From positions 1 to 64,000 of the forward strand of contig JAJCZS010000022.1 in NCBI GenBank assembly GCA_029262275.1: a DNA stretch of 64,000 nucleotides. The letters are read 5' to 3'. Source of the stretch: Deltaproteobacteria bacterium (GTDB taxonomy: Bacteria; Desulfobacterota_D; UBA1144; Nemesobacterales; UBA2774). Below the pieces are notes generated by a model. The model made no database searches and had not been told where the DNA came from. It saw only the letters and a list, made by a program, of their open reading frames with translations. Below are positions 1 through 64,000 of the stretch, in pieces; position 1 is the stretch's first letter; every line of letters starts with the position of its first letter. Both the position numbers and the translations under genes were made by a program.

Positions 1-172
1 ACACTTTTTTTCACTTTCAGACAATGAGAATAGTAGTTAAATATCATTTTAATATAAGATTAGAACCATTGAGATAAGTTGCGTATCTGCGGCAGAAAAT
101 TTAATTGTTAATGCACTTATGATATAATTAATAACGGTTTGACAAGAAGTTGAATAATCTGGGGAGCTTAAA

Positions 173-454
173 GTGAAGAAACTTAATATATTTATAATGT
201 TAGTGGTCATATTTTTTCTCTCACCATCTTATTATGATTTTGATGAGAACTTTACTTCTAATATCTGCTTTTCGGATGAGCCAGCTCTAACTATCTTTGA
301 ACCTCAAACTTTTACAGAAAATGTCGACTTTCTTTATGCTCATGGGGGAGGGCTTAATAAGTGTGGGTGTCATTTTAATAGAAAAACTGGTGAGTGCCAT
401 TGCCACCGAAATAAAGGCTGCGGGTGTGAGTGTCAACCTTCTAGCTGCAACTAA
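173..454 (+). CDS. Small secreted Cys/His-rich YHYH-like protein
   Basis: 93 aa with an N-terminal hydrophobic segment (residues 5-20) that looks like a signal peptide or anchor. The C-terminal third (about residues 57-93) is rich in Cys and His, with the pattern GGGLNKCGCHFNRKTGECHC. This resembles the short YHYH-type domain of many exported bacterial proteins (GGLDxxGCHxxRKTGxYHCH), here with extra cysteines, which might bind metal or form disulfides. Start is GTG at 173, chosen because GGGGAG lies 7 nt upstream (161-166). It stands alone, 99 bp before the next gene. Family assignment is from memory of the motif; function unknown. Confidence 0.65.
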   Translation: MKKLNIFIMLVVIFFLSPSYYDFDENFTSNICFSDEPALTIFEPQTFTENVDFLYAHGGGLNKCGCHFNRKTGECHCHRNKGCGCECQPSSCN

Positions 455-553
455 ATTCCATAATAATTGTTAATTTACTGTTAGAGCACTTGGAATAAAT
501 CCGTTTCCATTTAGAATAGTCCTACGTAAGCTATCTTTTCCAGGGGAATACAA

Positions 554-2119
554 ATGAGCTCTCAAACTGACACTCTTTCAGAGGAAATTCTAAAACAGCT
601 TAAAGAAAAAGGCGTGTCAAAAGAATCGTCTTTATCTCAGATAGAGACTTTCAAAAAAGGTATACCATTTACAGAGCTACTACGTCCTTGCACACTAGGC
701 GACGGTATAGAAAACATAGGTTCAGAAATAGACGAATATGTAAGTCTTTTTGAGAGCAAGGCCCCAGCTCTGAAAACAATAAAATTTGTCCCCGCCTCTG
801 GTGCTGCAAGCCGTATGTTTAAAGAACTTCTTTCTATAAGTTCCCGAAATGGTGAAGTTAGCAAAAGCGACCTAATTGATGAAGATAGTAAAGACTCCAA
901 TGTTTTTCTTGTCTTTATTGATAACATCTTAAAATTTGCCTTCTACAACGATCTTAAACTCGCTATGGACAAGGATGGGCATAATATAGAAAATCTCGTA
1001 CAGGGCGGCACATATAAAGAAATAGCAAACTATACACTCGGACCAGATGGTCTGAACTATGTAAATCTTCCAAAAGGAATTATAGAGTTTCATAGATATG
1101 GGGACAAATCACGCACTGCTTTTGAGGAGCATCTGGTTGAGGCAAGAGTGTATGCAAAGGATGGAGATCGGGTGTCCAGAGTCCATTTTACAGTATCCCC
1201 GGAATACTTAAATAAAGTTAAAGATCTTCTAGACAAAAAAAAGGCTCTCTATGAGTCAGATGATGTTAAGTTACATATTAGCTATTCCGTTCAGAAACCC
1301 TCTACTGATACAATAGCTGTTGATATGGACAACAAGCCTTTTCTAGATAATGATGGAGCTGTCGTATTAAGACCGGGTGGACACGGAGCTCTAATAGAGA
1401 ATCTTAACGATCTGGATTGTGATATAGCTTTTATAAAAAATATTGATAATGTTGTCCCTGATCATCTAAAGCCAGAGACCTATCTATATAAAAAAGCTCT
1501 TGGCGGATATCTCCTAAATATACAATCTAAGATGTTCAATTATATGAAAAAGTTAGATGGTGGACACTCAGATGAACTAGTAGAAAGCATAGCAAAATTT
1601 TTAAATGAAGAACTAAAGATCGAGCTTCCATCTGGATTCAACGATTTAGATTCTGATAAGAAAATAGAGTTTATGCTCTCAAAACTAAACAGGCCACTTA
1701 GGGTTTGTGGGGTAGTAAAGAATGTAGGTGAGCCTGGAGGCGGTCCATTTTGGATAAGGGATTCAAAAGGCCAAGTATCGAAACAGATTGTAGAGTCTGC
1801 GCAGGTTAATTTAGATTCTCAAGAACAAACGATAGCATGGGAGTCCTCAACTCACTTTAATCCTGTTGATCTAGTGTGCGGGCTTAAAAATTATAAAGGA
1901 GAGTCTTTTGATTTGAGAGAATATGTTGATCCTGATATGGGCTTTATCTCGTATAAATCCAAAGATGGCAGAGACTTAAAGGCGCTTGAGCTCCCAGGGC
2001 TTTGGAACGGGGCTATGGCAAATTGGAATACATTATTTGTTGAAGTCCCTCTTATAACCTTTAATCCTGTAAAGGGAGTATTAGATCTTCTACGAGCTGA
2101 GCATCAAGCTTCTATCTGA
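554..2119 (+). CDS. DUF4301 family protein (nucleotidyltransferase-like motif)
   Basis: 521 aa, the usual length of DUF4301 proteins, which occur mainly in Bacteroidetes and scattered marine bacteria. The glycine/alanine-rich segment KFVPASGAASRMFK (residues 77-90) resembles the nucleotide-binding loop of sugar nucleotidyltransferases, but no activity is established. Other conserved-looking stretches are FHRYGD...RTAFEEHLVEA in the middle and GVVKNVGEPGGGPFW toward the C-terminus. No signal peptide, so probably cytoplasmic. RBS CAGGGG lies just upstream of ATG 554. The next gene begins 9 nt after the stop, so the two are almost surely co-transcribed. Confidence 0.75.
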   Translation: MSSQTDTLSEEILKQLKEKGVSKESSLSQIETFKKGIPFTELLRPCTLGDGIENIGSEIDEYVSLFESKAPALKTIKFVPASGAASRMFKELLSISSRNGEVSKSDLIDEDSKDSNVFLVFIDNILKFAFYNDLKLAMDKDGHNIENLVQGGTYKEIANYTLGPDGLNYVNLPKGIIEFHRYGDKSRTAFEEHLVEARVYAKDGDRVSRVHFTVSPEYLNKVKDLLDKKKALYESDDVKLHISYSVQKPSTDTIAVDMDNKPFLDNDGAVVLRPGGHGALIENLNDLDCDIAFIKNIDNVVPDHLKPETYLYKKALGGYLLNIQSKMFNYMKKLDGGHSDELVESIAKFLNEELKIELPSGFNDLDSDKKIEFMLSKLNRPLRVCGVVKNVGEPGGGPFWIRDSKGQVSKQIVESAQVNLDSQEQTIAWESSTHFNPVDLVCGLKNYKGESFDLREYVDPDMGFISYKSKDGRDLKALELPGLWNGAMANWNTLFVEVPLITFNPVKGVLDLLRAEHQASI

Positions 2120-2128
2120 TATCTCACT

Positions 2129-3394
2129 ATGAAAAGACAAACTGTTACGGTTAATTTGCCCGTCCATATACCAGATGAGCTAAGTGCTTTATCAAAAACC
2201 CTCACCGATGTGCTCTTTAATATAGAGTCTCTTTATAAATTGCAGTTGAAGGGAGATATATCAATAAGAGAAGAGAGAAGAATTTGGAATGATATTCCAG
2301 ATACTCTAGGATCTGCGAATATTCCAGAGACTCATATACAAAATCTTGAAAAAGGCATATTCGATCTTTATCCCATAACTATAAATTCTAAGCAGGGCCA
2401 GATGGATCTGGTTATTGGTAAGGTTTTTGCCTCCGAAGGGGATTCTATAAGCTACTACTCAGGGGTAGCCGGGGTTGTAAATAATAGTTATAAAGCAGTC
2501 ATTGATAAATTTGACTCTAAGCTTCATCTTCTATGTCAAAAACTATCCACTATATCGCCCAATGAAACTAAATCTATAAAAGACAAAGCGCCCAAGATTA
2601 AGTGCCTAGATGTTTTCTCATTAGCGGGAGCCTTTGATGTGCTTCATAAGCCAATTTGTATCTTTTTCTCCGGAGAGAATTCAGAGAATATTTCGACCCT
2701 CTCAAATATGACTGTGTTTATAAATCTATACTCAGCTAGGTTTAAGGCATTAACTACGGAGATTGCCAAGAGTTGCTTGTTGGGCTCTGAATTGCTGGAA
2801 AATTTGTCTGATTCGTCTATTTCTGACCTTCTTTTGATATGGCTTAGGGGGCATGATGTAGGACATTTTATTGGAGTGGACAAATTAGGTGAGGAGATGT
2901 CACAATTTGATAAAGACTATATGATATTGCATGAGCTTAAGTCCGATATGATAGCTCTTTATTCTTTTAGACTCTATTGGGAGGATCTACTGGGGGATGG
3001 TTTGCTTGAGAAGATCTATTTCCTTACATTTGCTGAGATGCTCCGCTACATAAGAAGGGGGGATCTCCTAGGTCATCCCGATAGTGCATCGGCATATCTG
3101 GCATGGCGTTACTTTGAGTCCTCAGGGGTGATCGAATACGATTCAGATTTGCTGAAATTTAATATAAGCTTTGAGCTCTTAGAAGAATCTGTGTCTGATT
3201 TTACTAACGAGCTTCTAGGTATATTCAAAGATGGTAATGTCGAAGCAGCAAGAGAGTTGGTAAAGCGTTACGGAAGTTTAGAGAACATGGATGAAGGTGA
3301 TCTATTCCCGAGAGCTTGCGGTGAAAATCTAAGAAAAGTGCTTGATAATAAGGATATAGCCTACTACATAGATTATTCTTTTCAGACTAAATGA
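2129..3394 (+). CDS. Uncharacterised protein, possibly divergent M49-like metallopeptidase
   Basis: 421 aa, no signal peptide, following the DUF4301 gene by 9 nt. I do not recognise a family outright. A segment around residues 240-280 reads LRGHDVGHFIGV then, 22 residues after the second His, HELKSDMIALYSF. This spacing recalls the zinc site of M49-like peptidases, where HExxH (or HExxxH) is followed by an E-E-x-K-A-D helix supplying the third ligand. Here H242 and H246 plus E269 could be ligands, but the catalytic Glu is replaced by Asp243, which would impair or change catalysis. The match is short and could be chance; HD-type or purely structural roles are alternatives. The pairing suggests a joint role with DUF4301. 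Confidence 0.5.
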   Translation: MKRQTVTVNLPVHIPDELSALSKTLTDVLFNIESLYKLQLKGDISIREERRIWNDIPDTLGSANIPETHIQNLEKGIFDLYPITINSKQGQMDLVIGKVFASEGDSISYYSGVAGVVNNSYKAVIDKFDSKLHLLCQKLSTISPNETKSIKDKAPKIKCLDVFSLAGAFDVLHKPICIFFSGENSENISTLSNMTVFINLYSARFKALTTEIAKSCLLGSELLENLSDSSISDLLLIWLRGHDVGHFIGVDKLGEEMSQFDKDYMILHELKSDMIALYSFRLYWEDLLGDGLLEKIYFLTFAEMLRYIRRGDLLGHPDSASAYLAWRYFESSGVIEYDSDLLKFNISFELLEESVSDFTNELLGIFKDGNVEAARELVKRYGSLENMDEGDLFPRACGENLRKVLDNKDIAYYIDYSFQTK

Positions 3395-3575
3395 GCTTGT
3401 TGATGTTCTGTCTTTTTAAGATTTCCCCATCATCAATGTTTTGACTGTCCTTCTTGAGTTAGTCTGAATAAACAATAAATACCCGTGCTTATAAAGAGGT
3501 TCAATTATAATATGACTTAGTGCATAATATGTGAATGTGAATTAGGGGATAAATCAGAATTTCTTAGAGGATTTA

Positions 3576-4778
3576 TTGAAAAAACATTATATCTATCCAG
3601 CATTAATCGTAGTTTTGATTATGTGCTCATGTGGAAATCAGTCAGAGACTCCGGTGCAAGTAGCTGAGCGTATGCAAGTTTTTGCATGTGCAGGTGATGT
3701 TGAGGGCTTCTATGCTTATGTTGATAAATTGTCTGTAGAAAACAATTTAAAGAACATTGCCACGCAGAAAATCAGAGAAAATATTGCTAATACTGATGAC
3801 CTTGAAGAATTTGAAGAGGTTGTAATCCCGAGTCTAGTAGTTCTTAAATGGGAGATTATGAACAGAGAGTTGAAGAGCGGGGAGGGGGGAGCCTTTTGTA
3901 ATATGCAGGCCCACAGTGACCAAGGAGACGAAAATAGTATTAATATAGTATTCCCCGATGGACAGACTTCTACCTGGCATTTTGAGAAAAGAGCAGGGCA
4001 ATTGATTCTAGTCTCTATTTTAGACGAAGAGCCCTTTGATTTTGCTGGTCTTGGGCTGCAGTCCAAAACTAGAAATAGCTTTGAAAGTAAAAATAGGGTT
4101 TCACAGAAGGCATCTCAAAAGACAGAAGATATTGAAAAACCAAAGCCATCCGATAGTAAAAAGCCTTTGATAGCAAAACAAAGAAGTGATTCAAATATAG
4201 CACTTGATAGTGAACAAGATAAAAAAGTTATAGACTCTAGTAAAGAGCCTGTTCCACAACAGGAAAGGGCACCTATAATAGTTGACCAAGCCGAACTACC
4301 CTCATCTACCGAGCAACCTATTAGAGGGTTTGATTTTGGAGTTGCAAGGTGGGGAATGACCAGGGGGCAAGTAATTTCCTTAGAATCGTCATCCCCAATC
4401 TCAGAATCAGCAAATTCACTAAAATATATCGGCAGATATAATGGTATAGATGCTGAATTGGAATATGTTTTCTCTAATGATAGGCTCGTGAAAGGGCGAT
4501 ATTTACTGCTTGGTCCCCATACAGATGAAACAGTGTACCTACGAGACTATAAGAGGATAGAAGCGCTTTTAACAGGCAAATTTGGCAAGCCGCAGATAAA
4601 TGAAGAGCAGTGGACTAATTCCCTCTATAAAGACAATCCGGACCGCCACGGGTTTGCAGTATATATTGGTCACTTAAGCTATAGAGCCAAATGGACTACA
4701 AATAGATCGAATATATTGCTTGAATTAAAAAGCAATAATTACAATATGTTATTAGGAGCTCTATATCGTTCTAGATGA
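3576..4778 (+). CDS. Exported lipoprotein with C-terminal WGMT domain
   Basis: 400 aa. The TTG start at 3576 is supported by AGAGG 5 nt upstream. The N-terminus is a signal sequence ending LIMCSC, a plausible lipobox with the second Cys lipidated. Residues about 25-155 form a globular domain, followed by a Lys/Ser/Glu/Pro-rich low-complexity linker (about 165-245), then a C-terminal domain starting FDFGVARWGMTRGQV and running to the end (about 250-400). That domain recurs in the products at 16374-16892, 16996-17532 and 61376-62017. Probably a membrane-anchored periplasmic protein; function unknown. Confidence 0.6.
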   Translation: MKKHYIYPALIVVLIMCSCGNQSETPVQVAERMQVFACAGDVEGFYAYVDKLSVENNLKNIATQKIRENIANTDDLEEFEEVVIPSLVVLKWEIMNRELKSGEGGAFCNMQAHSDQGDENSINIVFPDGQTSTWHFEKRAGQLILVSILDEEPFDFAGLGLQSKTRNSFESKNRVSQKASQKTEDIEKPKPSDSKKPLIAKQRSDSNIALDSEQDKKVIDSSKEPVPQQERAPIIVDQAELPSSTEQPIRGFDFGVARWGMTRGQVISLESSSPISESANSLKYIGRYNGIDAELEYVFSNDRLVKGRYLLLGPHTDETVYLRDYKRIEALLTGKFGKPQINEEQWTNSLYKDNPDRHGFAVYIGHLSYRAKWTTNRSNILLELKSNNYNMLLGALYRSR

Positions 4779-4951
4779 ACACCTTCAGATTAGAGAGAAA
4801 TTTTATTAATCTCATTGCAATCTTTCTGCTGAGCTTATATAATCAATTAAGTGTTTCTTTCTAATTGTGTTTCTTCAGTTAGTTGCATTGAATAAATAAA
4901 GTAGTACGTAAAGATTTTTGAGAAAAAGATAATCAACCTGTACTAATAGGA

Positions 4952-5200
4952 TTGCCTAAATTGATAGACTACAAAGTAGAAAATATTACTCTTACTGATG
5001 ATGAAAAATCCTTTGTTGTTGATATGATTGTAGAGATGGAGGATATTGATTTTGACTCAGACCCAGTTTATATCTCATTGAGTTTTTCTCTCGTAAACGA
5101 TTCCAGCGATCTTGATATTATCAAGGAAAAAGCAGTTACGAAAGGGAAAAATATTCTCAAAAGAGTGCTGCTTGAGGATGCCCAGCAGGAGCTCTTCTAA
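4952..5200 (+). CDS. Small acidic hypothetical protein
   Basis: 82 aa, acidic in the middle, no signal peptide or membrane segment. The start is uncertain: TTG at 4952 has only a weak AATAGG upstream, and a second TTG lies 9 nt further in. The body alternates hydrophobic and acidic residues (DSDPVYISLSFSL) and ends with a helix-like ILKRVLLEDAQQELF, consistent with a small folded alpha/beta protein. It lies in the gap between the WGMT lipoprotein and the Ada/AlkA gene with no clear operon link. I recognise no family. Confidence 0.4.
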   Translation: MPKLIDYKVENITLTDDEKSFVVDMIVEMEDIDFDSDPVYISLSFSLVNDSSDLDIIKEKAVTKGKNILKRVLLEDAQQELF

Positions 5201-5304
5201 GACAGCTTTCATTTCAATAATATAACAAATATCACTTAAAACTATTTTGTGATAATGTCCGAAAATGGCCAGCAATCACTTTTGATAGCGTGTATATTTT
5301 CTAC

Positions 5305-6756
5305 ATGAGGTCAGAAGAAGATGTTTTCTATGAAGCAATTCTTACAAGAGATTATAGGTTTGATGGGAAGTTCTTTGCAGGCTCCGTAACAACTTGGATC
5401 TATTGTAGGCCAATATGTCCTGCAAAACCTAAAAGACAAAATGTCAGGTTCTTTAACACGGCAATTGAGGCTGAGAAGGCAGGTTACAGGCCATGTTTGA
5501 GATGCCGACCTGAGAGTGCCCCATCGTCTCCAGCTTGGCTAGGTAAGAGCGACACTGTAAAGCGTGGTTTGAATATTCTATTAGGACCTGATTTTTATGA
5601 ATATGATGAGGATGCTTTTGCCCACACTTTGGGGGTTAGTTCCAGGCACTTAAGACGTTTGTTTCAAGAAGAAGTAGGTAGAACTCCTAAAATGATTGCA
5701 GATACTAATCGGCTTGATTTTGCCAGGAAACTTATTACAGAAACAAATTTGCCCTTTACAAAGATTGCTTTTGCATCAGGCTTTTCTTCGATCAGACGGT
5801 TTAATGATTCTATTAAAAAGCGTTTTACAAAACCACCATCAGCCCTTAGAAAGTCAAAAAACAAACAATACAAAGAGGGTAGCGGGATTACGCTTGAGTT
5901 GTCATATCGTCCCCCATTTCTATGGGATGATCATTTAAGGTTCTATCGTGCTCATCAGATTAGAGGTGTGGAAGAGGTCTCAGAGCATAGTTACTCACGC
6001 ACTTTTAGAAGGTATGGAACTGTGGGATATTTGGACATATCTCAAGTTCCAGATAAACCTGCGCTTTCTGTAACTATAATAGCTGAGGACATGAAATGTC
6101 TTTATCCCTTAACACAGAACCTAAGGCTGATGTTTGATTTAAATACAGACCCTCTACTTATTGCCAATACTTTTCAATATTCTAAGCCTCTTAATAATAT
6201 GGTTAAAAGAAGCCCGGGGCTTAGGCTTTCTAGATTCTGGGACCCTTTTGAAGGGGCGGTGTACACGATATTAGGTCAGCTAGTATCTTTAGCCCAGGCT
6301 AGAAAAATGATAGGAAGACTCGTGGAGAATTATGGAGAAACCATTATAAACCCTATGACTGGTGAAGATACAAAACTATTTCCTACTCCAAAATTACTTT
6401 CAAATGCTAAAATTAACGAAATAGGTACAACGAAAATTCGTGCAAAGGCTATTAATGATCTCTCAGAGAAGGTTTTAGATGGCTCTATAATTTTTGATTC
6501 TGCAAGAGATAACAATATGTTGAGAAAAACCCTTCTCTCTATAAAAGGCGTAGGACCATGGACGGCAGATTATATTGCTCTTAGAGCATTGGGTGAACCC
6601 GATGTGTTTCCTGCCCAAGACCTAATACTTAAACGCAGTCTTGGAGAGTATCCGGATATAAAGCTCGAGGACTCAGCGCCATATAGATCCTATTTAGCAG
6701 CACATTTGTGGCATGAACACAGTCAAAATAATTTGAACAAGGAGGCAGCTAAATGA
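5305..6756 (+). CDS. alkA: Ada-AraC-AlkA fusion: DNA alkylation sensor and 3-methyladenine glycosylase
   Basis: 483 aa from ATG 5305. Domains in order: an Ada metal-binding domain (residues 5-75) with four zinc cysteines C34, C38, C64 and C67, which in Ada repairs methylphosphotriesters by methylating a Cys; an AraC-type HTH (about 85-180); an AlkA N-terminal domain (about 195-290); and an HhH-GPD glycosylase domain (about 310-470) with IKGVGPWTADYIALRAL and the likely catalytic Asp439 in FPAQD. It should sense alkylated DNA, activate transcription and excise alkylated bases. The ATG was preferred to GTG 5290 because family members begin close to this point. The stop overlaps the next gene's start by 4 nt, so both make an alkylation-repair operon. 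Confidence 0.93.
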   Translation: MRSEEDVFYEAILTRDYRFDGKFFAGSVTTWIYCRPICPAKPKRQNVRFFNTAIEAEKAGYRPCLRCRPESAPSSPAWLGKSDTVKRGLNILLGPDFYEYDEDAFAHTLGVSSRHLRRLFQEEVGRTPKMIADTNRLDFARKLITETNLPFTKIAFASGFSSIRRFNDSIKKRFTKPPSALRKSKNKQYKEGSGITLELSYRPPFLWDDHLRFYRAHQIRGVEEVSEHSYSRTFRRYGTVGYLDISQVPDKPALSVTIIAEDMKCLYPLTQNLRLMFDLNTDPLLIANTFQYSKPLNNMVKRSPGLRLSRFWDPFEGAVYTILGQLVSLAQARKMIGRLVENYGETIINPMTGEDTKLFPTPKLLSNAKINEIGTTKIRAKAINDLSEKVLDGSIIFDSARDNNMLRKTLLSIKGVGPWTADYIALRALGEPDVFPAQDLILKRSLGEYPDIKLEDSAPYRSYLAAHLWHEHSQNNLNKEAAK

Positions 6757-7241
6757 AATATTGTTACACTGTAATTAAAAGCCCAGTTGGTGATATCATT
6801 TTGGTGGCTGATAAAGAGAGTCTTTGCGCCATCTACTGGCCAAACCAAAAACCTGATAATAAAAAATTCCCAGATCTACAAAAGAAAGATGGAACCAAGG
6901 TTCTTAGGTCTGCGGTTAAGCAATTGAACTCCTATTTCGCAGGTAAAACTAAGAAGTTTGATATTCCTCTTAGGCCTGTTGGTACAGATTTTCAAGAACA
7001 GGTTTGGAAAGCGCTTAGGTCAATAAGCTATGGGAAAACGGTTTCTTATGGTGATATTGCTAAGAAAATCGGGAATCCCAAAGCGGTAAGAGCTGTTGGA
7101 GCCGCTATCGGAAAAAACCCGCTTTCCATTATTGTTCCCTGTCACAGGGTAATTGGATCCAATGGTAAGCTCACAGGATTTGCGGGTGGTCTTGGAACCA
7201 AAGAGTTCCTTCTTAATCTTGAGAACCAAGCCGCTAAGTAA
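6753..7241 (+). CDS. ogt: Methylated-DNA--protein-cysteine S-methyltransferase
   Basis: 162 aa, the normal size for Ogt/AGT. It removes methyl groups from O6-methylguanine by transfer to an active-site Cys (suicide repair). The signature PCHRVIGSNGKLTGFAGG is intact, with the acceptor Cys at residue 130 and the GKTVSYGDIAKKIGNPKAVRAVG DNA-binding helices before it. It overlaps the Ada/AlkA gene by 4 nt (ATGA), implying translational coupling and likely induction by the upstream protein. An N-terminal Ogt-type domain occupies about residues 1-75. Confidence 0.95.
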   Translation: MKYCYTVIKSPVGDIILVADKESLCAIYWPNQKPDNKKFPDLQKKDGTKVLRSAVKQLNSYFAGKTKKFDIPLRPVGTDFQEQVWKALRSISYGKTVSYGDIAKKIGNPKAVRAVGAAIGKNPLSIIVPCHRVIGSNGKLTGFAGGLGTKEFLLNLENQAAK

Positions 7242-7294
7242 CAATAGCTTTATTTATTGAAGAAGTTAGTTTTGACTGTAGCCTAAACATTACT

Positions 7295-7894
7295 ATGAAA
7301 GAAAAACCCTTTAGCCAGGCATCAGAAAATAATAAAGCCCCCATACTAGAAATATTAAAAGGTGCTTTTGAAAATACTAAAACTGTATTAGAAATTGGTA
7401 GCGGCACAGGTCAGCATGCTGTGCACTTGGCTTCAAACCTTTCTCATCTTAAATGGCAGCCTACAGATAGAGAAATTGAGTTCTCAGGCATTACACTTTG
7501 GCTTGATGAGGCGGGGCTTGCAAACGTTTATGAGCCGCTAGTGTTAGATGTGAACAATTTGCCCTGGAGGCTTGGTGAGTTTGATGCTGTTTTCACGGCA
7601 AACACTCTTCATATAATGTCTAAGGCAGACATAGAAAACATGTTTCTAGGCATATCACAAATATTAACTGGCACCGGCAAACTTTGTGTTTATGGTCCAT
7701 TTAACTACGATGGAAAATACACAAGTGAGAGTAACGAGAGGTTTGATGGGTGGCTTTATAAGCAGAATCCACAAAGTGCTATTAGAGACTTCGAGTGGGT
7801 AAATTCTCTTGCTGAGAACATTGGACTCACTTTAATTCACGATCACACCATGCCTGCAAATAATCGGCTATTAGAGTGGATTAGGCAAAGCTAA
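7295..7894 (+). CDS. DUF938 class I SAM-dependent methyltransferase
   Basis: 199 aa, the usual DUF938 length. It starts MKEKPFSQASENNKAPIL, typical of the family, followed by the SAM-binding motif VLEIGSGTGQHAVHLA (about residues 35-50), then PTDRE and DAVFTANTLHIM. It is probably a cytoplasmic methyltransferase of unknown substrate. It is transcribed from its own position 53 bp after ogt and could be the last gene of the alkylation operon, though no family knowledge links it to repair. Its stop abuts the stop of a convergent gene with zero spacing. Confidence 0.88.
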   Translation: MKEKPFSQASENNKAPILEILKGAFENTKTVLEIGSGTGQHAVHLASNLSHLKWQPTDREIEFSGITLWLDEAGLANVYEPLVLDVNNLPWRLGEFDAVFTANTLHIMSKADIENMFLGISQILTGTGKLCVYGPFNYDGKYTSESNERFDGWLYKQNPQSAIRDFEWVNSLAENIGLTLIHDHTMPANNRLLEWIRQS

Positions 7895-8401
7895 TTAATC
7901 TTGAGATTCTAGCACTTTGCCCGCAGAGAAAACTGCAGAATATGTCATTGAGAATGCTACAAGGCCAGCAAAGACGGCCACAATAGGTATTACTGTTGAT
8001 ACCGACAATGTAGCATAGGTGGGAAATAGGGCCCTAAGAATAATTGCCAATCCCATAACTAATAGAAATGCAATTAGTGCACGAGATAAGGCTTTTCTGA
8101 TTGCAATTTTGATCCATGGTTTTTTTTTCTGTTTTCCTGATGTTTGAGCCCTACTCTTCGATACTTCTTTAATTGTAGCTATAAAAGTTGCTATTGTTAC
8201 CAAGAAACTAATAATCAGAGACCTCGGGATAAGAGCTCCTATTAACGAGTGGTTCCATATTTCTGCAACTGACGCAAATAGCGGAACTTCACCTTTGCCT
8301 CTAAGTGCAAAATATACAATTATTAAATTTAAGGCTCCTGCAACCACAGAGCTCAGAACTGCACGTCTGACTGCAAAGGATCTTAGATTATTTGCCATCA
8401 T
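7895..8401 (-). CDS. Hypothetical multi-pass membrane protein
   Basis: 168 aa with about four hydrophobic helices (roughly residues 13-33, 50-73, 103-125 and 135-158) and a basic cytoplasmic loop SKSRAQTSGKQKKKPW in the centre. The two halves look loosely alike (each starts with a basic helix rich in Arg, then a hairpin), which might be an internal duplication, but this is uncertain. Either Met1 (8401) or Met2 (8398) could start. Convergent with the DUF938 gene. Family not recognised. Confidence 0.6.
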   Translation of the reverse strand: MMANNLRSFAVRRAVLSSVVAGALNLIIVYFALRGKGEVPLFASVAEIWNHSLIGALIPRSLIISFLVTIATFIATIKEVSKSRAQTSGKQKKKPWIKIAIRKALSRALIAFLLVMGLAIILRALFPTYATLSVSTVIPIVAVFAGLVAFSMTYSAVFSAGKVLESQD

Positions 8402-8453
8402 GGATATGTTATTATGAACAGAGATTTTTTACAATTAATATTATAGGTATAAA

Positions 8454-9524
8454 GTGAAAAAACATCCCAGACATCCTGATGAAATTACTGCAAAATGGTT
8501 CACCGAGGTATTAAAAGAAGCTGGACTCATTGTGAATTCCAATGTGGTATCTATAAAAAAGGAGCAAATTGCTCAGGGAAAGGCCTGGCTTAGTACAATT
8601 TTAAGAGTTGAAGTTGAGTATGATTCCCCAATAGATAGTGCACCCAATTCTTTTGTGCTCAAATTGCTATCTGAATCCCGCTCAAGTCGTGACTTCAGTT
8701 ATGAACGGCAAGCATACGAGCGCGAAATTAACTTTTATAACGAAGTTGCTGACACGATTCCAATTCATCTTCCAAAATTGTTTTATTCAGTAACTGGACC
8801 TGACTGTAATTTGTTGTTAATGGAAGACTTAAGCAATCTTACTGCTGGCGACCAGATCCGAGGAATGAACTACGAGCAAGTATTAATAACCCTTGAATCA
8901 CTTGCTAAGGTCCATAGTACTTATTGGACTAATCCTATCTTAGATTCTTTTAACTGGATGCCTTGTACTAACAATATAGATGTGGATTATGACGAAAACT
9001 GGGATTCGTTTGTGGAGTTATGCGGAGATTTTATTGACCCAGAAGGTCTTAGGATTGGTGAGAAATTGAGAACCCGTATCCCGTGGTTGTTAGAAGAAAT
9101 TTCTAAGAGACCCAAGACCTTAGTTCATGATGATATGAAGGTCGACAACTTGCTCTTTGGAAATGCTGGCACAAATGAGGAAGTCGTGATCCTGGATTGG
9201 CAATTTGCAATTCGTGGTATGGGGGCCATTGATGTGGCAAGATTGATAGGCGGCAGTATGTTTCCAAGGGAGCGGGAAGGGCACCATTTTGAAGCCCTTA
9301 GATACTGGCACGATAAACTTCTTGATAACGGGGTGGAGAACTATAATTGGGAAGAAGCTCAAAGGGATTATAAATTGGGTGCGTTATCATGTTTAACTTT
9401 CCCCGTACACTTCCATAAAGGAATAACTAGAGCCCACGGAAGAGCCCTGGAATATATAAAAATTCTCTATAGTGGACTATTTCTTTTTGCTCTAGCGATT
9501 GATGCAGACTCTATTTTGTCTTAG
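8454..9524 (+). CDS. Aminoglycoside phosphotransferase / ecdysteroid-kinase-like protein
   Basis: 356 aa with a protein-kinase-like fold of the APH/EcKL type. Visible parts: the N-lobe beta strand FVLKLLSES with the ATP-binding Lys70 and a Glu in the following helix YEREINFYNEV; the hinge LLMEDLSN; the catalytic loop LVHDDMKVDNLLFG (residues 223-236) with HxD and Asn232; and the metal-binding ILDWQF (Asp248). It should transfer phosphate to a small hydroxylated molecule; the substrate cannot be read. GTG start at 8454 has only weak upstream purines. Stands alone and diverges from the membrane-protein gene. Confidence 0.82.
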   Translation: MKKHPRHPDEITAKWFTEVLKEAGLIVNSNVVSIKKEQIAQGKAWLSTILRVEVEYDSPIDSAPNSFVLKLLSESRSSRDFSYERQAYEREINFYNEVADTIPIHLPKLFYSVTGPDCNLLLMEDLSNLTAGDQIRGMNYEQVLITLESLAKVHSTYWTNPILDSFNWMPCTNNIDVDYDENWDSFVELCGDFIDPEGLRIGEKLRTRIPWLLEEISKRPKTLVHDDMKVDNLLFGNAGTNEEVVILDWQFAIRGMGAIDVARLIGGSMFPREREGHHFEALRYWHDKLLDNGVENYNWEEAQRDYKLGALSCLTFPVHFHKGITRAHGRALEYIKILYSGLFLFALAIDADSILS

Positions 9525-9634
9525 TTCTTTGAGGTTACGGCAAATAAAACCTTTTATTGTTTAATTCTTTTTAATACCTCATACATTATTTATACGGAAC
9601 TACTCTATTTCAACAAATAATAATATCAATAACA

Positions 9635-9664
9635 TTGACTTTATATTCTGGATGCAAGTATAAT
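9635..9664 (+). promoter_or_regulatory. Predicted sigma-70 promoter
   Basis: TTGACT at 9635-9640 and TATAAT at 9659-9664 separated by 18 bp, placing transcription start near 9671, about 43 nt upstream of the Trp-repeat protein gene at 9714. Confidence 0.55.
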
Positions 9665-9713
9665 CTTTATAGACCGAACGGTTAAAAATGAAGGGATGGG
9701 GAGGAGATTCAGG

Positions 9714-10574
9714 ATGAGTAGATTTTCTAGATGGGTATTGGGTAATAGCTATATAGTTTTAACAGCTCCGTTTATGTTTCTTTTGTTGGTTGCTTTTCCA
9801 ATGGAATTCTCTAGTGCTCAAGAAGATGGGGTTACAATTAAGGTTTGTAGACCTAGCTCTGCTGTAGTTATTGCAACTGATGGTGGAGTGGTTGACTTAT
9901 CGGCTCTTGACGAGTCTGGGGTAGCAAGAGTATCAGGGGCTAAAGGAACTACTGAGAATGTAATAAGTGAGCTTAAGAAAGAATGTGGATTTACATCCTT
10001 TGTTCTTCTTGAAGGTGCCGGATCACAGGCGTCTGATGGAACAAGTGCTGTAAGCTTAAGAGCTTCGGACAAATACATAGATCCTACAACAGAAGCAATT
10101 CTTGACGCATGCAATTATAGTGTCGCAATCGTGGAGGTCCAAAAAGAGGATGTTTGTACTGGAGTTAGTGTTCCGGTGTGCACAGGAGACAAAAAAGCAT
10201 CTCCTTGGCTAGAACGAGATGAACAAAATAGAGAATACTTATGGTATCGCTTAGGAGCAGCCAGCCCATGGCTAGAAAAGGATGATCGTGGTTTTGTTTG
10301 GAGTGATTTACGAGCCAGTCCTTGGTTGGAATTAGATGCGAGCCCATGGCTGGAATTAGAAGCATCTCCTTGGCTTGAGAAGGAAGGGGAATTGTGTGTA
10401 GATGATAAAGGTTATCTATGGAGCAACTTAAACGGCTATCTGTGGAGCAATTTAAACGGCTATCTGTGGAGCAACTTAAATGGTTATCTATGGAGTAATT
10501 TAAACGGTTATCTCTGGAGTAACTTGAACGGTTATCTTTGGAGTAATGGAAGGGGCTATCTATGGAGCAACTAA
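9714..10574 (+). CDS. Secreted protein with SPWLE and GYLWSN tryptophan repeats
   Basis: 286 aa from ATG 9714, chosen over ATG 9696 because GGGGAGGAG (9698-9706) sits correctly for the later start. An N-terminal signal or anchor (roughly residues 8-37, ending SSAQ) precedes a small domain with several Cys (about 45-160). Then five copies of ASPWLE alternate with YLW/FVW-type segments, and the protein ends in seven copies of GYLWSN spaced by two residues, the last copy being the very C-terminus. Such YLWS-type tails are, from memory, seen on some exported subtilases, but no protease domain is present here. Probably a secreted repeat protein that binds or assembles on surfaces; function unknown. 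Confidence 0.75.
   Translation: MSRFSRWVLGNSYIVLTAPFMFLLLVAFPMEFSSAQEDGVTIKVCRPSSAVVIATDGGVVDLSALDESGVARVSGAKGTTENVISELKKECGFTSFVLLEGAGSQASDGTSAVSLRASDKYIDPTTEAILDACNYSVAIVEVQKEDVCTGVSVPVCTGDKKASPWLERDEQNREYLWYRLGAASPWLEKDDRGFVWSDLRASPWLELDASPWLELEASPWLEKEGELCVDDKGYLWSNLNGYLWSNLNGYLWSNLNGYLWSNLNGYLWSNLNGYLWSNGRGYLWSN
10197..10385 (+). repeat. Five ASPWLE-encoding repeats
   Basis: Within the preceding gene, codons for ASPWLE followed by a charged pair recur five times at unequal spacing (first two copies separated by about 19 codons, the last three by 8 codons). DNA of the copies varies at synonymous sites, so the protein motif seems selected. Confidence 0.8.
10410..10571 (+). repeat. Seven 24-bp tandem repeats encoding GYLWSNLN
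   Basis: 24-bp units (GGYTATCTNTGGAGYAAY plus a two-codon linker) run without interruption to the stop codon. The linker is LN in five junctions and GR in the last. Third-base differences between units (ggc/ggt, cta/ctg/ctc/ctt, agc/agt) indicate an older array under protein-level selection. Confidence 0.9.
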
Positions 10575-10612
10575 GCTAGATTTTACTTACACTAAAATAA
10601 TCAATGAAACCA

Positions 10613-10652
10613 AGAGCCTCTTTCTAAAACAACTTAGGAAGAGGCTTTCTTC
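10613..10652 (+). terminator. Rho-independent terminator
   Basis: AGCCTCTT (10615-10622) pairs with AAGAGGCT (10639-10646), followed by TTCTTCT. It lies about 40 nt after the Trp-repeat gene. Confidence 0.7.
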
Positions 10653-10767
10653 TATCCGGCTTCTGGACTTGGCTCTTCGAGGCTCTGGCTTAAAAAACTC
10701 TACTTGTTAAAAATTCCAGCTGTATAATATCATTTAAGAAAAAGATCTGAAAACTAACGAGGTATCA

Positions 10768-11508
10768 ATGAAAATTTTAGTAGTGGGTGCAACAGGGGCG
10801 ACAGGGCAACATGTTGTTAGCCAGCTTTTAGAGCGCGGTCATGATGTTAAAGTAATTGTACGTACAACCGAAAGACTCCCGGAAGAGATCCGCAATCACA
10901 GTAATATTTCCATTATCAAAGGTACAGTCTTAGATATGGCTGATGCTGATATCGTGCAGTATATTCAAGGCTGTGATGCTATAGCATCATGTTTGGGGCA
11001 TACCTTGAGTTTCCAAGGAGTTTTTGGCCATCCCAGAGGATTAGTAACTGAGTCAGTCAGTCGCCTGTGTGAGGCTGTCCAAGCCAACGCTCCGGAAAAA
11101 CCAATCAAGTTCATCTTAATGAATAGTGCCGGGTGCCGAAATCAAGATATACCGGAAAGCATTTCATTTGGCCAATATTGTGTGGTGGGTTTACTCCGTC
11201 TTTTACTGCCCCCTCATGCCGATAATGAAAATGCTTCAGATTATCTTAGAAAAGCAATTGGACCTGGTCATCCATCCATCCAATGGGCAGTGGTACGCCC
11301 CGACAATTTAATTGATGAAAGCTCAGTTAGCCCTTATACGGTTTATACCTCCCCAACGCGAAGCGCCATTTTCAATGCGGGTACAACCAGCCGAATAAAC
11401 GTGGCACATTTTATGGCAGATCTCATAACAGATTCTGCTATATGGGCTGAGTGGAAGGGGCAAATGCCGGTGATATATAATGCCCCGAATGATCATAGTG
11501 CAGGATAA
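10768..11508 (+). CDS. NAD(P)-binding atypical SDR / NmrA-like protein
   Basis: 246 aa. The N-terminus MKILVVGATGATGQHVVSQLLERGHDVKVIVR shows the GxxGxxG Rossmann motif of atypical short-chain dehydrogenases; the motif core is GATGATG at residues 7-13. It lacks an obvious YxxxK pair in the classical position, so it may be a reductase, an isomerase or a redox-sensing NmrA-like protein. MNSAGCRNQD and WAVVRPDNLID match the family's strand-turn positions. AACGAGG precedes the ATG. It is a single-gene unit between a terminator and a tRNA gene. Confidence 0.8.
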   Translation: MKILVVGATGATGQHVVSQLLERGHDVKVIVRTTERLPEEIRNHSNISIIKGTVLDMADADIVQYIQGCDAIASCLGHTLSFQGVFGHPRGLVTESVSRLCEAVQANAPEKPIKFILMNSAGCRNQDIPESISFGQYCVVGLLRLLLPPHADNENASDYLRKAIGPGHPSIQWAVVRPDNLIDESSVSPYTVYTSPTRSAIFNAGTTSRINVAHFMADLITDSAIWAEWKGQMPVIYNAPNDHSAG

Positions 11509-11542
11509 ACACCCTATTGTAAATTAATACACAAACTACATA

Positions 11543-11563
11543 GGGAAAGTGGCGCTCCCGGAG
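11543..11563. repeat. Partial copy of the tRNA-Arg 3' end
   Basis: A 21-bp segment matches 11625-11645, the CCA-acceptor end and flank of tRNA-Arg, at 20 of 21 positions. It lies 82 bp away in the same orientation, on the 3' side of the tRNA. Confidence 0.7.
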
Positions 11564-11631
11564 ACGATTGGGATCAAGTGAGCAATCGGATGCCGGTGCA
11601 TAGAATGTAACTTGGAACTTGCTTGGGAAAG

Positions 11632-11708
11632 TGGCGCGCCCGGAGGGAGTCGAACCCCCAACCTCTTGATCCGTAGTCAAGTACTCTATCCAGTTGAGCT
11701 ACGGGCGC
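11632..11708 (-). tRNA. tRNA-Arg (anticodon ACG)
   Basis: Reading the minus strand from 11708: acceptor stem GCGCCCG pairs with CGGGCGC, the anticodon stem-loop is CTTGA-CTACGGA-TCAAG with anticodon ACG, and the T-loop is GGTTCGACTCC. The 3' CCA is encoded (11632-11634). Length 77 nt. Confidence 0.95.
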
Positions 11709-11823
11709 ACACTGGGCTAATTAGTTTACTGATAATCACCATCACATCAATATACACTTCTTAAATAAGCACAATATTCCCTATTGCGTAGTCGACCAAT
11801 TCATATATCATATAGTCCAAATT

Positions 11824-12447
11824 ATGAATAGCCTTGAAACCAAACTAGACATGCAGGTAATAGCTTATCTAAGCAGAGTTGAGGATATGCCAGAGGTAAA
11901 AGCTCTACTCTCAGGTGATATTTCTAAGGAAATTTATATTAAGTTCCTAAAGACTTTTTATGTGTTGGAAGACATCAGTCAAAGAGCTGTAAACTTGGCG
12001 AGTAAAATGACTCGAGACGCTCACCCTTATTTAAGCAAAAGATTCGATGTTTGTGCAAAGGGGGAGCTCGGTCACGCGGAGATTGCCCTTGAAGACCTAG
12101 AGCAGCTAGGGGTAGAGGGAGTTAATATGTCTGAGATACCTGAAGCCTCAGAATACGATAACTTGCTTCAGATATGTGCCCGTGATTTCCCGCTCGGTGT
12201 TCTAGGGCATTCGTATCTCTTTGAAAACGCATCTGGGGCTATGTTCCCTAAGCAAAACCCACTTGAGTTCCCATCTAAATTTGTAGATATTCATGCAAAA
12301 GAGGACCCCGGACATTCTCTCGCGATTAAAAGGACCATTAGGCATATCGAGAGCGACTTAAGTGAGGACGATCAAACCAATATACTATCTTTCGCTAATA
12401 AAAGCGGAGATTATCTATTAAAGCTTTTTAAAACCATCTCAAGCTAA
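11824..12447 (+). CDS. Heme-oxygenase-like diiron oxygenase (HDO / UndA-like)
   Basis: 207 aa, all helical in appearance, no signal peptide. It carries what looks like a complete HDO ligand set: E81-x2-H84 in GELGHAEI, E134 in LFENASG, and H157-x3-D161-x2-H164 in DIHAKEDPGH. These correspond to the six ligands known in UndA-type and related diiron oxygenases, which use O2 on small substrates such as fatty acids or amino-acid side chains. The substrate here is not evident. No strong RBS precedes the ATG. It is a single gene between two tRNAs transcribed on the other strand. Confidence 0.72.
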   Translation: MNSLETKLDMQVIAYLSRVEDMPEVKALLSGDISKEIYIKFLKTFYVLEDISQRAVNLASKMTRDAHPYLSKRFDVCAKGELGHAEIALEDLEQLGVEGVNMSEIPEASEYDNLLQICARDFPLGVLGHSYLFENASGAMFPKQNPLEFPSKFVDIHAKEDPGHSLAIKRTIRHIESDLSEDDQTNILSFANKSGDYLLKLFKTISS

Positions 12448-12525
12448 GTTCATTAGATAGTTCTATATTTGTTAGAGTTTTATGGATATCTGTGTCTATA
12501 ATATTGTAGAAGTGCGTTTTGTTGA

Positions 12526-12599
12526 GATGCTAGTGCTGGCGGATACCATTGCTAAATGTATATATCTAGAATGTGTCTTGGGATGCTAGTGCTGGCGGA
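12526..12599. repeat. 18-bp direct repeat of tRNA-Ser 3' end
   Basis: GATGCTAGTGCTGGCGGA occurs at 12526-12543 and exactly again at 12582-12599. The second copy covers the CCA and first acceptor bases of tRNA-Ser and its 3' flank; the first lies 56 bp further on the 3' side. Confidence 0.85.
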
Positions 12600-12684
12600 G
12601 AGGGAGGGATTCGAACCCTCGAAGGAGAATAACCCCCTTACTCGCTTAGCAGGCGAGCGCCTTCGACCACTCGGCCACCTCTCC
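12593..12684 (-). tRNA. tRNA-Ser (anticodon GCT)
   Basis: On the minus strand, acceptor GGAGAGG pairs with CCTCTCC, the anticodon stem-loop is CTCGC-CTGCTAA-GCGAG with anticodon GCT, a long variable arm follows (AGTAAGGGGGTTATTCTCCT), and the T-loop is GGTTCGAATCC. CCA is encoded at 12593-12595. Length 92 nt, typical for a class II tRNA. Confidence 0.95.
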
Positions 12685-12863
12685 GTATGTAATAAAACTC
12701 TGTGAGGGGATTGATTATACCAGTATGAGAAAAGAATATCTAACTTTGCTCTAATTTTAATCTGGAATATAAATTTTGGTTGGGATGAAAAACATATCCC
12801 ACCTTGCTAAAGACCCCGTAATTTATACAATTAATATTGCGCGAGGTGGGATATGTTCACACT

Positions 12864-13286
12864 TCAGGAGGCTTGCTTTAACTCAAAATATGTAGCAGCG
12901 TTTCCGGGTTCGGGCACTATCAGTCCCTCTTGTTTTAAACCTTCCAAGTGGAGCTTGACTGCCCCCGTCATAAGTTCCTTAGTTTCTTCGACTGTATCGC
13001 CTACTACGACGCATCCGGGTAAGTCTGGGCTATATGCGGAGTAGCAGTTAGAAGACTCTTCGATGGTAAACTCATAATGGTCCTTTCCTATTATTTCTTC
13101 TGTTTCAAAACACTGATTTATTGAATGGAATAGGGCACCTTCACCTAGCTCCTTATCCATCCTGCAATTTATAGTAAGCCGGCTCTTTTTGCTTCTTAGT
13201 TTGAATTGTCTGTGGCATCCGCAAATCCTAACTAGATACCAGCCTTTATTCTCAACTAAAAATTTTATCATCTCTCTAACTCTCAT
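12864..13286 (-). CDS. Fused HicA-HicB toxin-antitoxin protein
   Basis: 140 aa. Residues 1-55 resemble HicA, an mRNA interferase with a double-stranded-RNA-binding fold: MRVREMIKFL...GWYLVRICGCHRQF, with the expected catalytic His25 and KELGEGALFHSINQ. Residues 70-130 resemble HicB: YEFTIEESSNCYSAYSPDLPGCVVVGDTVEE...LHLEGLKQEGLIVPEP. Normally these are separate genes; here one frame continues through both with no stop, about 12 linker residues between. The fusion may be inert, self-inhibited, or a regulator. It lies 45 bp after the CopG gene on the same strand and probably shares its promoter. Confidence 0.75.
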   Translation of the reverse strand: MRVREMIKFLVENKGWYLVRICGCHRQFKLRSKKSRLTINCRMDKELGEGALFHSINQCFETEEIIGKDHYEFTIEESSNCYSAYSPDLPGCVVVGDTVEETKELMTGAVKLHLEGLKQEGLIVPEPGNAATYFELKQAS

Positions 13287-13331
13287 TGTGCCATCCTCTC
13301 TTTGAGTGTGTCTCCACTTTGCCCGTCTTAT

Positions 13332-13547
13332 CTATTCTTTTTCGTACATTAATACATTGTCATATTGTGGCCCAGTCATATGCTCATCCAGAAAATTTGA
13401 TAGGGCTTCTTCAATTATCTTTGACTGACTAGTTCTGCTCATAAATGAATACAGGCGTAGCCTCTCATATAGAAGAGAGGGGATATATAGTGAGCCTCTA
13501 TGCATTTTATTCGGGTTAGCTCTTTGTTGTATGGTTCTTTCAGTCAC
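13332..13547 (-). CDS. CopG-like ribbon-helix-helix regulator
   Basis: 71 aa with a probable ribbon-helix-helix: RGSLYIPSLLYERLRLYSFMSRTSQSKIIEEALSNFLDEH split as strand, helix, turn, helix (residues 17-56). GTG at 13547 is favoured because the -10 box of a strong predicted promoter ends 6 nt before it, as in two other regulators of this window; the alternative is ATG 13505, which would begin just before the RHH fold. A perfect 20-bp palindrome sits in the promoter spacer, a fitting operator for a dimeric RHH protein. Upstream of the HicA-HicB fusion, so it may be part of that module. Confidence 0.65.
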   Translation of the reverse strand: MTERTIQQRANPNKMHRGSLYIPSLLYERLRLYSFMSRTSQSKIIEEALSNFLDEHMTGPQYDNVLMYEKE

Positions 13548-13553
13548 AAATTA

Positions 13554-13582
13554 TTTATAACATCATTACGTAATGATGTCAA
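13554..13582 (-). promoter_or_regulatory. Promoter with palindromic operator for CopG-HicAB
   Basis: On the minus strand TTGACA (13582-13577), a 17-bp spacer, then TATAAA (13559-13554), 6 nt before the GTG start. The perfect palindrome ACATCATTACGTAATGATGT (13560-13579) fills the spacer and part of the -35 box, so a bound dimer would block RNA polymerase. Confidence 0.72.
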
Positions 13583-13813
13583 CCCACTTTAATGTGAAGA
13601 TTCCAAGAGGAACCTAACTGCCTGTAATTATTACGAATTATTAGCGCAGCTAATATCGGTTGAAATCAGTATTTTTTCGGCAATTGTGCTATATGGCGCA
13701 ATTGTGTTAAGGGAATAGGAATCTAGCTGTAGATAATTCAATAATTCAGGGGAGTTACGCTGTTTTGGAAGGTGTTTTGATGATTATCTTAATTTCTTAA
13801 TGAGATCGATTGA

Positions 13814-14278
13814 TTAAATCCATCTCCGGACGCGGTTTTTGTATTCTAAATACTCATCACCAAATTTCCTCTCAAGATATGCTTCTTCTCTCTCAATCAC
13901 ACCTTTTTGCATCGCTATTATAAAGAGTGGTATTACTAGTGCGATCCAAAGTGCATTAAATAGCAATGCGAATGCAACGAGTAGAATAACCATAGAGAGG
14001 TACATTGGGTTTCTACTATATGAGTAAACGCTGATAGTCACGATTGAGTTTGTAGGCTTTCTTACGTCGACATTGGTACCCGATTTGATCATATAAAAGA
14101 ATGCAAGCCCAGCAGTAAGAGCTGCATATACAAAAAATATGGCTGAAATAATTGTACTTAGAGGTTTTTCAAGTACGGAGATCGGATAATAGAGGTTTAA
14201 GAAATAGCCCAAAATTAAAAAACAAAGAAAAATAATTGGAGGTGGAGCTATAACTCCAGGGTTGTCATTGTTTGCCAT
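13814..14278 (-). CDS. Isoprenylcysteine carboxylmethyltransferase-family membrane protein
   Basis: 154 aa with about four transmembrane helices and the ICMT/PEMT C-terminal signature: YSYSRNPMYLSMVIL followed by VIEREEAYLERKFGDEYLEYKNRVRRWI, the part that binds SAM in family members. Bacterial members methylate unknown lipids or cysteines. GAGGTAACTTTACTAGGG lies before the ATG without a neat RBS. Diverges from the FMN-reductase gene. Confidence 0.85.
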   Translation of the reverse strand: MANNDNPGVIAPPPIIFLCFLILGYFLNLYYPISVLEKPLSTIISAIFFVYAALTAGLAFFYMIKSGTNVDVRKPTNSIVTISVYSYSRNPMYLSMVILLVAFALLFNALWIALVIPLFIIAMQKGVIEREEAYLERKFGDEYLEYKNRVRRWI

Positions 14279-14414
14279 AACCCTAGTAAAGTTACCTCAT
14301 TATCTCCCTCATGTCTTGAGTCTGTGTAGTCCCCTGTGGTATATATATTTTACTTCTCATAGTTCTATGTGTAAATTGAGAATAGACATACATCTTTGCT
14401 TAGGGAGAAGAAAA

Positions 14415-15023
14415 TTGGCTGATAGAAAAATAAATATTGTAGCAATTCTAGGCAGTGTGAGGCCAAATAACTACACGGCCATGGCCCTTAATTTGGTGCT
14501 GGATGAACTTAGTAAACATAACGGTGTAAGTGTTGAACTTTTTGACCCGGCAGAGCTGCATCTCTACTCGCCAGGGCTTGGGGGAGATTCCCCTGATCCT
14601 GTACGAATGAGAGAGGCTGTTGAAAACTCCACAGGCATTATACTCGCCACTCCTGAGTACCACGGGTCATTCTCAAGTGTTATGAAACTTGCAATAGAAA
14701 ACCTTGGCTTCCCTTCTGTAATGTCAGGCAAGCCGGTTGCCTTGCTCGGAGTTGCAGCGGGTGCGATAGGTGCTATTAAATCTCTTGAGAGCTTGCGTGG
14801 TGTTTGCTCCCACATTGGTTCTATTGTGCTTCCGGGCCCAGTATCTGTTGCAAATTGCAGAGAGGTTTTTAACGAGGATGGCTCTTGCAATGATGACAGG
14901 ACAGAGGCCCGTATACGTAGCTTGGCTACTAATATGATGCATTACATAGAGGATAACATCTGCCCTAAAGTCTCACTTGAGGCAATGGTTAGAGGAGAAG
15001 ACCTCCCAAGTTGTGATAGGTAG
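14415..15023 (+). CDS. NADPH-dependent FMN reductase (flavodoxin-like)
   Basis: 202 aa from TTG 14415, chosen because AGGGAGAAG precedes it and because the flavodoxin-like fold begins here (INIVAILGSVRPNNYTAMAL). Reading upstream to ATG 14262 would add about 51 residues of unlikely sequence overlapping the divergent gene's start. The phosphate-binding loop GSVRPNNYT and PEYHGSFSSVMKLAIENL are typical of NADPH:FMN or azo/chromate reductases. It likely reduces FMN or quinones in the cytoplasm. Confidence 0.85.
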   Translation: MADRKINIVAILGSVRPNNYTAMALNLVLDELSKHNGVSVELFDPAELHLYSPGLGGDSPDPVRMREAVENSTGIILATPEYHGSFSSVMKLAIENLGFPSVMSGKPVALLGVAAGAIGAIKSLESLRGVCSHIGSIVLPGPVSVANCREVFNEDGSCNDDRTEARIRSLATNMMHYIEDNICPKVSLEAMVRGEDLPSCDR

Positions 15024-15033
15024 GTTTTATTGG

Positions 15034-15459
15034 CTACTTATCTGTTGGTAAGTTTGCCTTATCCCATGCAACAAACCCGCCTTCAATCATATATATATCC
15101 TCGAATCCTATTTCTGCCATTATTTCAGAAGCTGATGTGCTTCTTCTTCCTGAGCGGCAATAAGTGACATAGGTCTTATTCCTATTCAGCTTACTTACTT
15201 TCTTCTTGAAATCGGCAGATTTATAGTCAATATTCGTAGCATTAGAAATATGGCCGGAATTAAATTCTTCTGTGGTTCTTACATCCAAGATTATAAAGTC
15301 AGAGTTGTTTTTGTTTTTATCTATCAAAGTGGTTGCTTGCTCAACAGTAATAATCTTTATTTCAGTTGAACTATTATCTTCTGCGATTATAGGGTCTGTG
15401 ATTATTAACGAGCTGAGTAACAAAAGGATTATGGATCTTAGATAAAGTTTTTTATTCAT
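15034..15459 (-). CDS. Exported rhodanese-like protein
   Basis: 141 aa with a signal peptide (residues 1-26, ending IIAED) and one rhodanese domain. The active-site loop is CRSGRRS with catalytic Cys101, preceded by FIILDVRTTEEFNSGHI. Probably periplasmic sulfurtransferase or phosphatase-like protein. AGGAGG sits just before the ATG. Convergent with the FMN-reductase gene. Confidence 0.88.
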   Translation of the reverse strand: MNKKLYLRSIILLLLSSLIITDPIIAEDNSSTEIKIITVEQATTLIDKNKNNSDFIILDVRTTEEFNSGHISNATNIDYKSADFKKKVSKLNRNKTYVTYCRSGRRSTSASEIMAEIGFEDIYMIEGGFVAWDKANLPTDK

Positions 15460-15886
15460 AGTGGCCTCCTAAATAAGATTATTCTTGTATAAATTAGCAT
15501 GCTGTAGATCACCTCTATACATGAGATAGTATAGTGTTTTCCACCGATTTTGAGAATTTTTCATGAACAGTGTCTTCCTTCGCTACATACTTACCCTATC
15601 AAAAATACAGTGATTACCCGATTGAAATAAAAATAGTTATTTAAGATAATAATTTAGTAGAGGGGCGAGCCATGTTTGCAGATGTGGCGCAAGAAATCAA
15701 GATATACAAGATATAGAGGTAAATAAAAAAAAGAGGTGAATAAAGATAGGGGACTAACGATGAGACTATAGGGCGTGGAGCAGATGTTTCTTGCTGATAC
15801 GGGTTTGTCTGGATTCGTAGGGAGTTTCTCGATGAAACTGAATCAGAGATTTATATTTCATAAGCTCTAACAAAAAGCTAATAGCT
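15460..15886. other. 427-bp intergenic region
   Basis: Lies between the exported rhodanese and the S24-like gene, which diverge. A purine-rich tract (15715-15745) is visible. No tRNA, repeat or convincing ORF was found. Because the downstream S24 protein lacks the HTH of its paralog at 58299, I looked here for HTH remnants and found none. Confidence 0.4.
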
Positions 15887-16303
15887 ATGAATGACCAAAC
15901 TGAACGTTATGTTAAAGTGCAAGTATTCAGATTTAAAGGAGATGGTGATCTAATGGAACTAGCCAAATTCGAGCCCCTTGATACTATTTTGATTCCTAAA
16001 CAACTACACCAAGAGGGGTTTGTTGTTATTTATAATAAGGGTGATTCAATGGAAAAACTCATAATGGATGGAGCCAGTGTGGTTATAGATACAACTAGTT
16101 GTAACATTATCTCAGGCTCCATATATGCGCTCAGTATACCTTGGGAGGGATGTATATTGAGAGAATGCCATTCAGAACCTAATGGAGTTTTACTCAGGCC
16201 TTACAATAGAAATTATCCTGTATCTACTATAAATTGGGAAGAGTTTGACCCTAATATGGTTTTAGGAAGAGTTTTTTGCAGTTTGATGAATGTTTTTAGG
16301 TAG
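15887..16303 (+). CDS. S24-like domain protein lacking a DNA-binding domain
   Basis: 138 aa, clearly homologous to the C-terminal part of the repressor at 58299-58955, ending in the same NVFR. The catalytic Ser54 sits in KGDSMEKL, but the position of the catalytic Lys is Arg92 (ILRECHSEP), as in the paralog, so self-cleavage is doubtful. There is no HTH. It could dimerise with the full-length paralog and modify its action, or sense something. Followed after 70 bp by two WGMT-domain genes on the same strand, a possible operon. Confidence 0.7.
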   Translation: MNDQTERYVKVQVFRFKGDGDLMELAKFEPLDTILIPKQLHQEGFVVIYNKGDSMEKLIMDGASVVIDTTSCNIISGSIYALSIPWEGCILRECHSEPNGVLLRPYNRNYPVSTINWEEFDPNMVLGRVFCSLMNVFR

Positions 16304-16373
16304 TTCGGGGAGCAGCTATAGACAAACCTCGGCAGATAGATAGTTTCCAAGAGAAGTAAGCAGGAGGCATGGT

Positions 16374-16892
16374 ATGGAGGCAAAATATAAGCAGTTTATA
16401 GATCAAGATATAGACTTTGATTTTAGGAAAACCTCTTGGGGAATGACAAGATCAGATGTGAAGATGTCAGAAAAGACTTATCCCATAAGTGAGAACGAAA
16501 CTCACATTACTTATGACGATACCTATATGAATTTGCAAGCTACTGTGGGTTTCCATTTCTTGGATGATTCACTCATAGAAGCAGGTTATGCATTTCGTGA
16601 GTATTATCCAGACCAAGCTCAATATATAAATGCATATGAAAGAGTAAAGCTAATGCTTAGTCAGGTTTATGGTACACCTGCAATGCAAAGAGATTATGGT
16701 AATGCTTGTGAGGAAACTTGTTGTTGTCTTGAAACCGGCTCTGATCAGAATGCCGAGATGTGCATTGTTGAGTGGTTGACAGAGAGATCAATAATTAGAC
16801 TCTTATTCATCAGTGATGAATCCTCTACCGAGTTTGGAATACTCCACCTTTCAAGAAAACAGGATAATAATCTTAGGAACTCTATATCTTAG
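16374..16892 (+). CDS. WGMT-domain protein, cytoplasmic
   Basis: 172 aa, no signal peptide. Residues 15-170 form the domain seen in three other proteins here, beginning FDFRKTSWGMTRSDV and with the later motif YERVKLMLSQVYGTP. A Cys-rich loop ACEETCCCLETG (about residues 116-127) is specific to this copy and could bind metal. AGGAGG lies 6 nt upstream of ATG 16374. Between the S24-like gene and an exported paralog. Function unknown. Confidence 0.65.
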   Translation: MEAKYKQFIDQDIDFDFRKTSWGMTRSDVKMSEKTYPISENETHITYDDTYMNLQATVGFHFLDDSLIEAGYAFREYYPDQAQYINAYERVKLMLSQVYGTPAMQRDYGNACEETCCCLETGSDQNAEMCIVEWLTERSIIRLLFISDESSTEFGILHLSRKQDNNLRNSIS

Positions 16893-16995
16893 AGAGATTG
16901 CCTAAATTATTGATTCAAATTACTCCTATTATTGTTTATAGTGTTAATAAAAGTTTCCTAACATAGTTTCAACACATTAATTAGGGTAGGGCCAA

Positions 16996-17532
16996 ATGAA
17001 AAAGATAGTTTCAACCACCACACTAATTATCTTGTTCTTTTCTTCACTGACTATTTATGCCGATACAAAACCCAAAGACGTTTATGGGTGGGATAATCTG
17101 CGCTGGGGTATGACAGGGCAAGAAGTGCAAAATATACTCGGAAAAGAAGTTAAGGAAAGAAAAATCAGGCACGACGAAAAGGACAAAATGTATTCTGGCC
17201 TTGAGCTGAGAGGCATCAAGATGGGGGAAACTACTTTAAGAGCTAGTATTTGGATGGCAGCTGATACCGATAAACTTACAAGGATCGTTTTTATCCCTCA
17301 AGGACAACCCGATCAGTACGAGTGGGCTGAAACTTTTATCAGTCTCGAACATTATTTGGTAGAAAAGTATGGTTATCCGGATATCGAAGAGACTTCTAAT
17401 GATCCTGGAACCTCTGCTGACAGAAAATGGATATTCCCCTCAACTGAAATTGAACTGTCTTACTTAAATATTGGAGAGTCAGAACTTCTGCTTCTTGTTT
17501 TCTCTCAAGTTGATAATTCAACACATCAATAA
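16996..17532 (+). CDS. WGMT-domain protein, exported
   Basis: 178 aa with a cleavable signal peptide (residues 1-22, ending IYAD), then the recurring domain starting YGWDNLRWGMTGQEVQNILG, with FISLEHYLVEKYGYPD as the second conserved part. A GGTAGGG motif precedes the ATG. Third gene of the possible S24-WGMT-WGMT unit; the same domain is thus present in cytoplasmic and exported form side by side. Function unknown. Confidence 0.65.
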   Translation: MKKIVSTTTLIILFFSSLTIYADTKPKDVYGWDNLRWGMTGQEVQNILGKEVKERKIRHDEKDKMYSGLELRGIKMGETTLRASIWMAADTDKLTRIVFIPQGQPDQYEWAETFISLEHYLVEKYGYPDIEETSNDPGTSADRKWIFPSTEIELSYLNIGESELLLLVFSQVDNSTHQ

Positions 17533-17663
17533 CACAATATGTGTTCTCTTTATCAGTTAATTAGCCCTTTATATATTTATTTGTCATCTCGAAATATCAC
17601 CGTATAGTTTTTGTTAGGTGGAGATTCTCTAGAGATAATTCCCTTACCAGAGAGAAGCGAGGA

Positions 17664-17683
17664 TCTAGCTGAAAATAGCTAGA
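17664..17683 (+). promoter_or_regulatory. Leader hairpin
   Basis: TCTAGCT (17664-17670) pairs with AGCTAGA (17677-17683) around loop GAAAAT, in the 267-nt region before the Cys-rich surface protein. Role unknown. Confidence 0.4.
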
Positions 17684-17774
17684 TGGGTCGCAGTATATTG
17701 GGCGTTTTTTTTAAGATGTGAAATGCCCTAATGGCGGAGCTGTGTATTTCATAGCTAGAGGAAGAATATTAACT

Positions 17775-17796
17775 AAATTTCCGTGGAGGGAAATTT
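17775..17796 (+). promoter_or_regulatory. Hairpin sequestering the ribosome-binding site
   Basis: AAATTTCC (17775-17782) pairs perfectly with GGAAATTT (17789-17796), holding GTGGAG in the loop; the Shine-Dalgarno GGAGGG lies in the loop and right arm, 9 nt before ATG 17800. The same element, with one mismatch, precedes the paralogous gene at 20312. It suggests translational control by RNA folding, for example temperature or a factor. Confidence 0.6.
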
Positions 17797-17799
17797 GTC

Positions 17800-19944
17800 A
17801 TGAGATTCCAAAAAAATATGTTCTTGTTGTACCTTTTTTGTTTAGTTTTGCTTGCTTTTCTTATTGCCCCTGTTTTACCTACAGCCAATGCTCAATTACC
17901 TGAATGTACATGTTCTAACTCTCAAGTGAGTACATGTGCAGACGGCTTTAGGGTTAATTTTCTAGGCCAGGTCGGTAATACATTTACATATAGTGTCTGT
18001 AACGAGGCTAACAATCCACAATCGGATTGTATTCCTCCAATGGCTTTGAGCCATGCAGACATTCTTATTACAAACCCAGGTTGTATAGCTGATCCGGATA
18101 CAGATATTACTACTACTATAATAGGTACGGATGGCCAAACCATGCGTGCATGTGATGCTCCTTCTGATAAAGATAAGTCTTGCGGTGTTGAGAACTTAAG
18201 TGAGCTATTGATAAAGTGTGATAATACAGACGGTATCTTTGAGCCTGGTCCCGGACAATGCGTTACGATTGAAATGGAAATTGATGCACCGGGCATTACA
18301 GTAGGACCGTCTCTTGCTTTAAACAAAGCAGGTAATGAATGTGGTCAGGGTTGTTTGTTGGGGCCATCATGTGTTGAATGCCAACAACCAACAAACTCAT
18401 GTGATGTAACCGTTACAAAAGAGCTTAATGGTAGTGAGGGACCAGCAAGTTTTGATTTCTTCGTGGACTTTGTAAATAATCCTCCGGTTGATTTCACACA
18501 AACTCTAACTCCACCTAGTACACCTTCATTTATGTTCCAAATAGAAGAAGGAAATCAGACAACTATAACAGAGACAATGGTACCTCCGGGCTGGACGCTG
18601 GATAGCGCTAGTTGCGACAATACAAATATATGCGCAAGTGACGGTAATGGAGGCATTGTTTGTAGATGTCCAGATGGTGGAGGAGAGACTGCGGTTTGTA
18701 CTTTCACAAACTCTCCGCCTGTCGTTCCTCAGACATGTGATATAGAGATTGCAAAGATAACTGACCCCGCTGATTCACCAGAGTTGTTTAATTTCACCTC
18801 AAATCAAGTTGACCCGTTTATGCTTCAAGGTGGAGGGAAAGCGCAACTAATTAGCGATATTGACTTAGGTGTGCTGGTTGTTGTAGATGAAGAACTGCCA
18901 AATAATTGGTTTCTTACCTCTATAGAATGTGAAGGAGGAAATCAGAGCCAGTTCCAGATTGATGTAGAGGGAGATCAGTTAGTTCGAATAACGTGTGATG
19001 AATCAGCTCCTGATACGGTGAGAAAATGTACATTCTCGAACAAATTTGTAAATATACCTATTGGTGTAGGTTGCTGTATAGAAAATAACCAATGTACAAA
19101 TGGTGTAACAGAGAATCAATGTTCTGGCACTTTTGATTTAAGCCAAGTGTGTGGAGAGGGTCTTTGTGTAGCAGACGATCCAACTGGATGCTGTGTAGAG
19201 AATGATCAATGTACAAATTCCGTTCCTCAGAGTGAATGTTCAGGAACATTTGAACAAGATGGACTCTGTGGGCAGGGTTTGTGTGATCCACAACCTGTCG
19301 AGCCTATAGGATGCTGTTTGCAGGATGATCAATGCACAGATTCTGTACCCCAGAATCAATGCAACGGCATATTTGGTCCAAATACGCCATGCGGTCAGGG
19401 CCAGTGTGTGATATCGCCAGTTGATCCTGTCGGTTGCTGTGTAGAAAATGATCAGTGCATGAACTCGGTGTTGGAGAGTGAATGTAATGGAACATTCGGT
19501 GAAGACACTTCCTGCGGGGAGGGTGCATGTTTTGGACCAAACGAAAATGGATGCTGCGTTGAAGGTGACATTTGTTTAGATAACGTAAGTTGGCCAGACT
19601 GCAGGGGAATCTTTGACGAAAATACCGTATGTGGAGAAGGTGAGTGTGCAGTACCTGATAGTGGGTGCTGTTTCCTTAATCCGGATGATGAAAATGTTGC
19701 CCTAGCAAATAGAGCAGTTGATCCAAATAAGTGTGTAGTGACAACTTCTAGTTTGTGTAATCTAGAAGGTGGCGCTTTCCAGGGAGAAGGTACATCTTGT
19801 GTTGAGTTCCCTGTGGAATGTGAAGAAGATTATCCTGTTAGTGTTCCAACGTTCAGTCAGTGGGGTATGATCGCTGTTGCTGGGTTGTTAGGAATTTACA
19901 GTCTGATGATTATCAGAAGACGTCAGAAAAATAATTTGAGTTAA
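17800..19944 (+). CDS. Cys-rich surface protein with IPTLxxWG-type C-terminal sorting signal
   Basis: 714 aa: signal peptide (residues 1-31, ending ANAQ), a Cys-containing domain to about 190, two prealbumin-like domains (about 200-305 and 310-420, each starting CDVTVTKEL or CDIEIAKIT), five repeats of about 38 residues of type GCCVENDQC...C.GTF....CGEGLC (about 425-625), a variant ending repeat, then VPTFSQWGMIAVAGLLGIY plus RRR (about 683-714). The tail matches the IPTL-CTERM signal, which in other bacteria is processed by exosortase H; none is in this window. Probably disulfide-stabilised and displayed on the outer surface. Confidence 0.85.
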   Translation: MRFQKNMFLLYLFCLVLLAFLIAPVLPTANAQLPECTCSNSQVSTCADGFRVNFLGQVGNTFTYSVCNEANNPQSDCIPPMALSHADILITNPGCIADPDTDITTTIIGTDGQTMRACDAPSDKDKSCGVENLSELLIKCDNTDGIFEPGPGQCVTIEMEIDAPGITVGPSLALNKAGNECGQGCLLGPSCVECQQPTNSCDVTVTKELNGSEGPASFDFFVDFVNNPPVDFTQTLTPPSTPSFMFQIEEGNQTTITETMVPPGWTLDSASCDNTNICASDGNGGIVCRCPDGGGETAVCTFTNSPPVVPQTCDIEIAKITDPADSPELFNFTSNQVDPFMLQGGGKAQLISDIDLGVLVVVDEELPNNWFLTSIECEGGNQSQFQIDVEGDQLVRITCDESAPDTVRKCTFSNKFVNIPIGVGCCIENNQCTNGVTENQCSGTFDLSQVCGEGLCVADDPTGCCVENDQCTNSVPQSECSGTFEQDGLCGQGLCDPQPVEPIGCCLQDDQCTDSVPQNQCNGIFGPNTPCGQGQCVISPVDPVGCCVENDQCMNSVLESECNGTFGEDTSCGEGACFGPNENGCCVEGDICLDNVSWPDCRGIFDENTVCGEGECAVPDSGCCFLNPDDENVALANRAVDPNKCVVTTSSLCNLEGGAFQGEGTSCVEFPVECEEDYPVSVPTFSQWGMIAVAGLLGIYSLMIIRRRQKNNLS

Positions 19945-19965
19945 AGAAAAATTGTTTTAAACCAC

Positions 19966-19998
19966 AAAGGCCCCTTAATTCATATGGGGCCTTTTTTA
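19966..19998 (+). terminator. Rho-independent terminator
   Basis: AAAGGCCCC (19966-19974) pairs with GGGGCCTTT (19986-19994) and is followed by TTTT. Confidence 0.85.
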
Positions 19999-20038
19999 TT
20001 TCTGACCTTATATAGGCCCATCCATAATAAGTGATTTC

Positions 20039-20066
20039 TTGACAGCTATTCGACAGTTTCTAAGAT
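20039..20066 (+). promoter_or_regulatory. Possible promoter for second Cys-rich surface protein
   Basis: TTGACA (20039-20044), a 16-bp spacer, TAAGAT (20061-20066). It would give a leader of about 240 nt with a GGTGGA/TCCACC hairpin (near 20127-20158) and the RBS hairpin at 20288. Motif evidence only. Confidence 0.4.
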
Positions 20067-20287
20067 AAATAATCGATTATATCTTTATTTGTCGCGCCAT
20101 CTCTATAGCCGTATACTTTTTAATAGTGGTGGAGGTTCTTTTGAAAAAAAGTTCCACCTTAATTAGAGAGCCGAGGCTAAGTTGTTTATGGTTATATTTT
20201 TGTATAGATATGTACAGTCTATAGGTTATTATGATTTATTCGTATAAGTACTCTTAGCCTTAACGACTAGGGGAAAATGTTGTTATA

Positions 20288-20309
20288 AATTTCCGTGGAG
20301 GGAAATGTG
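20288..20309 (+). promoter_or_regulatory. RBS-sequestering hairpin, second copy
   Basis: AAATTTCC, loop GTGGAG, GGAAATGT: the same element as at 17775 with one unpaired position near the stem base. The flank GTCATGAGATTCCAA, including the start codon, is identical to that of the first gene. Confidence 0.55.
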
Positions 20310-20311
20310 TC

Positions 20312-21991
20312 ATGAGATTCCAAATAAGCAAGTACTTGTTTGTCTTTTTTCTATTAATTTTCGGTTTGTTATTAGTTCCGAGTATTGAACCTGCCAATGC
20401 TCAAACACTAGGATGTTGTACCAATTCTGGTAACAATCAATGTCGAACAAATACACCCTGTGGACCAGGAGCTGGGGCGACATGTCAAGTTACAGAAGAT
20501 ACATGCCGTAACGCTCCGGGAAACGAAGGCGGCAACATTGCTAATAATTGGATAGAGGGAGAAACCTGTCTTATTACTGGAATGCAAAGGCAATGCGGTG
20601 ATAATGGCACAGATTGTTGCTATTCGAGTGTAGTTGGATGTTGCGAACTTCCTGATGGTTCATTAATGCAAGAAACCGAATTGCAGTGTGCAATTGATGG
20701 AGGTACTTATTTAAATGAAGGATCATGTCCAGCAACAGGCTGCTGTCAGGTGGCAGATCAGTGTACTGACGCCGTAACTCAAGCAGAATGTACTAGTCTA
20801 CAAGGTATATATGGCGGCGATGATGTACAGTGTGGAACAGGATTATGTGTTCCTCCACCAGCAACCGGATGCTGTCAGGTAGGAGATATGTGTACCCCTG
20901 ATTTAACTGAGGATGAATGTGCAGCCCAGGGAGGAACCTACGGCGGCGACGATGTGCCATGCGGACAGGGTAGTTGTGTAGCCCCAACGGGTTGTTGTCA
21001 GGTAGCGGATATGTGTACTGATGCTCTAACTCAGACAGAATGTACAGCCCAGGGCGGAACCTACGGCGGCGACGATGTGCCATGCGGACAGGGTAGTTGT
21101 GTAGCACCAACAGGATGTTGTCAGGTAGGAGAGATGTGTAGTGACACAACTCAGACAGAATGTACAGAGGGACAAGGGATTTTTGGCGGTGTTGGTGTGC
21201 AATGCGGAACAGACCCATGTGTTCCACCAACCGGATGCTGTGTTGTAGACAACGAATGTCGTGAACCTGTGCTTCAGAGCGATTGTAGTGGAACCTTTGA
21301 TGCTGATACGGTATGTGGAGAGGGTCTTTGTGTTGTAGACCCTATCGGATGCTGTGTAGAGAATGATCAATGTACAAATTCCGTTCCTCAGAGTGAATGT
21401 TCAGGAACATTTGAACAAGATGGACTCTGCGGGCAGGGTTTGTGTGATCCAGAACCTGTCGAGCCTATAGGATGCTGTGTGCAGGATAATCAATGCACGG
21501 ATTCTGTACCGCTGAATCAATGCGATGGTATCTTTGATCCAAATACACCATGTGGCCAGGGACTATGTACAGTAGAGCCAGAGGGATGTTGCGTTTGTGG
21601 CGAGAGTGAATGTTCTATTACTACTGAGGCAGAATGTAGTGATATGGACTGTACATATCAGGGTGACGACACCGTATGTGATGGAATAGATGAATGCTCA
21701 GATGTTCCTGGGTGCTGTTTCCTAGATGCAAATGGCGCAGACGCTGCTCTTGCAAATAGACAAATTGATCCAAACAAGTGTATAGAAACCACTGCTACAA
21801 TTTGTAATCTTGATGGCGGGGATTTCCAAGGCGTTGGAACTTCTTGTCTGAATGATTTTCCACAAGAGTGCTCTTTCCCTACAAAAGATATTCCTACTAT
21901 GAGCCAATGGGGACTGATTGCTATGGCGGGACTGTTGGGAATTTTCAGCCTTATGATTATCATGAGGCGTCAAAAATATAATTTGAGTTAA
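20312..21991 (+). CDS. Cys-rich surface protein, paralog, IPTLxxWG-type sorting signal
   Basis: 559 aa: signal peptide (1-30, ending ANAQ), a short Cys-rich start, then about nine GCC-type repeats (residues about 110-480) in two flavours: GCCQVADMC...GGTYGGDDVPCGQGSC and the GCCVENDQC...CSGTF type of its neighbour, then DIPTMSQWGLIAMAGLLGIF with RR tail (about 527-559). It lacks the prealbumin-like domains of the 17800 product. One repeat of about 100 bp is nearly identical in DNA to the neighbour's, pointing to recombination. Likely exported, disulfide-rich and anchored by an exosortase-type system encoded elsewhere. Confidence 0.85.
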   Translation: MRFQISKYLFVFFLLIFGLLLVPSIEPANAQTLGCCTNSGNNQCRTNTPCGPGAGATCQVTEDTCRNAPGNEGGNIANNWIEGETCLITGMQRQCGDNGTDCCYSSVVGCCELPDGSLMQETELQCAIDGGTYLNEGSCPATGCCQVADQCTDAVTQAECTSLQGIYGGDDVQCGTGLCVPPPATGCCQVGDMCTPDLTEDECAAQGGTYGGDDVPCGQGSCVAPTGCCQVADMCTDALTQTECTAQGGTYGGDDVPCGQGSCVAPTGCCQVGEMCSDTTQTECTEGQGIFGGVGVQCGTDPCVPPTGCCVVDNECREPVLQSDCSGTFDADTVCGEGLCVVDPIGCCVENDQCTNSVPQSECSGTFEQDGLCGQGLCDPEPVEPIGCCVQDNQCTDSVPLNQCDGIFDPNTPCGQGLCTVEPEGCCVCGESECSITTEAECSDMDCTYQGDDTVCDGIDECSDVPGCCFLDANGADAALANRQIDPNKCIETTATICNLDGGDFQGVGTSCLNDFPQECSFPTKDIPTMSQWGLIAMAGLLGIFSLMIIMRRQKYNLS

Positions 21992-22013
21992 TATAAAAAA
22001 TAGATTGATACAC

Positions 22014-22047
22014 TAAAGGCTCCTTCTTATATTAAGGGGCCTTTTTT
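22014..22047 (+). terminator. Rho-independent terminator
   Basis: AAAGGCTCC pairs with GGGGCCTTT (one G-U pair) and runs into TTTT. Confidence 0.8.
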
Positions 22048-22132
22048 ATATATAAACCATAATGTCTTATGATATTTCCTGTTATTGAGGGTATATTTAT
22101 TCTCAAGCTTAAAACTATAAAGGAGTAAATAG

Positions 22133-22915
22133 ATGAAAAATTCATTGTTAACAATTATTACGGTAGCTGTAATATTGAGTGTATTGCTTAGTGCATGGGC
22201 ACTTGTTGAGCGCTCAGATATGAAAACTCAGATTGCGGTTATGAAAACACAATTGGACACCCAAATTGAGAAAATGCAAACTGTTGAAGCTGATGTGAAA
22301 CAGATAAAGTCAGCACCTGGTCAGCCTGCACGTCCAGCTGCACCAACACCAAGCGTTGTTAAGGGAGTAAGAATAGATGATGATCCTATAAAAGGAGATG
22401 CAAAAGCTCCTATTACTATTGTTGAATTCAGCGACTTTGAATGCCCATTCTGTAAAAGATCAAACGATCAAGTAATAAGTAAAATTGATGAAGAGTATAT
22501 AAAAACTGGAAAAGTGAAATTAGTTTTTAGAGATTTTCCATTGGGGTTTCATAAACAGGCAATACCTGCGGCAGTAGCTGCTAATTGTGCAGGAGAGCAG
22601 GGTAAGTATTGGGAGGTTCATGACTTCTTATTTCAAAGTAGAAATAACGTAAATCAAGCTGCCGTTCTAAATGCAGCTGAATCTTTGGGGCTTGATAAAG
22701 CTAAATTGCAAGCATGTATGAGTGACCCATCTAAAGTAGCTGAAGTTAATAAGGACATGGAAGAAGGTAAAAAATATGGAGTAAGAGGAACTCCTAGCTA
22801 TTTCATAGGCAAAACAACTGATAATGGCGAGATAGAAGGCACGTTTATCAGAGGAGCTCAGCCGTATCCAGTATTTGAAGAACAGATTGAGGAGCATTTA
22901 AAGAGCGTTAATTAA
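22133..22915 (+). CDS. DsbA-family thioredoxin-fold protein
   Basis: 260 aa with an N-terminal signal anchor (residues 5-24), a coiled-coil-like stretch (29-60), a Pro/Ala linker (62-75) and a DsbA-like domain (about 85-258). The active site is FECPFCKRS with Cys104 and Cys107; the cis-Pro loop is RGTPSYFIG. It should act in the periplasm as a disulfide oxidase or isomerase, and its position right after two Cys-rich surface proteins suggests it may fold them. AAGGAG precedes the ATG; its own terminator follows. Confidence 0.9.
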   Translation: MKNSLLTIITVAVILSVLLSAWALVERSDMKTQIAVMKTQLDTQIEKMQTVEADVKQIKSAPGQPARPAAPTPSVVKGVRIDDDPIKGDAKAPITIVEFSDFECPFCKRSNDQVISKIDEEYIKTGKVKLVFRDFPLGFHKQAIPAAVAANCAGEQGKYWEVHDFLFQSRNNVNQAAVLNAAESLGLDKAKLQACMSDPSKVAEVNKDMEEGKKYGVRGTPSYFIGKTTDNGEIEGTFIRGAQPYPVFEEQIEEHLKSVN

Positions 22916-22946
22916 TAGGATGTAAAAACTTAAAATGAATACTGAT

Positions 22947-22984
22947 AAGCCCCAGTGATCCAAACGATCTCTGGGGCTTTTTTA
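22947..22984 (+). terminator. Rho-independent terminator
   Basis: AAGCCCCAG (22947-22955) pairs with CTGGGGCTT, followed by a run of T. Confidence 0.88.
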
Positions 22985-23007
22985 TAGCTTATAACCTTTA
23001 TATTGCT

Positions 23008-23313
23008 TTAGGTGTTTTTGTTTGGAACTTGCACACCAAACACGTTTATATAGTCCTCGTTGGGATCTGAAATGCTTTGTTTTCTTTTAGCTACTAACAA
23101 AGGTGCATTTTGCTCCTCCCCTATGTTAGAAACATCATGAGAAATATATATTCTCTTCATATCAGTCTCTGAGCTGCTTTCCTGAACTTTTCCCTCATTC
23201 TCTACTGCCGATATAGTCTCCTTCAGAACAGGTACCTCATAAAGCGTCAATGAGGCTGAAAAGATGCTAAGAACTGATGAAATTAAAACAGTGATATTTA
23301 GCAGTGATTTCAC
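23008..23313 (-). CDS. Small exported protein ending in FGVQ motif
   Basis: 101 aa from GTG 23313, chosen because GGAGGTGA lies upstream at normal spacing; the earlier GTG would lie inside this SD. An N-terminal hydrophobic segment (residues 3-23) is a signal or anchor; the rest is polar. The C-terminus INVFGVQVPNKNT shares the FGVQ(I/L/V)P motif with the four tiny secreted proteins near 42.6-43.2 and 48.5-49.1 kb, where the motif occurs just after the signal peptide. Function unknown. Confidence 0.5.
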   Translation of the reverse strand: MKSLLNITVLISSVLSIFSASLTLYEVPVLKETISAVENEGKVQESSSETDMKRIYISHDVSNIGEEQNAPLLVAKRKQSISDPNEDYINVFGVQVPNKNT

Positions 23314-23672
23314 CAATATCACCTCCTTTTTGTATTTCCTCTATCCTTCTTATAGTTGTAAAACAACGAATAATAACACTGCAACATAGTGCAATTAGGG
23401 TGCCAATATATAAATTCTCAATAGATTGGGTGACATAGCCCGATCAGTGGAGCTCCCAATTCTTCAAATTGTGCAATATGCACAGTATTGAGTTGGTTAT
23501 ATCCCACAAAAATTCATATATGTCTTCTCAAGCAATCTAGTTCAACTCTCTAACAAACTAGAATTATTAGACATTTTGTTTTTCTCGTATTATGGCATGA
23601 TCGTTGCACTTATGTATGAATGTCGGCTGGAAAAATTAGTGGCCGTCAAATAAATATCAGGAGGTAATAGAA
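23314..23672. other. Intergenic region with sigma-54 promoter
   Basis: Between divergent small-protein genes. Contains a palindrome TGTGCA-ATA-TGCACA (23470-23484), a plausible upstream activator site, and a sigma-54 promoter (23593-23608). No ORF or RNA gene seen. Confidence 0.5.
23593..23608 (+). promoter_or_regulatory. Sigma-54 (-24/-12) promoter
   Basis: TGGCATGATCGTTGCA fits the TGGCAYG-N4-TTGCW consensus exactly; predicted start near 23619, giving a 54-nt leader to ATG 23673. Confidence 0.75.
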
Positions 23673-23945
23673 ATGAGAACATCAATCCTTTCTATCCTAA
23701 TTGCATTAACAGTAGTTATAGCTGGTCCACTTGCATTTGCAGGGCAGGACGAAATTACAGAGCAGGAAACTGTGAGTACCGAAACTATTAGTGAAACTGT
23801 TGATTCTGTTGAAGTACCAGAAGTGGCTGATGCCGAAGAGACTAAAGAAGACTGCACAAACAACACTGATGATGATGGTGACTCAAGAATAGACTGTGAA
23901 GATACAGACTGCGCTGATGATCCAGGTTGCAAGGGCGGTTATTAG
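23673..23945 (+). CDS. Small acidic secreted protein with Cys/Asp-rich tail
   Basis: 90 aa: signal peptide (1-23, ending AFAG), a Glu/Thr/Val-rich spacer, and a tail DCTNNTDDDGDSRIDCEDTD plus CADDPGC (about 59-86). The tail matches a Cys/Asp pattern (C.DG.DND.DG.IDC.D.DC) frequent in surface proteins of myxobacteria and related groups, thought to bind calcium. Preceded by AGGAGG and by a consensus sigma-54 promoter, so expression probably depends on an enhancer-binding activator. Confidence 0.75.
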   Translation: MRTSILSILIALTVVIAGPLAFAGQDEITEQETVSTETISETVDSVEVPEVADAEETKEDCTNNTDDDGDSRIDCEDTDCADDPGCKGGY

Positions 23946-24034
23946 TTTAGAAGTTCTGCCCAGATAAGCGGGCTTAAGAAAAGCAAAAGAACATATTTTT
24001 GAAGGACGACAGTCCTTCTCCTCCACCATCCTAA

Positions 24035-24069
24035 TGCCCCGGATTACTATAAAAGAATCCGGGGCATTT
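24035..24069 (+). terminator. Rho-independent terminator
   Basis: TGCCCCGGATT (24035-24045) pairs with AATCCGGGGCA (24056-24066), an 11-bp stem followed by TTT. Confidence 0.85.
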
Positions 24070-24217
24070 CCTAATTACTGTTTTTGGTTTGTTATCTAAT
24101 TAGGTTGAAATATTTATTGAAAGGACTTTATATGGGTTCCCTCCTACAAGAAGAAAACCAAATTTTTTAATAGTTGTGTAGCGAATTAACCAAACTAGTT
24201 TCCAAAGGAGAAGGTAA

Positions 24218-25924
24218 ATGCAAATAAGATTAAATGTTTTAATGCCAATAGGCATTTTTGTAGTGTTTTTAGTAGTCGTAGCTTCTTCATCACAGTCGTT
24301 TGCACAAAACGAATCAGATCAAGAGTCTATTTCTGTTCAGCGTCAGATCAACTTCCCGGAAAATAGACGTGACAGAAATAGGAGACCAAGGGGTGGAGAT
24401 GAATCGGTCAGAACTATAGATGGAAGTAATAACAACCGTAATGACGAGGAAATGGGAGCAGCTCATACTGATCTTCTAAGGTTGGTAGCTCCTGACTACA
24501 GCGATGGCATCTCATCGCTAGCAGGAGGGCAGAGACCTAGTGCTAGGGCAGTTAGTAATGCAGTGGTATCGCAAGAGGAATCAATTCTTAATACGCTTGG
24601 TGCAAGTGATTATCTTTGGCAATGGGGTCAGTTCTTAGATCATGACATTGACCTCACAGAGGGAACAGACCCTGCTGAAGCAGCCGATATTGATGTCCCT
24701 TTGGGTGATCCATTCTTTGATCCGGAATCTACAGGAACCCAAGTAATTGGTTTTAATCGCTCTATATATAACGAATCCACTGGTACCAGTCAAGAGAATC
24801 CACGCCAACAGTTAAATGAGATTTCAGCTTGGATTGATGCATCAAATGTATACGGATCGGATGAAGAAAGGGCAAATGCGCTTCGGACCAACGATGGTAC
24901 CGGAAAATTGAAAACTAGTGAAGGTAATCTTCTTCCTTTTAATACTGAAGGGCTTCCAAATGCTGGAGGTGAAGACCCATCATTATTTTTAGCAGGTGAT
25001 GTAAGGGCAAATGAGCAAGTTGGTCTAACAGTAATGCATACACTGTTTGTAAGAGAGCATAACAGACTTGCTGAAAAATTAGCCCAGCAAAATCCTAGGT
25101 GGGACGGGGAACAAATATATCAAAAAGCTAGACAGATTGTAGGGGCACAGATGCAGGTAATAACTTATAAAGAATTCTTGCCTGCACTCTTAGGTGACCG
25201 CTCGCTTTCAAGATATAGGGGTTACAATCGTAGGGTGGACAGCAGTATAAGGAATCTTTTCTCAACTGCTGCATATAGGTTTGGCCACAGTGCTTTAAGC
25301 CCAGTTTTGCTACGAATTGATAGCAGTGGAAATGAGATAGCAGAAGGCAATCTATCTTTGAGCCAAGCTTTCTTTTCTCCTTTCAGGATAACAGATGAGG
25401 GGGGAATCGAGCCGTTCTTGAGAGGACTAGCCGCTCAGAGATGTCAGCGCATAGATTCTTTTATAGTTGATGATGTTCGTAATTTCCTATTTGGACCTCC
25501 TGGAGCTGGCGGTTTCGACCTTGCCTCGCTTAACATTCAAAGGGGTAGGGACCATGGATTACCCAGCTACAATGATACAAGAGAGGCCTTAGGTTTGGGA
25601 AGAGCACAAGGTTTTGAAGATGTAAGCTCTGACCCCGATATACAACAAAGATTAGCCTCTGTGTATGAAAGTGTTGATGATATTGATCTTTGGGCAGGTG
25701 GTCTATCAGAGGACCCTCTTCCCGGATCACATTTAGGAGAGCTCTTCTCAACTATAATAATAGAACAATTTGAAGCACTTAGGGATGGTGATCGTTATTG
25801 GTATGAAGAAGTGCTATCAAGAGATGAGATAAGAGATGTTGAGAGAACTAAACTTTCAGACATAATCAAAAGAAATACTGACATAGAAGACGAAATATCA
25901 GATGACGTTTTCCGTGTTAGATAA
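24218..25924 (+). CDS. Secreted animal-type heme peroxidase
   Basis: 568 aa with a signal peptide (1-30, ending SFAQ) and a full peroxidase-cyclooxygenase domain. Expected residues are visible: distal His142 in QWGQFLDHDIDL, the Arg of MHTLFVREHNRL (near 270), the proximal His of AAYRFGHSALSP (near 355), and the Asn-containing LNIQRGRDHGLPSYN (near 440). It should oxidise halides or phenols with peroxide outside the cytoplasm. AAAGGAG precedes the ATG. Paralog of 54752-56374. Single-gene unit with its own terminator. Confidence 0.93.
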   Translation: MQIRLNVLMPIGIFVVFLVVVASSSQSFAQNESDQESISVQRQINFPENRRDRNRRPRGGDESVRTIDGSNNNRNDEEMGAAHTDLLRLVAPDYSDGISSLAGGQRPSARAVSNAVVSQEESILNTLGASDYLWQWGQFLDHDIDLTEGTDPAEAADIDVPLGDPFFDPESTGTQVIGFNRSIYNESTGTSQENPRQQLNEISAWIDASNVYGSDEERANALRTNDGTGKLKTSEGNLLPFNTEGLPNAGGEDPSLFLAGDVRANEQVGLTVMHTLFVREHNRLAEKLAQQNPRWDGEQIYQKARQIVGAQMQVITYKEFLPALLGDRSLSRYRGYNRRVDSSIRNLFSTAAYRFGHSALSPVLLRIDSSGNEIAEGNLSLSQAFFSPFRITDEGGIEPFLRGLAAQRCQRIDSFIVDDVRNFLFGPPGAGGFDLASLNIQRGRDHGLPSYNDTREALGLGRAQGFEDVSSDPDIQQRLASVYESVDDIDLWAGGLSEDPLPGSHLGELFSTIIIEQFEALRDGDRYWYEEVLSRDEIRDVERTKLSDIIKRNTDIEDEISDDVFRVR

Positions 25925-25948
25925 GAAGTTGCTTTATTAAAGTCACTA

Positions 25949-25984
25949 AAATCCCGGATTCCAAGAAAGAATCCGGGGTTTCCC
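25949..25984 (+). terminator. Rho-independent terminator
   Basis: AAATCCCGGATT pairs with AATCCGGGGTTT around a short loop, then TCCCTTT. Confidence 0.75.
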
Positions 25985-26161
25985 TTTATTCCATATAACA
26001 ATAAACTTACTGCAATACTAGATACCCTAGAGCCTAATGTTTCATGCATAGTTTGTAGATAGATGTAACAAAAGCAGTAAACTTATTTCAGATTGACAAT
26101 CAGGCGGCAGTAATTACAGTTTACCGATCTCATACTAATTTTTAGGTGAATACAGAAAAAG

Positions 26162-27682
26162 TTGGCAAAACAGGAACAAACACACAAGTGGCTCACTCTC
26201 ATTGCCATGACTGGCTCGCTCTCTATGGTCTTTATAGATCAAACAGTTGTAAGCGTGGCCCTTCCAGTCATGCAGCGTGATCTCGCGGTTTCTCAAACGG
26301 GTTTGCAGTGGATAGTAAATGCCTATGTACTTGCGCTTGCCGCAACAGTCGCACTTGGGGGCAAACTTGGAGATACGCTGGGTAGAGTGCGTGCCTTTGT
26401 CTCGGGTGTAATATTATTTGCTATAGCCTCTACAATATGCGGGTTTGCACCCAATGAATTAACCCTAGTTAGTGCCAGGGTTTTTCAGGGTATTGCCGCT
26501 GCATTGATGATTCCTTCCTCAGCTGCAATAGTTATAGATTCCTTTGATATACACGAGAGGGGAAAAGCCATGGCTATTTATGTCGGAGTAGCTCAGGCTT
26601 TTCTTGCTATTGGACCGCTCTTAGGAGGAGTGCTGACTGAATATTTGTCCTGGAGATGGGTGTTCTGGATCAATATCCCAGTTGGTGTTGTAGCAATTGT
26701 TCTTACCTATCTATCAAAACCGCTTCAGACAATTACTCAAAAGCAGTCAATACATCTGCCCTATGCGATGATGCTCATAGTTGGTCTGGTCTCCTTTGTG
26801 TTCGGAATACAGCAAGGCCATACCTTGGGATGGACATCAACGCTCACCCTTGGCGCAATATTTGGAGGATTCTTTTTATTAGTAATCTTTGCCTATATGC
26901 AAACTAAAAGTGAAAATCCCCTTATTCAAATAAAACTATTTAGTGATCCCGCATTTACTGCAGACACAATATTGCTTTTCTGTATACAGTTTGCCATGAT
27001 TAGCATAGTTGTGTTTGGATCTATCTATCTTCAAAATATTCTACATTTCTCACCACTAGAAACTGGCTTTGCACTCATGCCAATTATTATAGCCGTGGTT
27101 ATCATGTCTCAGGTATCAGGGAGACTCCTGGACAGAGTTGGTGTTAGGATTCCGGCTTTATTTGGTACAGCGCTTATCGTAATTGGTTATTTGCAACAGG
27201 CCATTTTCTTAACACAAGAGGACTATCTCTTGATACTACCTGGAATGATATTGCTTGGGTTGGGAATAGGGTTGGTCATGGTTTCTACAAACACCGATGC
27301 TCTTAACAGGGCCCCAAGTGAATATAGAGGACAGGCCTCAGGTGTTGTTCAAACGATTAGGCAAATGGGTGCTACCATAGGGCTTGCTTCCATCGGCGGG
27401 CTCGTGACAACTATGCTTGGTTGGGAAATATCTAAAATAATCAGTGGTTACAATGGCCATGAGCAAGTTAAAGCACTATTGTCTCAGGCAGAGCTAGGGC
27501 AGGTAGATGCAATAAAAGAGCTTATGTCTAAATATCCTGACGTACTTGATCAGTTCCATTTTTCTTTATCTAAAAGCATTGCTGCTGGCTATTACTTTGC
27601 AGGAGCAGTCTCACTAATGGCATTCTTTATAGCTCTATTTCTTATGAGCTCCGGAAAGCAGCATAAAGATGTCGGTTCATAA
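26162..27682 (+). CDS. MFS drug efflux transporter, DHA2 (EmrB/QacA) type
   Basis: 506 aa, about 14 transmembrane helices, the DHA2 length. Motif A appears as GGKLGDTLGRVRAFVSG and motif C-like GVAQAFLAIGPLLGGVLTE follows; the N-terminal IDQTVVSVALPVMQRDL is typical of the family. It should export drugs or toxic metabolites with proton exchange in the inner membrane. TTG start at 26162 has a distant AGGTGA; an internal start is possible but would cut the first helix. No neighbouring adaptor (EmrA) is present. Confidence 0.9.
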   Translation: MAKQEQTHKWLTLIAMTGSLSMVFIDQTVVSVALPVMQRDLAVSQTGLQWIVNAYVLALAATVALGGKLGDTLGRVRAFVSGVILFAIASTICGFAPNELTLVSARVFQGIAAALMIPSSAAIVIDSFDIHERGKAMAIYVGVAQAFLAIGPLLGGVLTEYLSWRWVFWINIPVGVVAIVLTYLSKPLQTITQKQSIHLPYAMMLIVGLVSFVFGIQQGHTLGWTSTLTLGAIFGGFFLLVIFAYMQTKSENPLIQIKLFSDPAFTADTILLFCIQFAMISIVVFGSIYLQNILHFSPLETGFALMPIIIAVVIMSQVSGRLLDRVGVRIPALFGTALIVIGYLQQAIFLTQEDYLLILPGMILLGLGIGLVMVSTNTDALNRAPSEYRGQASGVVQTIRQMGATIGLASIGGLVTTMLGWEISKIISGYNGHEQVKALLSQAELGQVDAIKELMSKYPDVLDQFHFSLSKSIAAGYYFAGAVSLMAFFIALFLMSSGKQHKDVGS

Positions 27683-27802
27683 TATAAAACTAGAAAAATG
27701 TTCTATGTAAATAATAAACCCTGAACTAAAGCCGTTAAGCCTCAATCCAGGGCTGGGATAGAGAGGTGGAAGGTATAGGATGTCGTTTTAAATATATTCA
27801 AC

Positions 27803-28069
27803 TTAAATGGGAACGTAGCCATTTGTTATCTGGCCATTTTGTATCATTCGACCATATTTTGAAATTCTACACAGTGAATTTTTTGTTATTTCTATCATGC
27901 TATTCCTACTAAGGTGATAGTACATTGCTTCAATTTCTGTACTGTTGAGACCGATCTCTTTTCCTGTACTGTTCATATCAAACAAACCGCTACGGCTGTA
28001 TTGGGCCGCTTTAAATAATTTTGTAACCTTCTTGTCGAAATGTTCTATATCTTCTATTGATCTAATCAT
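27803..28069 (-). CDS. Small hypothetical protein, possible winged helix
   Basis: 88 aa from ATG 28069, chosen because AGGAGCG precedes it; an upstream extension to 28129 would add an unlikely His/Tyr-rich start. Predicted helices and a strand pair near YYHLSRNSMIEITKNSLCRISKYG resemble the wing and recognition helix of small wHTH proteins (GLNSTEIEAMYYHLSRN). Could be a regulator. TTGACA at 28129-28124 (minus) with AT-rich sequence after it may be its promoter. Confidence 0.5.
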   Translation of the reverse strand: MIRSIEDIEHFDKKVTKLFKAAQYSRSGLFDMNSTGKEIGLNSTEIEAMYYHLSRNSMIEITKNSLCRISKYGRMIQNGQITNGYVPI

Positions 28070-28421
28070 TTTATCGCTCCTGTCTATGTAATGTATAATA
28101 TAAGTATAATGATGTATAGATATTGTCAAGCTTTTTTGAAGAAAAATTTTTGTATGGCTAAATATTGCACTATATCAATGAGTTATGATTGCTTAATAGA
28201 CTTATGATAAACGATATGACTATCCTTAATATAACAAGATGGCTAGACATATGCTAGACAATCTGGTTGTTGTCTTCGTGCTATAAGAGCTTTGAATATG
28301 TTTAAATAACTCCTGGACCGGTTTGTTTCCGAAATTACTTGGGTACTAAATAACTATGTTCAACTTGGTCATACTTGGGTAGAATTTTATTCATACCTAG
28401 CTAAGGTGTTCGTGCTATCCA

Positions 28422-29120
28422 ATGATCATTTCACATAAATACAAGTTTATTTTTATAAAGACCAGAAAGACCGCAGGGTCTAGTATTCAGATATACCTTT
28501 CTGATCATTGCGGGGATGCTGATATTGTTAGCACTATAGACAGACCTGAGCGCCCTTATAACCCAAGGAATTATAGAGGACTCTACAACCCGATTCCTGA
28601 GCTTGTTGAGAAGCACTCGCCAGCCAAGATAGTAAGAACGCTCGGGCGATTCGTTACGCTTAAAAAATTCCAATCTCACATAAAAGCAAGAGAAGTCAGG
28701 GAGAGGATTCCAGGGGAAATCTGGGATAATTACTATAAATTCACTGTGGAGCGAAACCCATGGGATAAGGTGCTCTCTCATTACCATTTTGTGAGGCAAC
28801 GTTATAGCAAATATGATAAAAATATTTCATTTGAAGAATATCTCGATGTGGCAGAGCTTCCTTATAACTACACAAAATATACAGATTTAGATAACAATAT
28901 TATTGTTGATAGGGTCGTTAAGTACGAGACTCTTAATAAAGATCTTGGAGAGATATTTGAAGAACTTGGCGTTCCCTTTGCAGGCTCGCTAGGACCCACT
29001 GAAAAGTCCCACTACCGCAAAGACAGAAGACCTTACCAAGAGGTCTATACACCTGAGCAGAGATCAGCCGTAGCTAAGTTGTTCGATCAAGAGATTGAAA
29101 TGCATGGTTATGAGTTTTGA
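28422..29120 (+). CDS. Sulfotransferase family 2 protein
   Basis: 232 aa. The PAPS-binding loop is IFIKTRKTAGSSIQIYLS (residues 10-27, the KTxKTAGSS form), and the 3'-phosphate site is YKFTVERNPWDKVLSHYHF (about 106-124). It should transfer sulfate from PAPS to a sugar or other hydroxyl, perhaps of a surface polysaccharide. ATG 28422 has no good RBS. Isolated gene preceded by 290 bp without another gene. Confidence 0.88.
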   Translation: MIISHKYKFIFIKTRKTAGSSIQIYLSDHCGDADIVSTIDRPERPYNPRNYRGLYNPIPELVEKHSPAKIVRTLGRFVTLKKFQSHIKAREVRERIPGEIWDNYYKFTVERNPWDKVLSHYHFVRQRYSKYDKNISFEEYLDVAELPYNYTKYTDLDNNIIVDRVVKYETLNKDLGEIFEELGVPFAGSLGPTEKSHYRKDRRPYQEVYTPEQRSAVAKLFDQEIEMHGYEF

Positions 29121-29131
29121 TTGGATAAGAT

Positions 29132-29560
29132 TTACTGCCCGCAAGAAGTGCGGGTTAGGCATGTGAATACTACTTCATCGTTTAATATTCCACTAACACT
29201 TATTTCCCCATCCTGGTTAATTGCTACATCCAGTTCACCGTAGATATTGCTATTTGTGCATTCAATAGTGTTGCAGTCCATAGCCTTACAGTCGCGCTCA
29301 CATTCGGGGAGTGTGTAGTCAGTTGCCAAAGCAATTTCATCCTCTAGGATCTGACCAGGAGCAACTCTGCACAAGAAAGGATCGCAAATATTAGTGAGCT
29401 CAATGGCGGGGCAATCACTAAGAGCAAGATCTTGATCACTTGAACAGTCTATTTCTAATTGTCTTGGAATTGTCTCGGAGGTAGCTGATCCGGTGATTTC
29501 GCTGTCGCAAGAACAAAGCACTATCACCGAAAGTAAAGCAAAGATGAGCCCACAACGCAT
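29132..29560 (-). CDS. Cys-rich hypothetical lipoprotein
   Basis: 142 aa with a lipoprotein-type signal (VIVLCSCDSE, the second Cys at about residue 18 likely lipidated) and about 13 further cysteines in the mature part (e.g. CERDCKAMDCNTIEC), suggesting disulfides in the periplasm. The C-terminal part alternates acidic beta-strand-like segments. Convergent with the sulfotransferase gene; family unknown. Confidence 0.6.
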   Translation of the reverse strand: MRCGLIFALLSVIVLCSCDSEITGSATSETIPRQLEIDCSSDQDLALSDCPAIELTNICDPFLCRVAPGQILEDEIALATDYTLPECERDCKAMDCNTIECTNSNIYGELDVAINQDGEISVSGILNDEVVFTCLTRTSCGQ

Positions 29561-29626
29561 GGTGCTATTATAATGAATAAAATAGTAAAAATCGAGTACT
29601 CAATTTTTTAGTTCAATAGGGGCTTA

Positions 29627-30322
29627 TTAACCAGCTTTCTCCATCACAAACCCATTTATAAGGAGAGACTTCCAGAAATGATTTATATTTTTAAAGCCAG
29701 AGCTCTCAAGAAGCGAGATGGTTTCTTCAACGGTGATAGTATTTAAGTTCTCTCTGACATTAGTTAACATTTCTTCTATGTCTTTTTTGTCTCTTGTTTG
29801 GAGCTGAAAAGATTTCCACGCAGATAAGAACTCTTCAAACTTTTCAGGGTTTTCTTCCTTGCAAATATCTGCGATAATAAATTTGGCAGCCGGTTTTAAA
29901 CGGGAAGATATGTCGATTATATAATCTTTTTTATCCTTCCCTGGTATAAAATGAGCCACCAATAACGATGTTGCTCCATCGAAATCTTGTTGCTCAACAC
30001 CACTGACACTGCCGTGTATGATCTTTATTCTGCTTTGTAGTCCTTTTCCTACAACCTTCGAAGTTGCCCTATTAACCATCTGCAGAGCTATATCAAAGCC
30101 GGTAATCTTCCATCCGGGGTTCTCTAGCGCATATTCCATAGCCTCTTTGCCGGTACCAGATCCTCCAATCAATACATGTGCGTCCTTAGGCAAAGCACTC
30201 TTTAGAATATTATGAGATATATCATGCAGGACTCTATAGCCCGGGATGATTCTCTGTATTTCATCATCATAAGTTTGGGCTCTTTCATTAAATCTCTTCT
30301 CTGGATCGTAGGAATCGCTCAT
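29627..30322 (-). CDS. Class I SAM-dependent methyltransferase
   Basis: 231 aa. The SAM motif is HVLIGGSGTGKEAMEYA (about 45-61), followed by ITGFDIALQMVNRATSKV, then LLVAHFIPGKDKKDYI and a post-SAM AAKFIIADICKEE. Substrate not evident; resembles ubiquinone/menaquinone-type methyltransferases. The gene lies 67 bp upstream of the lipoprotein on the same strand and diverges from the truncated hemoglobin gene. Confidence 0.83.
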   Translation of the reverse strand: MSDSYDPEKRFNERAQTYDDEIQRIIPGYRVLHDISHNILKSALPKDAHVLIGGSGTGKEAMEYALENPGWKITGFDIALQMVNRATSKVVGKGLQSRIKIIHGSVSGVEQQDFDGATSLLVAHFIPGKDKKDYIIDISSRLKPAAKFIIADICKEENPEKFEEFLSAWKSFQLQTRDKKDIEEMLTNVRENLNTITVEETISLLESSGFKNINHFWKSLLINGFVMEKAG

Positions 30323-30442
30323 ATCTTATATTCTATATGATATGAGTTTTTCTGGAAGGAGGATTTGATAATATGGACAACCTTGGTCCACATTATTCAC
30401 TAATAAGAGAAACCTGGTAAACTAAGTGCTTGAGAAACAATT

Positions 30443-30847
30443 ATGAACCAGCAAAAAGATATTGAAAATAGAGAAGATATCGACAAGTTGATGTGGAGTT
30501 TTTATGACCGCATGATGGTTGATCCAGTCATAGGTTATATATTCACACATTATGCGAAGCTCGATTTAAATGTTCATATTCCTATAATTGCTGATTTTTG
30601 GGAAACCATTTTATTCCAGAGGCCAGTTTATAAGAGAGGCCCCAAAGCAATGGAAACGCATTTTGATCTCAACAAAAAAGTGCAGCTTAGAAAGCAGCAC
30701 TTCACCCGCTGGCTTTATCTATTTCATGAAACACTAGATGAACTATACTCCGGCACCAAAGCCACCTTAGCAAAAGAGCGCTCCATCTCTATTGCCAACC
30801 TTATGCAAAACAGAATTGGCAAACTTGGCGACTGCACCAAAATATGA
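30443..30847 (+). CDS. Group III truncated hemoglobin
   Basis: 134 aa, the TrHb3 length. SFYDRMMVDPVIGYIF (helix B/E region) and the proximal His86 in LRKQHFTRWLYLFHETL are in place, with FWETILF typical of group III. It likely binds O2 or NO, or protects against them. No signal peptide; cytoplasmic. Followed by an NTF2-like gene. Confidence 0.9.
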   Translation: MNQQKDIENREDIDKLMWSFYDRMMVDPVIGYIFTHYAKLDLNVHIPIIADFWETILFQRPVYKRGPKAMETHFDLNKKVQLRKQHFTRWLYLFHETLDELYSGTKATLAKERSISIANLMQNRIGKLGDCTKI

Positions 30848-30941
30848 TCTCCATACAAAACTAATTATGACCTACATCGTCCTAGTCATTAAGTTCTTAT
30901 ATGATATATTGCAGAGAAGACTAAAAGGCGAGGTGATTTAG

Positions 30942-31352
30942 ATGAGCAGAAGTGCAATGGACACAGTGGTTGAGTTTTACCAGCATGTAAACAGTGACCC
31001 GACAGGACTTCCGGGAGTATTACATGCAGATATGAAATGGGAGATTATTGAAGGGTTTCCTTATGGCGGAGAGTATAATGGACTTGGCTCTATATTTGAG
31101 GATTTCTTCGGAAATGTAATGCAGCACTTTGAGTTCTGGAATGCAAACCCAGATGAATATATAGATGCTGGCGATAAAATAGTAGTACTAGGTCATTATA
31201 AAACAAAAGCCAAAGAGACGGGGATGGAAATAGAGCCTTCTTTTGCTCATATCTGGACCGTTCAGGACGGTATGATCACAAGGCTTCAGCAATATGCAGA
31301 TTCCGTGGTGGTATCACGAGCACTGAATCATAACGTGCCTACCAAAGCCTAA
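30942..31352 (+). CDS. SnoaL-like / NTF2-fold protein
   Basis: 136 aa with the cone-shaped NTF2/SnoaL pattern: MDTVVEFYQHVNSD, then WEIIEGFPYGGEYNGLGSI, FFGNV, and the strands KIVVLGHYKTKAKETGMEIE and FAHIWTVQDGMITRLQQYAD. Such proteins bind or isomerise small hydrophobic molecules, substrate unknown. Starts after GGCGAGGTGATTTAG. Ends before a bidirectional terminator. Confidence 0.82.
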   Translation: MSRSAMDTVVEFYQHVNSDPTGLPGVLHADMKWEIIEGFPYGGEYNGLGSIFEDFFGNVMQHFEFWNANPDEYIDAGDKIVVLGHYKTKAKETGMEIEPSFAHIWTVQDGMITRLQQYADSVVVSRALNHNVPTKA

Positions 31353-31376
31353 CTCAGATTTACTATACAATAATAA

Positions 31377-31407
31377 AAAGGGCCGTCTTATATTAGCACG
31401 GCCCTTT
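31377..31407. terminator. Bidirectional terminator
   Basis: AAAGGGCCGT pairs with ACGGCCCTTT around a 11-nt loop, with A and T runs on both sides, between convergent genes. Confidence 0.85.
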
Positions 31408-31431
31408 CTATTTCTTAAGATTAGAATCAAA

Positions 31432-32094
31432 TTAACTATTTCTAAGAGTTCTTCTCAGTCTTATGAATACGAATGACAGAATTACTCCACCAATTAGTCC
31501 ATCGACAAATCCCCAGAGTGTCCATTCAATTACTCCCCAATAAGTATGTGGAAATAGAAGATAGGACTCTCTAAGTGCTATTAAGGTAGTGTCAGGAATA
31601 GCCATAAAAGCTAGGAACACCGGTCTAATGGAGAAATCGAAGGAAGTAATTCCAAAGTTATAATACATGCTAACTAGACCAAGTAGGCCCGAGCAAATTC
31701 CAAGAACTTTTCCAGTTGCGACACCAAATTTTAGGCTTGTGGGTAGATCCCTTTTTTCAAATATTATCGAGATCAAATTATAGTAAATTACAATAAAAAA
31801 CCCGCTCACAAAACCGTCTATAAAACCCAATATTATTGCAAATATTGTATTAAATGAATTTATTGGCATTCCAAACTGGGCATAGCTTATTAGCCCAGAC
31901 ACACTCCCACCCATATCCAGGGCATGAATAAGTACAAGAACAATTCCAGTTAGGAATCTGAAGTCGAGCTCAACCCATGCTATGTCAGCCCCGTTTATAA
32001 CAGATATCTCTATTAACATTACAGAGACTATTGCCCAAATTGTTCCAGCGTATATGCCAAATCTGATTGCGTTCATTGAGTTAATATTACCCAT
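31432..32094 (-). CDS. Hypothetical multi-pass membrane protein
   Basis: 220 aa with about five hydrophobic helices, including FNTIFAIILGFIDGFVSGFF and a C-terminal WTLWGFVDGLIGGVILSFV near the end. The repeated pattern GF(I/V)DG occurs in both helices and suggests an internal duplication. Start at 32094 or Met7. Diverges from the DUF389 gene. Family not recognised. Confidence 0.6.
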   Translation of the reverse strand: MGNINSMNAIRFGIYAGTIWAIVSVMLIEISVINGADIAWVELDFRFLTGIVLVLIHALDMGGSVSGLISYAQFGMPINSFNTIFAIILGFIDGFVSGFFIVIYYNLISIIFEKRDLPTSLKFGVATGKVLGICSGLLGLVSMYYNFGITSFDFSIRPVFLAFMAIPDTTLIALRESYLLFPHTYWGVIEWTLWGFVDGLIGGVILSFVFIRLRRTLRNS

Positions 32095-32185
32095 CGTGGT
32101 AGTGAATTAAAGCTGGCAACTAATACTAGATTTGTTATTTAGGTTGGTTTTGCGTTAGATTAGTTATAGGTGATGGTGAGGAAAA

Positions 32186-33889
32186 ATGTTTGAGTCAAAA
32201 CTAAAAGGATTCAAAATAAACTGGATAAAGACTTCCCGAGAAAGAAGGGAATTTGTTGTAAAGGAAGTTACTTCAGGTTCAGAGCCGGGAGTAAGATTTT
32301 ATCTCCTATTGTCCACCTCAGCTTTGATTGCCGCCTTCGGTCTTATTGCAAATAGCACAGCGGTCATAATTGGAGCTATGCTTGTATCACCCCTAATGAC
32401 TCCCATTATAGGATCTTCGCTTGGACTCGTGGTTGGAGATGGGAGGCTCTTTGCAAACTCACTGCGATCTATTGTTATAGGTACAGTTCTAGCCATATTT
32501 TTCTCTGCACTGCTGGGCTTTTTGCCACTAGCTCTGGAAGCAACTCCTGAGATGTTGTCTAGAGTGCGGCCTACATTGCTCGATCTATTTGTAGCTGTGC
32601 TGGCAGGTTTTGCAGGCTCTTACGCTATGATAGATGAAAAGGTGAGCCCTGCACTCCCGGGGGTAGCCATAGCAACAGCCATTGTCCCGCCGTTGTCCAA
32701 TACTGGGATTTGTCTTTCCTTAGGCTACTACGAAGGTGCATTTGGATCGTTTATGCTCTTTTTTGCAAACTTTCTCTCCATATTGCTAGTTGCATCAGCC
32801 ACATTTATTGCAGCCGGTATGTCACCTGCAGTTAGCTTGAGAAAGGATAAGAATTTTGTAAGGAGCTTTGTCCTAGCTGTTGTCGGATTTGTTGTGGTAG
32901 CAGCATTTCTTACTTATTCACTTGTTGAGATTGTTAAAGAAAGAAAGCTTAAAGATACAATTGAAACAACTCTTAATAGTGAGTTTGATAAACTTCACTC
33001 AACTTCTGTAGATAGTTATGTCTATGATATTCAAGATGAGAAACTCTACATACTGGCATCAGTGCGCTCTCCTATAGTAATGACGCCAAAAGACATAAAA
33101 AAATTACAAGAAGCATTCGAGGGTCAAATAGATATGCCCATTGAACTTATTGTTAGGAGCATTATATCAAAAGATGTAAGTGCTACAGGCAACGCTAATG
33201 CTATTATTGATCAAAACCTAGATGGATTTTTTCTCAATAAAGAACTAAAACCTGATCAAGTTATAATACGAAAGTCAGAGCAAGTAATACTTGAGCAGCT
33301 AGCACACTGGCCTAAGATGAGGCTAGTTAACACAGAATATATAGATTTGGCCAGAGGGGCTACCATCTTGGCAACGGTTACGGGATTTAGAGTACTTACG
33401 GACCGTGAAATAGCAGGTATTGAAAATCATATTAGAGAGGCTCTTGAAGAGCCTACTATCAACTTGATAATCAGAACAGTAAAAACCAACATTTCTGATC
33501 ACAATGGAGAGATGCTCTATGGGTGGATTTATCACGAAGATGTTAATGATGAGACTTATAAGCAGTTGTTCATTCTTGATGACAAAATTAAAGCTAGATT
33601 TGAGGAATACCCAAAGCTCTTTTTGATTAATTTACATACAACCGTGAGCTCAGGTGAGATAAAACTTCTAGTTGAAGCTGTGGGTACCGAGCCTATATCC
33701 CCCCAAGAAGTAGCAATAATGGAAAAAGAGCTCTCAGAAGAGATAGATAGGCCCATACAACTTGATGTCTGGTATAGATCAGATGCCGTTATTACTGGGG
33801 ATGGTTATAGATCCTTTGAAGAGTACAACGAGGCCAATATAGAGCGTCTAGAGAAGCAATTAAGGAAAAGTAATGTTAACGGAGATTGA
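32186..33889 (+). CDS. DUF389 family membrane protein with C-terminal repeats
   Basis: 567 aa. The DUF389/TIGR00341 core (about 20-260) is visible in SALIAAFGLIANSTAVIIGAMLVSPLMTPIIG, of which the key segment is GAMLVSPLMTPI, and in AGFAGSYAMIDEKVSPALPGVAIATAIVPPLSNTG (key segment ALPGVAIATAIVPPL), with about six helices. The rest (about 265-560) is a set of three soluble alpha/beta repeats (e.g. SPIVMTPKDIKKLQEA and later TDREIAGIENHI, SPQEVAIMEKEL), perhaps BON- or OmpA-like. Role unknown. GGTGAGG precedes the ATG. Confidence 0.85.
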   Translation: MFESKLKGFKINWIKTSRERREFVVKEVTSGSEPGVRFYLLLSTSALIAAFGLIANSTAVIIGAMLVSPLMTPIIGSSLGLVVGDGRLFANSLRSIVIGTVLAIFFSALLGFLPLALEATPEMLSRVRPTLLDLFVAVLAGFAGSYAMIDEKVSPALPGVAIATAIVPPLSNTGICLSLGYYEGAFGSFMLFFANFLSILLVASATFIAAGMSPAVSLRKDKNFVRSFVLAVVGFVVVAAFLTYSLVEIVKERKLKDTIETTLNSEFDKLHSTSVDSYVYDIQDEKLYILASVRSPIVMTPKDIKKLQEAFEGQIDMPIELIVRSIISKDVSATGNANAIIDQNLDGFFLNKELKPDQVIIRKSEQVILEQLAHWPKMRLVNTEYIDLARGATILATVTGFRVLTDREIAGIENHIREALEEPTINLIIRTVKTNISDHNGEMLYGWIYHEDVNDETYKQLFILDDKIKARFEEYPKLFLINLHTTVSSGEIKLLVEAVGTEPISPQEVAIMEKELSEEIDRPIQLDVWYRSDAVITGDGYRSFEEYNEANIERLEKQLRKSNVNGD

Positions 33890-34384
33890 TAGGTTAATGA
33901 TCTCATTTACTAACTTACTCAAATATTCCAAATAGTGCTTAAAGTAACATTTGTAAAATAGGGTTTATATTAACGCTTTACAATAAAAATGGTTTGACCT
34001 ATACTTATTCTTACAGGCGGTAGGAGAAGAGCGACATTATCTAGTACGTTCTAAATGTTGCAAATCTAAAATAGTTTCCATAGAAACTCCTACAATATTT
34101 ATAAGTTTATAATAATTAAGTCTCCCAGGTATTTATGGGGGCAAGAGTTTCATCTTGATTCCAAAAATCATGTTTCACAGGCGATTTTTGCCAAGTAGAA
34201 TCTTAGTTTATTGAAATAGTGAAACAATTAAGTTTTTTGTCCCCTTCTCGACCCTTCTCCCTTTGTTGCCGGTAGGTGCAAAGGGGGAGGGGTTTTTTCG
34301 TTTGATATTACCTATGAAGTATTTTATATTCATTCATAATTAACTATTTGCGTATTGGTTTTTCCTTAGAGGAGGAATGGAATT
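33890..34384. other. 495-bp intergenic region before FG-GAP surface protein
   Basis: No ORF. It holds a small inverted repeat GTTTC-cata-GAAAC (near 34074-34088), the strong terminator at 34252-34298, and a run to the RBS GGAGGAAT before ATG 34385. It may carry a long structured leader. No known riboswitch consensus was recognised. Confidence 0.4.
34252..34298 (+). terminator. Strong rho-independent terminator
   Basis: CCCTTCTCCCTTTG (34252-34265) pairs with CAAAGGGGGAGGGG (34279-34292) with two G-U pairs, followed by TTTTTT. It ends a transcript in front of the FG-GAP gene, either read-through of DUF389 or a separate leader. Confidence 0.85.
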
Positions 34385-35734
34385 ATGAAAAGGAATAATA
34401 GGTTAATCAAAACAAGTTCTGTCTTTATATCTGCAATACTTATACTTGGGCTTCTTACCCTAAATGCTAAGCCGCAAACAGATACATTTATTGAAGTTCA
34501 GGAAATATTTCCAAGTGATGTAAACCCAATGGATATTTCATGGCAATTTGGAGGAACTGTTTCAATTTCAGGAAATACTGCTTTAGTAGGTGCAATTCAT
34601 GCTAATGAATTTAGAGGACAAGCGTATATCTTTAACAAAAATATTAATACAGGGTTATGGTCAGAGACCCAAATATTAACTGGTAGTAATGTTGGTGAGG
34701 GAGACTTCTTTGGTAACTGTGTTCATATAGATGGAGATACGGCAATTGTTGGAGCTACTCATGTATCAAATGGGGGACAAGGTGAGGCCTATGTGTTCCA
34801 GAGAGATCCAATGACGAACATGTGGAATGAAGTAAGTGTTCTCACAGGAAGCACAGGTGCCCCAGGAGATTTTTACGGCATTGCCTGCACAGTGGATGAG
34901 AGCACAGGGGTTGCTATGGTTGGAGCAAACAGAGCATTTGCTGTTGAGGGTAGAGCATATGTATATGAAAGGGATATGATGGGGATGTGGAATGAGGTTC
35001 AAGTACTAGTCCCTAATGGAGGTATGCCAGGGTTTCAATATGGTTTTAAACTGGCGCTTCAAGAGGATGTTGCTGCTGTAGGTGCTTTTGGTGGGGAGAG
35101 AGTATATGTATACAATAGAAATGAAATGGGCTTTTGGAATGATAATCAGTTCTTAACAGCTTCAGACGGTATGCCTGGAAACTCTTTTGGAGTGGATGTT
35201 GATTTTGATGGGGACAATATGGTCATTGGAGCCTCTCAGTTTAATATGAACCAGGGGAAGGCATATATATTTGAAAGGAATATGATGGGATTTTGGAATG
35301 AGCTGCAAACAATAACAGCCACCATGCCATTGATCGGTGAGTTCTTTGGTAGCAATGTCTCGATTTCAGGAGAAACCGCTATAGTGAGCGCATCGCTTCT
35401 TTTCACCTCACCTGGAAGAGTATTTGTATATGAAAGAGATACTATGGGTATGTGGCCTGAGGTTCAGGAGTTGACCGCATCCAACGGAATGCCAGGAGAT
35501 TTATTTGGCGTAGAAGTGTCGCTTGACGGAAATGAACTTATAGTAGGGGCTTCAGGAGTAGACGGAGCTGCAGGAAGTTTTACGGGAGCTGCGTATCTTT
35601 ACGATAATCCACAAGCTGTTGTAAGAAATGTTCCTACCTTAAACGCTTGGGCGCTGATATTCTTGGCTGTACTCTTAGGAGTTATCTCTGCTTTAGTAAT
35701 AAGGAAGAGTCGCAGTAATTACTACTCAGCCTAA
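34385..35734 (+). CDS. FG-GAP beta-propeller surface protein with CTERM-like anchor
   Basis: 449 aa: signal peptide (1-30, ending NAKPQ) then about seven FG-GAP-like repeats (about 45-400), each with GDFFG...V..DGDTA.VGA......GEAYVFQRD and MWNEVQ at the blade edge. These form integrin-type calcium-binding beta-propellers. The C-terminus VPTLNAWALIFLAVLLGV with RKSRS resembles the IPTLxxWG sorting signals of the Cys-rich proteins but with Trp-Ala in place of Trp-Gly. Likely exported and surface-held. GGAGG precedes the ATG. Confidence 0.85.
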   Translation: MKRNNRLIKTSSVFISAILILGLLTLNAKPQTDTFIEVQEIFPSDVNPMDISWQFGGTVSISGNTALVGAIHANEFRGQAYIFNKNINTGLWSETQILTGSNVGEGDFFGNCVHIDGDTAIVGATHVSNGGQGEAYVFQRDPMTNMWNEVSVLTGSTGAPGDFYGIACTVDESTGVAMVGANRAFAVEGRAYVYERDMMGMWNEVQVLVPNGGMPGFQYGFKLALQEDVAAVGAFGGERVYVYNRNEMGFWNDNQFLTASDGMPGNSFGVDVDFDGDNMVIGASQFNMNQGKAYIFERNMMGFWNELQTITATMPLIGEFFGSNVSISGETAIVSASLLFTSPGRVFVYERDTMGMWPEVQELTASNGMPGDLFGVEVSLDGNELIVGASGVDGAAGSFTGAAYLYDNPQAVVRNVPTLNAWALIFLAVLLGVISALVIRKSRSNYYSA

Positions 35735-35897
35735 AGCAGTTCGGATATAGCCCCTAGATAATAATTTAAGTAACGTGCTTAGAATTTAAGTCGTGGTGTA
35801 TGGTTTATAAGCACAGATGCTTTCTAGCTGTATGACTTTCTCCCCCCTAAACACGTAATTCCCATATAACAAACAATTTTTTCTTGCTGAAATAAAA

Positions 35898-35913
35898 TGG
35901 CATGGTAGTTGCA
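35898..35913 (+). promoter_or_regulatory. Sigma-54 (-24/-12) promoter
   Basis: TGGCATGGTAGTTGCA matches TGGCAYG-N4-TTGCW exactly, like the promoter at 23593. The predicted start is near 35924. Confidence 0.7.
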
Positions 35914-35923
35914 ATTAATACAT

Positions 35924-36100
35924 ATCAAGAAAAGAAATGGTGAGCTCATTTCTCTACTTATCTCCTTTTATAGATGGGGGCCGGAGTCAAGGACATTCCA
36001 GTCCCCATCTATTATTTAACCTTCGCATTCATGCACCTTTAACCAAGCCCCGGATTGTGTTTGTTTCATCCTCTAAGAGTCTTAGGAGATCCGGGGCATA
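35924..36100 (+). ncRNA. Candidate sigma-54-dependent small RNA
   Basis: Right after the promoter: hairpin AGAAATG/CATTTCT (35933-35953), then AGATGGGG/CCCCATCT (35972-35979 and 36003-36010) with GGA/TCC inside, then a long hairpin GCCCCGGAT/ATCCGGGGC (36047-36055 and 36089-36097) enclosing CTAAGA-G-TCTTAG. No convincing ORF runs through it. It could be an independent sRNA or the leader of the Anbu operon. Extent is inferred. Confidence 0.4.
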
Positions 36101-36186
36101 TATTTCTGGAATATATATAGGCTCTTTAAAGTGTATGAATCAATTGAAGACAATATCTCTAAAGAGTGTTAAGATAATTATTGAAA

Positions 36187-37635
36187 ATGAACTTTAACGA
36201 TTACGATCCTCAAGGTTTCTATGATGAACTTTTTAAAATCAAAGGGGAGCCTCGTCCAGGAACTAAAATTCTTATTGATCGCCTGATGTCTTTTCCTAAG
36301 GGGGAGATACTAAGAAGGCAAAAAGCTGCTGAGGCGGCTTTATTTAATATGGGAGTTACGTTCACCGTTTATAGTGACGAGTCGGGTATAGAGAAAATAT
36401 TCCCTTTTGATATTTTGCCAAGGATCATTGAACCAGGGGACTGGGAATTGATTGAGAAGGGTCTTAAACAGCGTATTTATGCTCTTAATCTTTTCATTGA
36501 CGATATTTACCACGACCAGAAAATTATTAAAGACAAGATAATTCCTAAAGACATACTTTATTCCAGTAAATGTATTCAACCGCATTGTCAGGGGTTAAAC
36601 CCACCCAAAGGTATATGGTGCCACATCACCGGATCAGACTTGGTGAGGGATGCTGATGGTCGGTTTTATGTGCTTGAAGATAATTTGAGATGCCCCTCAG
36701 GTGTTTCTTATGTTTTAGAGAACAGACAGGTCTTAAAGAGAACATTCCCACTTGTGTTTGGTGAATCAGCTGTTCGTCCAGTAGATGATTATCCCAACCG
36801 TCTCTCGCGTATGCTCGAGTTTCTTGCTCCTGATACTGTTGAATCCCCAACCGTGGCTCTTTTAACTCCAGGTATACACAACTCGGCTTATTTTGAGCAC
36901 TCATTTCTAGCTCAACAAACTGGAATTGAGCTTGTAGAAGGCAATGACCTAGTTGTGCAAGATGGGTTTGTTTACATGAGAACAACAAAGGGTTTTCAAA
37001 AGGTAGATGTTATCTATAGAAGGATTGATGATGACTTTCTGGACCCTCTAGCTTTTAATCCTGACTCGCTGCTCGGTGTGCCTGGAATCATGGAGGTCTA
37101 CAAAGCGGGTAGATTGGCTTTGGCTAATGCCCCTGGCACAGGAGTTGCCGATGATAAGGTGGTCTACGCATATGTGCCCAAAATTATTAAATACTATTTG
37201 GACGAAGACCCAATACTTCCTAATGTGCCAACCTATGTGTGCTGGGATGATAAGGAAAGGGAATATGTACTCAATAATCTAGAAAAACTAGTTGTGAAAC
37301 CTGCAAATGAGTCGGGGGGCTATGGAATGCTTATGGGGACTCAATCTACGCCAAAACAAAGGGCTCAATTTGCTGAGAAAATAAAAGAAAATCCAAGAAA
37401 CTACATTGCTCAACCGACACTTTCCCTCTCCCGCGTTCCTGTGATTGTGGATGATGATCATTATGAAGGACGCCATGTGGATCTACGTCCATATGCACTA
37501 TATGGAGAGGATATATATATAATGCCGGGTGGGCTAACAAGAGTTGCACTTAAAAAAGGCTCGCTTGTAGTTAATTCCTCCCAAGGCGGAGGAAGCAAGG
37601 ATACTTGGGTTTTAAGTAATTTGCCCAAAAAATAA
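36187..37635 (+). CDS. Circularly permuted ATP-grasp protein (COG2308 type)
   Basis: 482 aa from ATG 36187; a TTG at 36181 is an alternative, and neither has a clear RBS. Segments such as GVSYVLENRQVLKRTFPLVF, ALLTPGIHNSAYFEHSFLAQ and KLVVKPANESGGYGMLMG are typical of the circularly permuted ATP-grasp type 2 family, known as the first gene of Anbu operons. It probably ligates an amino acid or peptide bond using ATP. First gene of a four-gene operon with tight spacing. Confidence 0.92.
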   Translation: MNFNDYDPQGFYDELFKIKGEPRPGTKILIDRLMSFPKGEILRRQKAAEAALFNMGVTFTVYSDESGIEKIFPFDILPRIIEPGDWELIEKGLKQRIYALNLFIDDIYHDQKIIKDKIIPKDILYSSKCIQPHCQGLNPPKGIWCHITGSDLVRDADGRFYVLEDNLRCPSGVSYVLENRQVLKRTFPLVFGESAVRPVDDYPNRLSRMLEFLAPDTVESPTVALLTPGIHNSAYFEHSFLAQQTGIELVEGNDLVVQDGFVYMRTTKGFQKVDVIYRRIDDDFLDPLAFNPDSLLGVPGIMEVYKAGRLALANAPGTGVADDKVVYAYVPKIIKYYLDEDPILPNVPTYVCWDDKEREYVLNNLEKLVVKPANESGGYGMLMGTQSTPKQRAQFAEKIKENPRNYIAQPTLSLSRVPVIVDDDHYEGRHVDLRPYALYGEDIYIMPGGLTRVALKKGSLVVNSSQGGGSKDTWVLSNLPKK

Positions 37636-37658
37636 GAAAAATGTAATGGTAGATAATA

Positions 37659-38642
37659 ATGCTTAGTAGAGCAGCAAATTCTATATATTGGATGGCCCGC
37701 TACATTGAGAGGGCAGAGAACATCGCCAGGTTTATTGATGTTAATCTTCATCTTATGCTGGACAGTCCAGTTGAGAGTAAAGGGCAGTGGGAGCCTCTTG
37801 TCATTGTGTCGGGAGACCGTGAGCGCTTTGAGGAAAAGTATGGTCAGGCTTCCAGAGATAACGTTATAAACTTTCTTACCTTTGATAGGGATAATCCTAA
37901 TTCCATAATATCATCTGTTATTAATGCCAGAGAGAATGCCCGAACTGTTCGTGAAGTAATCTCCTCTCAAATGTGGGAGCAGATTAACAAGTTCTATCTC
38001 ATGCTACTGGATGCTGAGAAGTCGGGTGTTGCTATAGACACACCATATGATTTTTACAACAAGATCAAACTCGAAAGCCACCTTTTTATTGGAATAACTG
38101 ATACTACAATGTCCCATGGGGAGGCCTGGCATTTCGACCGATTGGGCAGACTTCTAGAGAGAGCTGATAAAACCTCTCGTATACTGGACGTGAAGTATTA
38201 CATGCTCTTACCTAGGGTTGAGGACGTTGGAACTCCAATAGACAATATAGGGTGGGCTGCGCTTCTTAATTCTGCAAGTGCATTTGAGATGTATAGGAAA
38301 AAATATAGAAAAATCACTCCTACAGACGTAGCATTGTTTCTTGTTTTGGATTTAAAGTTCCCACGTTCAATACGTTACTGTCTTGTTAAAGCCCAAGTAT
38401 CACTTCATGAGATTACAGGGACAGTTATGGGGACCTTTACAAACAAAGCTGAGAGAAGGCTAGGGCGTTTGCGCTCTGACCTAGACTACGCTAATATTGA
38501 TGAAATAATTTCTGTTGGACTCCATGAGTTTTTAGATGGATTCCAGAATAAACTTAATGGAGTAGGGGATGCAATATTTGACACTTTTTTCTCACTGCGT
38601 CCCACTGAAAAAAATAAGAAAGATATAGAGGTTTCACAATGA
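37659..38642 (+). CDS. Alpha-E domain protein (COG2307)
   Basis: 327 aa, helical. Begins MLSRAANSIYWMARYIERAE, diagnostic of the alpha-E (DUF403) family, which always pairs with the ATP-grasp protein. Overlaps the Anbu gene by 4 nt (ATGA). It begins 23 nt after the ATP-grasp stop. No catalytic residues are known. Confidence 0.92.
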   Translation: MLSRAANSIYWMARYIERAENIARFIDVNLHLMLDSPVESKGQWEPLVIVSGDRERFEEKYGQASRDNVINFLTFDRDNPNSIISSVINARENARTVREVISSQMWEQINKFYLMLLDAEKSGVAIDTPYDFYNKIKLESHLFIGITDTTMSHGEAWHFDRLGRLLERADKTSRILDVKYYMLLPRVEDVGTPIDNIGWAALLNSASAFEMYRKKYRKITPTDVALFLVLDLKFPRSIRYCLVKAQVSLHEITGTVMGTFTNKAERRLGRLRSDLDYANIDEIISVGLHEFLDGFQNKLNGVGDAIFDTFFSLRPTEKNKKDIEVSQ

Positions 38643-39400
38643 CGTTTTGCGTTGGAATGAAAGTTAAAAAAGGACTTGTCGGCATAGCTGATACCTTAGT
38701 CACTACAGGGACTGAATCGATTACGGCAAGAAAAGTGACAATACACCAATATGGCAAGCATTCACTTTTTCTCATGACCTCAGGGCTTAGATCTGTTAGG
38801 GATAAGGCGCTTACCTATTTTGATGAGGTGCTTGAGGAAAGGGATCAAGAGTTCGATAAGCTCTACAAAGCTGTAAACGCTTTTGCTGCTCAGGTTAGAA
38901 GAGTTGCAGAAGAGGATAAAAAAGCTCTTGAAGAGAGTGGGCTGCCTTTTAATCTATACTCTATTATTGGTGGTCAGCTAGAAAACGACAAAGAACATAA
39001 ATTATATATGCTTTATCCCCAAGGTAACTGGGTTGAAGTGAGCCAGGGGACCCCATATTACCTAATTGGCGAGTCCAGTTATGGCAAGCCAATAATGGAC
39101 AGGGCTCTCTCATATGAAGTCAATATGGATATGGCATTGAAAATAGGCTACCTTGCGTTTGATGCTACCAGAACAAGTGCTGTGGATGTTGATTTCCCGA
39201 TAGATGTGGTGCTTTATCGGGCAGATTCATACGATATTGTAGAGTATCGGTATAATGCCCATGAGCTCATGCAGATATCTGAGTGGTGGCAAAAAACCAT
39301 AAGAGAAGCCATAAGAGAGCTTCCACATGATTGGACTAATGCCGTATTTTCAAAACTAGAAGATAGTCCAACACCCCTAAAAAATGTTATACAAGATTGA
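38639..39400 (+). CDS. Anbu: proteasome-type protease (COG3484)
   Basis: 253 aa. The N-terminus MTFCVGMKVKKGLVGIADTLV has Thr at position 2, which after Met removal would be the Ntn nucleophile, as in Anbu. SGLRSVRDKALTYFDEVL and HKLYMLYPQGNWVEV fit the family. It assembles into open ring-like (helical) oligomers. It overlaps both neighbours (4 nt upstream, 17 nt downstream), strong evidence for an operon. Confidence 0.92.
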   Translation: MTFCVGMKVKKGLVGIADTLVTTGTESITARKVTIHQYGKHSLFLMTSGLRSVRDKALTYFDEVLEERDQEFDKLYKAVNAFAAQVRRVAEEDKKALEESGLPFNLYSIIGGQLENDKEHKLYMLYPQGNWVEVSQGTPYYLIGESSYGKPIMDRALSYEVNMDMALKIGYLAFDATRTSAVDVDFPIDVVLYRADSYDIVEYRYNAHELMQISEWWQKTIREAIRELPHDWTNAVFSKLEDSPTPLKNVIQD

Positions 39401-40226
39401 GCACATAACTAGGTATAAATATAGTAAAGAGGTGTTTTTAGAGCCTCATGTCGTAAGACTCCGTCCTAGATCTGACTCTGCTCAGACTCTTAAGAGTTTT
39501 GAAATAAATGTTAAACCTACACCTACTGGTACTACAAATATAATAGATCCTGGAGGGGACTCTGTGTTTCTCTGGTTTGAAGAGATGACGAATTCCCTTG
39601 AGATCACATGTAACTCAGAGGTTGAAACACTAAGATCCAACCCGTTTGACTATATACTTGCCTCAGATAGGGCAGGGCGATTGCCTATGGAGTATGGCAC
39701 TATCAATAATTCCACTCTAGAGCCTTACAGAATTCCATCTTCGGGTTTTGGAGATGATTTCGATGGTTTTGTGGCTAGAATAATGCTTGAATCATCAAAC
39801 GATTCTCTAAAGTTCCTATCTATATTAAACACCTATATCAATGAGAACTTTGAACATGAATTAAGAGATGAAGGACCTGCTCGGGAGCCTGAAGAAACAC
39901 TTTTCAGAAAGAAAGGCTCATGTAGAGATTTTGTAGTGCTTTTTGCTGAAGCTGCTAGGAGTATGGGTTTTGCAGCAAGGTTTGTTAGCGGCTACACAGA
40001 GGGTGATTTATCACTTATGCAGAACTATCTGCATGCTTGGGCTGAGGTTTATGTGCCTGGAGGAGGTTGGAGAGGATATGATCCAACTTTGGGAATAGCA
40101 GTGGCAGACCAGCATGTTGCTGTAGCAACAGGTGCAACTCCAATTGAAGCCTCTCCTGTAACAGGGTCTTTCCGTGGGACTGGTGCTCAAGCTATCATAA
40201 GCTATGAAATCTCAATAACCGTCTAA
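39384..40226 (+). CDS. Transglutaminase-like protein with N-terminal bacterial domain
   Basis: 280 aa. The bacterial transglutaminase N-terminal domain (1-85, YKIEHITRYKYSKEVFLEPH, RLRPRSD) precedes the papain-like core with Cys180 (GSCRDFVVLFAEA), His218 (LHAWAEVYV) and Asp233 (GYDPT). Usually the fourth gene of the Anbu operon; may hydrolyse or form the bond made by the ATP-grasp partner. Overlaps Anbu by 17 nt. Confidence 0.92.
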   Translation: MLYKIEHITRYKYSKEVFLEPHVVRLRPRSDSAQTLKSFEINVKPTPTGTTNIIDPGGDSVFLWFEEMTNSLEITCNSEVETLRSNPFDYILASDRAGRLPMEYGTINNSTLEPYRIPSSGFGDDFDGFVARIMLESSNDSLKFLSILNTYINENFEHELRDEGPAREPEETLFRKKGSCRDFVVLFAEAARSMGFAARFVSGYTEGDLSLMQNYLHAWAEVYVPGGGWRGYDPTLGIAVADQHVAVATGATPIEASPVTGSFRGTGAQAIISYEISITV

Positions 40227-40292
40227 TCATATAATTGCTGAAAGCTGTCTCCATTAGTGTTAAAATAGTAATAAAGATGTAGGTGTTACAGC

Positions 40293-40553
40293 ATGCTTAA
40301 CAAAACTAAGATAATCAAAAAGGCGTTTAGTGTAATTATGCTGAGCGCACTTCTTTTTTTCCCTTTATCTGTGTCCTATGCAATAGATGAGGAAGAAGTA
40401 CAGCTTCCAGAGCCTCAAGGTGCTTGTTCTTCAGACTCATGCAGCCCAGCTAAAGCGTGCCCGAGTGCAGATGAACAATGTTATTCTACAAACGGTGTGT
40501 TTTACTGTTGCGTAGAGCCGCCATTTCCTGGTGCTGAAGCTGTAGGAGAATAG
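40293..40553 (+). CDS. Small Cys-rich secreted protein
   Basis: 86 aa with a signal peptide (about 1-30, ending SYAID) and a mature part with eight Cys in the pattern CSSDSCSPAKAC...CYST...YCCVE, so probably disulfide-bonded. Follows the Anbu operon by 66 bp. AGATGTAGGTG precedes the ATG, no clear RBS. Function unknown. Confidence 0.55.
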   Translation: MLNKTKIIKKAFSVIMLSALLFFPLSVSYAIDEEEVQLPEPQGACSSDSCSPAKACPSADEQCYSTNGVFYCCVEPPFPGAEAVGE

Positions 40554-40598
40554 TTTTATCCAGAAATAAATAACATTACTTTTATAAAGGGGTGAGCA

Positions 40599-40928
40599 AT
40601 GGAATATGTGAAGTTGTTAGACGATATAAAATTTAATGAAGGCCACCCAATCGCTCAGTCGATTCATGCAGATAAGAACAGCAGAATACTACAATTTGCT
40701 CTAAAGCCTGGACAGGAATTAAAGGAGCACAGCTCTCCTTCATCCCCAGTTAACATTATTGTTCTACAAGGTGAGGGAATGTTTATGGGTGGTGACAGTT
40801 CCAATCAAGTAGCCGGGCCTGGAAGCATGATCATCTATGATGTAGGTGAGAAGCACTCGGTAAAAGCTGGTGAGGACGAACTGGTGTTCGTAGCGATTCT
40901 TCACGGATCTCCTAGAAAAGAGGACTAA
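40599..40928 (+). CDS. Single-domain cupin protein
   Basis: 109 aa beta-barrel with cupin motif 1 as LKPGQELKEHSSPSSPVNIIVLQGEG and motif 2 as GPGSMIIYDVGEKHSV; the metal-binding His residues of motif 1 (one His visible) are partly lost, so metal binding is uncertain. AAAGGGGTGAGC precedes the ATG. Possibly an isomerase or sensor; substrate unknown. Confidence 0.82.
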   Translation: MEYVKLLDDIKFNEGHPIAQSIHADKNSRILQFALKPGQELKEHSSPSSPVNIIVLQGEGMFMGGDSSNQVAGPGSMIIYDVGEKHSVKAGEDELVFVAILHGSPRKED

Positions 40929-40946
40929 TTTTCAAATAATGGACTA

Positions 40947-40973
40947 GCGGGTGCAGAGTATGCCCACACCCGC
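40947..40973. terminator. Bidirectional hairpin terminator
   Basis: GCGGGTG (40947-40953) pairs with CACCCGC (40967-40973) between convergent cupin and SDR genes; T-rich tail only moderate. Confidence 0.6.
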
Positions 40974-40988
40974 ATGATCATTTATTTG

Positions 40989-41756
40989 TTACTGTGCATT
41001 CCTTCCTGCTGTAACACCACCGTCTACTGGTAATACTGCTCCTGTGATCCAGCCTGACTCATCGCATGCAAGATAGGTTATAGCCGATACAATATCCTTT
41101 GGCTGACCAATACGGCCAAGCGGATGGAAACTATTGAAACTTTCAAGCACTGAAGAAACCTGGTCCTCAGGGATAAAACTTCCGTACACAGGTGTTTCAA
41201 CTACAGCAGGGGCAACAGCGTTTACTCGGATGTTGTCTTTTGCAAATTCTATCGCTAGGTTCCTAGTAAGCGTATGAACACCACCTTTTGCGGCTGAATA
41301 TGCGCTAGATGGTGTTGCCTCGATGGCCTGAGTTGCCCACATTGATCCTACATTCACGATAGCACCTCCCCCTCTTTTCTTAATCTCAGGGATTGCCGCC
41401 TGTGATAGATAAAATGTTCCCTTAAGAATAATATCTATATAACTTGCAAGACCCTCCTCAGTCTCATCAAGAAAGGGTTTTGGCGAGAAAATTCCAGCAT
41501 TGTTAATTACAATATCTACCCCGCCAAATTCTCTAACTGCTGTATCGACCATTTTTTTTGCAGTTTCAGAATTGCCTATATCACCTGGGGCATATCTGAC
41601 GTTGCCATTATAATTTTTAAATGCATCGACCAATACTGACTCTCTTCTTCCATTTACTACTACATTTGCTCCTTTCGATAGAAAATCGTAAGCCGCTTCT
41701 CTTCCGATTCCGGTTCCTGCACCAGAGATTAATACTACTTTTTCTTTAAATGACAT
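40989..41756 (-). CDS. SDR-family oxidoreductase
   Basis: 255 aa classical SDR: cofactor motif SGAGTGIGREAAYDF (11-25), NNAGIF, catalytic Ser-Tyr-Lys (VGSMWA, YSAAKGG) and the C-terminal ITGAVLPVDGGVTAG. It reduces or oxidises a small alcohol/ketone. AGGAGG precedes the ATG. A TetR-type palindrome lies 26 bp upstream (41782-41799), so it is likely repressed by the TetR protein encoded just upstream on the same strand. Confidence 0.93.
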   Translation of the reverse strand: MSFKEKVVLISGAGTGIGREAAYDFLSKGANVVVNGRRESVLVDAFKNYNGNVRYAPGDIGNSETAKKMVDTAVREFGGVDIVINNAGIFSPKPFLDETEEGLASYIDIILKGTFYLSQAAIPEIKKRGGGAIVNVGSMWATQAIEATPSSAYSAAKGGVHTLTRNLAIEFAKDNIRVNAVAPAVVETPVYGSFIPEDQVSSVLESFNSFHPLGRIGQPKDIVSAITYLACDESGWITGAVLPVDGGVTAGRNAQ

Positions 41757-41781
41757 GTTTACTACCTCCTGTTTGTTTGTT

Positions 41782-41799
41782 AAGATGACCAGTCGTCTT
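41782..41799 (-). promoter_or_regulatory. TetR operator upstream of SDR gene
   Basis: AAGATGAC-CA-GTCGTCTT, an 18-bp palindrome with one mismatch and the core GACYRGTC, the same core as the operator at 42432. Confidence 0.65.
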
Positions 41800-41826
41800 A
41801 TAAAGATTCAAAAAAATATATTTAGG

Positions 41827-42423
41827 CTATTTTTTTAATGCATAGTTCAAGAATATCTTTTTCATTTGCTTAAGAGAGTTTGTATTAGACTCAATTTTCA
41901 TTCTTAATAAAGATCCTTCAAGGAAATTTAATAAGAAATCTGCAAGCTCATCAGCGGATATGTCTTCTCTTATAACTTTCTTTTCCTGTCCTCTAATCAT
42001 TATCTCTTTTAATATGTCTTTCCATTCTCCTAAGCAATTGGACATAGTATTTCTTCCTAAATTACTGCTATCACTAATCTCTGCTGCAAAATTTCCGATT
42101 AAACACCCATCTCTGCAGTCTTTATCGTCAAATAATTTGGTCAAATTATCAAAAAACTGATTAAGTGCCTTTAATGTATCCACTTTGGAAATTGCCAGGA
42201 TAGAATTGAGGAATTCTTTGAATTGATCTGAATAATGAATTATTGCTTTTGAACCAAAATCTTCTTTACTCTTAAAATAGTTGTAGAATGAGCCCTTAGG
42301 TATTCCAACTTTATTCACTACTTCTTGGATGCCTGTGCCATGGTAACCCTGTTCCATGAACATGGCTACTCCTTGGTTTAGTAATTCAACCCTCACATGT
42401 TCGTTTTGTCTTGTTCGCGCCAT
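41827..42423 (-). CDS. TetR/AcrR-family regulator
   Basis: 198 aa from ATG 42423. The HTH is EVVNKVGIPKGSFYNYFKSKEDFG. The start was chosen because MARTRQNEHVRVELL is a normal TetR start and because the -10 box (42435-42430, minus) ends 6 nt before it, suggesting a leaderless mRNA; the reading frame continues upstream to 42471 but with unlikely sequence. Its own operator lies in the promoter, and a second one controls the SDR gene downstream. It likely senses a small ligand with its C-terminal helical domain. Confidence 0.87.
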   Translation of the reverse strand: MARTRQNEHVRVELLNQGVAMFMEQGYHGTGIQEVVNKVGIPKGSFYNYFKSKEDFGSKAIIHYSDQFKEFLNSILAISKVDTLKALNQFFDNLTKLFDDKDCRDGCLIGNFAAEISDSSNLGRNTMSNCLGEWKDILKEIMIRGQEKKVIREDISADELADFLLNFLEGSLLRMKIESNTNSLKQMKKIFLNYALKK

Positions 42424-42429
42424 AATATA

Positions 42430-42458
42430 AAAATACGACTGGTCGTATTGATTGTCAA
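42430..42458 (-). promoter_or_regulatory. TetR promoter and operator, leaderless type
   Basis: Minus strand TTGACA (42458-42453), 17-bp spacer, TATTTT (42435-42430), 6 nt, ATG. The palindrome AATACGAC-TG-GTCGTATT (42432-42449) covers the spacer and -10 box. Confidence 0.7.
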
Positions 42459-42523
42459 GTATTATTTTCAAAATTTAAAATGTTTAGTATGATGACTTGA
42501 TCCAGTGGGTTTTCGAAATCTAT

Positions 42524-42565
42524 AAAAAAAAGGAGAAGCCCGGTGAAATTAATCACCAGGCTTCT
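42524..42565 (-). terminator. Rho-independent terminator
   Basis: On the minus strand AGAAGCCTGGTGA pairs with TCACCGGGCTTCT (one mismatch), followed by CTTTTTTT. It ends the first FGVQ-peptide operon. Confidence 0.85.
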
Positions 42566-42595
42566 GGTTGGTTGGAGGAATGTATGTCGGGTGTC

Positions 42596-42865
42596 TTATA
42601 TGGCATTGTCACCGCCCAGTTCTACTCCGAATACATAGTAGGTATTGTCATTTACTGACTGTTCAGATGCTTGGTTTGAATTCTGAAGCTTCTGTACCTG
42701 AAATGTATCGCTTAGACTCTGGGCTACGTATCCACCGTTGATACTGTTGCTAACTTCTGCTTGCTCTACTGGAATTTGTACTCCGAAAGCGCTTACCTCT
42801 GCCTGTGATACTGCTGGAATACTAAGTCCTACTATTAATGCTCCTGCGATTAAAAGTTTCTTCAT
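42596..42865 (-). CDS. FGVQ-family small secreted protein, second gene of operon copy 1
   Basis: 89 aa: signal peptide (1-22, ending SQAEV), the shared AFGVQIPVEQAEVSNS, GGYVAQSLSDTFQVQKL, and a C-terminal YYVFGVELGG absent from the first gene. Mature part about 67 residues, no Cys. GGAGGCAGTAAA precedes the ATG, the same as at its paralogs. A CGGGT/ACCCG hairpin (near 42888) lies in the gap to the upstream gene. Function unknown; family not recognised. Confidence 0.72.
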   Translation of the reverse strand: MKKLLIAGALIVGLSIPAVSQAEVSAFGVQIPVEQAEVSNSINGGYVAQSLSDTFQVQKLQNSNQASEQSVNDNTYYVFGVELGGDNAI

Positions 42866-42932
42866 TTTACTGCCTCCTGTGTTATCGGGTTCGACCCGTA
42901 TTTTAGTACTGATGAATCTGTTTCGAATTCAA

Positions 42933-43196
42933 TTAAGAATTCTTTAGTTTCTGTACAACAAATGAGTCTGCTGCACTACTAGCCACATGACTTCCGGCAC
43001 TTGCTTTGTCAGACTGTAGACTTTGTACTACTAGTGTGTCTGAAGGGCTTGATGCAACGTATCCGCCTCTGATGTTGTCACTCACTTCGGCACTCTGTAC
43101 CGGTAGCTGCACTCCAAAAGCACTTACCTCTGCCTGTGATACTGCTGGAATACTAAGTCCTACAACTAATGCTCCTGCGATTAATAATTTTTTCAT
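42933..43196 (-). CDS. FGVQ-family small secreted protein, first gene of operon copy 1
   Basis: 87 aa: signal peptide (1-22), SAFGVQLPVQSAEVSDNIR, then two tandem units of the type GGYVASSPSDTLVVQSL and SHVASSAADSFVVQKL (about 44-85). No Cys, no membrane segment after the signal. Nearly identical to the 48856 product except at the C-terminus. A hairpin (GCAGCT/AGCTGC) lies before the RBS GGAGG, and a MarR-type palindrome at 43254 lies upstream. Function unknown. Confidence 0.75.
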   Translation of the reverse strand: MKKLLIAGALVVGLSIPAVSQAEVSAFGVQLPVQSAEVSDNIRGGYVASSPSDTLVVQSLQSDKASAGSHVASSAADSFVVQKLKNS

Positions 43197-43253
43197 TTTA
43201 CTGCCTCCTGTTTTAGCAGCTTTGAGCTGCCGTTTTTTTGTGTTCGTAATATT

Positions 43254-43269
43254 AGTTGCAATTGCAACT
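43254..43269. promoter_or_regulatory. MarR-type operator, FGVQ operon copy 1
   Basis: AGTTGCAATTGCAACT, a perfect 16-bp palindrome, identical to the right-hand site at 57317. Preceded on the gene side by the conserved block GTTCGTAATATT shared with copy 2. Confidence 0.72.
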
Positions 43270-43370
43270 AAAAAGGATGCAGGAATTTTGAAGAAATATT
43301 AAAAATAGAGCTCCGCTGTTAATATGTTGTGTAGTAAAGGTAGGTTATGGGATGTCTAAATTGAAAAATA

Positions 43371-43688
43371 TTAGTGCTTCAAACCGTGGTCTTCATCTTC
43401 TTGGATTAAATCTGGATCTTTTTGCGTGATTTCTATCTCACCGTCTTCGCGCTCAGTGAGCTCGTACTGTTTGTCAAAAAACCTGTCAGCAAATACTCTA
43501 ATATCCTCTTCCGTAGTATTAATTATTATTTTGGAGATAATATCCTTTTCTCTCACCTCAAGATGCTCAAGAGTGCAGGCGTGCTCTTTCTGGAAAAGCT
43601 TAGAGATATAGGAATTGAGTTTTGTAGCGTATTCAATTATCTCATCTCTTGGAATGGAGATGACGAAAAAGTAGGTTTTTTCATTCAT
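43371..43688 (-). CDS. Hypothetical cytoplasmic protein
   Basis: 105 aa, no signal peptide, mixed alpha/beta pattern (TYFFVISIPRDEIIEYATKL, ISKIIINTTEEDIRVFADRF) and an acidic tail ending DEDHGLKH. Isolated gene facing away from the SprT-like gene. Family not recognised. Confidence 0.5.
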   Translation of the reverse strand: MNEKTYFFVISIPRDEIIEYATKLNSYISKLFQKEHACTLEHLEVREKDIISKIIINTTEEDIRVFADRFFDKQYELTEREDGEIEITQKDPDLIQEDEDHGLKH

Positions 43689-43772
43689 ATAATAATACTA
43701 TTATAATCAATCTAAGAATTTTTTCATTTCCCTTTATGGAACCCAACACAACAGTTAAAATCTGAGTCCTAT

Positions 43773-44267
43773 ATGACTTCACATGAGAAAGTAATCCAAG
43801 AGTGGGAAATTCAAAAAGCTAAGTGGGGACTAAATGATTGGGAGCTTACGTTCTCAAATCAAAAGAGACATCTGGGTTACTGCCGTCCTCGTAAAAAAGT
43901 TGTTTCGATATCAAAGGCATTTATGCAGACTAATCCGTTCGCTGTGATTAAGGACACCCTTCTACATGAGATAGCTCATGCTCTTCATTTTATAGAGACT
44001 GGCAAGACCAATCACAACAACGGCTGGAAACAGTTTGCCCTTAAGGTTGGATGTGAGCCCAAACGCTGCGCAACAGGACAGGGGCTAAATATGCCAGACG
44101 GTAAATATGTCGGGGTGTGTCCGGTATGTGAGAGGACTACTAAATTTTATAGAAAAGTGAGAAGAAGCTACTCGTGCAGCCATTGTACGAATAAGTATGA
44201 TCCAAGATATAAGCTTGCAATTATGACCATGGAGGAGTATAAACGTCTTAAGCTCTCTTCTAGCTAA
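43773..44267 (+). CDS. SprT-like zinc metalloprotease
   Basis: 164 aa. The zinc motif HEIAH (65-69) is in LLHEIAHALHF, third His81 in TNHNNGW, and a zinc ribbon with C116-x2-C119 and C135-x2-C138 follows, as in SprT/Spartan-like proteins. May cleave DNA-protein crosslinks, or serve another proteolytic role. Its stop overlaps the convergent MFS gene by 8 nt. Confidence 0.9.
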   Translation: MTSHEKVIQEWEIQKAKWGLNDWELTFSNQKRHLGYCRPRKKVVSISKAFMQTNPFAVIKDTLLHEIAHALHFIETGKTNHNNGWKQFALKVGCEPKRCATGQGLNMPDGKYVGVCPVCERTTKFYRKVRRSYSCSHCTNKYDPRYKLAIMTMEEYKRLKLSSS

Positions 44268-45543
44268 GATTGTTTTTGTAGGTTTCTTTGATTGTAAGCA
44301 CTGCCATAAGGGATACTGCTGATGCTATGGATAGATAGTACCCAGGGGCATTTACGTTGCCAGTGCTTGAGATGAGATATGAAGCCACTAATGGCGCAGA
44401 GCCTCCGAATATTGAAAAACCAATCACATTGCCTAGAGAAATGCCGCTCATCCTAACTTTTGTAGGAAACGATTCAGCCATAAATGGAGCAAATGCTCCT
44501 GCGAATAACACCATCGACAGACCGCCTGCGAGCTGTACTATTATTTTCTGAGTTAGATTATCCCCAGCAAAGGTTTTAAAAAGTAGTACTCCTACCACGA
44601 CCATTCCAGCACAGCCAACAACCAGGGAAGGTTTTCTCCCAACTCTGTCCGATAGATATGCTGATAGAGGAATTAACAAGGTTATTATGCCTAAATTGAT
44701 TGTGTTTATATTGAGTATCTGTGATAAAGGCATTCCGCCAAATCTGATGCCGAAAGTGATTATGTATACGAATATGAAATAAAAACTTACAGCGAACATT
44801 ATTGTTGCTGAGAGTACTACAAGCACGGGGCGCCAGTATTTTGTAAGGGACTCTTTGATGGGGGATTTCGAGGCTTTCCCTGATTCAATCAGATTGGTGA
44901 ATATGTCTGATTCTTCAATGATTTTTCTAAGAAACAGTGCAGCTATTCCTGTGAGTGCTCCAAGTAAAAATGGAATGCGCCATCCCCATGACATAAGGTC
45001 TTGCTGTGACATTGAGCTAGACACCAGGCCACACACTGCAGATGCAAGCAATATCCCAGTGGTTGTGCCAAAGAGTGACATGCTGCCGTATAGTCCTTTT
45101 AAATTAGGCGGCGCAAGCTCTGTAAAGAGTGACAGTGTAGCGGAGCGCTCGCCTCCAACAGATAGTGCTTGGGCAATTCGTAAAACTATAAGAAGCACTG
45201 TCGCTGAAATTCCAATACTTGCATAAGTTGGTAGTAGTCCAATTAATACTGTTGGGAACGTCATCAAGATAACTGTAAGTATAAAAGCGTTTTTTCTGCC
45301 GAATCTATCACCTATGCTTCCTATTATTAGCGACCCTAGAGGGCGGAATAAAAAACTGAGTGCGAATATCATAAATGTAGATAGAATTGCGATTGTTTCA
45401 CTCGCAAAAGGAAAAAATAGTTTTGAGAGGATTATTGCATAGAACCCAAACAACGAGAAATCATACCATTCCAAGATGATCGCAAGTGTGCTTGCAAGTA
45501 TAGTTTTCTTATGGGGTAGGGCGCTCTTTTGAGTGTTGGGCAT
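44260..45543 (-). CDS. MFS transporter, metabolite:H+ symporter type
   Basis: 427 aa, 12 transmembrane helices. Begins TILASTLAIILEWYDFSLFG and shows SIGDRFGRKNAFI (loop 2-3 motif) typical of the MHS family (ProP, KgtP, ShiA). It imports an organic acid, osmolyte or similar. Substrate cannot be read. No clear RBS before the ATG. Confidence 0.87.
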   Translation of the reverse strand: MPNTQKSALPHKKTILASTLAIILEWYDFSLFGFYAIILSKLFFPFASETIAILSTFMIFALSFLFRPLGSLIIGSIGDRFGRKNAFILTVILMTFPTVLIGLLPTYASIGISATVLLIVLRIAQALSVGGERSATLSLFTELAPPNLKGLYGSMSLFGTTTGILLASAVCGLVSSSMSQQDLMSWGWRIPFLLGALTGIAALFLRKIIEESDIFTNLIESGKASKSPIKESLTKYWRPVLVVLSATIMFAVSFYFIFVYIITFGIRFGGMPLSQILNINTINLGIITLLIPLSAYLSDRVGRKPSLVVGCAGMVVVGVLLFKTFAGDNLTQKIIVQLAGGLSMVLFAGAFAPFMAESFPTKVRMSGISLGNVIGFSIFGGSAPLVASYLISSTGNVNAPGYYLSIASAVSLMAVLTIKETYKNNLS

Positions 45544-45695
45544 AACTAAGGATAATGATTTTTAGCAACTGAGTATAGTCTTGTTAGGAAAATAATTCAA
45601 TGGGAGGGTCTTGCATTAGGTATAAAGTACTACTATACGCTCAAAAGCGTTACTGGGAATTCCACAATAAAACAAATCGCCGAGCAAATCTGATA

Positions 45696-45998
45696 CTACG
45701 ACTTAATCTGTTCCACGAGTTGCAATACAAATTCTTCTCTCTCTTCTTCCGACATACGAACAGAGCCTTTTTCTACTAGTATGGAAATCATCAGTAGTGC
45801 AAATTCGACCCGGTCTTCTTTTGACAACTTAGGGAGGACAGTCTCAAGACATTTAGGCATAAGTCCAGCCATAATCTGAGGCATTCTGCCGCGGCTGGTC
45901 TTTGTGCTGCTTGCCAGGATTCGTGGCATCATAGACTCTAAGGCACTATCCTTTCTTTCCCTAGTCATCCATTTGGATAACTCTTGGATTTCACTCAT
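45696..45998 (-). CDS. Hypothetical Met-rich small protein
   Basis: 100 aa from ATG 45998, chosen because GAGGAGG sits just upstream; an extended frame to 46073 exists without RBS. Amphipathic helices with the repeated pattern MMPRIL, MPQIMAGLMPKCLETVLPKL. Cytoplasmic, no known domain. Downstream of 75 bp of possible leader. Confidence 0.55.
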   Translation of the reverse strand: MSEIQELSKWMTRERKDSALESMMPRILASSTKTSRGRMPQIMAGLMPKCLETVLPKLSKEDRVEFALLMISILVEKGSVRMSEEEREEFVLQLVEQIKS

Positions 45999-46303
45999 AA
46001 AAGCCTCCTCACACAGAGTGTGCTTTAATGATGATGTCCCCATCCTTCTCTTGTTAAGGGTTTCTTCCGACATTCGTGAAATGCTAGTTGTGGTACCCCT
46101 ACCTAATTAATAGTATGCACCTTTTTAGTATTAAAATAAAGCGTTATTTCTTTTAGAAATTGTGGATTGATTTCCTTAGATACATTAAATTCTATCTATT
46201 TGCAATATTTGCAGGTGTTTACCTGAAATAGTTAAAGTGCAAAGGATTATATGAATTTGACCACATATAACCCTTTGCATACGAGCGTTCGAATTAATTT
46301 GTA
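45999..46303. other. 305-bp region without a supported gene
   Basis: Lies between a hypothetical gene (ATG 45998, minus) and the end of the thaumatin-like gene (46304). An upstream in-frame extension of the first gene is possible. AT-rich; no hairpin terminator seen. Confidence 0.35.
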
Positions 46304-48316
46304 CTATAACTTAGCTATCCTGCTAAATCTTCTTAAGATCAAGAATGCTGGAATTAGTAGATATAGTAGATTTGAAGCAGGTGTTTTGCCCTTTGGAGCA
46401 AGTGAACATCCGCCGCCTCCGCCATCTGATGCGTCCAATCTATCCGGCAATCCATCGCCATTTGAGTCGACTAAAGTAAGGGGTGTGCCGCCATGGTCAG
46501 GATCAAAAATATCTAGAAATCCGTCGCCATTTGAGTCTGTTGTATCATCGGGAAGGCCATCGCCATCATTGTCCCCAAAGCCTCCGCTTTCTTCAAAGTC
46601 TGTTTTGCCATCGTTATCTGAATCTATATCAAGTGTGTCAGGAATACCGTCCCCATCTGTATCAGGAGATATGAACGCCTCTGAACCCTGAGATGGGTCT
46701 CCAATATCTGCAAGCCCGTCCTGGTCGACATCAGTAGTATCATCCACTCGACCGTTGAAGTCCTGATCAAAAGCTACACCGCCTGCATCTATAATATCAG
46801 GCAGACCGTCATTGTCTGAATCAAGATCAAAAGCATTTGGAATTCCATCACCGTCGGCATCGTTCATATCAGCTATTTCTCTTGTCTGTTGATTAGCTTG
46901 CAAAGCAAAAGTTTCCTGGGCATCCGGTATACAGTCGTTGTCCGAGTCGGTGTCGCTGTTATTACATACATTATCCCCATCGCTGTTTATACAGCAGAAG
47001 TTAATTGTATAACTGGTAACACTTCCTGCTTTAGCCTCACAAGCGAATAGTTTAATTGCATCGTCGAATGGAAAAGCATATGCCGTAGGGCTTGCGTCGT
47101 TAAACACAGAAGCTACCGGCTGGGCGTTTGATTGCCAGTTTGAGTTGTTCCCTGCAACACAAGCTCCGTCAGGAAAAGCATTTGGGAACCCGGGTGCCCA
47201 ATCGGGACATCCACAGCAGTCGGGGTTGTTTTGATTAAGAGTAAAGCAAGAACCTGCATTAACACCTGTGCAAGCCCAGAGCTGACCATTTGTGGTATTG
47301 CCTATGGTAGTATCGCAATCAGTTCCAAGAATTGTTCCGTTTTTCTCACAGAAGCCAGAGTTTCCGCAATCCTGGGTGTAGGGTGGGCCGCAATCACCGT
47401 CAGCACTGCATGATTTCCGGCAAAATTTCTCAGGAGCTATGCAGCCTACATAGGTGCTTCCCTGATTTTGAGTATCAGTCATTTGCATGTCAGCCGGGCA
47501 GTTGGCTTGTGATATAGCAAACTCTGTGGTTCCGCCCCATGTAGAGTGAGGCAGTACAGATTGAGTTAAACCTTGCGGGGCGCATCCTTTCTTATCTGTA
47601 CATCCAGGGCTTCCGCAAAAGTATGGATTCACGCACATGTTCAGATTCGGATCGCAGCTCCATTTAAAACCGAAGCCAAAAAGAGCGTAACAGTCAGAGT
47701 CTTGAGAGCAGGTTGAATTATTTTTGCCCGGAAGGTTTCCTGTAAAAATACAGTTTGAATTACTTGTGCAGTCATATGTGCTTGGATCTGGGATCATATC
47801 AACTGAGACATTTCCCCCGTCTACCATGCTCACGTCATAGCTATCCTGTCCGTTTTGTACAAATGTTATTTCTGCTAATGTAGCGGGCGGTATTCCAGTG
47901 TTTTCGCAGTCAAGAGTAAAATTGCCTGCCGAGTCCGTGCACCCCCCCGTGTCGCAACAGTTTGCTGGAGGGTTATTGTTTGGTCCAAACGCCGGGCACA
48001 TATTATTTGCCATAAAATTGCATCCTGTTCTTGCCCAGAACCTCCCACTGTTATAGCTAAGAGGCACTTGCACAGTTGCTGTGTCTCCCGACATCATTTC
48101 CCAACCACCAAAGGTTGTAACGGTCTGACCTGGAATCGTAACAGACTGTACTTTTGGGTTTGCCCCAACCCATATAGTGTCTGAGCAGTTGTTGTTAATA
48201 GTGATTGTATGTGTAGATTGCGCGTAAGCTGTGTAGTTCTCTGCATTTATGAGCAAAGACATAAATGAAGCAAGAAAAAGCAAAGAAAAAAGCTTTGTAA
48301 CCGTTTTGAAATTCAT
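46304..48316 (-). CDS. Thaumatin-like protein with TSP3 calcium repeats and C-terminal anchor
   Basis: 670 aa: signal peptide (1-33, ending AYAQ); a thaumatin-like beta domain (about 36-180, ITINNNCSDTIWVGANP, WARTGCNF); a Cys-rich region (about 180-430); a thrombospondin type 3-like array of DxDxDG units (about 460-625, e.g. DADGDGIPNAFDLDSDNDG); and a tail GGGGCSLAPKGKT, hydrophobic helix and RR (about 636-670). The tail resembles GGGCS-type CTERM anchors, with the Cys perhaps lipidated or cleaved by a rhombosortase-like enzyme; none is in this window. Likely a calcium-stabilised surface protein. Confidence 0.8.
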   Translation of the reverse strand: MNFKTVTKLFSLLFLASFMSLLINAENYTAYAQSTHTITINNNCSDTIWVGANPKVQSVTIPGQTVTTFGGWEMMSGDTATVQVPLSYNSGRFWARTGCNFMANNMCPAFGPNNNPPANCCDTGGCTDSAGNFTLDCENTGIPPATLAEITFVQNGQDSYDVSMVDGGNVSVDMIPDPSTYDCTSNSNCIFTGNLPGKNNSTCSQDSDCYALFGFGFKWSCDPNLNMCVNPYFCGSPGCTDKKGCAPQGLTQSVLPHSTWGGTTEFAISQANCPADMQMTDTQNQGSTYVGCIAPEKFCRKSCSADGDCGPPYTQDCGNSGFCEKNGTILGTDCDTTIGNTTNGQLWACTGVNAGSCFTLNQNNPDCCGCPDWAPGFPNAFPDGACVAGNNSNWQSNAQPVASVFNDASPTAYAFPFDDAIKLFACEAKAGSVTSYTINFCCINSDGDNVCNNSDTDSDNDCIPDAQETFALQANQQTREIADMNDADGDGIPNAFDLDSDNDGLPDIIDAGGVAFDQDFNGRVDDTTDVDQDGLADIGDPSQGSEAFISPDTDGDGIPDTLDIDSDNDGKTDFEESGGFGDNDGDGLPDDTTDSNGDGFLDIFDPDHGGTPLTLVDSNGDGLPDRLDASDGGGGGCSLAPKGKTPASNLLYLLIPAFLILRRFSRIAKL

Positions 48317-48440
48317 CGCATCCCTCCTAGAAATACCATCCTAATAATATAATACCTTACTAATATTTAGTACGTAATCAAAGTGGTAGGTGGATTAGAA
48401 AAAAGTTAAAGAGAATATTAATGTTAGCGCACACTGTACG

Positions 48441-48480
48441 CAGAAAAGCCCTAGGAGCGGTTAGGCTCCCAAGGCTTTTG
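48441..48480 (-). terminator. Rho-independent terminator
   Basis: Minus strand AAAAGCC/GGGAGC pairs with GCTCC/GGGCTTTT with a small internal loop. It ends the second FGVQ-peptide operon. Confidence 0.7.
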
Positions 48481-48514
48481 GTTGGATGGAGGATGGTATG
48501 GTCTATTTGAGAAA

Positions 48515-48790
48515 TTAAATTTCTTTGTTGCTGTCCAAAGCTACTCCGAAAACGTAGTATCTATCATTATCATACGTATTCTCTGACGATTCAGTTTCAT
48601 TTGAGCTGCTGAGCTTCTGAACATGAAACGTATCGGAGAGGCTTTGGGCTACATAACCGCCGTGTGCGCTATCACTTACTTCTGAGGTCTGAAGCGGAAT
48701 CTGAACTCCGAATGCATTAACCTCTGCCTGTGATACTAGTGGAAATGTTGCCACTAATGCTAAAACTGTTGCTAGTACAAAACCTTTCAT
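48515..48790 (-). CDS. FGVQ-family small secreted protein, second gene of operon copy 2
   Basis: 91 aa, paralog of the 42596 product: signal peptide, NAFGVQIPLQTSEVSDSAHG, GGYVAQSLSDTFHVQKLSSS, C-terminal YYVFGVALDSNKEI. The signal peptide is more diverged than in the other three. GGAGGCAGTAAA before the ATG. No MarR palindrome in the 65-bp gap to its partner, so it depends on the upstream gene's promoter. Confidence 0.7.
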   Translation of the reverse strand: MKGFVLATVLALVATFPLVSQAEVNAFGVQIPLQTSEVSDSAHGGYVAQSLSDTFHVQKLSSSNETESSENTYDNDRYYVFGVALDSNKEI

Positions 48791-48855
48791 TTTACTGCCT
48801 CCTATAATTTTTTTATTAAACTTCTGCTGCTAGTTACAAAACCAATCGCTCATAT

Positions 48856-49131
48856 TTATGAATTAGGTGATGAACTTCTTAGTTTCTGTACAACAAATGA
48901 ATCTGCTGCACTACTTGCCACATGGCTTCCGGCACTTGCTTTGTCAGACTGTAGACTTTGTACTACTAGTGTGTCTGAGGGGCTTGATGCAACGTATCCG
49001 CCTCTGATGTTGTCACTTACCTCGGCACTCTGTACCGGTAGCTGCACTCCAAAAGCATTTACCTCTGCCTGTGATACTGCTGGAATACTAAGTCCTACAA
49101 CTAATGCTCCTGCGATTAATAATTTTTTCAT
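48856..49131 (-). CDS. FGVQ-family small secreted protein, first gene of operon copy 2
   Basis: 91 aa, almost the same as the 42933 product through residue 84 (one residue, Ser to Asn, before FGVQLP), then a different tail RSSSPNS. DNA is also near-identical, including the upstream RBS, the GTTCGTAATATT block and the operator. This implies a recent duplication of the unit, with a lag in divergence between first and second genes. Confidence 0.75.
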   Translation of the reverse strand: MKKLLIAGALVVGLSIPAVSQAEVNAFGVQLPVQSAEVSDNIRGGYVASSPSDTLVVQSLQSDKASAGSHVASSAADSFVVQKLRSSSPNS

Positions 49132-49188
49132 TTTACTGCCTCCTGTGTTTGCGGTGTGAGCCGCGTTTTTTTTGTGTTCGTAATATTA

Positions 49189-49202
49189 GTTGCAATTGCA
49201 AC
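49189..49202. promoter_or_regulatory. MarR-type operator, FGVQ operon copy 2 / MFS operon
   Basis: GTTGCAATTGCAAC, a perfect 14-bp palindrome, lies 58 bp upstream of the peptide gene on one side and 69 bp upstream of the MFS gene on the other, so it could serve both. Confidence 0.7.
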
Positions 49203-49270
49203 CAAAAAGGATTCAGGGTTTCGAAATTTATTTGCTTTTGCTTTTGCTTAGGGTTAATTAGTCATTAATC

Positions 49271-50866
49271 ATGGGAACAATAGGCAGACCCCCTTCAGTA
49301 CCTCCACTCATACAAACAGAGCCAATCAGAGCGGCTTCAAAGAAAAGAACAGGCCATTGGGTACTTGCGGCAACCATACTTGGCGCAAGTATGGCATATA
49401 TAGACGGGACCGCCGTAAATGTTGCCCTGCCTGCACTTCAAGAGCAGCTTGATGCCACAATAGTAGATATGCAGTGGGTGATTGAGGCTTATGCTCTATT
49501 TCTGGCCTCACTCATACTAGTCGGAGGAGCTCTAGGGGACCGTTACGGAAGAAGGCTCATATATGCAATTGGTATTGCTTTATTTGCAGTAGCTTCGGTT
49601 CTCTGCGGTATATCGGAGAATGTGACAGAGCTTATTTACTTCAGAGCGCTTCAGGGAATAGGAGGCGCGCTAATGATTCCAGGTAGTTTGGCAATAATCA
49701 CAGTGTTTTTTGATGAATCAGAGCGAGGGAAAGCAATTGGGACCTGGGGTGCTTTCTCGGCAATTACAACTGCTGTTGGACCTGTTCTGGGTGGTTGGCT
49801 TGTGGAGGAAGTATCTTGGCGCTGGATATTCTTTATTAATGTACCAATAGCTGTAGTTGTTTTGTTTCTCTTGTTCTTACGGGTCCCCGAGTCAAAAGGA
49901 GAGCTTGCGAAGTGCAAGATTGATTACTGGGGTGCAGTGCTCGCGACTGTTGGACTTGGTGGAATAATCTACGGATTGATCGAGTCTGCCGCATTAGGGT
50001 TCACTGATCCGATTGTGTTTGGGTCAATTCTAATTGGAGTTATATCCATAATAGCTTTTGTGATAGTTGAGCATAGAGTTGAAGCCCCTATGATGCCCCT
50101 TAAACTGTTCCGCTCCAGAACATTCAGTGGAGCAAACTTGGTTACTTTGCTGATGTATGCCCCTTTGGGAGGCGCTCTGTTCTTTCTGCCTTTTGCAATG
50201 ATTCAAATATTTGACTATACGGTAACCGGGGCCGGGGCCTCGTTTATGCCTATTATAATTCTCCTCTTTTTAATGTCGCGTTGGTCAGGAGGATTGGTAG
50301 ATAAATACGGTGCTAAGTTGCCTCTTGTGGTCGGAAACATAATCCAAGCTTTGGGTTATGCTTTATTTGCTCTGCTGGGAGGCGGAGGCAACTATTTCTA
50401 TACTTTCTTCCCGGGAATGTTTGTTCTAGGTCTTGGGCTTGCCCTATGTGTGGCACCTCTAACCACTGCTGTTATGAATGCAGTGCCTACTGCTTTCTCA
50501 GGTACTGCCTCTGGAATAAACAATGCCGTGTCTAGAGTCTCAGGGCTAGTTGCGATTGCTGTATTAGGCATAATAATGCTCTTTTTGTTTAGCTCCGGGA
50601 TGGATAACGGTATGCATCTGAGTGATATTCCCCAGGAAGTTCAGGAAGCTTTTAAAGGGGAGTATATTAATTTGGCAAATGCTGAGATGCCTATAGGGAT
50701 TAGTCCCGAGATAGAGCAGAAGCTCAATAATTTGATTAAACTTTCCTATGTTAAAAGCTTTAATACATTAATGTACATTGCCGCTGTGCTATGTTTATTA
50801 AGTGCGCTGATAGCATGGTTTATGATTAGAGATGGAAAAAAATATAAAGAGGAAACCAATGAGTGA
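49271..50866 (+). CDS. MFS drug efflux transporter, DHA2 (EmrB/QacA) type
   Basis: 531 aa, about 14 helices. Family motifs: YIDGTAVNVALPALQEQL, GGALGDRYGRRLIY (motif A) and GTWGAFSAITTAVGPVLGG. It should pump drugs, dyes or fatty acids out of the cell. It lies near a MarR-type operator, as many EmrB-like pumps do. The stop overlaps the ChrR-like cupin gene by 8 nt, so they are an operon. No RBS visible before ATG. Confidence 0.9.
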   Translation: MGTIGRPPSVPPLIQTEPIRAASKKRTGHWVLAATILGASMAYIDGTAVNVALPALQEQLDATIVDMQWVIEAYALFLASLILVGGALGDRYGRRLIYAIGIALFAVASVLCGISENVTELIYFRALQGIGGALMIPGSLAIITVFFDESERGKAIGTWGAFSAITTAVGPVLGGWLVEEVSWRWIFFINVPIAVVVLFLLFLRVPESKGELAKCKIDYWGAVLATVGLGGIIYGLIESAALGFTDPIVFGSILIGVISIIAFVIVEHRVEAPMMPLKLFRSRTFSGANLVTLLMYAPLGGALFFLPFAMIQIFDYTVTGAGASFMPIIILLFLMSRWSGGLVDKYGAKLPLVVGNIIQALGYALFALLGGGGNYFYTFFPGMFVLGLGLALCVAPLTTAVMNAVPTAFSGTASGINNAVSRVSGLVAIAVLGIIMLFLFSSGMDNGMHLSDIPQEVQEAFKGEYINLANAEMPIGISPEIEQKLNNLIKLSYVKSFNTLMYIAAVLCLLSALIAWFMIRDGKKYKEETNE

Positions 50867-51545
50867 TTTAGACTATATAAACGGAGATATGAGCAAATTT
50901 GTATCAACCGATACAAACAAAATGAAATGGCAAGAGAGCCCAAGCGGGACAGTATGGCGAAAGAGGCTCCACTTGGTTGGCCCAAGCGAGGCGGGCCAAG
51001 TTACATCACTCGTTATGTATGAGGCTAATTCCGATTTTCATGCCCATTCCCACCCGGGAGGGGAGGAAATACTTGTGCTTGGAGGAACGTTCTCTGATGA
51101 AAGGGGAGACTTCACAGCCGGCACGTATTTACTTAACCCCGAAGGATACGAACATACTCCTTTCTCGAAAGAGGGCGGGATTATTTTTGTTAAGCTAAGG
51201 CAGTATCCAGGCAATGACCGAAGCCAAATTGTGGTTGACACGCAAAACTTGGAGTGGATTGAATCAGTGCCCGGCATCTCTATAAAAATGCTCTATTCAG
51301 AACTTAACTATCCAGAGGAAGTGAGCCTTCAAAAATGGGACGGTGGAGCATCACCTGGCGAAATCAGTTATCCGCAAGGGGCAGAGCTTCTAATTTTGAA
51401 GGGAGATCTTCAAGATGAAAATGGCTCATATCCCGAGATGAGCTGGATCAGATATCCTGCTGGATTTAAACATACACCTTCATCCCCAAGTGGATGTGAG
51501 TTCTATATAAAGAGGGGAGGGGTTTCTTCTCTAAATTCTATCTGA
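50859..51545 (+). CDS. ChrR-like double-cupin protein
   Basis: 228 aa from ATG 50859, chosen because GAGGAAACCA precedes it inside the upstream gene. Two cupin domains of the anti-sigma ChrR type: residues about 35-120 (FHAHSHPGGEEILVLGGTF, EGYEHTPF) and about 130-225 (GGASPGEISYPQGAELLILKG, AGFKHTPS). Conserved His and Glu in the first domain could bind zinc. No zinc-binding ASD domain and no sigma factor nearby, so it is probably an enzyme or metabolite-binding protein. Confidence 0.82.
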   Translation: MSDLDYINGDMSKFVSTDTNKMKWQESPSGTVWRKRLHLVGPSEAGQVTSLVMYEANSDFHAHSHPGGEEILVLGGTFSDERGDFTAGTYLLNPEGYEHTPFSKEGGIIFVKLRQYPGNDRSQIVVDTQNLEWIESVPGISIKMLYSELNYPEEVSLQKWDGGASPGEISYPQGAELLILKGDLQDENGSYPEMSWIRYPAGFKHTPSSPSGCEFYIKRGGVSSLNSI

Positions 51546-51610
51546 GCTAGCTTCTGCCCAAAGAAGGATTGCTTTGGGCAGAAGAAAGAAATTTGATTGC
51601 AAGTTGATGC

Positions 51611-52714
51611 TTACTCTGCAGCTTTTAACTCCGCTGTTATATCCACCACTCCAGATCCCATTCCATGTACAGGAAAGCTAAGTCTCTTTCCTTTTGAGCT
51701 CATGTCCAATTTGTTCATATCAACAGATCTTAGCGACATGTTTTCATAAGAACGGTAGTAGAGAATTTTGTTTGCAAGATCCTTGATCACGACCCATTGT
51801 GTGTAGTCATGGAAAGTTTCTCCATTTTCAAAGTCCCTGACTAACCCTACGGGTATATCTACATTGTTAAGTATGTGCTCTGAGAGGTTTACAATATCAG
51901 CTGCTGTGTCTCCTTTGTCAGCTAGATAGGCCATAGCTGCGGCTCTTACAAATCTTGAAGGAGGTGTGGGATCCCCTGGGATACCTTTAAGCCCCGTTCC
52001 CTGACCTGTACCTGCAAAACTGATTCCATTTATTACAGTAGGCTTAACATTTTCTGCATTTAGGTCCACGTAGTTTCTAAGATTCGTTACATGCCAGTCG
52101 TACTTAGGAGAGTTTGTCATAACACCAACACTGTCGTATATCTTGAGTCCGTTGTCTGAGTATTCAATGACTATACCCTTTCCGTCTGCTTGATAGACAG
52201 CATAGTGCACTGGGACTACGATATTATTGAGCACTTCAAGTTTTTCGCCCCAAACTGTTAATTTGGGTAGCTCCTTTTTAACTTCCTCGATTGTGGCAAA
52301 GTTTTGGAGAATATACAAAGGTAGGTCCAAATTAGACATCGCTCTTGATTTGCTTTTTGTTGGAGGATCAACAAACTTTGCCTCACCAGGAAAATACAGT
52401 TCCCCCACTGAGAGACCTACTTCGTTAAATCCATCAGTAGCTATATCCAGACCAAAACCGTCTAGATAAATTACACCGTATTTTGAAGTCCACTTTTTAC
52501 CATCACTGCCATTTGGTAGTTTTGATGTCCTTTTTTGTCCTTTAGGTTGGACAATAACATTTGAATTTAGTTTCTGAGCAAACTCCATACTACGCCCTAT
52601 TACTACAGAGCCGTCTTTTGATGTAAGTCTAAACTCTGTGCATGCGTTTGAGCTGAGAGGTGCAGTGCTGAAAAGAATCAACAGAATTGAAATATAGAGA
52701 ATTGATGTCCTCAT
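51611..52714 (-). CDS. Exported Ntn amidohydrolase (choloylglycine hydrolase / acylase family)
   Basis: 367 aa with a signal peptide (1-24, ending SSNA) cut just before Cys25, which would be the Ntn nucleophile of CTEFRLTSKDGSVVIGRSME. The mature protein is typical of linear amide hydrolases (bile-salt hydrolase, penicillin V acylase), and periplasmic members often degrade N-acyl-homoserine lactones. MTNSPKYDWHVTNLRNYV contains the conserved Asn-Trp-His positions. AAAGGAG precedes the ATG. Confidence 0.88.
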   Translation of the reverse strand: MRTSILYISILLILFSTAPLSSNACTEFRLTSKDGSVVIGRSMEFAQKLNSNVIVQPKGQKRTSKLPNGSDGKKWTSKYGVIYLDGFGLDIATDGFNEVGLSVGELYFPGEAKFVDPPTKSKSRAMSNLDLPLYILQNFATIEEVKKELPKLTVWGEKLEVLNNIVVPVHYAVYQADGKGIVIEYSDNGLKIYDSVGVMTNSPKYDWHVTNLRNYVDLNAENVKPTVINGISFAGTGQGTGLKGIPGDPTPPSRFVRAAAMAYLADKGDTAADIVNLSEHILNNVDIPVGLVRDFENGETFHDYTQWVVIKDLANKILYYRSYENMSLRSVDMNKLDMSSKGKRLSFPVHGMGSGVVDITAELKAAE

Positions 52715-52936
52715 TTGGGTCTCCTTTAATAATTAAAATTAGGAATTCGAAAATTGAAATGCTCTCTTAGTCCTTAATTAAAGATACCCAACTTCTTGAG
52801 AGTATGAGTAGCATCTTTGGAACTACGTTAGATTAGTATATTAAATCTGGGAACACCCGTAATCTTCAGGTAGAATCCTAAGCCTGGAATTGTTTATAAC
52901 AACACGAAAATATTCGGATTCATAAAGGAGTAAGAA

Positions 52937-53314
52937 ATGACTGATACATATAAAGTTGAAGCAGAAGTGCTCGAGCGCAGCCGCCAGTGGATACAGGATT
53001 TCAATAATAAAAATGTAAAAGGTTGTGTGGACGCTTATACCGCAGACGCTGTAATGAATGCTAGACCCATGGGAACCTATAAAGGGATAGGTGAGATAGA
53101 AGGGTTCTGGAAACCATTTATTGAGACAGGTGCTGCAGAGCTTGAATATAGCAATGTTGAAGTGGCTGTTGAAAATGAAAATACAGTTCTACTAAGAGCT
53201 GATTGGAAGATGAATATCGGAAAAGGCGTAGTCATCCAAGAAAGATGGGTAAAACAGTCAGACGGTAAATGGCTCTTGGAATATGATGATTTTGAAGTAC
53301 AAGAGCAGTATTAA
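52937..53314 (+). CDS. SnoaL/DUF4440-like NTF2-fold protein
   Basis: 125 aa with ERSRQWIQDFNNKNVKGCVDAYTADAVM at the start and WKMNIGKGVVIQERWVKQSDGKWLLEYDDFEV at the end, a common nuclear-transport-factor-2-like pattern for small-molecule enzymes or binding proteins. AAAGGAG precedes the ATG. Single gene. Substrate unknown. Confidence 0.83.
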   Translation: MTDTYKVEAEVLERSRQWIQDFNNKNVKGCVDAYTADAVMNARPMGTYKGIGEIEGFWKPFIETGAAELEYSNVEVAVENENTVLLRADWKMNIGKGVVIQERWVKQSDGKWLLEYDDFEVQEQY

Positions 53315-53356
53315 AATTCCTATATCCTAAAATATGTAGCCTTCAATAAGTTTCTC

Positions 53357-54073
53357 CTACGCTGTGGACTCCTTTGGCTTGGGCTTGGATATATGAAGCC
53401 CAACCAATCTAGCGACCATTATTGTCAGGTATAGCTGCCCAGTCATAGCTTCTAATGATGCAAGTGAGCGGGCTTGATTCGTTATTGCCTCTATATTTCC
53501 ATATCCTACAGTTGTCAGAGTTACATAGCTGAAAAAGAGAAAATCAGGTCCGTCTTGAAGAGCTCTCCCGTCAGTATCTACAAATGAACCAGGGTATAGG
53601 GATTCAACAATATAATACAGAGTAGCCCACGTAAGCCCTATTAGAATATAGACGCATATTGATGCGGATAATATCTCAGTTGTAACTTCTCGGCTTTTAA
53701 TTATGTGCACAAATATTCTGTAAGTAGTGTATGCAAAAAGAAGAAATGCAAAGACTATTTCATCTTTGACCAAACTGGAGGTGTCAATTGGGATTAGCGG
53801 GAACTTGAGTAATAAAAGCAGAAACCATGGCGCTGCCAGGACTAGAGCCATGATTGTATGGCTCCTCTTGTCGCCCACTGCTATAACAGACATTATCATA
53901 ACAATGGTTGTAAAGAGGCTCAATAATATCTGGCCGCCCATATCTCCTTGCACATAGGGGTATGCTATAATCAAGAGAAGGAGAGATTTGGCTAGATATA
54001 CGAATCTCCTTTTTCTAATGCGATCTAGTATTTTTGAAAATGTGCTCTCACTCAGATTTTGCTCTGTAGTCAT
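53357..54073 (-). CDS. Two-domain potassium ion channel
   Basis: 238 aa from ATG 54073, chosen because GGAGG lies just upstream; the TTG at 54085 lies inside that site. About four or five hydrophobic helices precede the pore: the selectivity filter TTVGYGN (in LFFSYVTLTTVGYGNIEA) is near residue 190, followed by helix LTIMVARLVGLHI. There are few basic residues in the fourth helix, so voltage sensing is doubtful. Inner-membrane K+ channel. Confidence 0.88.
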   Translation of the reverse strand: MTTEQNLSESTFSKILDRIRKRRFVYLAKSLLLLIIAYPYVQGDMGGQILLSLFTTIVMIMSVIAVGDKRSHTIMALVLAAPWFLLLLLKFPLIPIDTSSLVKDEIVFAFLLFAYTTYRIFVHIIKSREVTTEILSASICVYILIGLTWATLYYIVESLYPGSFVDTDGRALQDGPDFLFFSYVTLTTVGYGNIEAITNQARSLASLEAMTGQLYLTIMVARLVGLHISKPKPKESTA

Positions 54074-54251
54074 AATATCCTCCAAGTCTTTCTATTCTTA
54101 GTGGTAAATATAACAATATTCCACAAAACTATGTAGCTTTGTATAATTAAGATAAGATTCTTAGCTGCTAATTAATATAAAAAATTGTAATTTTGAAGCT
54201 TCTTAGGCATAAATATATATATTGTCTATTACTGATTTAAGAGGAATATGA

Positions 54252-54653
54252 ATGAATAGTTATAAACTGGTTTCGTGTGTTGTTGTAATTTTAGTGCTGC
54301 TCTCCCTTGGCTGTTCCGCTGATAAAAGTGAACAAGGTGTTGGGCATGGCGAGAGTCTTGAGTCTGCAGATAATGCAGGAGCTGTAGTTTCATCAGATAA
54401 TGGTGTTGAGCTGTGCGGCGGTTTGCAGGGGCTTCAATGCAGTGAAGGGCAGTTCTGTGATATGCCTGCTGGACAGTGTCAGGTTGCTGATTCCCAGGGC
54501 AACTGTGTATATCAGCCCCAAGTTTGCACAAGGGAATACAGACCGGTTTGCGGATGCGACGGCGTGACCTACGGTAATGATTGTGGTCGTATAAGCGCTG
54601 GGGTTTCCAAGGATTATGATGGTAAGTGCAAAGATGGAACTGTAGGGTATTAG
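54252..54653 (+). CDS. Kazal-type protease-inhibitor-like lipoprotein
   Basis: 133 aa with lipobox LSLGCSADK (Cys at about residue 20), a Ser/Glu/Ala-rich linker, a Cys pair region CGGLQGLQCSEGQFCDMPAGQCQ, and a Kazal domain (about 78-125) with CVYQPQVCTREYRPVCGCDGVTYGN... of the form C-x3-6-C-x7-C-x6-Y-x3-C. Likely inhibits serine proteases at the outer membrane or surface. GAGGA precedes the ATG. Followed by a heme peroxidase gene. Confidence 0.82.
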   Translation: MNSYKLVSCVVVILVLLSLGCSADKSEQGVGHGESLESADNAGAVVSSDNGVELCGGLQGLQCSEGQFCDMPAGQCQVADSQGNCVYQPQVCTREYRPVCGCDGVTYGNDCGRISAGVSKDYDGKCKDGTVGY

Positions 54654-54751
54654 TTCGATTGAATTAATTGGTGGTATTGCAAGTTTAGTTTATAATTATT
54701 TTTAGAATTAGAGTAGCTTAACGCAAAATAATGAGTAGTGAGAAAGGGGAT

Positions 54752-56374
54752 ATGATGAAGAACTTTAATAGTATTAAATCCTTAGTATTCTTAATTTTAA
54801 TTACATTTCTAATAGCGGGTTGCCATGACGATTCAAATTCAAATGGTAACGACGTGAGATCAGTTGATGGCTCAGGCAACAATTTGCAAAACCCTTTGAT
54901 GGGTGCGACCATTACTGAGCTTATAAGATATGTATTTTCAGATTATGAAGATGGCATCTCAGAAATGCCTGAAGCAGATCTTCCAAGCGCAAGGCTAGTA
55001 AGCAATTTTGTAAATTCCCAAGAAACTCTAATTCCAAACCCACAGGGCGCCAGTGACTATATCTGGCAGTGGGGACAGTTCTTGGATCATGACATAGATT
55101 TCACAAATGGTGCAAATCCTGTTGAGCCTGCAGATATTCCAGTGCCAGCAGGAGATCCGTTCTTTGATCCTTTTGATACCGGCACTCAAGTAATCATCTT
55201 TGATAGATCAGTATATGATACATCGACTGGTGTAGGAGTTGGTAATCCTCGCCAGCAAATCAATACGATAACAACATGGATTGATGCTTCAAATGTTTAT
55301 GGTTCAGATGTGGAAAGAGCAGTAGCCCTAAGAACAAATGACGGCACCGGAAGGCTGAACACGAGTTCTGGGGATCTTCTTCCTTTTAATACCCAGGGGC
55401 TTCCAAATGACGGAGGCGATGATGATCCCTTTTTGTTCTTGGCAGGTGATTTCAGGGCCAATGAGCAGGTTGGGCTTTCTGCAATGCATACCCTTTTTGT
55501 AAGAGAGCATAACCGTTATGTAGAAGAGCTCGCTGCACAAAGACCTGGTCTGAGTGGCGATGAGCTCTACGAGCGGGGAAGACGTTTTGTAGGAGCGCTT
55601 ATTCAGGCAATCACATACAATGAGTTCTTGCCTGCCCTTATGGGCGGCGCAGCTCTCTCTCCTTATGACGGCTACAATCCAAGTGTTGATGCTTCAATAG
55701 CTAATATATTCTCCACAGCTGCATATAGGTTTGGGCACAGTATGTTAAGTCCGGAGCTTCAAAGGCTGGATCAGAATTTAAATGTTATTGCTGAGGGCAA
55801 CCTGGAGTTGAGGGATGCGTTTTTTAATCCCGAGGCCATAGTTGATGAGGGCGGGATTGATCCAATCCTAAGGGGGCTTGCAAAACAAGTTGCTCAAAGA
55901 CTTGATCCTTTCATTATAGATGATGTTCGTAATTTTCTTTTTGGTCCTCCCGGGGCTGGAGGTTTTGACCTTGCATCTCTTAACATACAAAGAGGCCGAG
56001 ACCACGGACTTCCTAGATATAATGACGTAAGGGAGCAAATGGGGCTTTCAAGAGTATCAACTTTCTCCCAAATTAGCTCTGATGCTGATATCCAGATGAG
56101 TCTTGCGGAGGCATACGGCAATGTGGATGATATTGATCTTTGGGTAGGTGGACTTTGTGAAGATCCTGTTGCCGGATCACATCTTGGTGAGCTGTTTCAA
56201 TTAATTATCAAGGTGCAATTTGAGGCTCTAAGGGACGGAGACCGGTTCTGGTATGAACGTAAGCTGGGTAATGCTGAGCTGCAAGAAGTTCTAGCTACGA
56301 GTCTCTCTGATGTAATAAAGAGAAATACCGGTATAGGCTCTGAACTTCAAGATAATGTGTTTCAAGCACAGTAA
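54752..56374 (+). CDS. Animal-type heme peroxidase, lipoprotein form
   Basis: 540 aa from ATG 54752 (ATGATG 54752/54755), chosen because AGAAAGGGG lies directly upstream; ATG 54731 lacks an RBS. Lipobox LIAGC within the first 24 residues indicates membrane anchoring, unlike its secreted paralog at 24218. Catalytic residues are intact: QWGQFLDHDIDF (distal His), MHTLFVREHNR (Arg), AAYRFGHSMLSP (proximal His) and IQRGRDHGLPRYND (Asn). Likely oxidises substrates with H2O2 in the periplasm or outside. Confidence 0.92.
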   Translation: MMKNFNSIKSLVFLILITFLIAGCHDDSNSNGNDVRSVDGSGNNLQNPLMGATITELIRYVFSDYEDGISEMPEADLPSARLVSNFVNSQETLIPNPQGASDYIWQWGQFLDHDIDFTNGANPVEPADIPVPAGDPFFDPFDTGTQVIIFDRSVYDTSTGVGVGNPRQQINTITTWIDASNVYGSDVERAVALRTNDGTGRLNTSSGDLLPFNTQGLPNDGGDDDPFLFLAGDFRANEQVGLSAMHTLFVREHNRYVEELAAQRPGLSGDELYERGRRFVGALIQAITYNEFLPALMGGAALSPYDGYNPSVDASIANIFSTAAYRFGHSMLSPELQRLDQNLNVIAEGNLELRDAFFNPEAIVDEGGIDPILRGLAKQVAQRLDPFIIDDVRNFLFGPPGAGGFDLASLNIQRGRDHGLPRYNDVREQMGLSRVSTFSQISSDADIQMSLAEAYGNVDDIDLWVGGLCEDPVAGSHLGELFQLIIKVQFEALRDGDRFWYERKLGNAELQEVLATSLSDVIKRNTGIGSELQDNVFQAQ

Positions 56375-56382
56375 ATAGAGTT

Positions 56383-56697
56383 TTACTCTGTCATAACTTC
56401 TGGCTCAGCTGGCGGCTCGTACGGAGTTCCTTCATTAGATATACACTCAACTTCACATTCAGAAAGTGTGAGTAAGTTGACCAAGGTAGTTTTCAAACAA
56501 GTGATAGGGTTCTCAGAGAACGAGACTTTATCCTGAGGCTTAATCCCTTCACATTTGGTAAGCATTTTATATGGCTTCTCCCCTATGATTACATAGTTGC
56601 CTTTAATTGCTTCTACCGTGTGCTCTCCCCAGCCTTGAGCAAATGTAGTCATTGAAAGTCCTGATAGGATTAGCAGTGCTGTAATGAATATTTTCAA
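56383..56697 (-). CDS. Small exported protein, Cys-containing
   Basis: 104 aa: signal peptide (1-20, ending TTFAQ), then a beta-strand-rich domain with YVIIGEKPYKMLTKCEGIKPQDKVSF and a tail with two more Cys (SECEVEC) and a Pro/Glu end. TTG start (56697) supported by GGAGG. Convergent to the heme peroxidase. Family not recognised. Confidence 0.6.
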   Translation of the reverse strand: MKIFITALLILSGLSMTTFAQGWGEHTVEAIKGNYVIIGEKPYKMLTKCEGIKPQDKVSFSENPITCLKTTLVNLLTLSECEVECISNEGTPYEPPAEPEVMTE

Positions 56698-56773
56698 TAT
56701 AATTTCCTCCAGTGTTTAATGGATACCCAGTATACTCAATGTCCACTAAGAGCTCAATTCATTTCTTAGAAGA

Positions 56774-57247
56774 TTAAGAAAGTCCGCTTGCTTGAATGCG
56801 CTCAATGAAGTTCTTAAACTCTTTCAACTCTTTTTTGTTGAATTTGCAAAGAAAATTTTCCCTTACAACCCTCTCATAGACTGGCCACATCTTTTTTCGT
56901 AACTTTCTTCCCTTCTGAGTTATTGATGCGGTTCTCCCTCGGCCGTCATTAGGGCACTGGCCTCTTTCTACGAGTCCCTCTTCTTCAAGTCTCTGGGCCA
57001 ATCTGGTTACGTTATACTTATCAAGGAGCACCCTCTTGCCAAGGTCGTTTAAACGCAGCATTCCATTCTCAACACGCTCAAGCTCCCATAATACATCGTA
57101 CCAGCTTAGAGCAGGAAACCCCTTCTTCTTTAACTCTTCTTCAACTTTTTCTATTAAACTCTGCTGCGCCTGAACAAGCCCAATCCATGTGCTTGCCTCT
57201 GTTTCGGTCCACTTTGCGTCATTGCTACTTTTGTTTCCCTTCATCAT
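56774..57247 (-). CDS. MarR-family transcriptional regulator
   Basis: 157 aa winged-helix protein: GMLRLNDLGKRVLLDKYNVTRLAQRLEEEGLVERG (helices 2-4) and DGRGRTASITQKGRKLRKKM (wing). One Cys (C-P-N-D) lies just before the wing and one near the C-terminus (NFLCKF); they might sense oxidants. GGAGGAATATG precedes the start. The divergent intergenic region holds two identical palindromes, and the same palindrome occurs at two other loci, so it likely controls them. Confidence 0.9.
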   Translation of the reverse strand: MMKGNKSSNDAKWTETEASTWIGLVQAQQSLIEKVEEELKKKGFPALSWYDVLWELERVENGMLRLNDLGKRVLLDKYNVTRLAQRLEEEGLVERGQCPNDGRGRTASITQKGRKLRKKMWPVYERVVRENFLCKFNKKELKEFKNFIERIQASGLS

Positions 57248-57279
57248 ATTCCTCCTTTTTTAAAATATAGAATAAAATC

Positions 57280-57332
57280 GTTGCAATTGCAACAAGACTG
57301 TGATATACATATTAATAGTTGCAATTGCAACT
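57280..57332. promoter_or_regulatory. Two MarR operators with face-to-face promoters
   Basis: GTTGCAATTGCAAC occurs at 57280-57293 and 57318-57331, centres 38 bp apart. Rightward: -35 TTGCAA (57281), 17 bp, TATACA (57304). Leftward: -35 TTGCAA (57330), 17 bp, TATATC (57307-57302). Each operator covers one -35 box and the start site of the other promoter. Confidence 0.75.
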
Positions 57333-57386
57333 ATAGTGGATTCAAGAAATTTAGATTTGAAAAAAACTTTTAGGAGGTAGATCAGT

Positions 57387-57719
57387 ATGAAGAGAATCAG
57401 TAGAGAAGAACTTAGGGATAAGTTGATAATACATGAGAACCTAAAGTTGGTAGAAGCACTTCCTAAGAAGTACTGGGAGCGCTCTCATATACCAGGGGCA
57501 GTTCAAATGGATTACAAAGAAGTCTTGCAAAAAGCAGATAGGCTTCTGCCTGATAGAGGAGCTCAAATAGTTGTGTATTGTGCCAGCACAGAGTGCCAAA
57601 ATTCCTCAATCGCAGTTCGTGAGCTTGAGAATCTAGGCTATACAAATGTGCATGAGTATGTCGAGGGAAAACAGCACTGGCTGGAGGCTGGACTACCTAT
57701 TACACGGAGTGCTAGTTAG
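57387..57719 (+). CDS. Cytoplasmic rhodanese-like protein
   Basis: 110 aa, a single rhodanese domain with loop CASTECQNS and active Cys near residue 68 (VVYCAST). The six-residue loop points to sulfurtransferase activity. AGGAGG upstream of the ATG (57387). First gene of a MarR-controlled pair, followed after 34 bp by a DoxX protein; likely part of thiol/sulfur or redox stress handling. Confidence 0.88.
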   Translation: MKRISREELRDKLIIHENLKLVEALPKKYWERSHIPGAVQMDYKEVLQKADRLLPDRGAQIVVYCASTECQNSSIAVRELENLGYTNVHEYVEGKQHWLEAGLPITRSAS

Positions 57720-57753
57720 GTCTTTTAAAAATAATAAGGAGGTTTAAAGAAAA

Positions 57754-58206
57754 GTGATAAACAAGATACTAAGCACTGATATTGAGGATTGGGGTGGGTT
57801 GATTGCAAGAATATTTCTGGGAGTAGTGATTCTGCCTCATGGGCTTCAAAAGTTGTTAGGCATGTTTGGTGGCTACGGATTCTCAGCTACGGTCGAATAT
57901 TTCTCGAGCACCGGCATACCAAGTGTGATCGGGATCTTAATAGTTTTGGCAGAATCCTTTGGAGCGTTATTCTTGATTCTTGGATTAATAAGCCGTATCT
58001 CTGCTGCTGGGCTAGCCATAATCATGCTTGGCGCAATTATAATGGTTCACGGACAATATGGATTTTTCATGAACTGGTTTGGCGCCCAAGCAGGTGAGGG
58101 GTTTGAATATCATTTGCTCGCTTTAGGGATTTCGCTTGTGGTGCTATTAAAAGGCGGAGGCAAATGGGCTTTGGATACTGAGGTACTCAATAAAATTGAT
58201 AGATGA
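57754..58206 (+). CDS. DoxX-family membrane protein
   Basis: 150 aa with four helices, the DoxX length, typical start LIARIFLGVVILPHGLQKLLG. GTG start at 57754 with AAGGAGG upstream. DoxX-like proteins take part in sulfur oxidation, quinone-linked or stress functions. Second gene of the MarR-controlled operon; ends before a terminator. Confidence 0.92.
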   Translation: MINKILSTDIEDWGGLIARIFLGVVILPHGLQKLLGMFGGYGFSATVEYFSSTGIPSVIGILIVLAESFGALFLILGLISRISAAGLAIIMLGAIIMVHGQYGFFMNWFGAQAGEGFEYHLLALGISLVVLLKGGGKWALDTEVLNKIDR

Positions 58207-58228
58207 CACCTAACTCTGGAAAATAAGA

Positions 58229-58264
58229 AACCTCCTTAGCTTTTAAAAACAGGCTAAGGGGGTT
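58229..58264 (+). terminator. Rho-independent terminator
   Basis: AACCTCCTTAGC pairs with GCTAAGGGGGTT with one mismatch around a loop of about 12 nt. The following tail is AT-rich but not a T-run. Confidence 0.65.
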
Positions 58265-58298
58265 ATAAAATTCTGATTTCAATCATGATCATAAAATC

Positions 58299-58955
58299 TT
58301 ATCTAAAAACATTAAGCACACTGCACGATACTTTCCCTATTATCATATCCTGATCGAAGTCGTCCCACTCTACTTGAGCCTTAGGGTAGTTCTTGTTATA
58401 GGGTACAAGGCTAAGGCCCCTTGGTTCAGAATAACACTCTCTAACTATGTTGCCTTCATGAGGAATCCTAAAAGCGTAAACACTGCCTGATACTATTTCC
58501 TTCGAATTTCTATCAATGACTGCATTGGCTCCTTTCATTAGAAGTTTTTCCATAGAGTCACCTGCTACTCTGATAACAACATTTTCATCTTTAGACAACT
58601 CCCTTGGAATTGCAACTGTCCCAACGGGATCTATGTTGGAGAAATCTAGTTTGTCGGCATTCTCAATTGAGTAGACGCTTACCTCAATTAATCCACTGTC
58701 TTCTCCGGAAACAAAATTTCTGGGAGCTATGATTGTTTTTAGCACAGCAGGTGGATTATGTCTTATAAAATCCAATGATAGATTTTCTTGATCACAAAAC
58801 TGCACAAGCTCATCGAAAAAAGAGATACTGTTGCGCTTTTTAGCATTAGCAAGTGCTCCCCTGCTTACTCCAATAGAATCAGCAACTTCATAATCGTTGC
58901 TTAAATTCTTCATGTACTTTATGGTATTTACAATGCCTGTTACTGTCTTACGCAT
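58299..58955 (-). CDS. CI-like repressor with S24 peptidase-like domain
   Basis: 218 aa from ATG 58955, chosen because GGAGGG is immediately upstream (a TTG at 58970 reads through this RBS). The N-terminal HTH (about 20-65) SDYEVADSIGVSRGALANAKK (key segment DSIGVSRGALANAKKR) is of the phage CI repressor type. The C-terminal S24 domain (about 100-218) has Ser134 in GDSMEKL but Arg172 where Lys is expected. Autocleavage is therefore doubtful. May regulate itself via the repeats at 59004-59049. Paralog of 15887-16303. Confidence 0.83.
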   Translation of the reverse strand: MRKTVTGIVNTIKYMKNLSNDYEVADSIGVSRGALANAKKRNSISFFDELVQFCDQENLSLDFIRHNPPAVLKTIIAPRNFVSGEDSGLIEVSVYSIENADKLDFSNIDPVGTVAIPRELSKDENVVIRVAGDSMEKLLMKGANAVIDRNSKEIVSGSVYAFRIPHEGNIVRECYSEPRGLSLVPYNKNYPKAQVEWDDFDQDMIIGKVSCSVLNVFR

Positions 58956-59003
58956 TTGTAATCCCTCCAATTACCAAAGATTTATTGCTAAAATCGAATA
59001 AAT

Positions 59004-59049
59004 TACACAAAATGTGAAAAAGTTACTTGTAATATGTCACAATTTGTGA
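59004..59049. promoter_or_regulatory. Candidate operator repeats for S24 repressor
   Basis: Two sites of the form CACAA-n2-TGTGA: TACACAAAATGTGA (59004-59017) and GTCACAATTTGTGA (59036-59049), 10 of 14 identical, the second with inverted arms TCACA/TGTGA (59037-59049). They lie 49-94 bp before the repressor start; autoregulation inferred. Confidence 0.5.
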
Positions 59050-59102
59050 TTTAATATGTTATGTAATTAACGTAATGTAATTATATAACACAATATGCAA
59101 TA

Positions 59103-59147
59103 TATCAAGCGAGTCTTACATCAATTGGGTCAATTGATCGCTTGATA
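59103..59147. repeat. Nested inverted repeat
   Basis: Outer arms TATCAAGCG/CGCTTGATA (59103-59111 and 59139-59147) and inner arms ATCAATTG/CAATTGAT (59120-59127 and 59131-59138) with a one-sided bulge of 8 nt. Could fold as one RNA or DNA hairpin. Confidence 0.55.
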
Positions 59148-59363
59148 GTTCATATAGATTATGCTGCTTGTATTTGGGTTGGAAGAACTCTAAGAAATTC
59201 AGCATATCCGATAATGTTTCATTTTCCCTTAAGATATTGAGGGAACGGTAGGGTTACGCTCAAAGATCTTTAATGATCTAAAAGCCAAGAGGGGGCTTCG
59301 AAATTGTTACGGTTCTTCAAACTCTGTAGAGGATTCAAAAAATACTAGAGATGGGGGTACAGA

Positions 59364-59579
59364 ATGATCGAAGATAGATTGAAAGTGTCGGGTGAGATGT
59401 TTAAAAAGATTTTATCTCATATGGATTCTCTCACAAGAAAAGAACTCTTAGAACTACAAGCTGAGAGCAAAGTGACCTCAGAGGAACAATGTTCTCCAGC
59501 ACTCTACCATGTACTTCAAGCTCTTAATGAACTTGCCAAGGTAGAGTTGGTGAATAGGGATTTAATGGATAGCTTCTAA
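59364..59579 (+). CDS. Small hypothetical helical protein
   Basis: 71 aa, two or three predicted helices (RLKVSGEMFKKILSHMD, LTRKELLELQAES, ALYHVLQALNELAKVELVNRD), no signal. GATGGGGG precedes the ATG. No recognised family. Stands alone after the S24 region. Confidence 0.5.
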   Translation: MIEDRLKVSGEMFKKILSHMDSLTRKELLELQAESKVTSEEQCSPALYHVLQALNELAKVELVNRDLMDSF

Positions 59580-59789
59580 ATCGCTATCTATTAGATAGAA
59601 TCTCTATTTGCTGATATTAGGCTTGTTCAGTGTGGATACTTATAATATTTATTCGTAGTTGTGAGAGTTTATTTGCTATTTCATAATATTTGCTCTTATA
59701 GCTTGGCATTTAGTGTGATTAATCATTATAATAAGACTAAAGCTGGTTGTGATCTTGTTGAGTTTTAATTTTTCTTAATCGGAGATATC

Positions 59790-60176
59790 ATGAAGAACTA
59801 TAGAAATACTCTATTTCTAATTATAATAGTAATCATGTCACTTACGGGTACATCTTGTAATCAGAACAATGATGATGGTCTTGAGGAGAGAATAGAGGAG
59901 ACCAAGCACTTGCAAAGCCACCGAAGAGAAATAATGGACGGCATGCTCGACGGCGGTCTTGCTACGAGAATTGAGAACCCTAATAGTCAACCCTATATAT
60001 ATGTTACAGAGCCCTTTTTTATGCTTCCATCGTCAGACCAGGCATCTTTAATGAACGTAATCTGGTATTACTATATAACTGAGGATAGAGCGGTAGATGT
60101 GGTTACGATTTATGATAACAACACTGGGGAGCAAAAAGGCACGTTTGGCACAAAAGGGCTACTAATGTCGGAGTAA
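59790..60176 (+). CDS. Hypothetical lipoprotein with repeat domain
   Basis: 128 aa with lipobox LTGTSCNQN (Cys near 23). A C-terminal domain YIYVTEPFFMLPSSDQAS...VVTIYDNNTGEQKGTFGTKGLLM is shared with the protein at 63635 (YVTAHFYTAPNVDKQA...YLYDAKSGDEVGIYDSEGLKI). CGGAG precedes the ATG. Followed after 4 nt by the SRAP gene, so probably co-transcribed. Function unknown. Confidence 0.65.
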   Translation: MKNYRNTLFLIIIVIMSLTGTSCNQNNDDGLEERIEETKHLQSHRREIMDGMLDGGLATRIENPNSQPYIYVTEPFFMLPSSDQASLMNVIWYYYITEDRAVDVVTIYDNNTGEQKGTFGTKGLLMSE

Positions 60177-60180
60177 TTGG

Positions 60181-60855
60181 ATGTGTGGTAGATTTACTAA
60201 AAAGAGCAGTAAAGAAGATCTTCGAAAACGATTTGGTTTCAATGACACCTCTGAAGACACATTATTTGAACCACGCTACAACATTGCACCTTCCCAAGAA
60301 CAACCAGTTTTAATAGTTTCTCAAGACAAGCGAATTGTTACTATGATGAAATGGGGACTTGTTCCACATTGGTCTAAGGATCCTAAAATCGGGTTTAAGA
60401 TGATAAATGCCCGCTCTGAAGGGATCCATGAAAAACCCAGCTTCAAAACCCCACTTAGAGAAAGACGGTGCCTAGTATTGGCTGATGGATTTTATGAGTG
60501 GCATAAACCTGATAAGAAAACCAAAATTCCCTACTACTTCAAACTCAAATCTAATGAGCCGTTTGCATTCGCCGGGCTGTGGGATGTCTGGGAAAAAGAT
60601 GGGCAAACCCTTAAGACTTTTACCATAATAACCACTACTCCTAACCAACTAATGGAGCCTATACATGGCCGTATGCCTGTAATATTAGAGGAGAAGGATG
60701 AAGCTAAGTGGCTTGACCCTGAAATTAGAAAGCCCAGTGATTTGATTCCGCTTTTAAAGCCCTATGCTTCAGATGAGATGGAATGTTTTAGAGTGTCTAC
60801 AATTGTTAATTCTCCAAAAAATGATGTTCCCGAGTGCCTGATCCCCGCCAGTTAG
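60181..60855 (+). CDS. SOS response-associated peptidase (SRAP / YedK)
   Basis: 224 aa, typical YedK/HMCES length. MCGRFTKKSS at the N-terminus gives Cys2 as nucleophile and Asn and Glu/His residues later (RYNIAPSQE, INARSEG, ADGFYEW, HGRMPVILE). It crosslinks to abasic sites in single-stranded DNA and protects them. Starts 4 nt after the lipoprotein stop. Confidence 0.95.
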   Translation: MCGRFTKKSSKEDLRKRFGFNDTSEDTLFEPRYNIAPSQEQPVLIVSQDKRIVTMMKWGLVPHWSKDPKIGFKMINARSEGIHEKPSFKTPLRERRCLVLADGFYEWHKPDKKTKIPYYFKLKSNEPFAFAGLWDVWEKDGQTLKTFTIITTTPNQLMEPIHGRMPVILEEKDEAKWLDPEIRKPSDLIPLLKPYASDEMECFRVSTIVNSPKNDVPECLIPAS

Positions 60856-60938
60856 GAATTTCATAATATTCTCTTTACAATTTTTGTTATACCCTTAATA
60901 CTTTCCTTATGTGCTAGTTTATACCGGAGGACCAAGGA

Positions 60939-61367
60939 ATGCTTAGAATTATAGTCATAGTAATAATTGTGGTTTTAATAGGAATTCAGTTTGTTCCTGT
61001 GAGCAAAACGAATCCGCCTGTGACAGGAGAAATTCAAGCGCCTGCAGAAGTGATGGAAATCCTTCGAACCTCATGCTATGACTGTCATTCAAATGAATCC
61101 GAATGGCCTTGGTACTCGAATGTTGCTCCAGTTTCTTGGCTTGTTATAAGTGATGTTAATGAGGCAAGAGAGCATCTAAATTTCTCGGAGTGGGATTCTT
61201 ATAGTGCTGAAGATAAGGCTGAAGACATAGAAGAGATATGGGAAGAAATAGAAGAAGGAGAAATGCCTCTTTGGTTCTATTTGCCGCTTCACCCAGAGGC
61301 GAGACTCTCAGATGCTCAAAAAGAGATTATAAGAAAATGGGTTGAGTCAGGTGGACCAGAGTCATAG
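60939..61367 (+). CDS. Cytochrome-like heme-binding protein (Haem_bd)
   Basis: 142 aa with an N-terminal hydrophobic anchor (1-20) and one c-type heme motif C46-x2-C49-H50 in SCYDCHSNESEWPWYS, followed by NVAPVSWLVISDVNEAREHLNFSEW, the Haem_bd family pattern. Heme would be attached outside the cytoplasm. GGAGGACCAAGG precedes the ATG. Convergent with the WGMS lipoprotein. Confidence 0.9.
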   Translation: MLRIIVIVIIVVLIGIQFVPVSKTNPPVTGEIQAPAEVMEILRTSCYDCHSNESEWPWYSNVAPVSWLVISDVNEAREHLNFSEWDSYSAEDKAEDIEEIWEEIEEGEMPLWFYLPLHPEARLSDAQKEIIRKWVESGGPES

Positions 61368-61375
61368 TCGATTTT

Positions 61376-62017
61376 TCATCTAGGGATGTCATTATTTTCT
61401 CTACCTTCCATGATTTGACGAAATCCCTCTTCACTTATATAGAGTATCGACAGAATACACTTAGAGTTCTCTCCCCTTAGTAATAACTGTATGTCTGATC
61501 CAGGAAGATCCCACTGTGCTGCGTATAGCAGCTCACCATTGCAGACTACGTCACTTGTTTTCTCGGGATCGATTCTCTTGGAAGGGTCTTTCTGCTGTAT
61601 AGTGTCAATAACTGTCCTGCCATACTGTTTTTTAAGCTCTTTCTTAATAATCTCATATTGTTCTATATATTCGTCGTTTGTCTTATGTTCATCTGAAAAG
61701 AAAGAGCTTGCACGGACCAGTTCATCATCTCTAAATGTATATCCTATTTTACTATTCATGCCCATCATTGTTGTGTGATAATCAATCTTTTTGTCTGATT
61801 CAAATACAATCTCTCCCTGTTCATTGCTCTTGACCTCTTCTTTGGACATTCCCCATTTAGCTTTTCTAAAATCATATTCATTATTACCAATATTCTCAGG
61901 ACTAGCTTCGTTTGTGGTTTCTTCCGATTGATCTCTGTTTTGCAGAGGGTTATTTGAGCAGCTGTAGCTAAAAAATATAAATGTAATAAGAACTAAGAAT
62001 TTATAATGATTCTTCAA
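61376..62017 (-). CDS. WGMS-domain lipoprotein
   Basis: 213 aa; TTG start 62017 supported by GGAGATCTGG upstream. Lipobox FFSYSCSNN (Cys near 20), an acidic linker, then the recurring domain YDFRKAKWGMSKEEV (about residue 52 on), with YEIIKKELKKQYGRTV as the second conserved part. Fourth member in the window. Function unknown. Confidence 0.63.
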   Translation of the reverse strand: MKNHYKFLVLITFIFFSYSCSNNPLQNRDQSEETTNEASPENIGNNEYDFRKAKWGMSKEEVKSNEQGEIVFESDKKIDYHTTMMGMNSKIGYTFRDDELVRASSFFSDEHKTNDEYIEQYEIIKKELKKQYGRTVIDTIQQKDPSKRIDPEKTSDVVCNGELLYAAQWDLPGSDIQLLLRGENSKCILSILYISEEGFRQIMEGRENNDIPR

Positions 62018-62081
62018 TCCAGATCTCCTTCTTATATAAATAAATTTAGATGATTGTACCTCACTTTATGGAACTCTAATA

Positions 62082-62495
62082 TTATTGGTCTACGTATTTA
62101 AATTTAGAGCGGATGTTTTGTATATATTCTTTACGATTTTCTCTTATTTTTGCCATCTCTTCGGCAGGGGCTTTAGTGTCAGGGTCATATTTGGCTCCCC
62201 AAACTACAATTTCTAATATTATAGGTACCAAATCAAGACACTTATTGGTGGGAGAATATATAAATTGCTTCTTGTTATCTGGATCTCTTTTTTTGGAGAT
62301 GATTCCTTCACTCTCAAGCTTCTTTAGTCTGTCGGCTAATATATTAGTTGAAATGGCTTCTTCAGATTCTAGAAACTCGTTATAGTGCTTCTTATCAAAA
62401 TGCAGGATGTCTCTGAGTATAAGTAAGCTCCACTTATCTCCGAAGATTTCTAATGAAAAAAATATAGGGCAATTTTTCCCCTCTCCGTCCTTCAT
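62082..62495 (-). CDS. HxlR-family transcriptional regulator
   Basis: 137 aa winged helix: CPIFFSLEIFGDKWSLLILRDIL, then AISTNILADRLKKLESEGIISKK. HxlR proteins often sense electrophiles or thiols through Cys; here the N-terminal GKNCPIFF has a conserved Cys. ATG 62495 lies 6 nt after a predicted -10, so the mRNA may be leaderless. Diverges from a VOC gene with two inverted repeats between. Confidence 0.9.
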   Translation of the reverse strand: MKDGEGKNCPIFFSLEIFGDKWSLLILRDILHFDKKHYNEFLESEEAISTNILADRLKKLESEGIISKKRDPDNKKQFIYSPTNKCLDLVPIILEIVVWGAKYDPDTKAPAEEMAKIRENRKEYIQNIRSKFKYVDQ

Positions 62496-62501
62496 AATAA
62501 A

Positions 62502-62567
62502 ATTATATCAAATAGCTTGCATTTTACAAGTTATTGTGATATTTTTGTTTTGCTTGCATAATGCAAG
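62502..62567. promoter_or_regulatory. HxlR promoter and operator sites
   Basis: Leftward: TTGTAA (62529-62524), 16 bp, TATAAT (62507-62502), 6 nt, ATG. CTTGCATAATGCAAG (62553-62567) is a perfect palindrome around a central A; CTTGCATTTTACAAG (62516-62530) matches it at 12 of 15 positions and overlaps the -35 box. Confidence 0.65.
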
Positions 62568-62587
62568 TAAAAAAATCAGGAGGCAGT

Positions 62588-62956
62588 ATGATGCAAAACA
62601 GAGTCGTATGGTTTGATATACCAGTAAGTGATCTGGATAGGGCAAAAGAGTTCTACTCCAAAGTTTTTGAAGTTGAGTTCATTGACAACGAAATGGGCCC
62701 CAACAGGATGTCGATGTTTCCCTTTGAGCCAGGAATGGCCTCAGGGTGTCTTGTTCAGGGACCTGATTATAAGCCTAGCGCTGAGGGCTCGGTAGTGTAT
62801 TTAAACGGGGGAGAAGATCTCTCTGTGCCGCTATCCAAAGTTGAGGCAGCAGGTGGAAAGGTGGTGCTGGATAAAATGAGTATTGGTGAGTATGGGTTTA
62901 TTGCTTATTTCTTAGATACAGAGGGAAATAAGATAGCTGTACACAGTATGTCTTGA
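62588..62956 (+). CDS. VOC-family protein (glyoxalase-like)
   Basis: 122 aa from ATG 62588 (or 62591), chosen because GGAGG lies directly upstream. VVWFDIPVSDLDRAKEFYSKVFEVEF and FLDTEGNKIAVHS are standard VOC strands and helices; likely metal-binding enzyme or bleomycin-resistance-like binder. Divergent from HxlR, so probably its target. Confidence 0.9.
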   Translation: MMQNRVVWFDIPVSDLDRAKEFYSKVFEVEFIDNEMGPNRMSMFPFEPGMASGCLVQGPDYKPSAEGSVVYLNGGEDLSVPLSKVEAAGGKVVLDKMSIGEYGFIAYFLDTEGNKIAVHSMS

Positions 62957-63035
62957 TAATTTGTAGAGTTAAATCTAGATTGCTTCCGGAAGCAAGTTTT
63001 GTTGTGCAAGCAGATAGTTAGGACTGCTTTCTATA

Positions 63036-63338
63036 CTAGCTGTCCTTAAACATATAGGGAGTTGTACCTTCGGTTAGAATTCTAAAGAACCTTATTATGT
63101 TTACCTCATACATATGTAGAAAACGGGCGAATATTTCAAAGCGTCTGGATGTTAACTTAGATTTACAAAGAACCTCAAGCTGGTCCCCGGTTACCTCTCC
63201 AGAGAGTTCTACCAGTGCCTCTTTTGGCTCTGCCTTATGACCTAGATGAAAATTGCATATTATATTGCCGTCCATGACCATACTGATTTCATCAACGGTT
63301 AAAACAAGGTCGCCAAGCGTAATTGAGTTCTTATCCAT
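63036..63338 (-). CDS. Small hypothetical protein
   Basis: 100 aa, no signal, mixed strands and a C-terminal Arg-rich helix (LTSRRFEIFARFLHMYEVNIIRFFRILTEG). ALVELSGEVTGDQLEVLCKS is a PilZ-like pattern at most. No clear RBS before ATG 63338. Not recognised. Confidence 0.5.
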   Translation of the reverse strand: MDKNSITLGDLVLTVDEISMVMDGNIICNFHLGHKAEPKEALVELSGEVTGDQLEVLCKSKLTSRRFEIFARFLHMYEVNIIRFFRILTEGTTPYMFKDS

Positions 63339-63415
63339 TTTTATGCTCGTTAAAATTCAAAGTTCTATAGAATTTGTAAAGTATTTTATACTACGAGTGA
63401 TTTTATGGCTAGATT

Positions 63416-63619
63416 TTACCTCAGTGGCTGCTCACTTTGAGTTCCAGTTTCTTCAACAAGCTCTGAATCCTCGGCGTTCTGAAAAGACAGTGCATAAACC
63501 AACATAACAACTACGCCTAAAATGATTAGAAGCCACATAGCTTTTTTTCTACCTCTTTGAGAAATACTAGAGCCGCTTTTTGTATTCTGATGATGTTTGC
63601 GTTTTTTAGAGTGCGTCAT
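63416..63619 (-). CDS. Small single-pass membrane protein
   Basis: 67 aa: basic N-terminus (KKRKHHQNTKSGSSISQRGRKK) then one transmembrane helix MWLLIILGVVVMLVYALSF and an acidic C-terminus, so N-in/C-out. AGGAAGAGC precedes the ATG. Lies 15 nt downstream of the next gene on the same strand, an operon likely. Confidence 0.55.
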   Translation of the reverse strand: MTHSKKRKHHQNTKSGSSISQRGRKKAMWLLIILGVVVMLVYALSFQNAEDSELVEETGTQSEQPLR

Positions 63620-63634
63620 TGTATATAGCTCTTC

Positions 63635-64000
63635 CTATTTTATCTTAAGCCCTTCGGAATCATATATTCCTACTTCATCGCCTGATTTTGCATCATATAA
63701 ATAAAAGGAGCTTACTGCTGGATTGTTGGCCTTAAAATCTTTAAGCAATACCTCTAGGATCGCCTGTTTGTCTACATTTGGGGCAGTGTAAAAATGAGCA
63801 GTAACATAGACTTTAGGTGGATTACTTTCTTGATCAATCTTCTCTAGAGTTCCATCTTTGATAAGGTTTTCAACTAAAAGTTGATCTTCTGTCATGCCAG
63901 GTTGTCCCTCAGTTGTGCTTGGAGCCTCGACCTGACTTGTTTGAGAAGACATCATCTCTTGTGATTTATCTGTTGATTTAAAATAAAAGTATCCTGCAAT
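63635..64000 (-). CDS. Partial protein, C-terminal domain like the 59790 lipoprotein
   Basis: The frame is open from the window edge at 64000 through the Met at 63955 to a stop at 63635. Residues before the Met (IAGYFYFKSTDKSQE) look like the end of a transmembrane helix and a linker, so the real start probably lies beyond the window. The domain PPKVYVTAHFYTAPNVDKQA...LYDAKSGDEVGIYDSEGLK is shared with the lipoprotein at 59790. Function unknown. Confidence 0.6.
   Translation of the reverse strand: MAGYFYFKSTDKSQEMMSSQTSQVEAPSTTEGQPGMTEDQLLVENLIKDGTLEKIDQESNPPKVYVTAHFYTAPNVDKQAILEVLLKDFKANNPAVSSFYLYDAKSGDEVGIYDSEGLKIK

Follow-up and report, generated by a model that had tools for sequence, protein, structure and literature searches.

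A HicA-first HicA–HicB fusion encoded behind an RHH gene in one bacterial family: a candidate self-inhibited RNase

The contexts in which HicA occurs, 14 in number, have been listed by Gerdes 2024 (PMC10865869), and in the accessible text of that article classes 11 to 13 are proteins in which HicA and HicB are fused. In class 11 HicA is joined to a HicB that has a C-terminal HTH or RHH domain, in class 12 a small HicB is joined to HicA with HicB first, and in class 13 the fusion contains a large HicB. Class 1 of the same list is two-gene hicAB with a small HicB, the regulation of which is raised there as a question; likewise, operons encoding HicB without a DNA-binding domain are reported to be common, and their control is again posed as a question. 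A role as phage sensor has also been proposed there for fused HicAB, with CapRel cited as a tested precedent. The word 'fused' is absent from the accessible text of a 2024 HicAB review (PMC11594946).

Here we describe a locus found in the window, that is, the whole 64-kb stretch of DNA that was analysed, in which a HicA and a HicB-like domain lie within a single open frame of 140 codons. The features of the locus are as follows:

13554–13582, minus strand: predicted sigma70-type promoter of the RHH gene, with its −35 at 13577–13582, a 17-bp spacer inside the palindrome and a −10, TATAAA, at 13554–13559
13560–13579, minus strand: perfect palindrome of 20 bp (10+10 nt, 100% complementary, no spacer), a probable operator
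13332–13547, minus strand: RHH (CopG-type) gene, GTG start, 71 aa, assigned by profile match
13291–13300, minus strand: predicted purine-rich ribosome-binding site of the fusion gene, GAGAGGATGG in the source genome, with GAGGATG in 8/8 genomes
12864–13286, minus strand: HicA–HicB fusion gene, 140 aa, ATG to TGA, in the same frame in eight genomes
13113–13286, minus strand: HicA domain, residues 1–58 (Pfam residues 4–52; structure model)
13080–13112, minus strand: linker, residues 59–69, with low model confidence at 59–68
12867–13079, minus strand: small HicB domain of partial RNase H type, residues 70–140 (Pfam 73–132; structural matches)
12791–12857, minus strand: hairpin after the fusion stop codon, with 17-nt arms that are 94% complementary

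Compared with the accessible descriptions in Gerdes 2024, the protein resembles class 11 in being one chain with HicA first and HicB second; however, class 11 has a C-terminal DNA-binding domain, a part that this chain lacks, and the RHH protein is here the product of a gene of its own in front. It is like class 12 in that a small HicB without a DNA-binding domain forms part of one chain, but in class 12 HicB comes first and here HicA is N-terminal. Domain order and sizes are those of class 1, although here the two are fused and have a dedicated RHH gene; split relatives of the class 1 type are present in the same phylum (loci L018, L019 and L020). EzeT and CapRel share with the fusion a toxin that has an antitoxin domain in cis, a likeness of working principle only, as their toxin enzymes differ (a kinase and tRNA pyrophosphorylation, respectively; PMC10865869, accessible text). 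A chain of HicA and small HicB behind an RHH gene does not feature in the accessible portion of the Gerdes list. The sequence-only reading of this DNA had taken known HicAB systems to be two genes, which the three fused classes of that list make outdated. Fused HicAB is thus already known; the HicA-first, small-HicB chain behind an RHH gene is what looks new, and it looks to have been kept for a long time.

Both domains of the fusion were recognised by Pfam above its cut-offs of 27 bits, HicA_toxin (PF07927) at residues 4–52 (E 5.9e-7, 29.9 bits) and HicB_lk_antitox at residues 73–132 (E 4e-9, 37.1 bits), and the HicA part is by family an RNase domain of the dsRBD type. The Pfam scan found neither an HTH nor an RHH domain in the fused chain, which stops eight residues beyond the HicB match. 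Reading on past the TGA gave early stops or dissimilar peptides, as judged by eye, and readthrough was rejected. The last three residues are Gln-Ala-Ser in 8/8 genomes (12867–12875, minus strand), though the residues just before them vary. NCBIfam and PADLOC assigned no family to the protein, and the source genome holds no other HicA match.

A structure model was built from the source protein, two relatives and viral HicA and HicB rows (an earlier model, A8, had been poor at pLDDT 63.5, and alignments A4–A7 were discarded with their HicA rows misplaced). It can be seen in this model (pLDDT 76.3, pTM 0.70) that the chain adopts a HicA fold (helix 3–14, strands 16–22, 25–30 and 36–40, helix 49–56) and a HicB fold of three strands and a long helix, with the low-confidence stretch of the linker between them. 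Against solved structures, Foldseek gave HicA of 6g26 and HicB of 4p78 as best matches with probability 1.00, none having an E-value below 0.001. VIA gave, on the HicB side, HicB of 6u0i (Z 6.5, rmsd 1.6, 62 aligned) and of 6hpb (Z 6.3, 1.4, 61) and, on the HicA side, HicA of 6g26 (Z 6.1, 1.7, 58); matches to HIT hydrolases across both domains (Z at most 4.7) were read as a common arrangement.

With the source protein as query, the full-length single-frame fusion was found in 8 of the 60 genomes searched (G000, G002, G004, G006, G007, G009, G010 and G011), which belong to one family and four genera and include Thermodesulfobacteriota bacterium DHS20C13 and a Candidatus Dadabacteria isolate. 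Each copy is 140 aa long, and the relatives are 67–94% identical to the source copy; at none of these loci are toxin and antitoxin separate genes as in classical two-gene hicAB. The wider searches started from a profile of the source family, which divergent fused families may escape; they returned eight fusions among 57 genomes of the source phylum, the same eight, all in the source family, among 386 relatives, and none among 17 genomes of a second phylum. The one genome of a third phylum gave no match either, in a search that had no positive control. The 386 relatives also show split pairs in the same frame with stops between. Domain profiles identified two one-frame fusions among 105 loci, both in known carriers (L002 and L003); the 80 viral loci and the 18 from other genomes had none, and the related pairs outside the carriers are split. 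One genome that carries the fusion also has, at another place, a small HicB-like frame on its own (L077, G007:C2:361940–362155). The search for the same fusion elsewhere that had been proposed from the sequence therefore found it in relatives, at 8/60 genomes and within the source family only.

The RHH gene precedes the fusion gene by 45 bases on the same strand. Its product matches RHH_3 barely above the cut-off (E 9.4e-5, 22.7 bits against 21.6) and RHH_1 (CopG) below it (E 0.0075). Searched against plasmids and phages it gave no match at E 0.01 and, at E 10, weak RHH matches only, in plasmids. It has one match each in exactly those 8 of the 60 genomes that carry the fusion. Upstream, the 23-nt sequence TTGACATCATTACGTAATGATGT, which holds a consensus −35 and the perfect 20-bp palindrome, is identical in all eight, at a constant distance from the RHH start codon. 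The promoter was read from the sequence and the alignment; a consensus scan omits it, as that scan accepts a −10 only if its sixth letter is T. As the −10 lies 6 nt from the GTG, the RHH mRNA is likely to be leaderless.

Perfect palindromes of at least 20 bp are expected 0.09 times in the 64-kb window from its base composition, and three were observed; the other two have a common core sequence unlike that at the RHH promoter. Of 16 genomes searched for the exact RHH palindrome six were carriers, and each of these had it once, at the RHH–fusion locus only. Regulation of other genes by the RHH protein was considered and set aside, there being no further exact palindrome in the six carriers; a site with two mismatches in G000 (C13:24216) was no better than a reversed-pattern control. 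From its position and conservation we conclude that the palindrome is the probable operator of an autorepressor. The likeness to CopG/RHH autorepressors is that of a small RHH protein with a palindrome in its own promoter; the differences are that this protein occurs at this locus only (60 genomes searched) and that its Pfam match is weak.

Elsewhere in the window, the palindrome TTGCAATTGCAA (43253–43270 and 57280–57333) is present at 43261 and in two further copies between a MarR-like gene (56774–57247, minus strand) and a rhodanese-like gene (from 57387, plus strand), both named by eye; it looks like an operator common to a small regulon. A 292-aa protein (9696–10574, plus strand) has C-terminal 24-nt tandem repeats (GYLWSNLN units) and ASPWLE-type repeats.

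Behind the fusion gene a strong hairpin was found in each of the eight genomes, none of 200 shuffles being as good in any of them, for stretches picked after inspection. In the source genus the 16–17 bp stem and the 33-nt loop are conserved and the following 35 nt or so are not, while full-length copies of the hairpin are confined to this locus. Three other genomes have a different hairpin that starts at the fusion stop codon itself. Among hairpin stems behind ORFs of at least 110 aa, that of the fusion ranked 4th of 58 in the window, 1st of 20 at L012, 1st of 16 at L015 and 2nd of 17 at L016 (at L014 the target escaped the ORF caller). Similar hairpins thus lie behind other genes, and the idea of a special HicA target was dropped; an Rfam match to mir-944 was below threshold and taken as chance, Rfam giving nothing else. 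A tRNA-Ser gene sits between the fusion and a haem-oxygenase-like gene, and the hairpin is most likely the operon terminator, shielding the tRNA-Ser gene.

The most likely explanation for these features, to which we give about an even chance on the strength of sequence comparisons, is that the locus encodes a vertically inherited, self-inhibited RNase in an operon autorepressed by the RHH protein. The operon would consist of two genes, for the RHH repressor and the single-chain HicA–HicB protein. The HicB domain would shield the active site of HicA, either in the same chain or between the chains of a dimer, such that the protein is made inactive, and an RHH dimer bound to the palindrome between the −35 and the −10 would block transcription of both genes. 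The RHH protein would in this way do the job of the DNA-binding domain of HicB in classical hicAB that is missing here. The RNase would be freed only upon a signal, which might be a protease, a ligand or a phage product, that disturbs the HicA–HicB contact, acting on that contact or on the linker. Since a fused chain does not allow differential decay of the antitoxin, plain addiction is unlikely. The suggestion that CopG may have replaced HicB as repressor agrees with the absence of a DNA-binding domain from HicB, the occurrence of both genes in the same eight genomes and the invariant palindrome in the promoter.

It is also possible, though it seems to us on the unlikely side, that the RHH protein is a second antitoxin or co-repressor whose tail binds the fusion, making the locus an antitoxin-first type II module in which the toxin has a built-in brake. 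The gene order, with RHH ahead of the toxin-bearing protein, and the constant co-occurrence of the two are as such a module would have them. Moreover, the RHH profile match spans residues 19–56, and the tail outside it keeps G59, N64, V65, M67 and Y68 in 8/8 genomes, so that there is room for a partner protein, the simplest candidate being the fusion. However, the tail may be conserved for its part in folding, in forming tetramers or in binding DNA.

We asked of the HicA part whether residues linked to toxicity are retained. In the accessible text of a study of Burkholderia pseudomallei HicA (PMC3969222), substitutions G22C and H24A abolish toxicity, and S23A and P41A are tolerated. Gly22 and His24 have their counterparts in G23 and H25 of the fusion, invariant in all eight copies, which bears out the earlier statement that the HicA part carries His25 (codon 13212–13214). 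Position 24 is Cys in the source genus and Ser in the other carrier genera, and the Cys fits because S23A is tolerated in the B. pseudomallei protein. A self-inhibited toxin would be in keeping with the retained Gly/His pair and with a model of two domains. Other HicA positions differ from those common in split HicA: the stretch after QFK, mostly HP in viral split HicA, is LR in the fusions, and the C-terminal SILKQAG typical of the viral proteins is replaced by dissimilar letters, so RNase activity could be lost.

Selection was assessed by NG86 dN/dS, which was 0–0.056 for the HicA part (8/28 pairs estimable), 0.024–0.097 for the HicB part (9/28) and 0.043–0.187 for the RHH gene (10/28); the remaining pairs were saturated in dS and many estimates stand at dS > 1, hence these values are rough. 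The fastest-changing part of the fusion is the linker, residues 59–69. By these comparisons the fusion appears to be under strong purifying selection, and low dN/dS argues against its decay. It does agree with a further and rather improbable explanation, namely that HicA no longer works as an RNase and that the fusion serves as an RNA-binding regulator of dsRBD fold, locked by HicB and domesticated as a housekeeping protein. The very low dN/dS of the HicA part, the changed motif positions, the chromosomal site fixed across genera and the failure of the source fusion protein, used as query, to find a relative in viral contigs all point that way; the retention of G23 and H25 in 8/8 copies speaks against it and for an RNase that would be held inactive.

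The RHH gene, the fusion and the haem-oxygenase-like gene are found together in 8/8 carriers, and a PEMT-family gene accompanies them in every one, truncated in G004 where the contig stops. At L003 (G006:C208:2424–3040) the haem-oxygenase-like neighbour is in two overlapping pieces with stops, a pseudogene or a sequence error. The locus is absent from 8 of the 16 genomes of the family, and none of these showed an informative empty site: the G008 contig ends 271 bp beyond the haem-oxygenase-like neighbour, the G014 contig ends inside a PEMT-family gene, and neither G014 nor the other six yielded the haem-oxygenase-like neighbour. Its absence from half of the family counts against the favoured explanation. 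The patchy, mobile distribution of classical hicAB, which extends to phages and plasmids, was nevertheless not what we saw in the carriers: the locus occupies one chromosomal site in all eight, the source protein found no relative in viral contigs, and its plasmid and phage matches are less than 60% identical. Across genera the site is stable and its neighbours are ordinary genes, which speaks for a physiological role more than for a mobile defence cassette; the unit would be passed on by vertical descent and maintained for its own use, not as a mobile selfish element. By analogy with CapRel, the HicB part might instead act as both brake and sensor from which a phage product frees the RNase, as proposed for fused HicAB in the accessible text of Gerdes 2024. 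We regard this as improbable, since the site, near tRNA genes and enzyme-like and methyltransferase-like genes in 8/8 genomes, is unlike a variable defence island, and PADLOC gave no match.

That a recently lost stop codon joined two genes, as an artefact or in a decaying gene, would be an easy event, as split hicA and hicB often share a frame with a stop between, but eight genomes at saturated synonymous divergence and without indel or stop make it barely credible. The sequence-only reading accordingly stands for the fusion itself, a single 140-codon frame with both Pfam domains, and for the preceding CopG-type gene with a palindrome in its own promoter (13560–13579). It falls for a decayed locus, against which the dN/dS of about 0.00–0.10 in both halves (estimable pairs) and the single frame in 8/8 copies speak, for a frameshift, assembly error or missing stop, given the full-length protein in 8/60 genomes, and for two genes as the only known arrangement.

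Returning to the self-inhibited RNase, we would tentatively go further and suppose, as a doubtful extension, that the product of the leaderless RHH gene both represses the operon and clamps the HicA–HicB RNase via its tail; these two locks would make the locus a vertically inherited RNA switch of a Dadabacteria family, neither selfish nor directed against phages. The separate RHH gene and its invariant operator-like palindrome offer a concrete candidate answer, for one lineage, to the question of how HicB proteins without a DNA-binding domain are controlled. The signs that the fusion has long been maintained by vertical descent, in turn, raise the question of what purpose a covalently braked toxin may serve.

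Follow-up and report, generated by a model that had tools for sequence, protein, structure and literature searches.

A shared palindrome as the very probable operator of a MarR regulon linking rhodanese-DoxX genes with small secreted-like proteins

The 64,000-nucleotide stretch of DNA analysed here (the window) carries a repeated 14-bp palindrome, GTTGCAATTGCAAC, and comparison with 60 further genomes makes it very probable that GTTGCA-NN-TGCAAC is an operator. In the explanation that we consider best, and to which we give a probability of roughly 0.8 on the sequence evidence, the palindrome would be the operator of the MarR-family protein encoded at 56774-57247, which would repress three units until released by a signal. 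That marR, the rhodanese-DoxX genes and the genes for the small FGVQ proteins belong to a single MarR regulon appears highly likely from the distribution of the site. Mechanistically this would be a standard autoregulated MarR regulon; what is new is that it is conserved within an uncultured order and is linked to secreted-like proteins of a hitherto undescribed family. It offers a compact and testable regulon, with a defined operator, in the uncultured order of this Dadabacteria-type bacterium. The features concerned are the following.

42534-42565, minus strand: terminator-like hairpin at the end of FGVQ operon 1 (13 pairs, then a T run)
42596-42865, minus strand: FGVQ small secreted-like protein, second gene of operon 1 (open reading frame; no site of its own; terminator-like hairpin behind)
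42933-43196, minus strand: FGVQ small secreted-like protein, first gene of operon 1 (open reading frame; family alignment; site ends 58 bp before the start codon)
43255-43268, unstranded: putative operator of the first FGVQ operon (exact match; TAATAT directly after, on the minus strand)
48515-48790, minus strand: FGVQ small secreted-like protein, second gene of operon 2 (open reading frame; family alignment)
48856-49131, minus strand: FGVQ small secreted-like protein, first gene of operon 2 (open reading frame; site ends 57 bp before the start codon)
49189-49202, unstranded: putative operator of the second FGVQ operon (exact match; conserved FGVQ-side promoter surroundings; also 68 bp before the divergent MFS gene)
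49271-50866, plus strand: DHA2/EmrB-type MFS efflux pump (NCBIfam efflux_EmrB, 288 bits, cut-off 230); shares site 49189 by position, regulon membership doubtful
50832-51545, plus strand: ChrR-like cupin protein (Pfam Cupin_7, 158 bits, cut-off 27); overlaps the end of the MFS gene
56383-56697, minus strand: small secreted-like protein gene directly downstream of marR (same order in G002, G004, G009, G011 and G012)
56774-57247, minus strand: MarR-family regulator, 157 aa, likely repressor acting at the palindromes (Pfam MarR_2 and MarR; nearest structures 3zmd and 3zpl)
57280-57293, unstranded: putative operator 1, marR side (exact match to GTTGCAATTGCAAC; overlaps the -35-like TTGCAA of the marR promoter candidate; kept upstream of marR orthologs)
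57318-57331, unstranded: putative operator 2, rhodanese side (exact match to GTTGCAATTGCAAC; -10-like TATAGT directly after; exact site at all 14 rhodanese orthologs)
57387-57719, plus strand: rhodanese-domain protein, 110 aa (Pfam Rhodanese, 48 bits, cut-off 22.2)
57754-58206, plus strand: DoxX-family membrane protein, 150 aa (Pfam DoxX, 74.3 bits, cut-off 23.6)

The initial annotation had reported four identical palindromes and proposed that they be counted genome-wide against the base-composition expectation. All four are exactly where it placed them (43255-43268, 49189-49202, 57280-57293 and 57318-57331), and a scan of the whole genome (2,475,536 bp in 47 contigs, 97.5% complete) returned these four exact copies only, every one inside the window and at related promoters, against expectations, all computed from the composition of the window, of 0.010 (base composition), 0.013 (first-order Markov) and 0.020 (second-order Markov) copies per genome. 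This outcome accords with what the annotation had named as support, namely few hits and those mainly ahead of related genes. The reversed pattern, used as a control in the same whole-genome scan, gave 0 copies. Five perfect 14-bp palindromes occur in the window and GTTGCAATTGCAAC alone among them occurs more than once. Loosening the two central bases (GTTGCANNTGCAAC) recovers the same four places in the genome and adds none, and allowing up to two mismatches yields 34 places versus 3 for the reversed control. The only single-mismatch place, C7:61293 (L005:1501-1514, G000), lies 163 bp upstream of a sigma-factor gene and was rejected as an extra target, no similar site being present in 10 relatives. 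In the literature searched, the core palindrome turned up only in two papers, both about other matters. Since sites 43255 and 49189 sit within near-identical duplicated FGVQ promoters, the four copies in the window do not count as four independent events; relatives offer the more stringent test, and independence comes from other genomes.

The comparison set comprised 61 genomes, our own and 60 others. MarR orthologs (46-84% identity) are encoded in 16 other genomes of the order, the close named records being Thermodesulfobacteriota bacterium DHS20C13 and two Candidatus Dadabacteria MAGs. The site stands upstream of marR, in one or two copies and in some cases with up to two mismatches at or beside its centre, in 16 of the 17 orthologs; in the seventeenth and most distant (G029), the region that separates marR from a divergent doxX contains a version wider by one base, GTTGCAATCTGCAAC. 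Where marR diverges from rhodanese or doxX there are usually two sites 36-38 bp apart, and the 38 bp from operator 1 to operator 2 in the window is a spacing kept in many relatives. The exact site precedes every rhodanese ortholog (14/14, 29-79 bp before the start), including copies that are unlinked to or separated from marR (G009, G007, G011, G012). Most leading FGVQ genes of the same genus and family likewise have it, 33-61 bp before the start; the second genes of tandem FGVQ pairs have no site, and in more distant FGVQ genes it is often absent. The marR, rhodanese-DoxX and FGVQ families are tracked by the site through family and order, even where they are unlinked. Searched across the 61 genomes, GTTGCAWWTGCAAC gave 40 sites (reversed-pattern control, 0), 38 of which lie, by our own assignment, at marR, rhodanese, doxX or FGVQ genes. 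Of the remaining two, one precedes a G021 gene for a small secreted-like protein that is perhaps remotely related to FGVQ (E = 0.012), and the other falls within an unrelated transporter gene (G055). Upstream of DoxX paralogs outside the marR locus the site was found in 0 of 13 tested, and of 2320 random 270-bp windows from the loci examined, 5 contained it with no more than one mismatch. Genomes with a MarR ortholog have the site in 16 of 17 cases and those without in 3 of 44 (Fisher p = 7.6e-11, a value that overstates the evidence because related genomes are treated as independent). In G001 the MarR ortholog and sites are present and no FGVQ gene was found.

A promoter candidate for marR (TTGCAA-17-TATATT, 57292-57264, minus strand) overlaps operator 1, and at the other two classes of promoter a -10-like hexamer immediately follows the palindrome (TATAAT or TATAGT for rhodanese, TAAATT or TAATAT for FGVQ). 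Among FGVQ promoters the palindrome never varies in its outer 12 bases, and conservation extends to the GAATCCTTT block just upstream but no farther. These positions relative to the -35 and -10 elements would suit repression through blocking of the polymerase, and repression at these promoters is what we think likely.

Three other accounts of the sites have to be weighed. We consider it unlikely that the MarR protein acts as an activator at the FGVQ or rhodanese promoters instead of repressing them: in favour of this, no good -35 hexamer was seen and there is no consensus match at either, but a dimer on sites that adjoin the -10 hexamer, as these do, would normally keep polymerase out, and most characterised MarR proteins repress (PMC3737563). 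Less probable still, and in our judgement very unlikely, is that a regulator other than the 56774-57247 protein binds the palindrome at some or all targets. In its favour, G003 (a 92% complete MAG) and G006 (83%) have FGVQ sites and no detected MarR ortholog; however, both assemblies are incomplete and also have no linked rhodanese gene, so the whole marR locus may be missing from them, and elsewhere the marR promoter itself almost always contains the site, which co-occurs with the MarR ortholog. Our own genome yielded no other close MarR homolog. That the palindromes are copies made by gene duplication or by a repeat element, without regulatory meaning, is scarcely credible. The duplicated promoters around 43255 and 49189 would accord with such an origin, but the outer bases stay invariant in FGVQ promoters where the farther upstream sequence does not, and in many genomes the site recurs in promoters whose genes come from unrelated families; on both counts a spread-repeat origin was rejected.

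The initial annotation had assigned all three loci, the MFS-cupin operon included, to one MarR protein, which, if true, would couple thiol/redox genes, efflux and tiny secreted proteins in one response. The assignment is supported for marR, rhodanese-DoxX and FGVQ, since the site follows these families, and finds little support for the MFS-cupin operon, most MFS homologs having no site. Among the 17 MFS homologs tested, the exact site precedes three (G000, G004, G005) and a degenerate one precedes another (G006); in all four genomes the pump is divergent from an FGVQ gene, and homologs that are not so placed (for example in G002, G010, G009, G007 and G014) have no site. The surroundings of site 49189, namely the GAATCCTTT block, the palindrome and a TAAaTT-like hexamer, reproduce the conserved FGVQ-promoter pattern, so that the site looks like part of the FGVQ promoter and the neighbouring pump is probably no more than a bystander. 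Control of MFS pumps is common among MarR regulators. It is possible, if doubtful, that site 49189 is a true operator of the MFS-cupin operon too and that efflux is co-controlled with the redox genes and FGVQ: the 68-bp distance to the MFS start has similar counterparts in G004 and G005 (degenerate in G006), and MFS homologs stay near marR in G009, G007 and G021 and next to a DoxX gene in G028. Against this stand the loss of the site wherever the pump is not divergent from FGVQ, the case of G002, in which the FGVQ gene retains its site while the pump starts 1.35 kb off behind another gene, and the orientation of the conserved promoter block at 49189, which faces the FGVQ gene. Because MFS homologs have no site unless FGVQ-divergent, the coupling comes down to the redox genes and the secreted proteins, and efflux has at most a doubtful place in it. 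More generally, when two divergent genes have a site in common, one of them may be mistaken for a target; here the comparison of genomes does not back that role for the efflux pump.

The candidate repressor itself scores above the curated Pfam cut-offs for MarR_2 (51.8 bits, cut-off 27) and MarR (40.2 bits, cut-off 24.6), and above no NCBIfam equivalog cut-off for the named subfamilies (OhrR, SlyA, MarR, HpaR, MprA). Its best score is for OhrR, at 43.2 bits against a cut-off of 200, on which basis OhrR-type membership was rejected; SlyA gave 30 bits (cut-off 120) and MarR 18 bits (cut-off 240). It resembles OhrR, SlyA and classic MarR in winged-helix family, autoregulation from a divergent region and palindromic operators, but falls far below their equivalog cut-offs. 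The solved structures closest by sequence are AbsC (3zmd) and SCO3205 (3zpl) of Streptomyces coelicolor, remotely similar at 47-49 bits in a single-sequence search. SCO3205, the closest relative whose structure was solved together with DNA, has two pseudopalindromic operators, with consensus TTnAAnnnTCAA, between itself and a divergent gene (PMC3737563). The two-operator divergent layout and operators of similar length with TT...AA edges are common to both systems; the operator bases differ (GTTGCA-NN-TGCAAC here versus TTnAAnnnTCAA), as do the neighbours, sco3204 being extradiol-dioxygenase-like. In the protein from the window, C98 in the wing is the only invariant cysteine. It was considered as a redox sensor; since AbsC and SCO3205 also have a cysteine at the aligned position, its presence does not on its own argue for such a role. 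The gene at 56383-56697 probably belongs to the marR operon, and its product (about 100 aa) has no Pfam or NCBIfam match. On the other side of it, 54731-56374 (plus strand) encodes a lipoprotein-like animal haem peroxidase (Pfam An_peroxidase, 539 bits), next to marR also in G002 and G004.

Under the mechanism that we propose, a dimer of the MarR protein would bind one GTTGCA-NN-TGCAAC palindrome and block RNA polymerase, because the sites overlap the -35 element (marR) or abut the -10 element (rhodanese, FGVQ). Three units would be repressed: marR together with the small secreted-protein gene behind it, the rhodanese-DoxX pair, and both FGVQ operons. Without signal, MarR dimers would occupy the operators and keep these units low; an inducer, most plausibly an oxidant, an electrophile, a reactive sulfur species or a small aromatic ligand, would release MarR, and the rhodanese-DoxX and FGVQ proteins would then be induced together, any effect on the MFS-cupin operon through site 49189 being at most incidental.

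The presence of rhodanese and DoxX points towards sulfane sulfur or thiol redox as the process served. What links the two proteins here is gene adjacency and a common site; our literature search found no paper combining MarR, DoxX and rhodanese. SseA is a rhodanese-type protein, and the small secreted partner in HvfX systems is cysteine-rich. In the part of the Mycobacterium tuberculosis account considered here, DoxX and SseA, with SodA, form one oxidoreductase complex (PMC6930017). The likeness is that the rhodanese and DoxX genes of the window make up one operon, which differs in having no SodA, and neither the MarR control nor FGVQ has a counterpart in that part of the account. In the GIG/HvfX operons of Legionella and Cupriavidus a DoxX-type membrane protein is associated with a small secreted-like protein (PMC5413113), a pairing that recurs here, and our DoxX protein matches the HvfX model weakly (41.8 bits, below the cut-off of 80). 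The FGVQ proteins are, however, cysteine-free, and no DUF692 or DUF2063 gene was seen beside DoxX; with the sub-threshold score and a partner without cysteine, HvfX/GIG membership was rejected.

The FGVQ proteins comprise about 90 residues, with a signal-peptide-like start, an AFGVQ(L/I)P segment, a GGYVA...DTF.VQKL segment and frequently a second FGV near the C-terminal part; cysteine is absent from all 28 aligned members. They are putatively secreted. Pfam gave no match at E values up to 0.1 and NCBIfam nothing that reached its cut-off, and an AlphaFold2 model of the family (pLDDT 59.5, pTM 0.16) was unusable. The genes occur in 22 of 119 genomes searched, all within the order of the source genome. 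For a family without a match in the curated libraries, the apparent co-regulation with rhodanese-DoxX would be the first functional lead. FGVQ and DoxX genes are neighbours in G029 and G034. The FGVQ gene of G029 is preceded by GTTGCAGCTGCAAC; that of G034 has no site, nor was a MarR ortholog detected in that genome. As a speculation that we rate as rather unlikely, FGVQ could be the extracytoplasmic arm of a lineage-specific DoxX-rhodanese stress system, cysteine-free and responding to the same signal, acting on or with the DoxX complex at the envelope; such an arrangement, if true, has not been described before.

Several further observations concern this family and its surroundings. The FGVQ relative of G003 (L103:5202-5501) consists of three tandem repeats of about 23 residues each (GGYVATSAADALTVQKL...), hinting that the family may have arisen from a repeat unit. 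An open reading frame at 23011-23322 (minus strand) ends in NVFGVQVP and matches the family weakly (E = 0.0005), with no operator nearby. A short hairpin is possible between promoter and ribosome-binding site in the FGVQ leaders (43196-43254 and 49131-49188, minus strand) and their homologues; across 11 leaders compared, the stems vary with pairing kept (for example GCAGCU/AGCUGC, GCGG/CCGC, GGCGGG/CCCGCC), shuffle z-scores are moderate (+0.7 to -2.6), and a similar hairpin lies at 42886-42898 ahead of the second FGVQ gene. Between the two FGVQ operons, 46304-48316 (minus strand) encodes a protein of 670 aa that is unusual for a bacterium: a thaumatin domain at its N-terminus (76 bits, cut-off 27) is combined with Asp-rich repeats resembling thrombospondin type 3, and the chain ends in a hydrophobic tail. 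Beyond the cupin gene, 51611-52714 (minus strand) encodes a member of the choloylglycine-hydrolase family with a signal-peptide-like start (Pfam CBAH, 224 bits).
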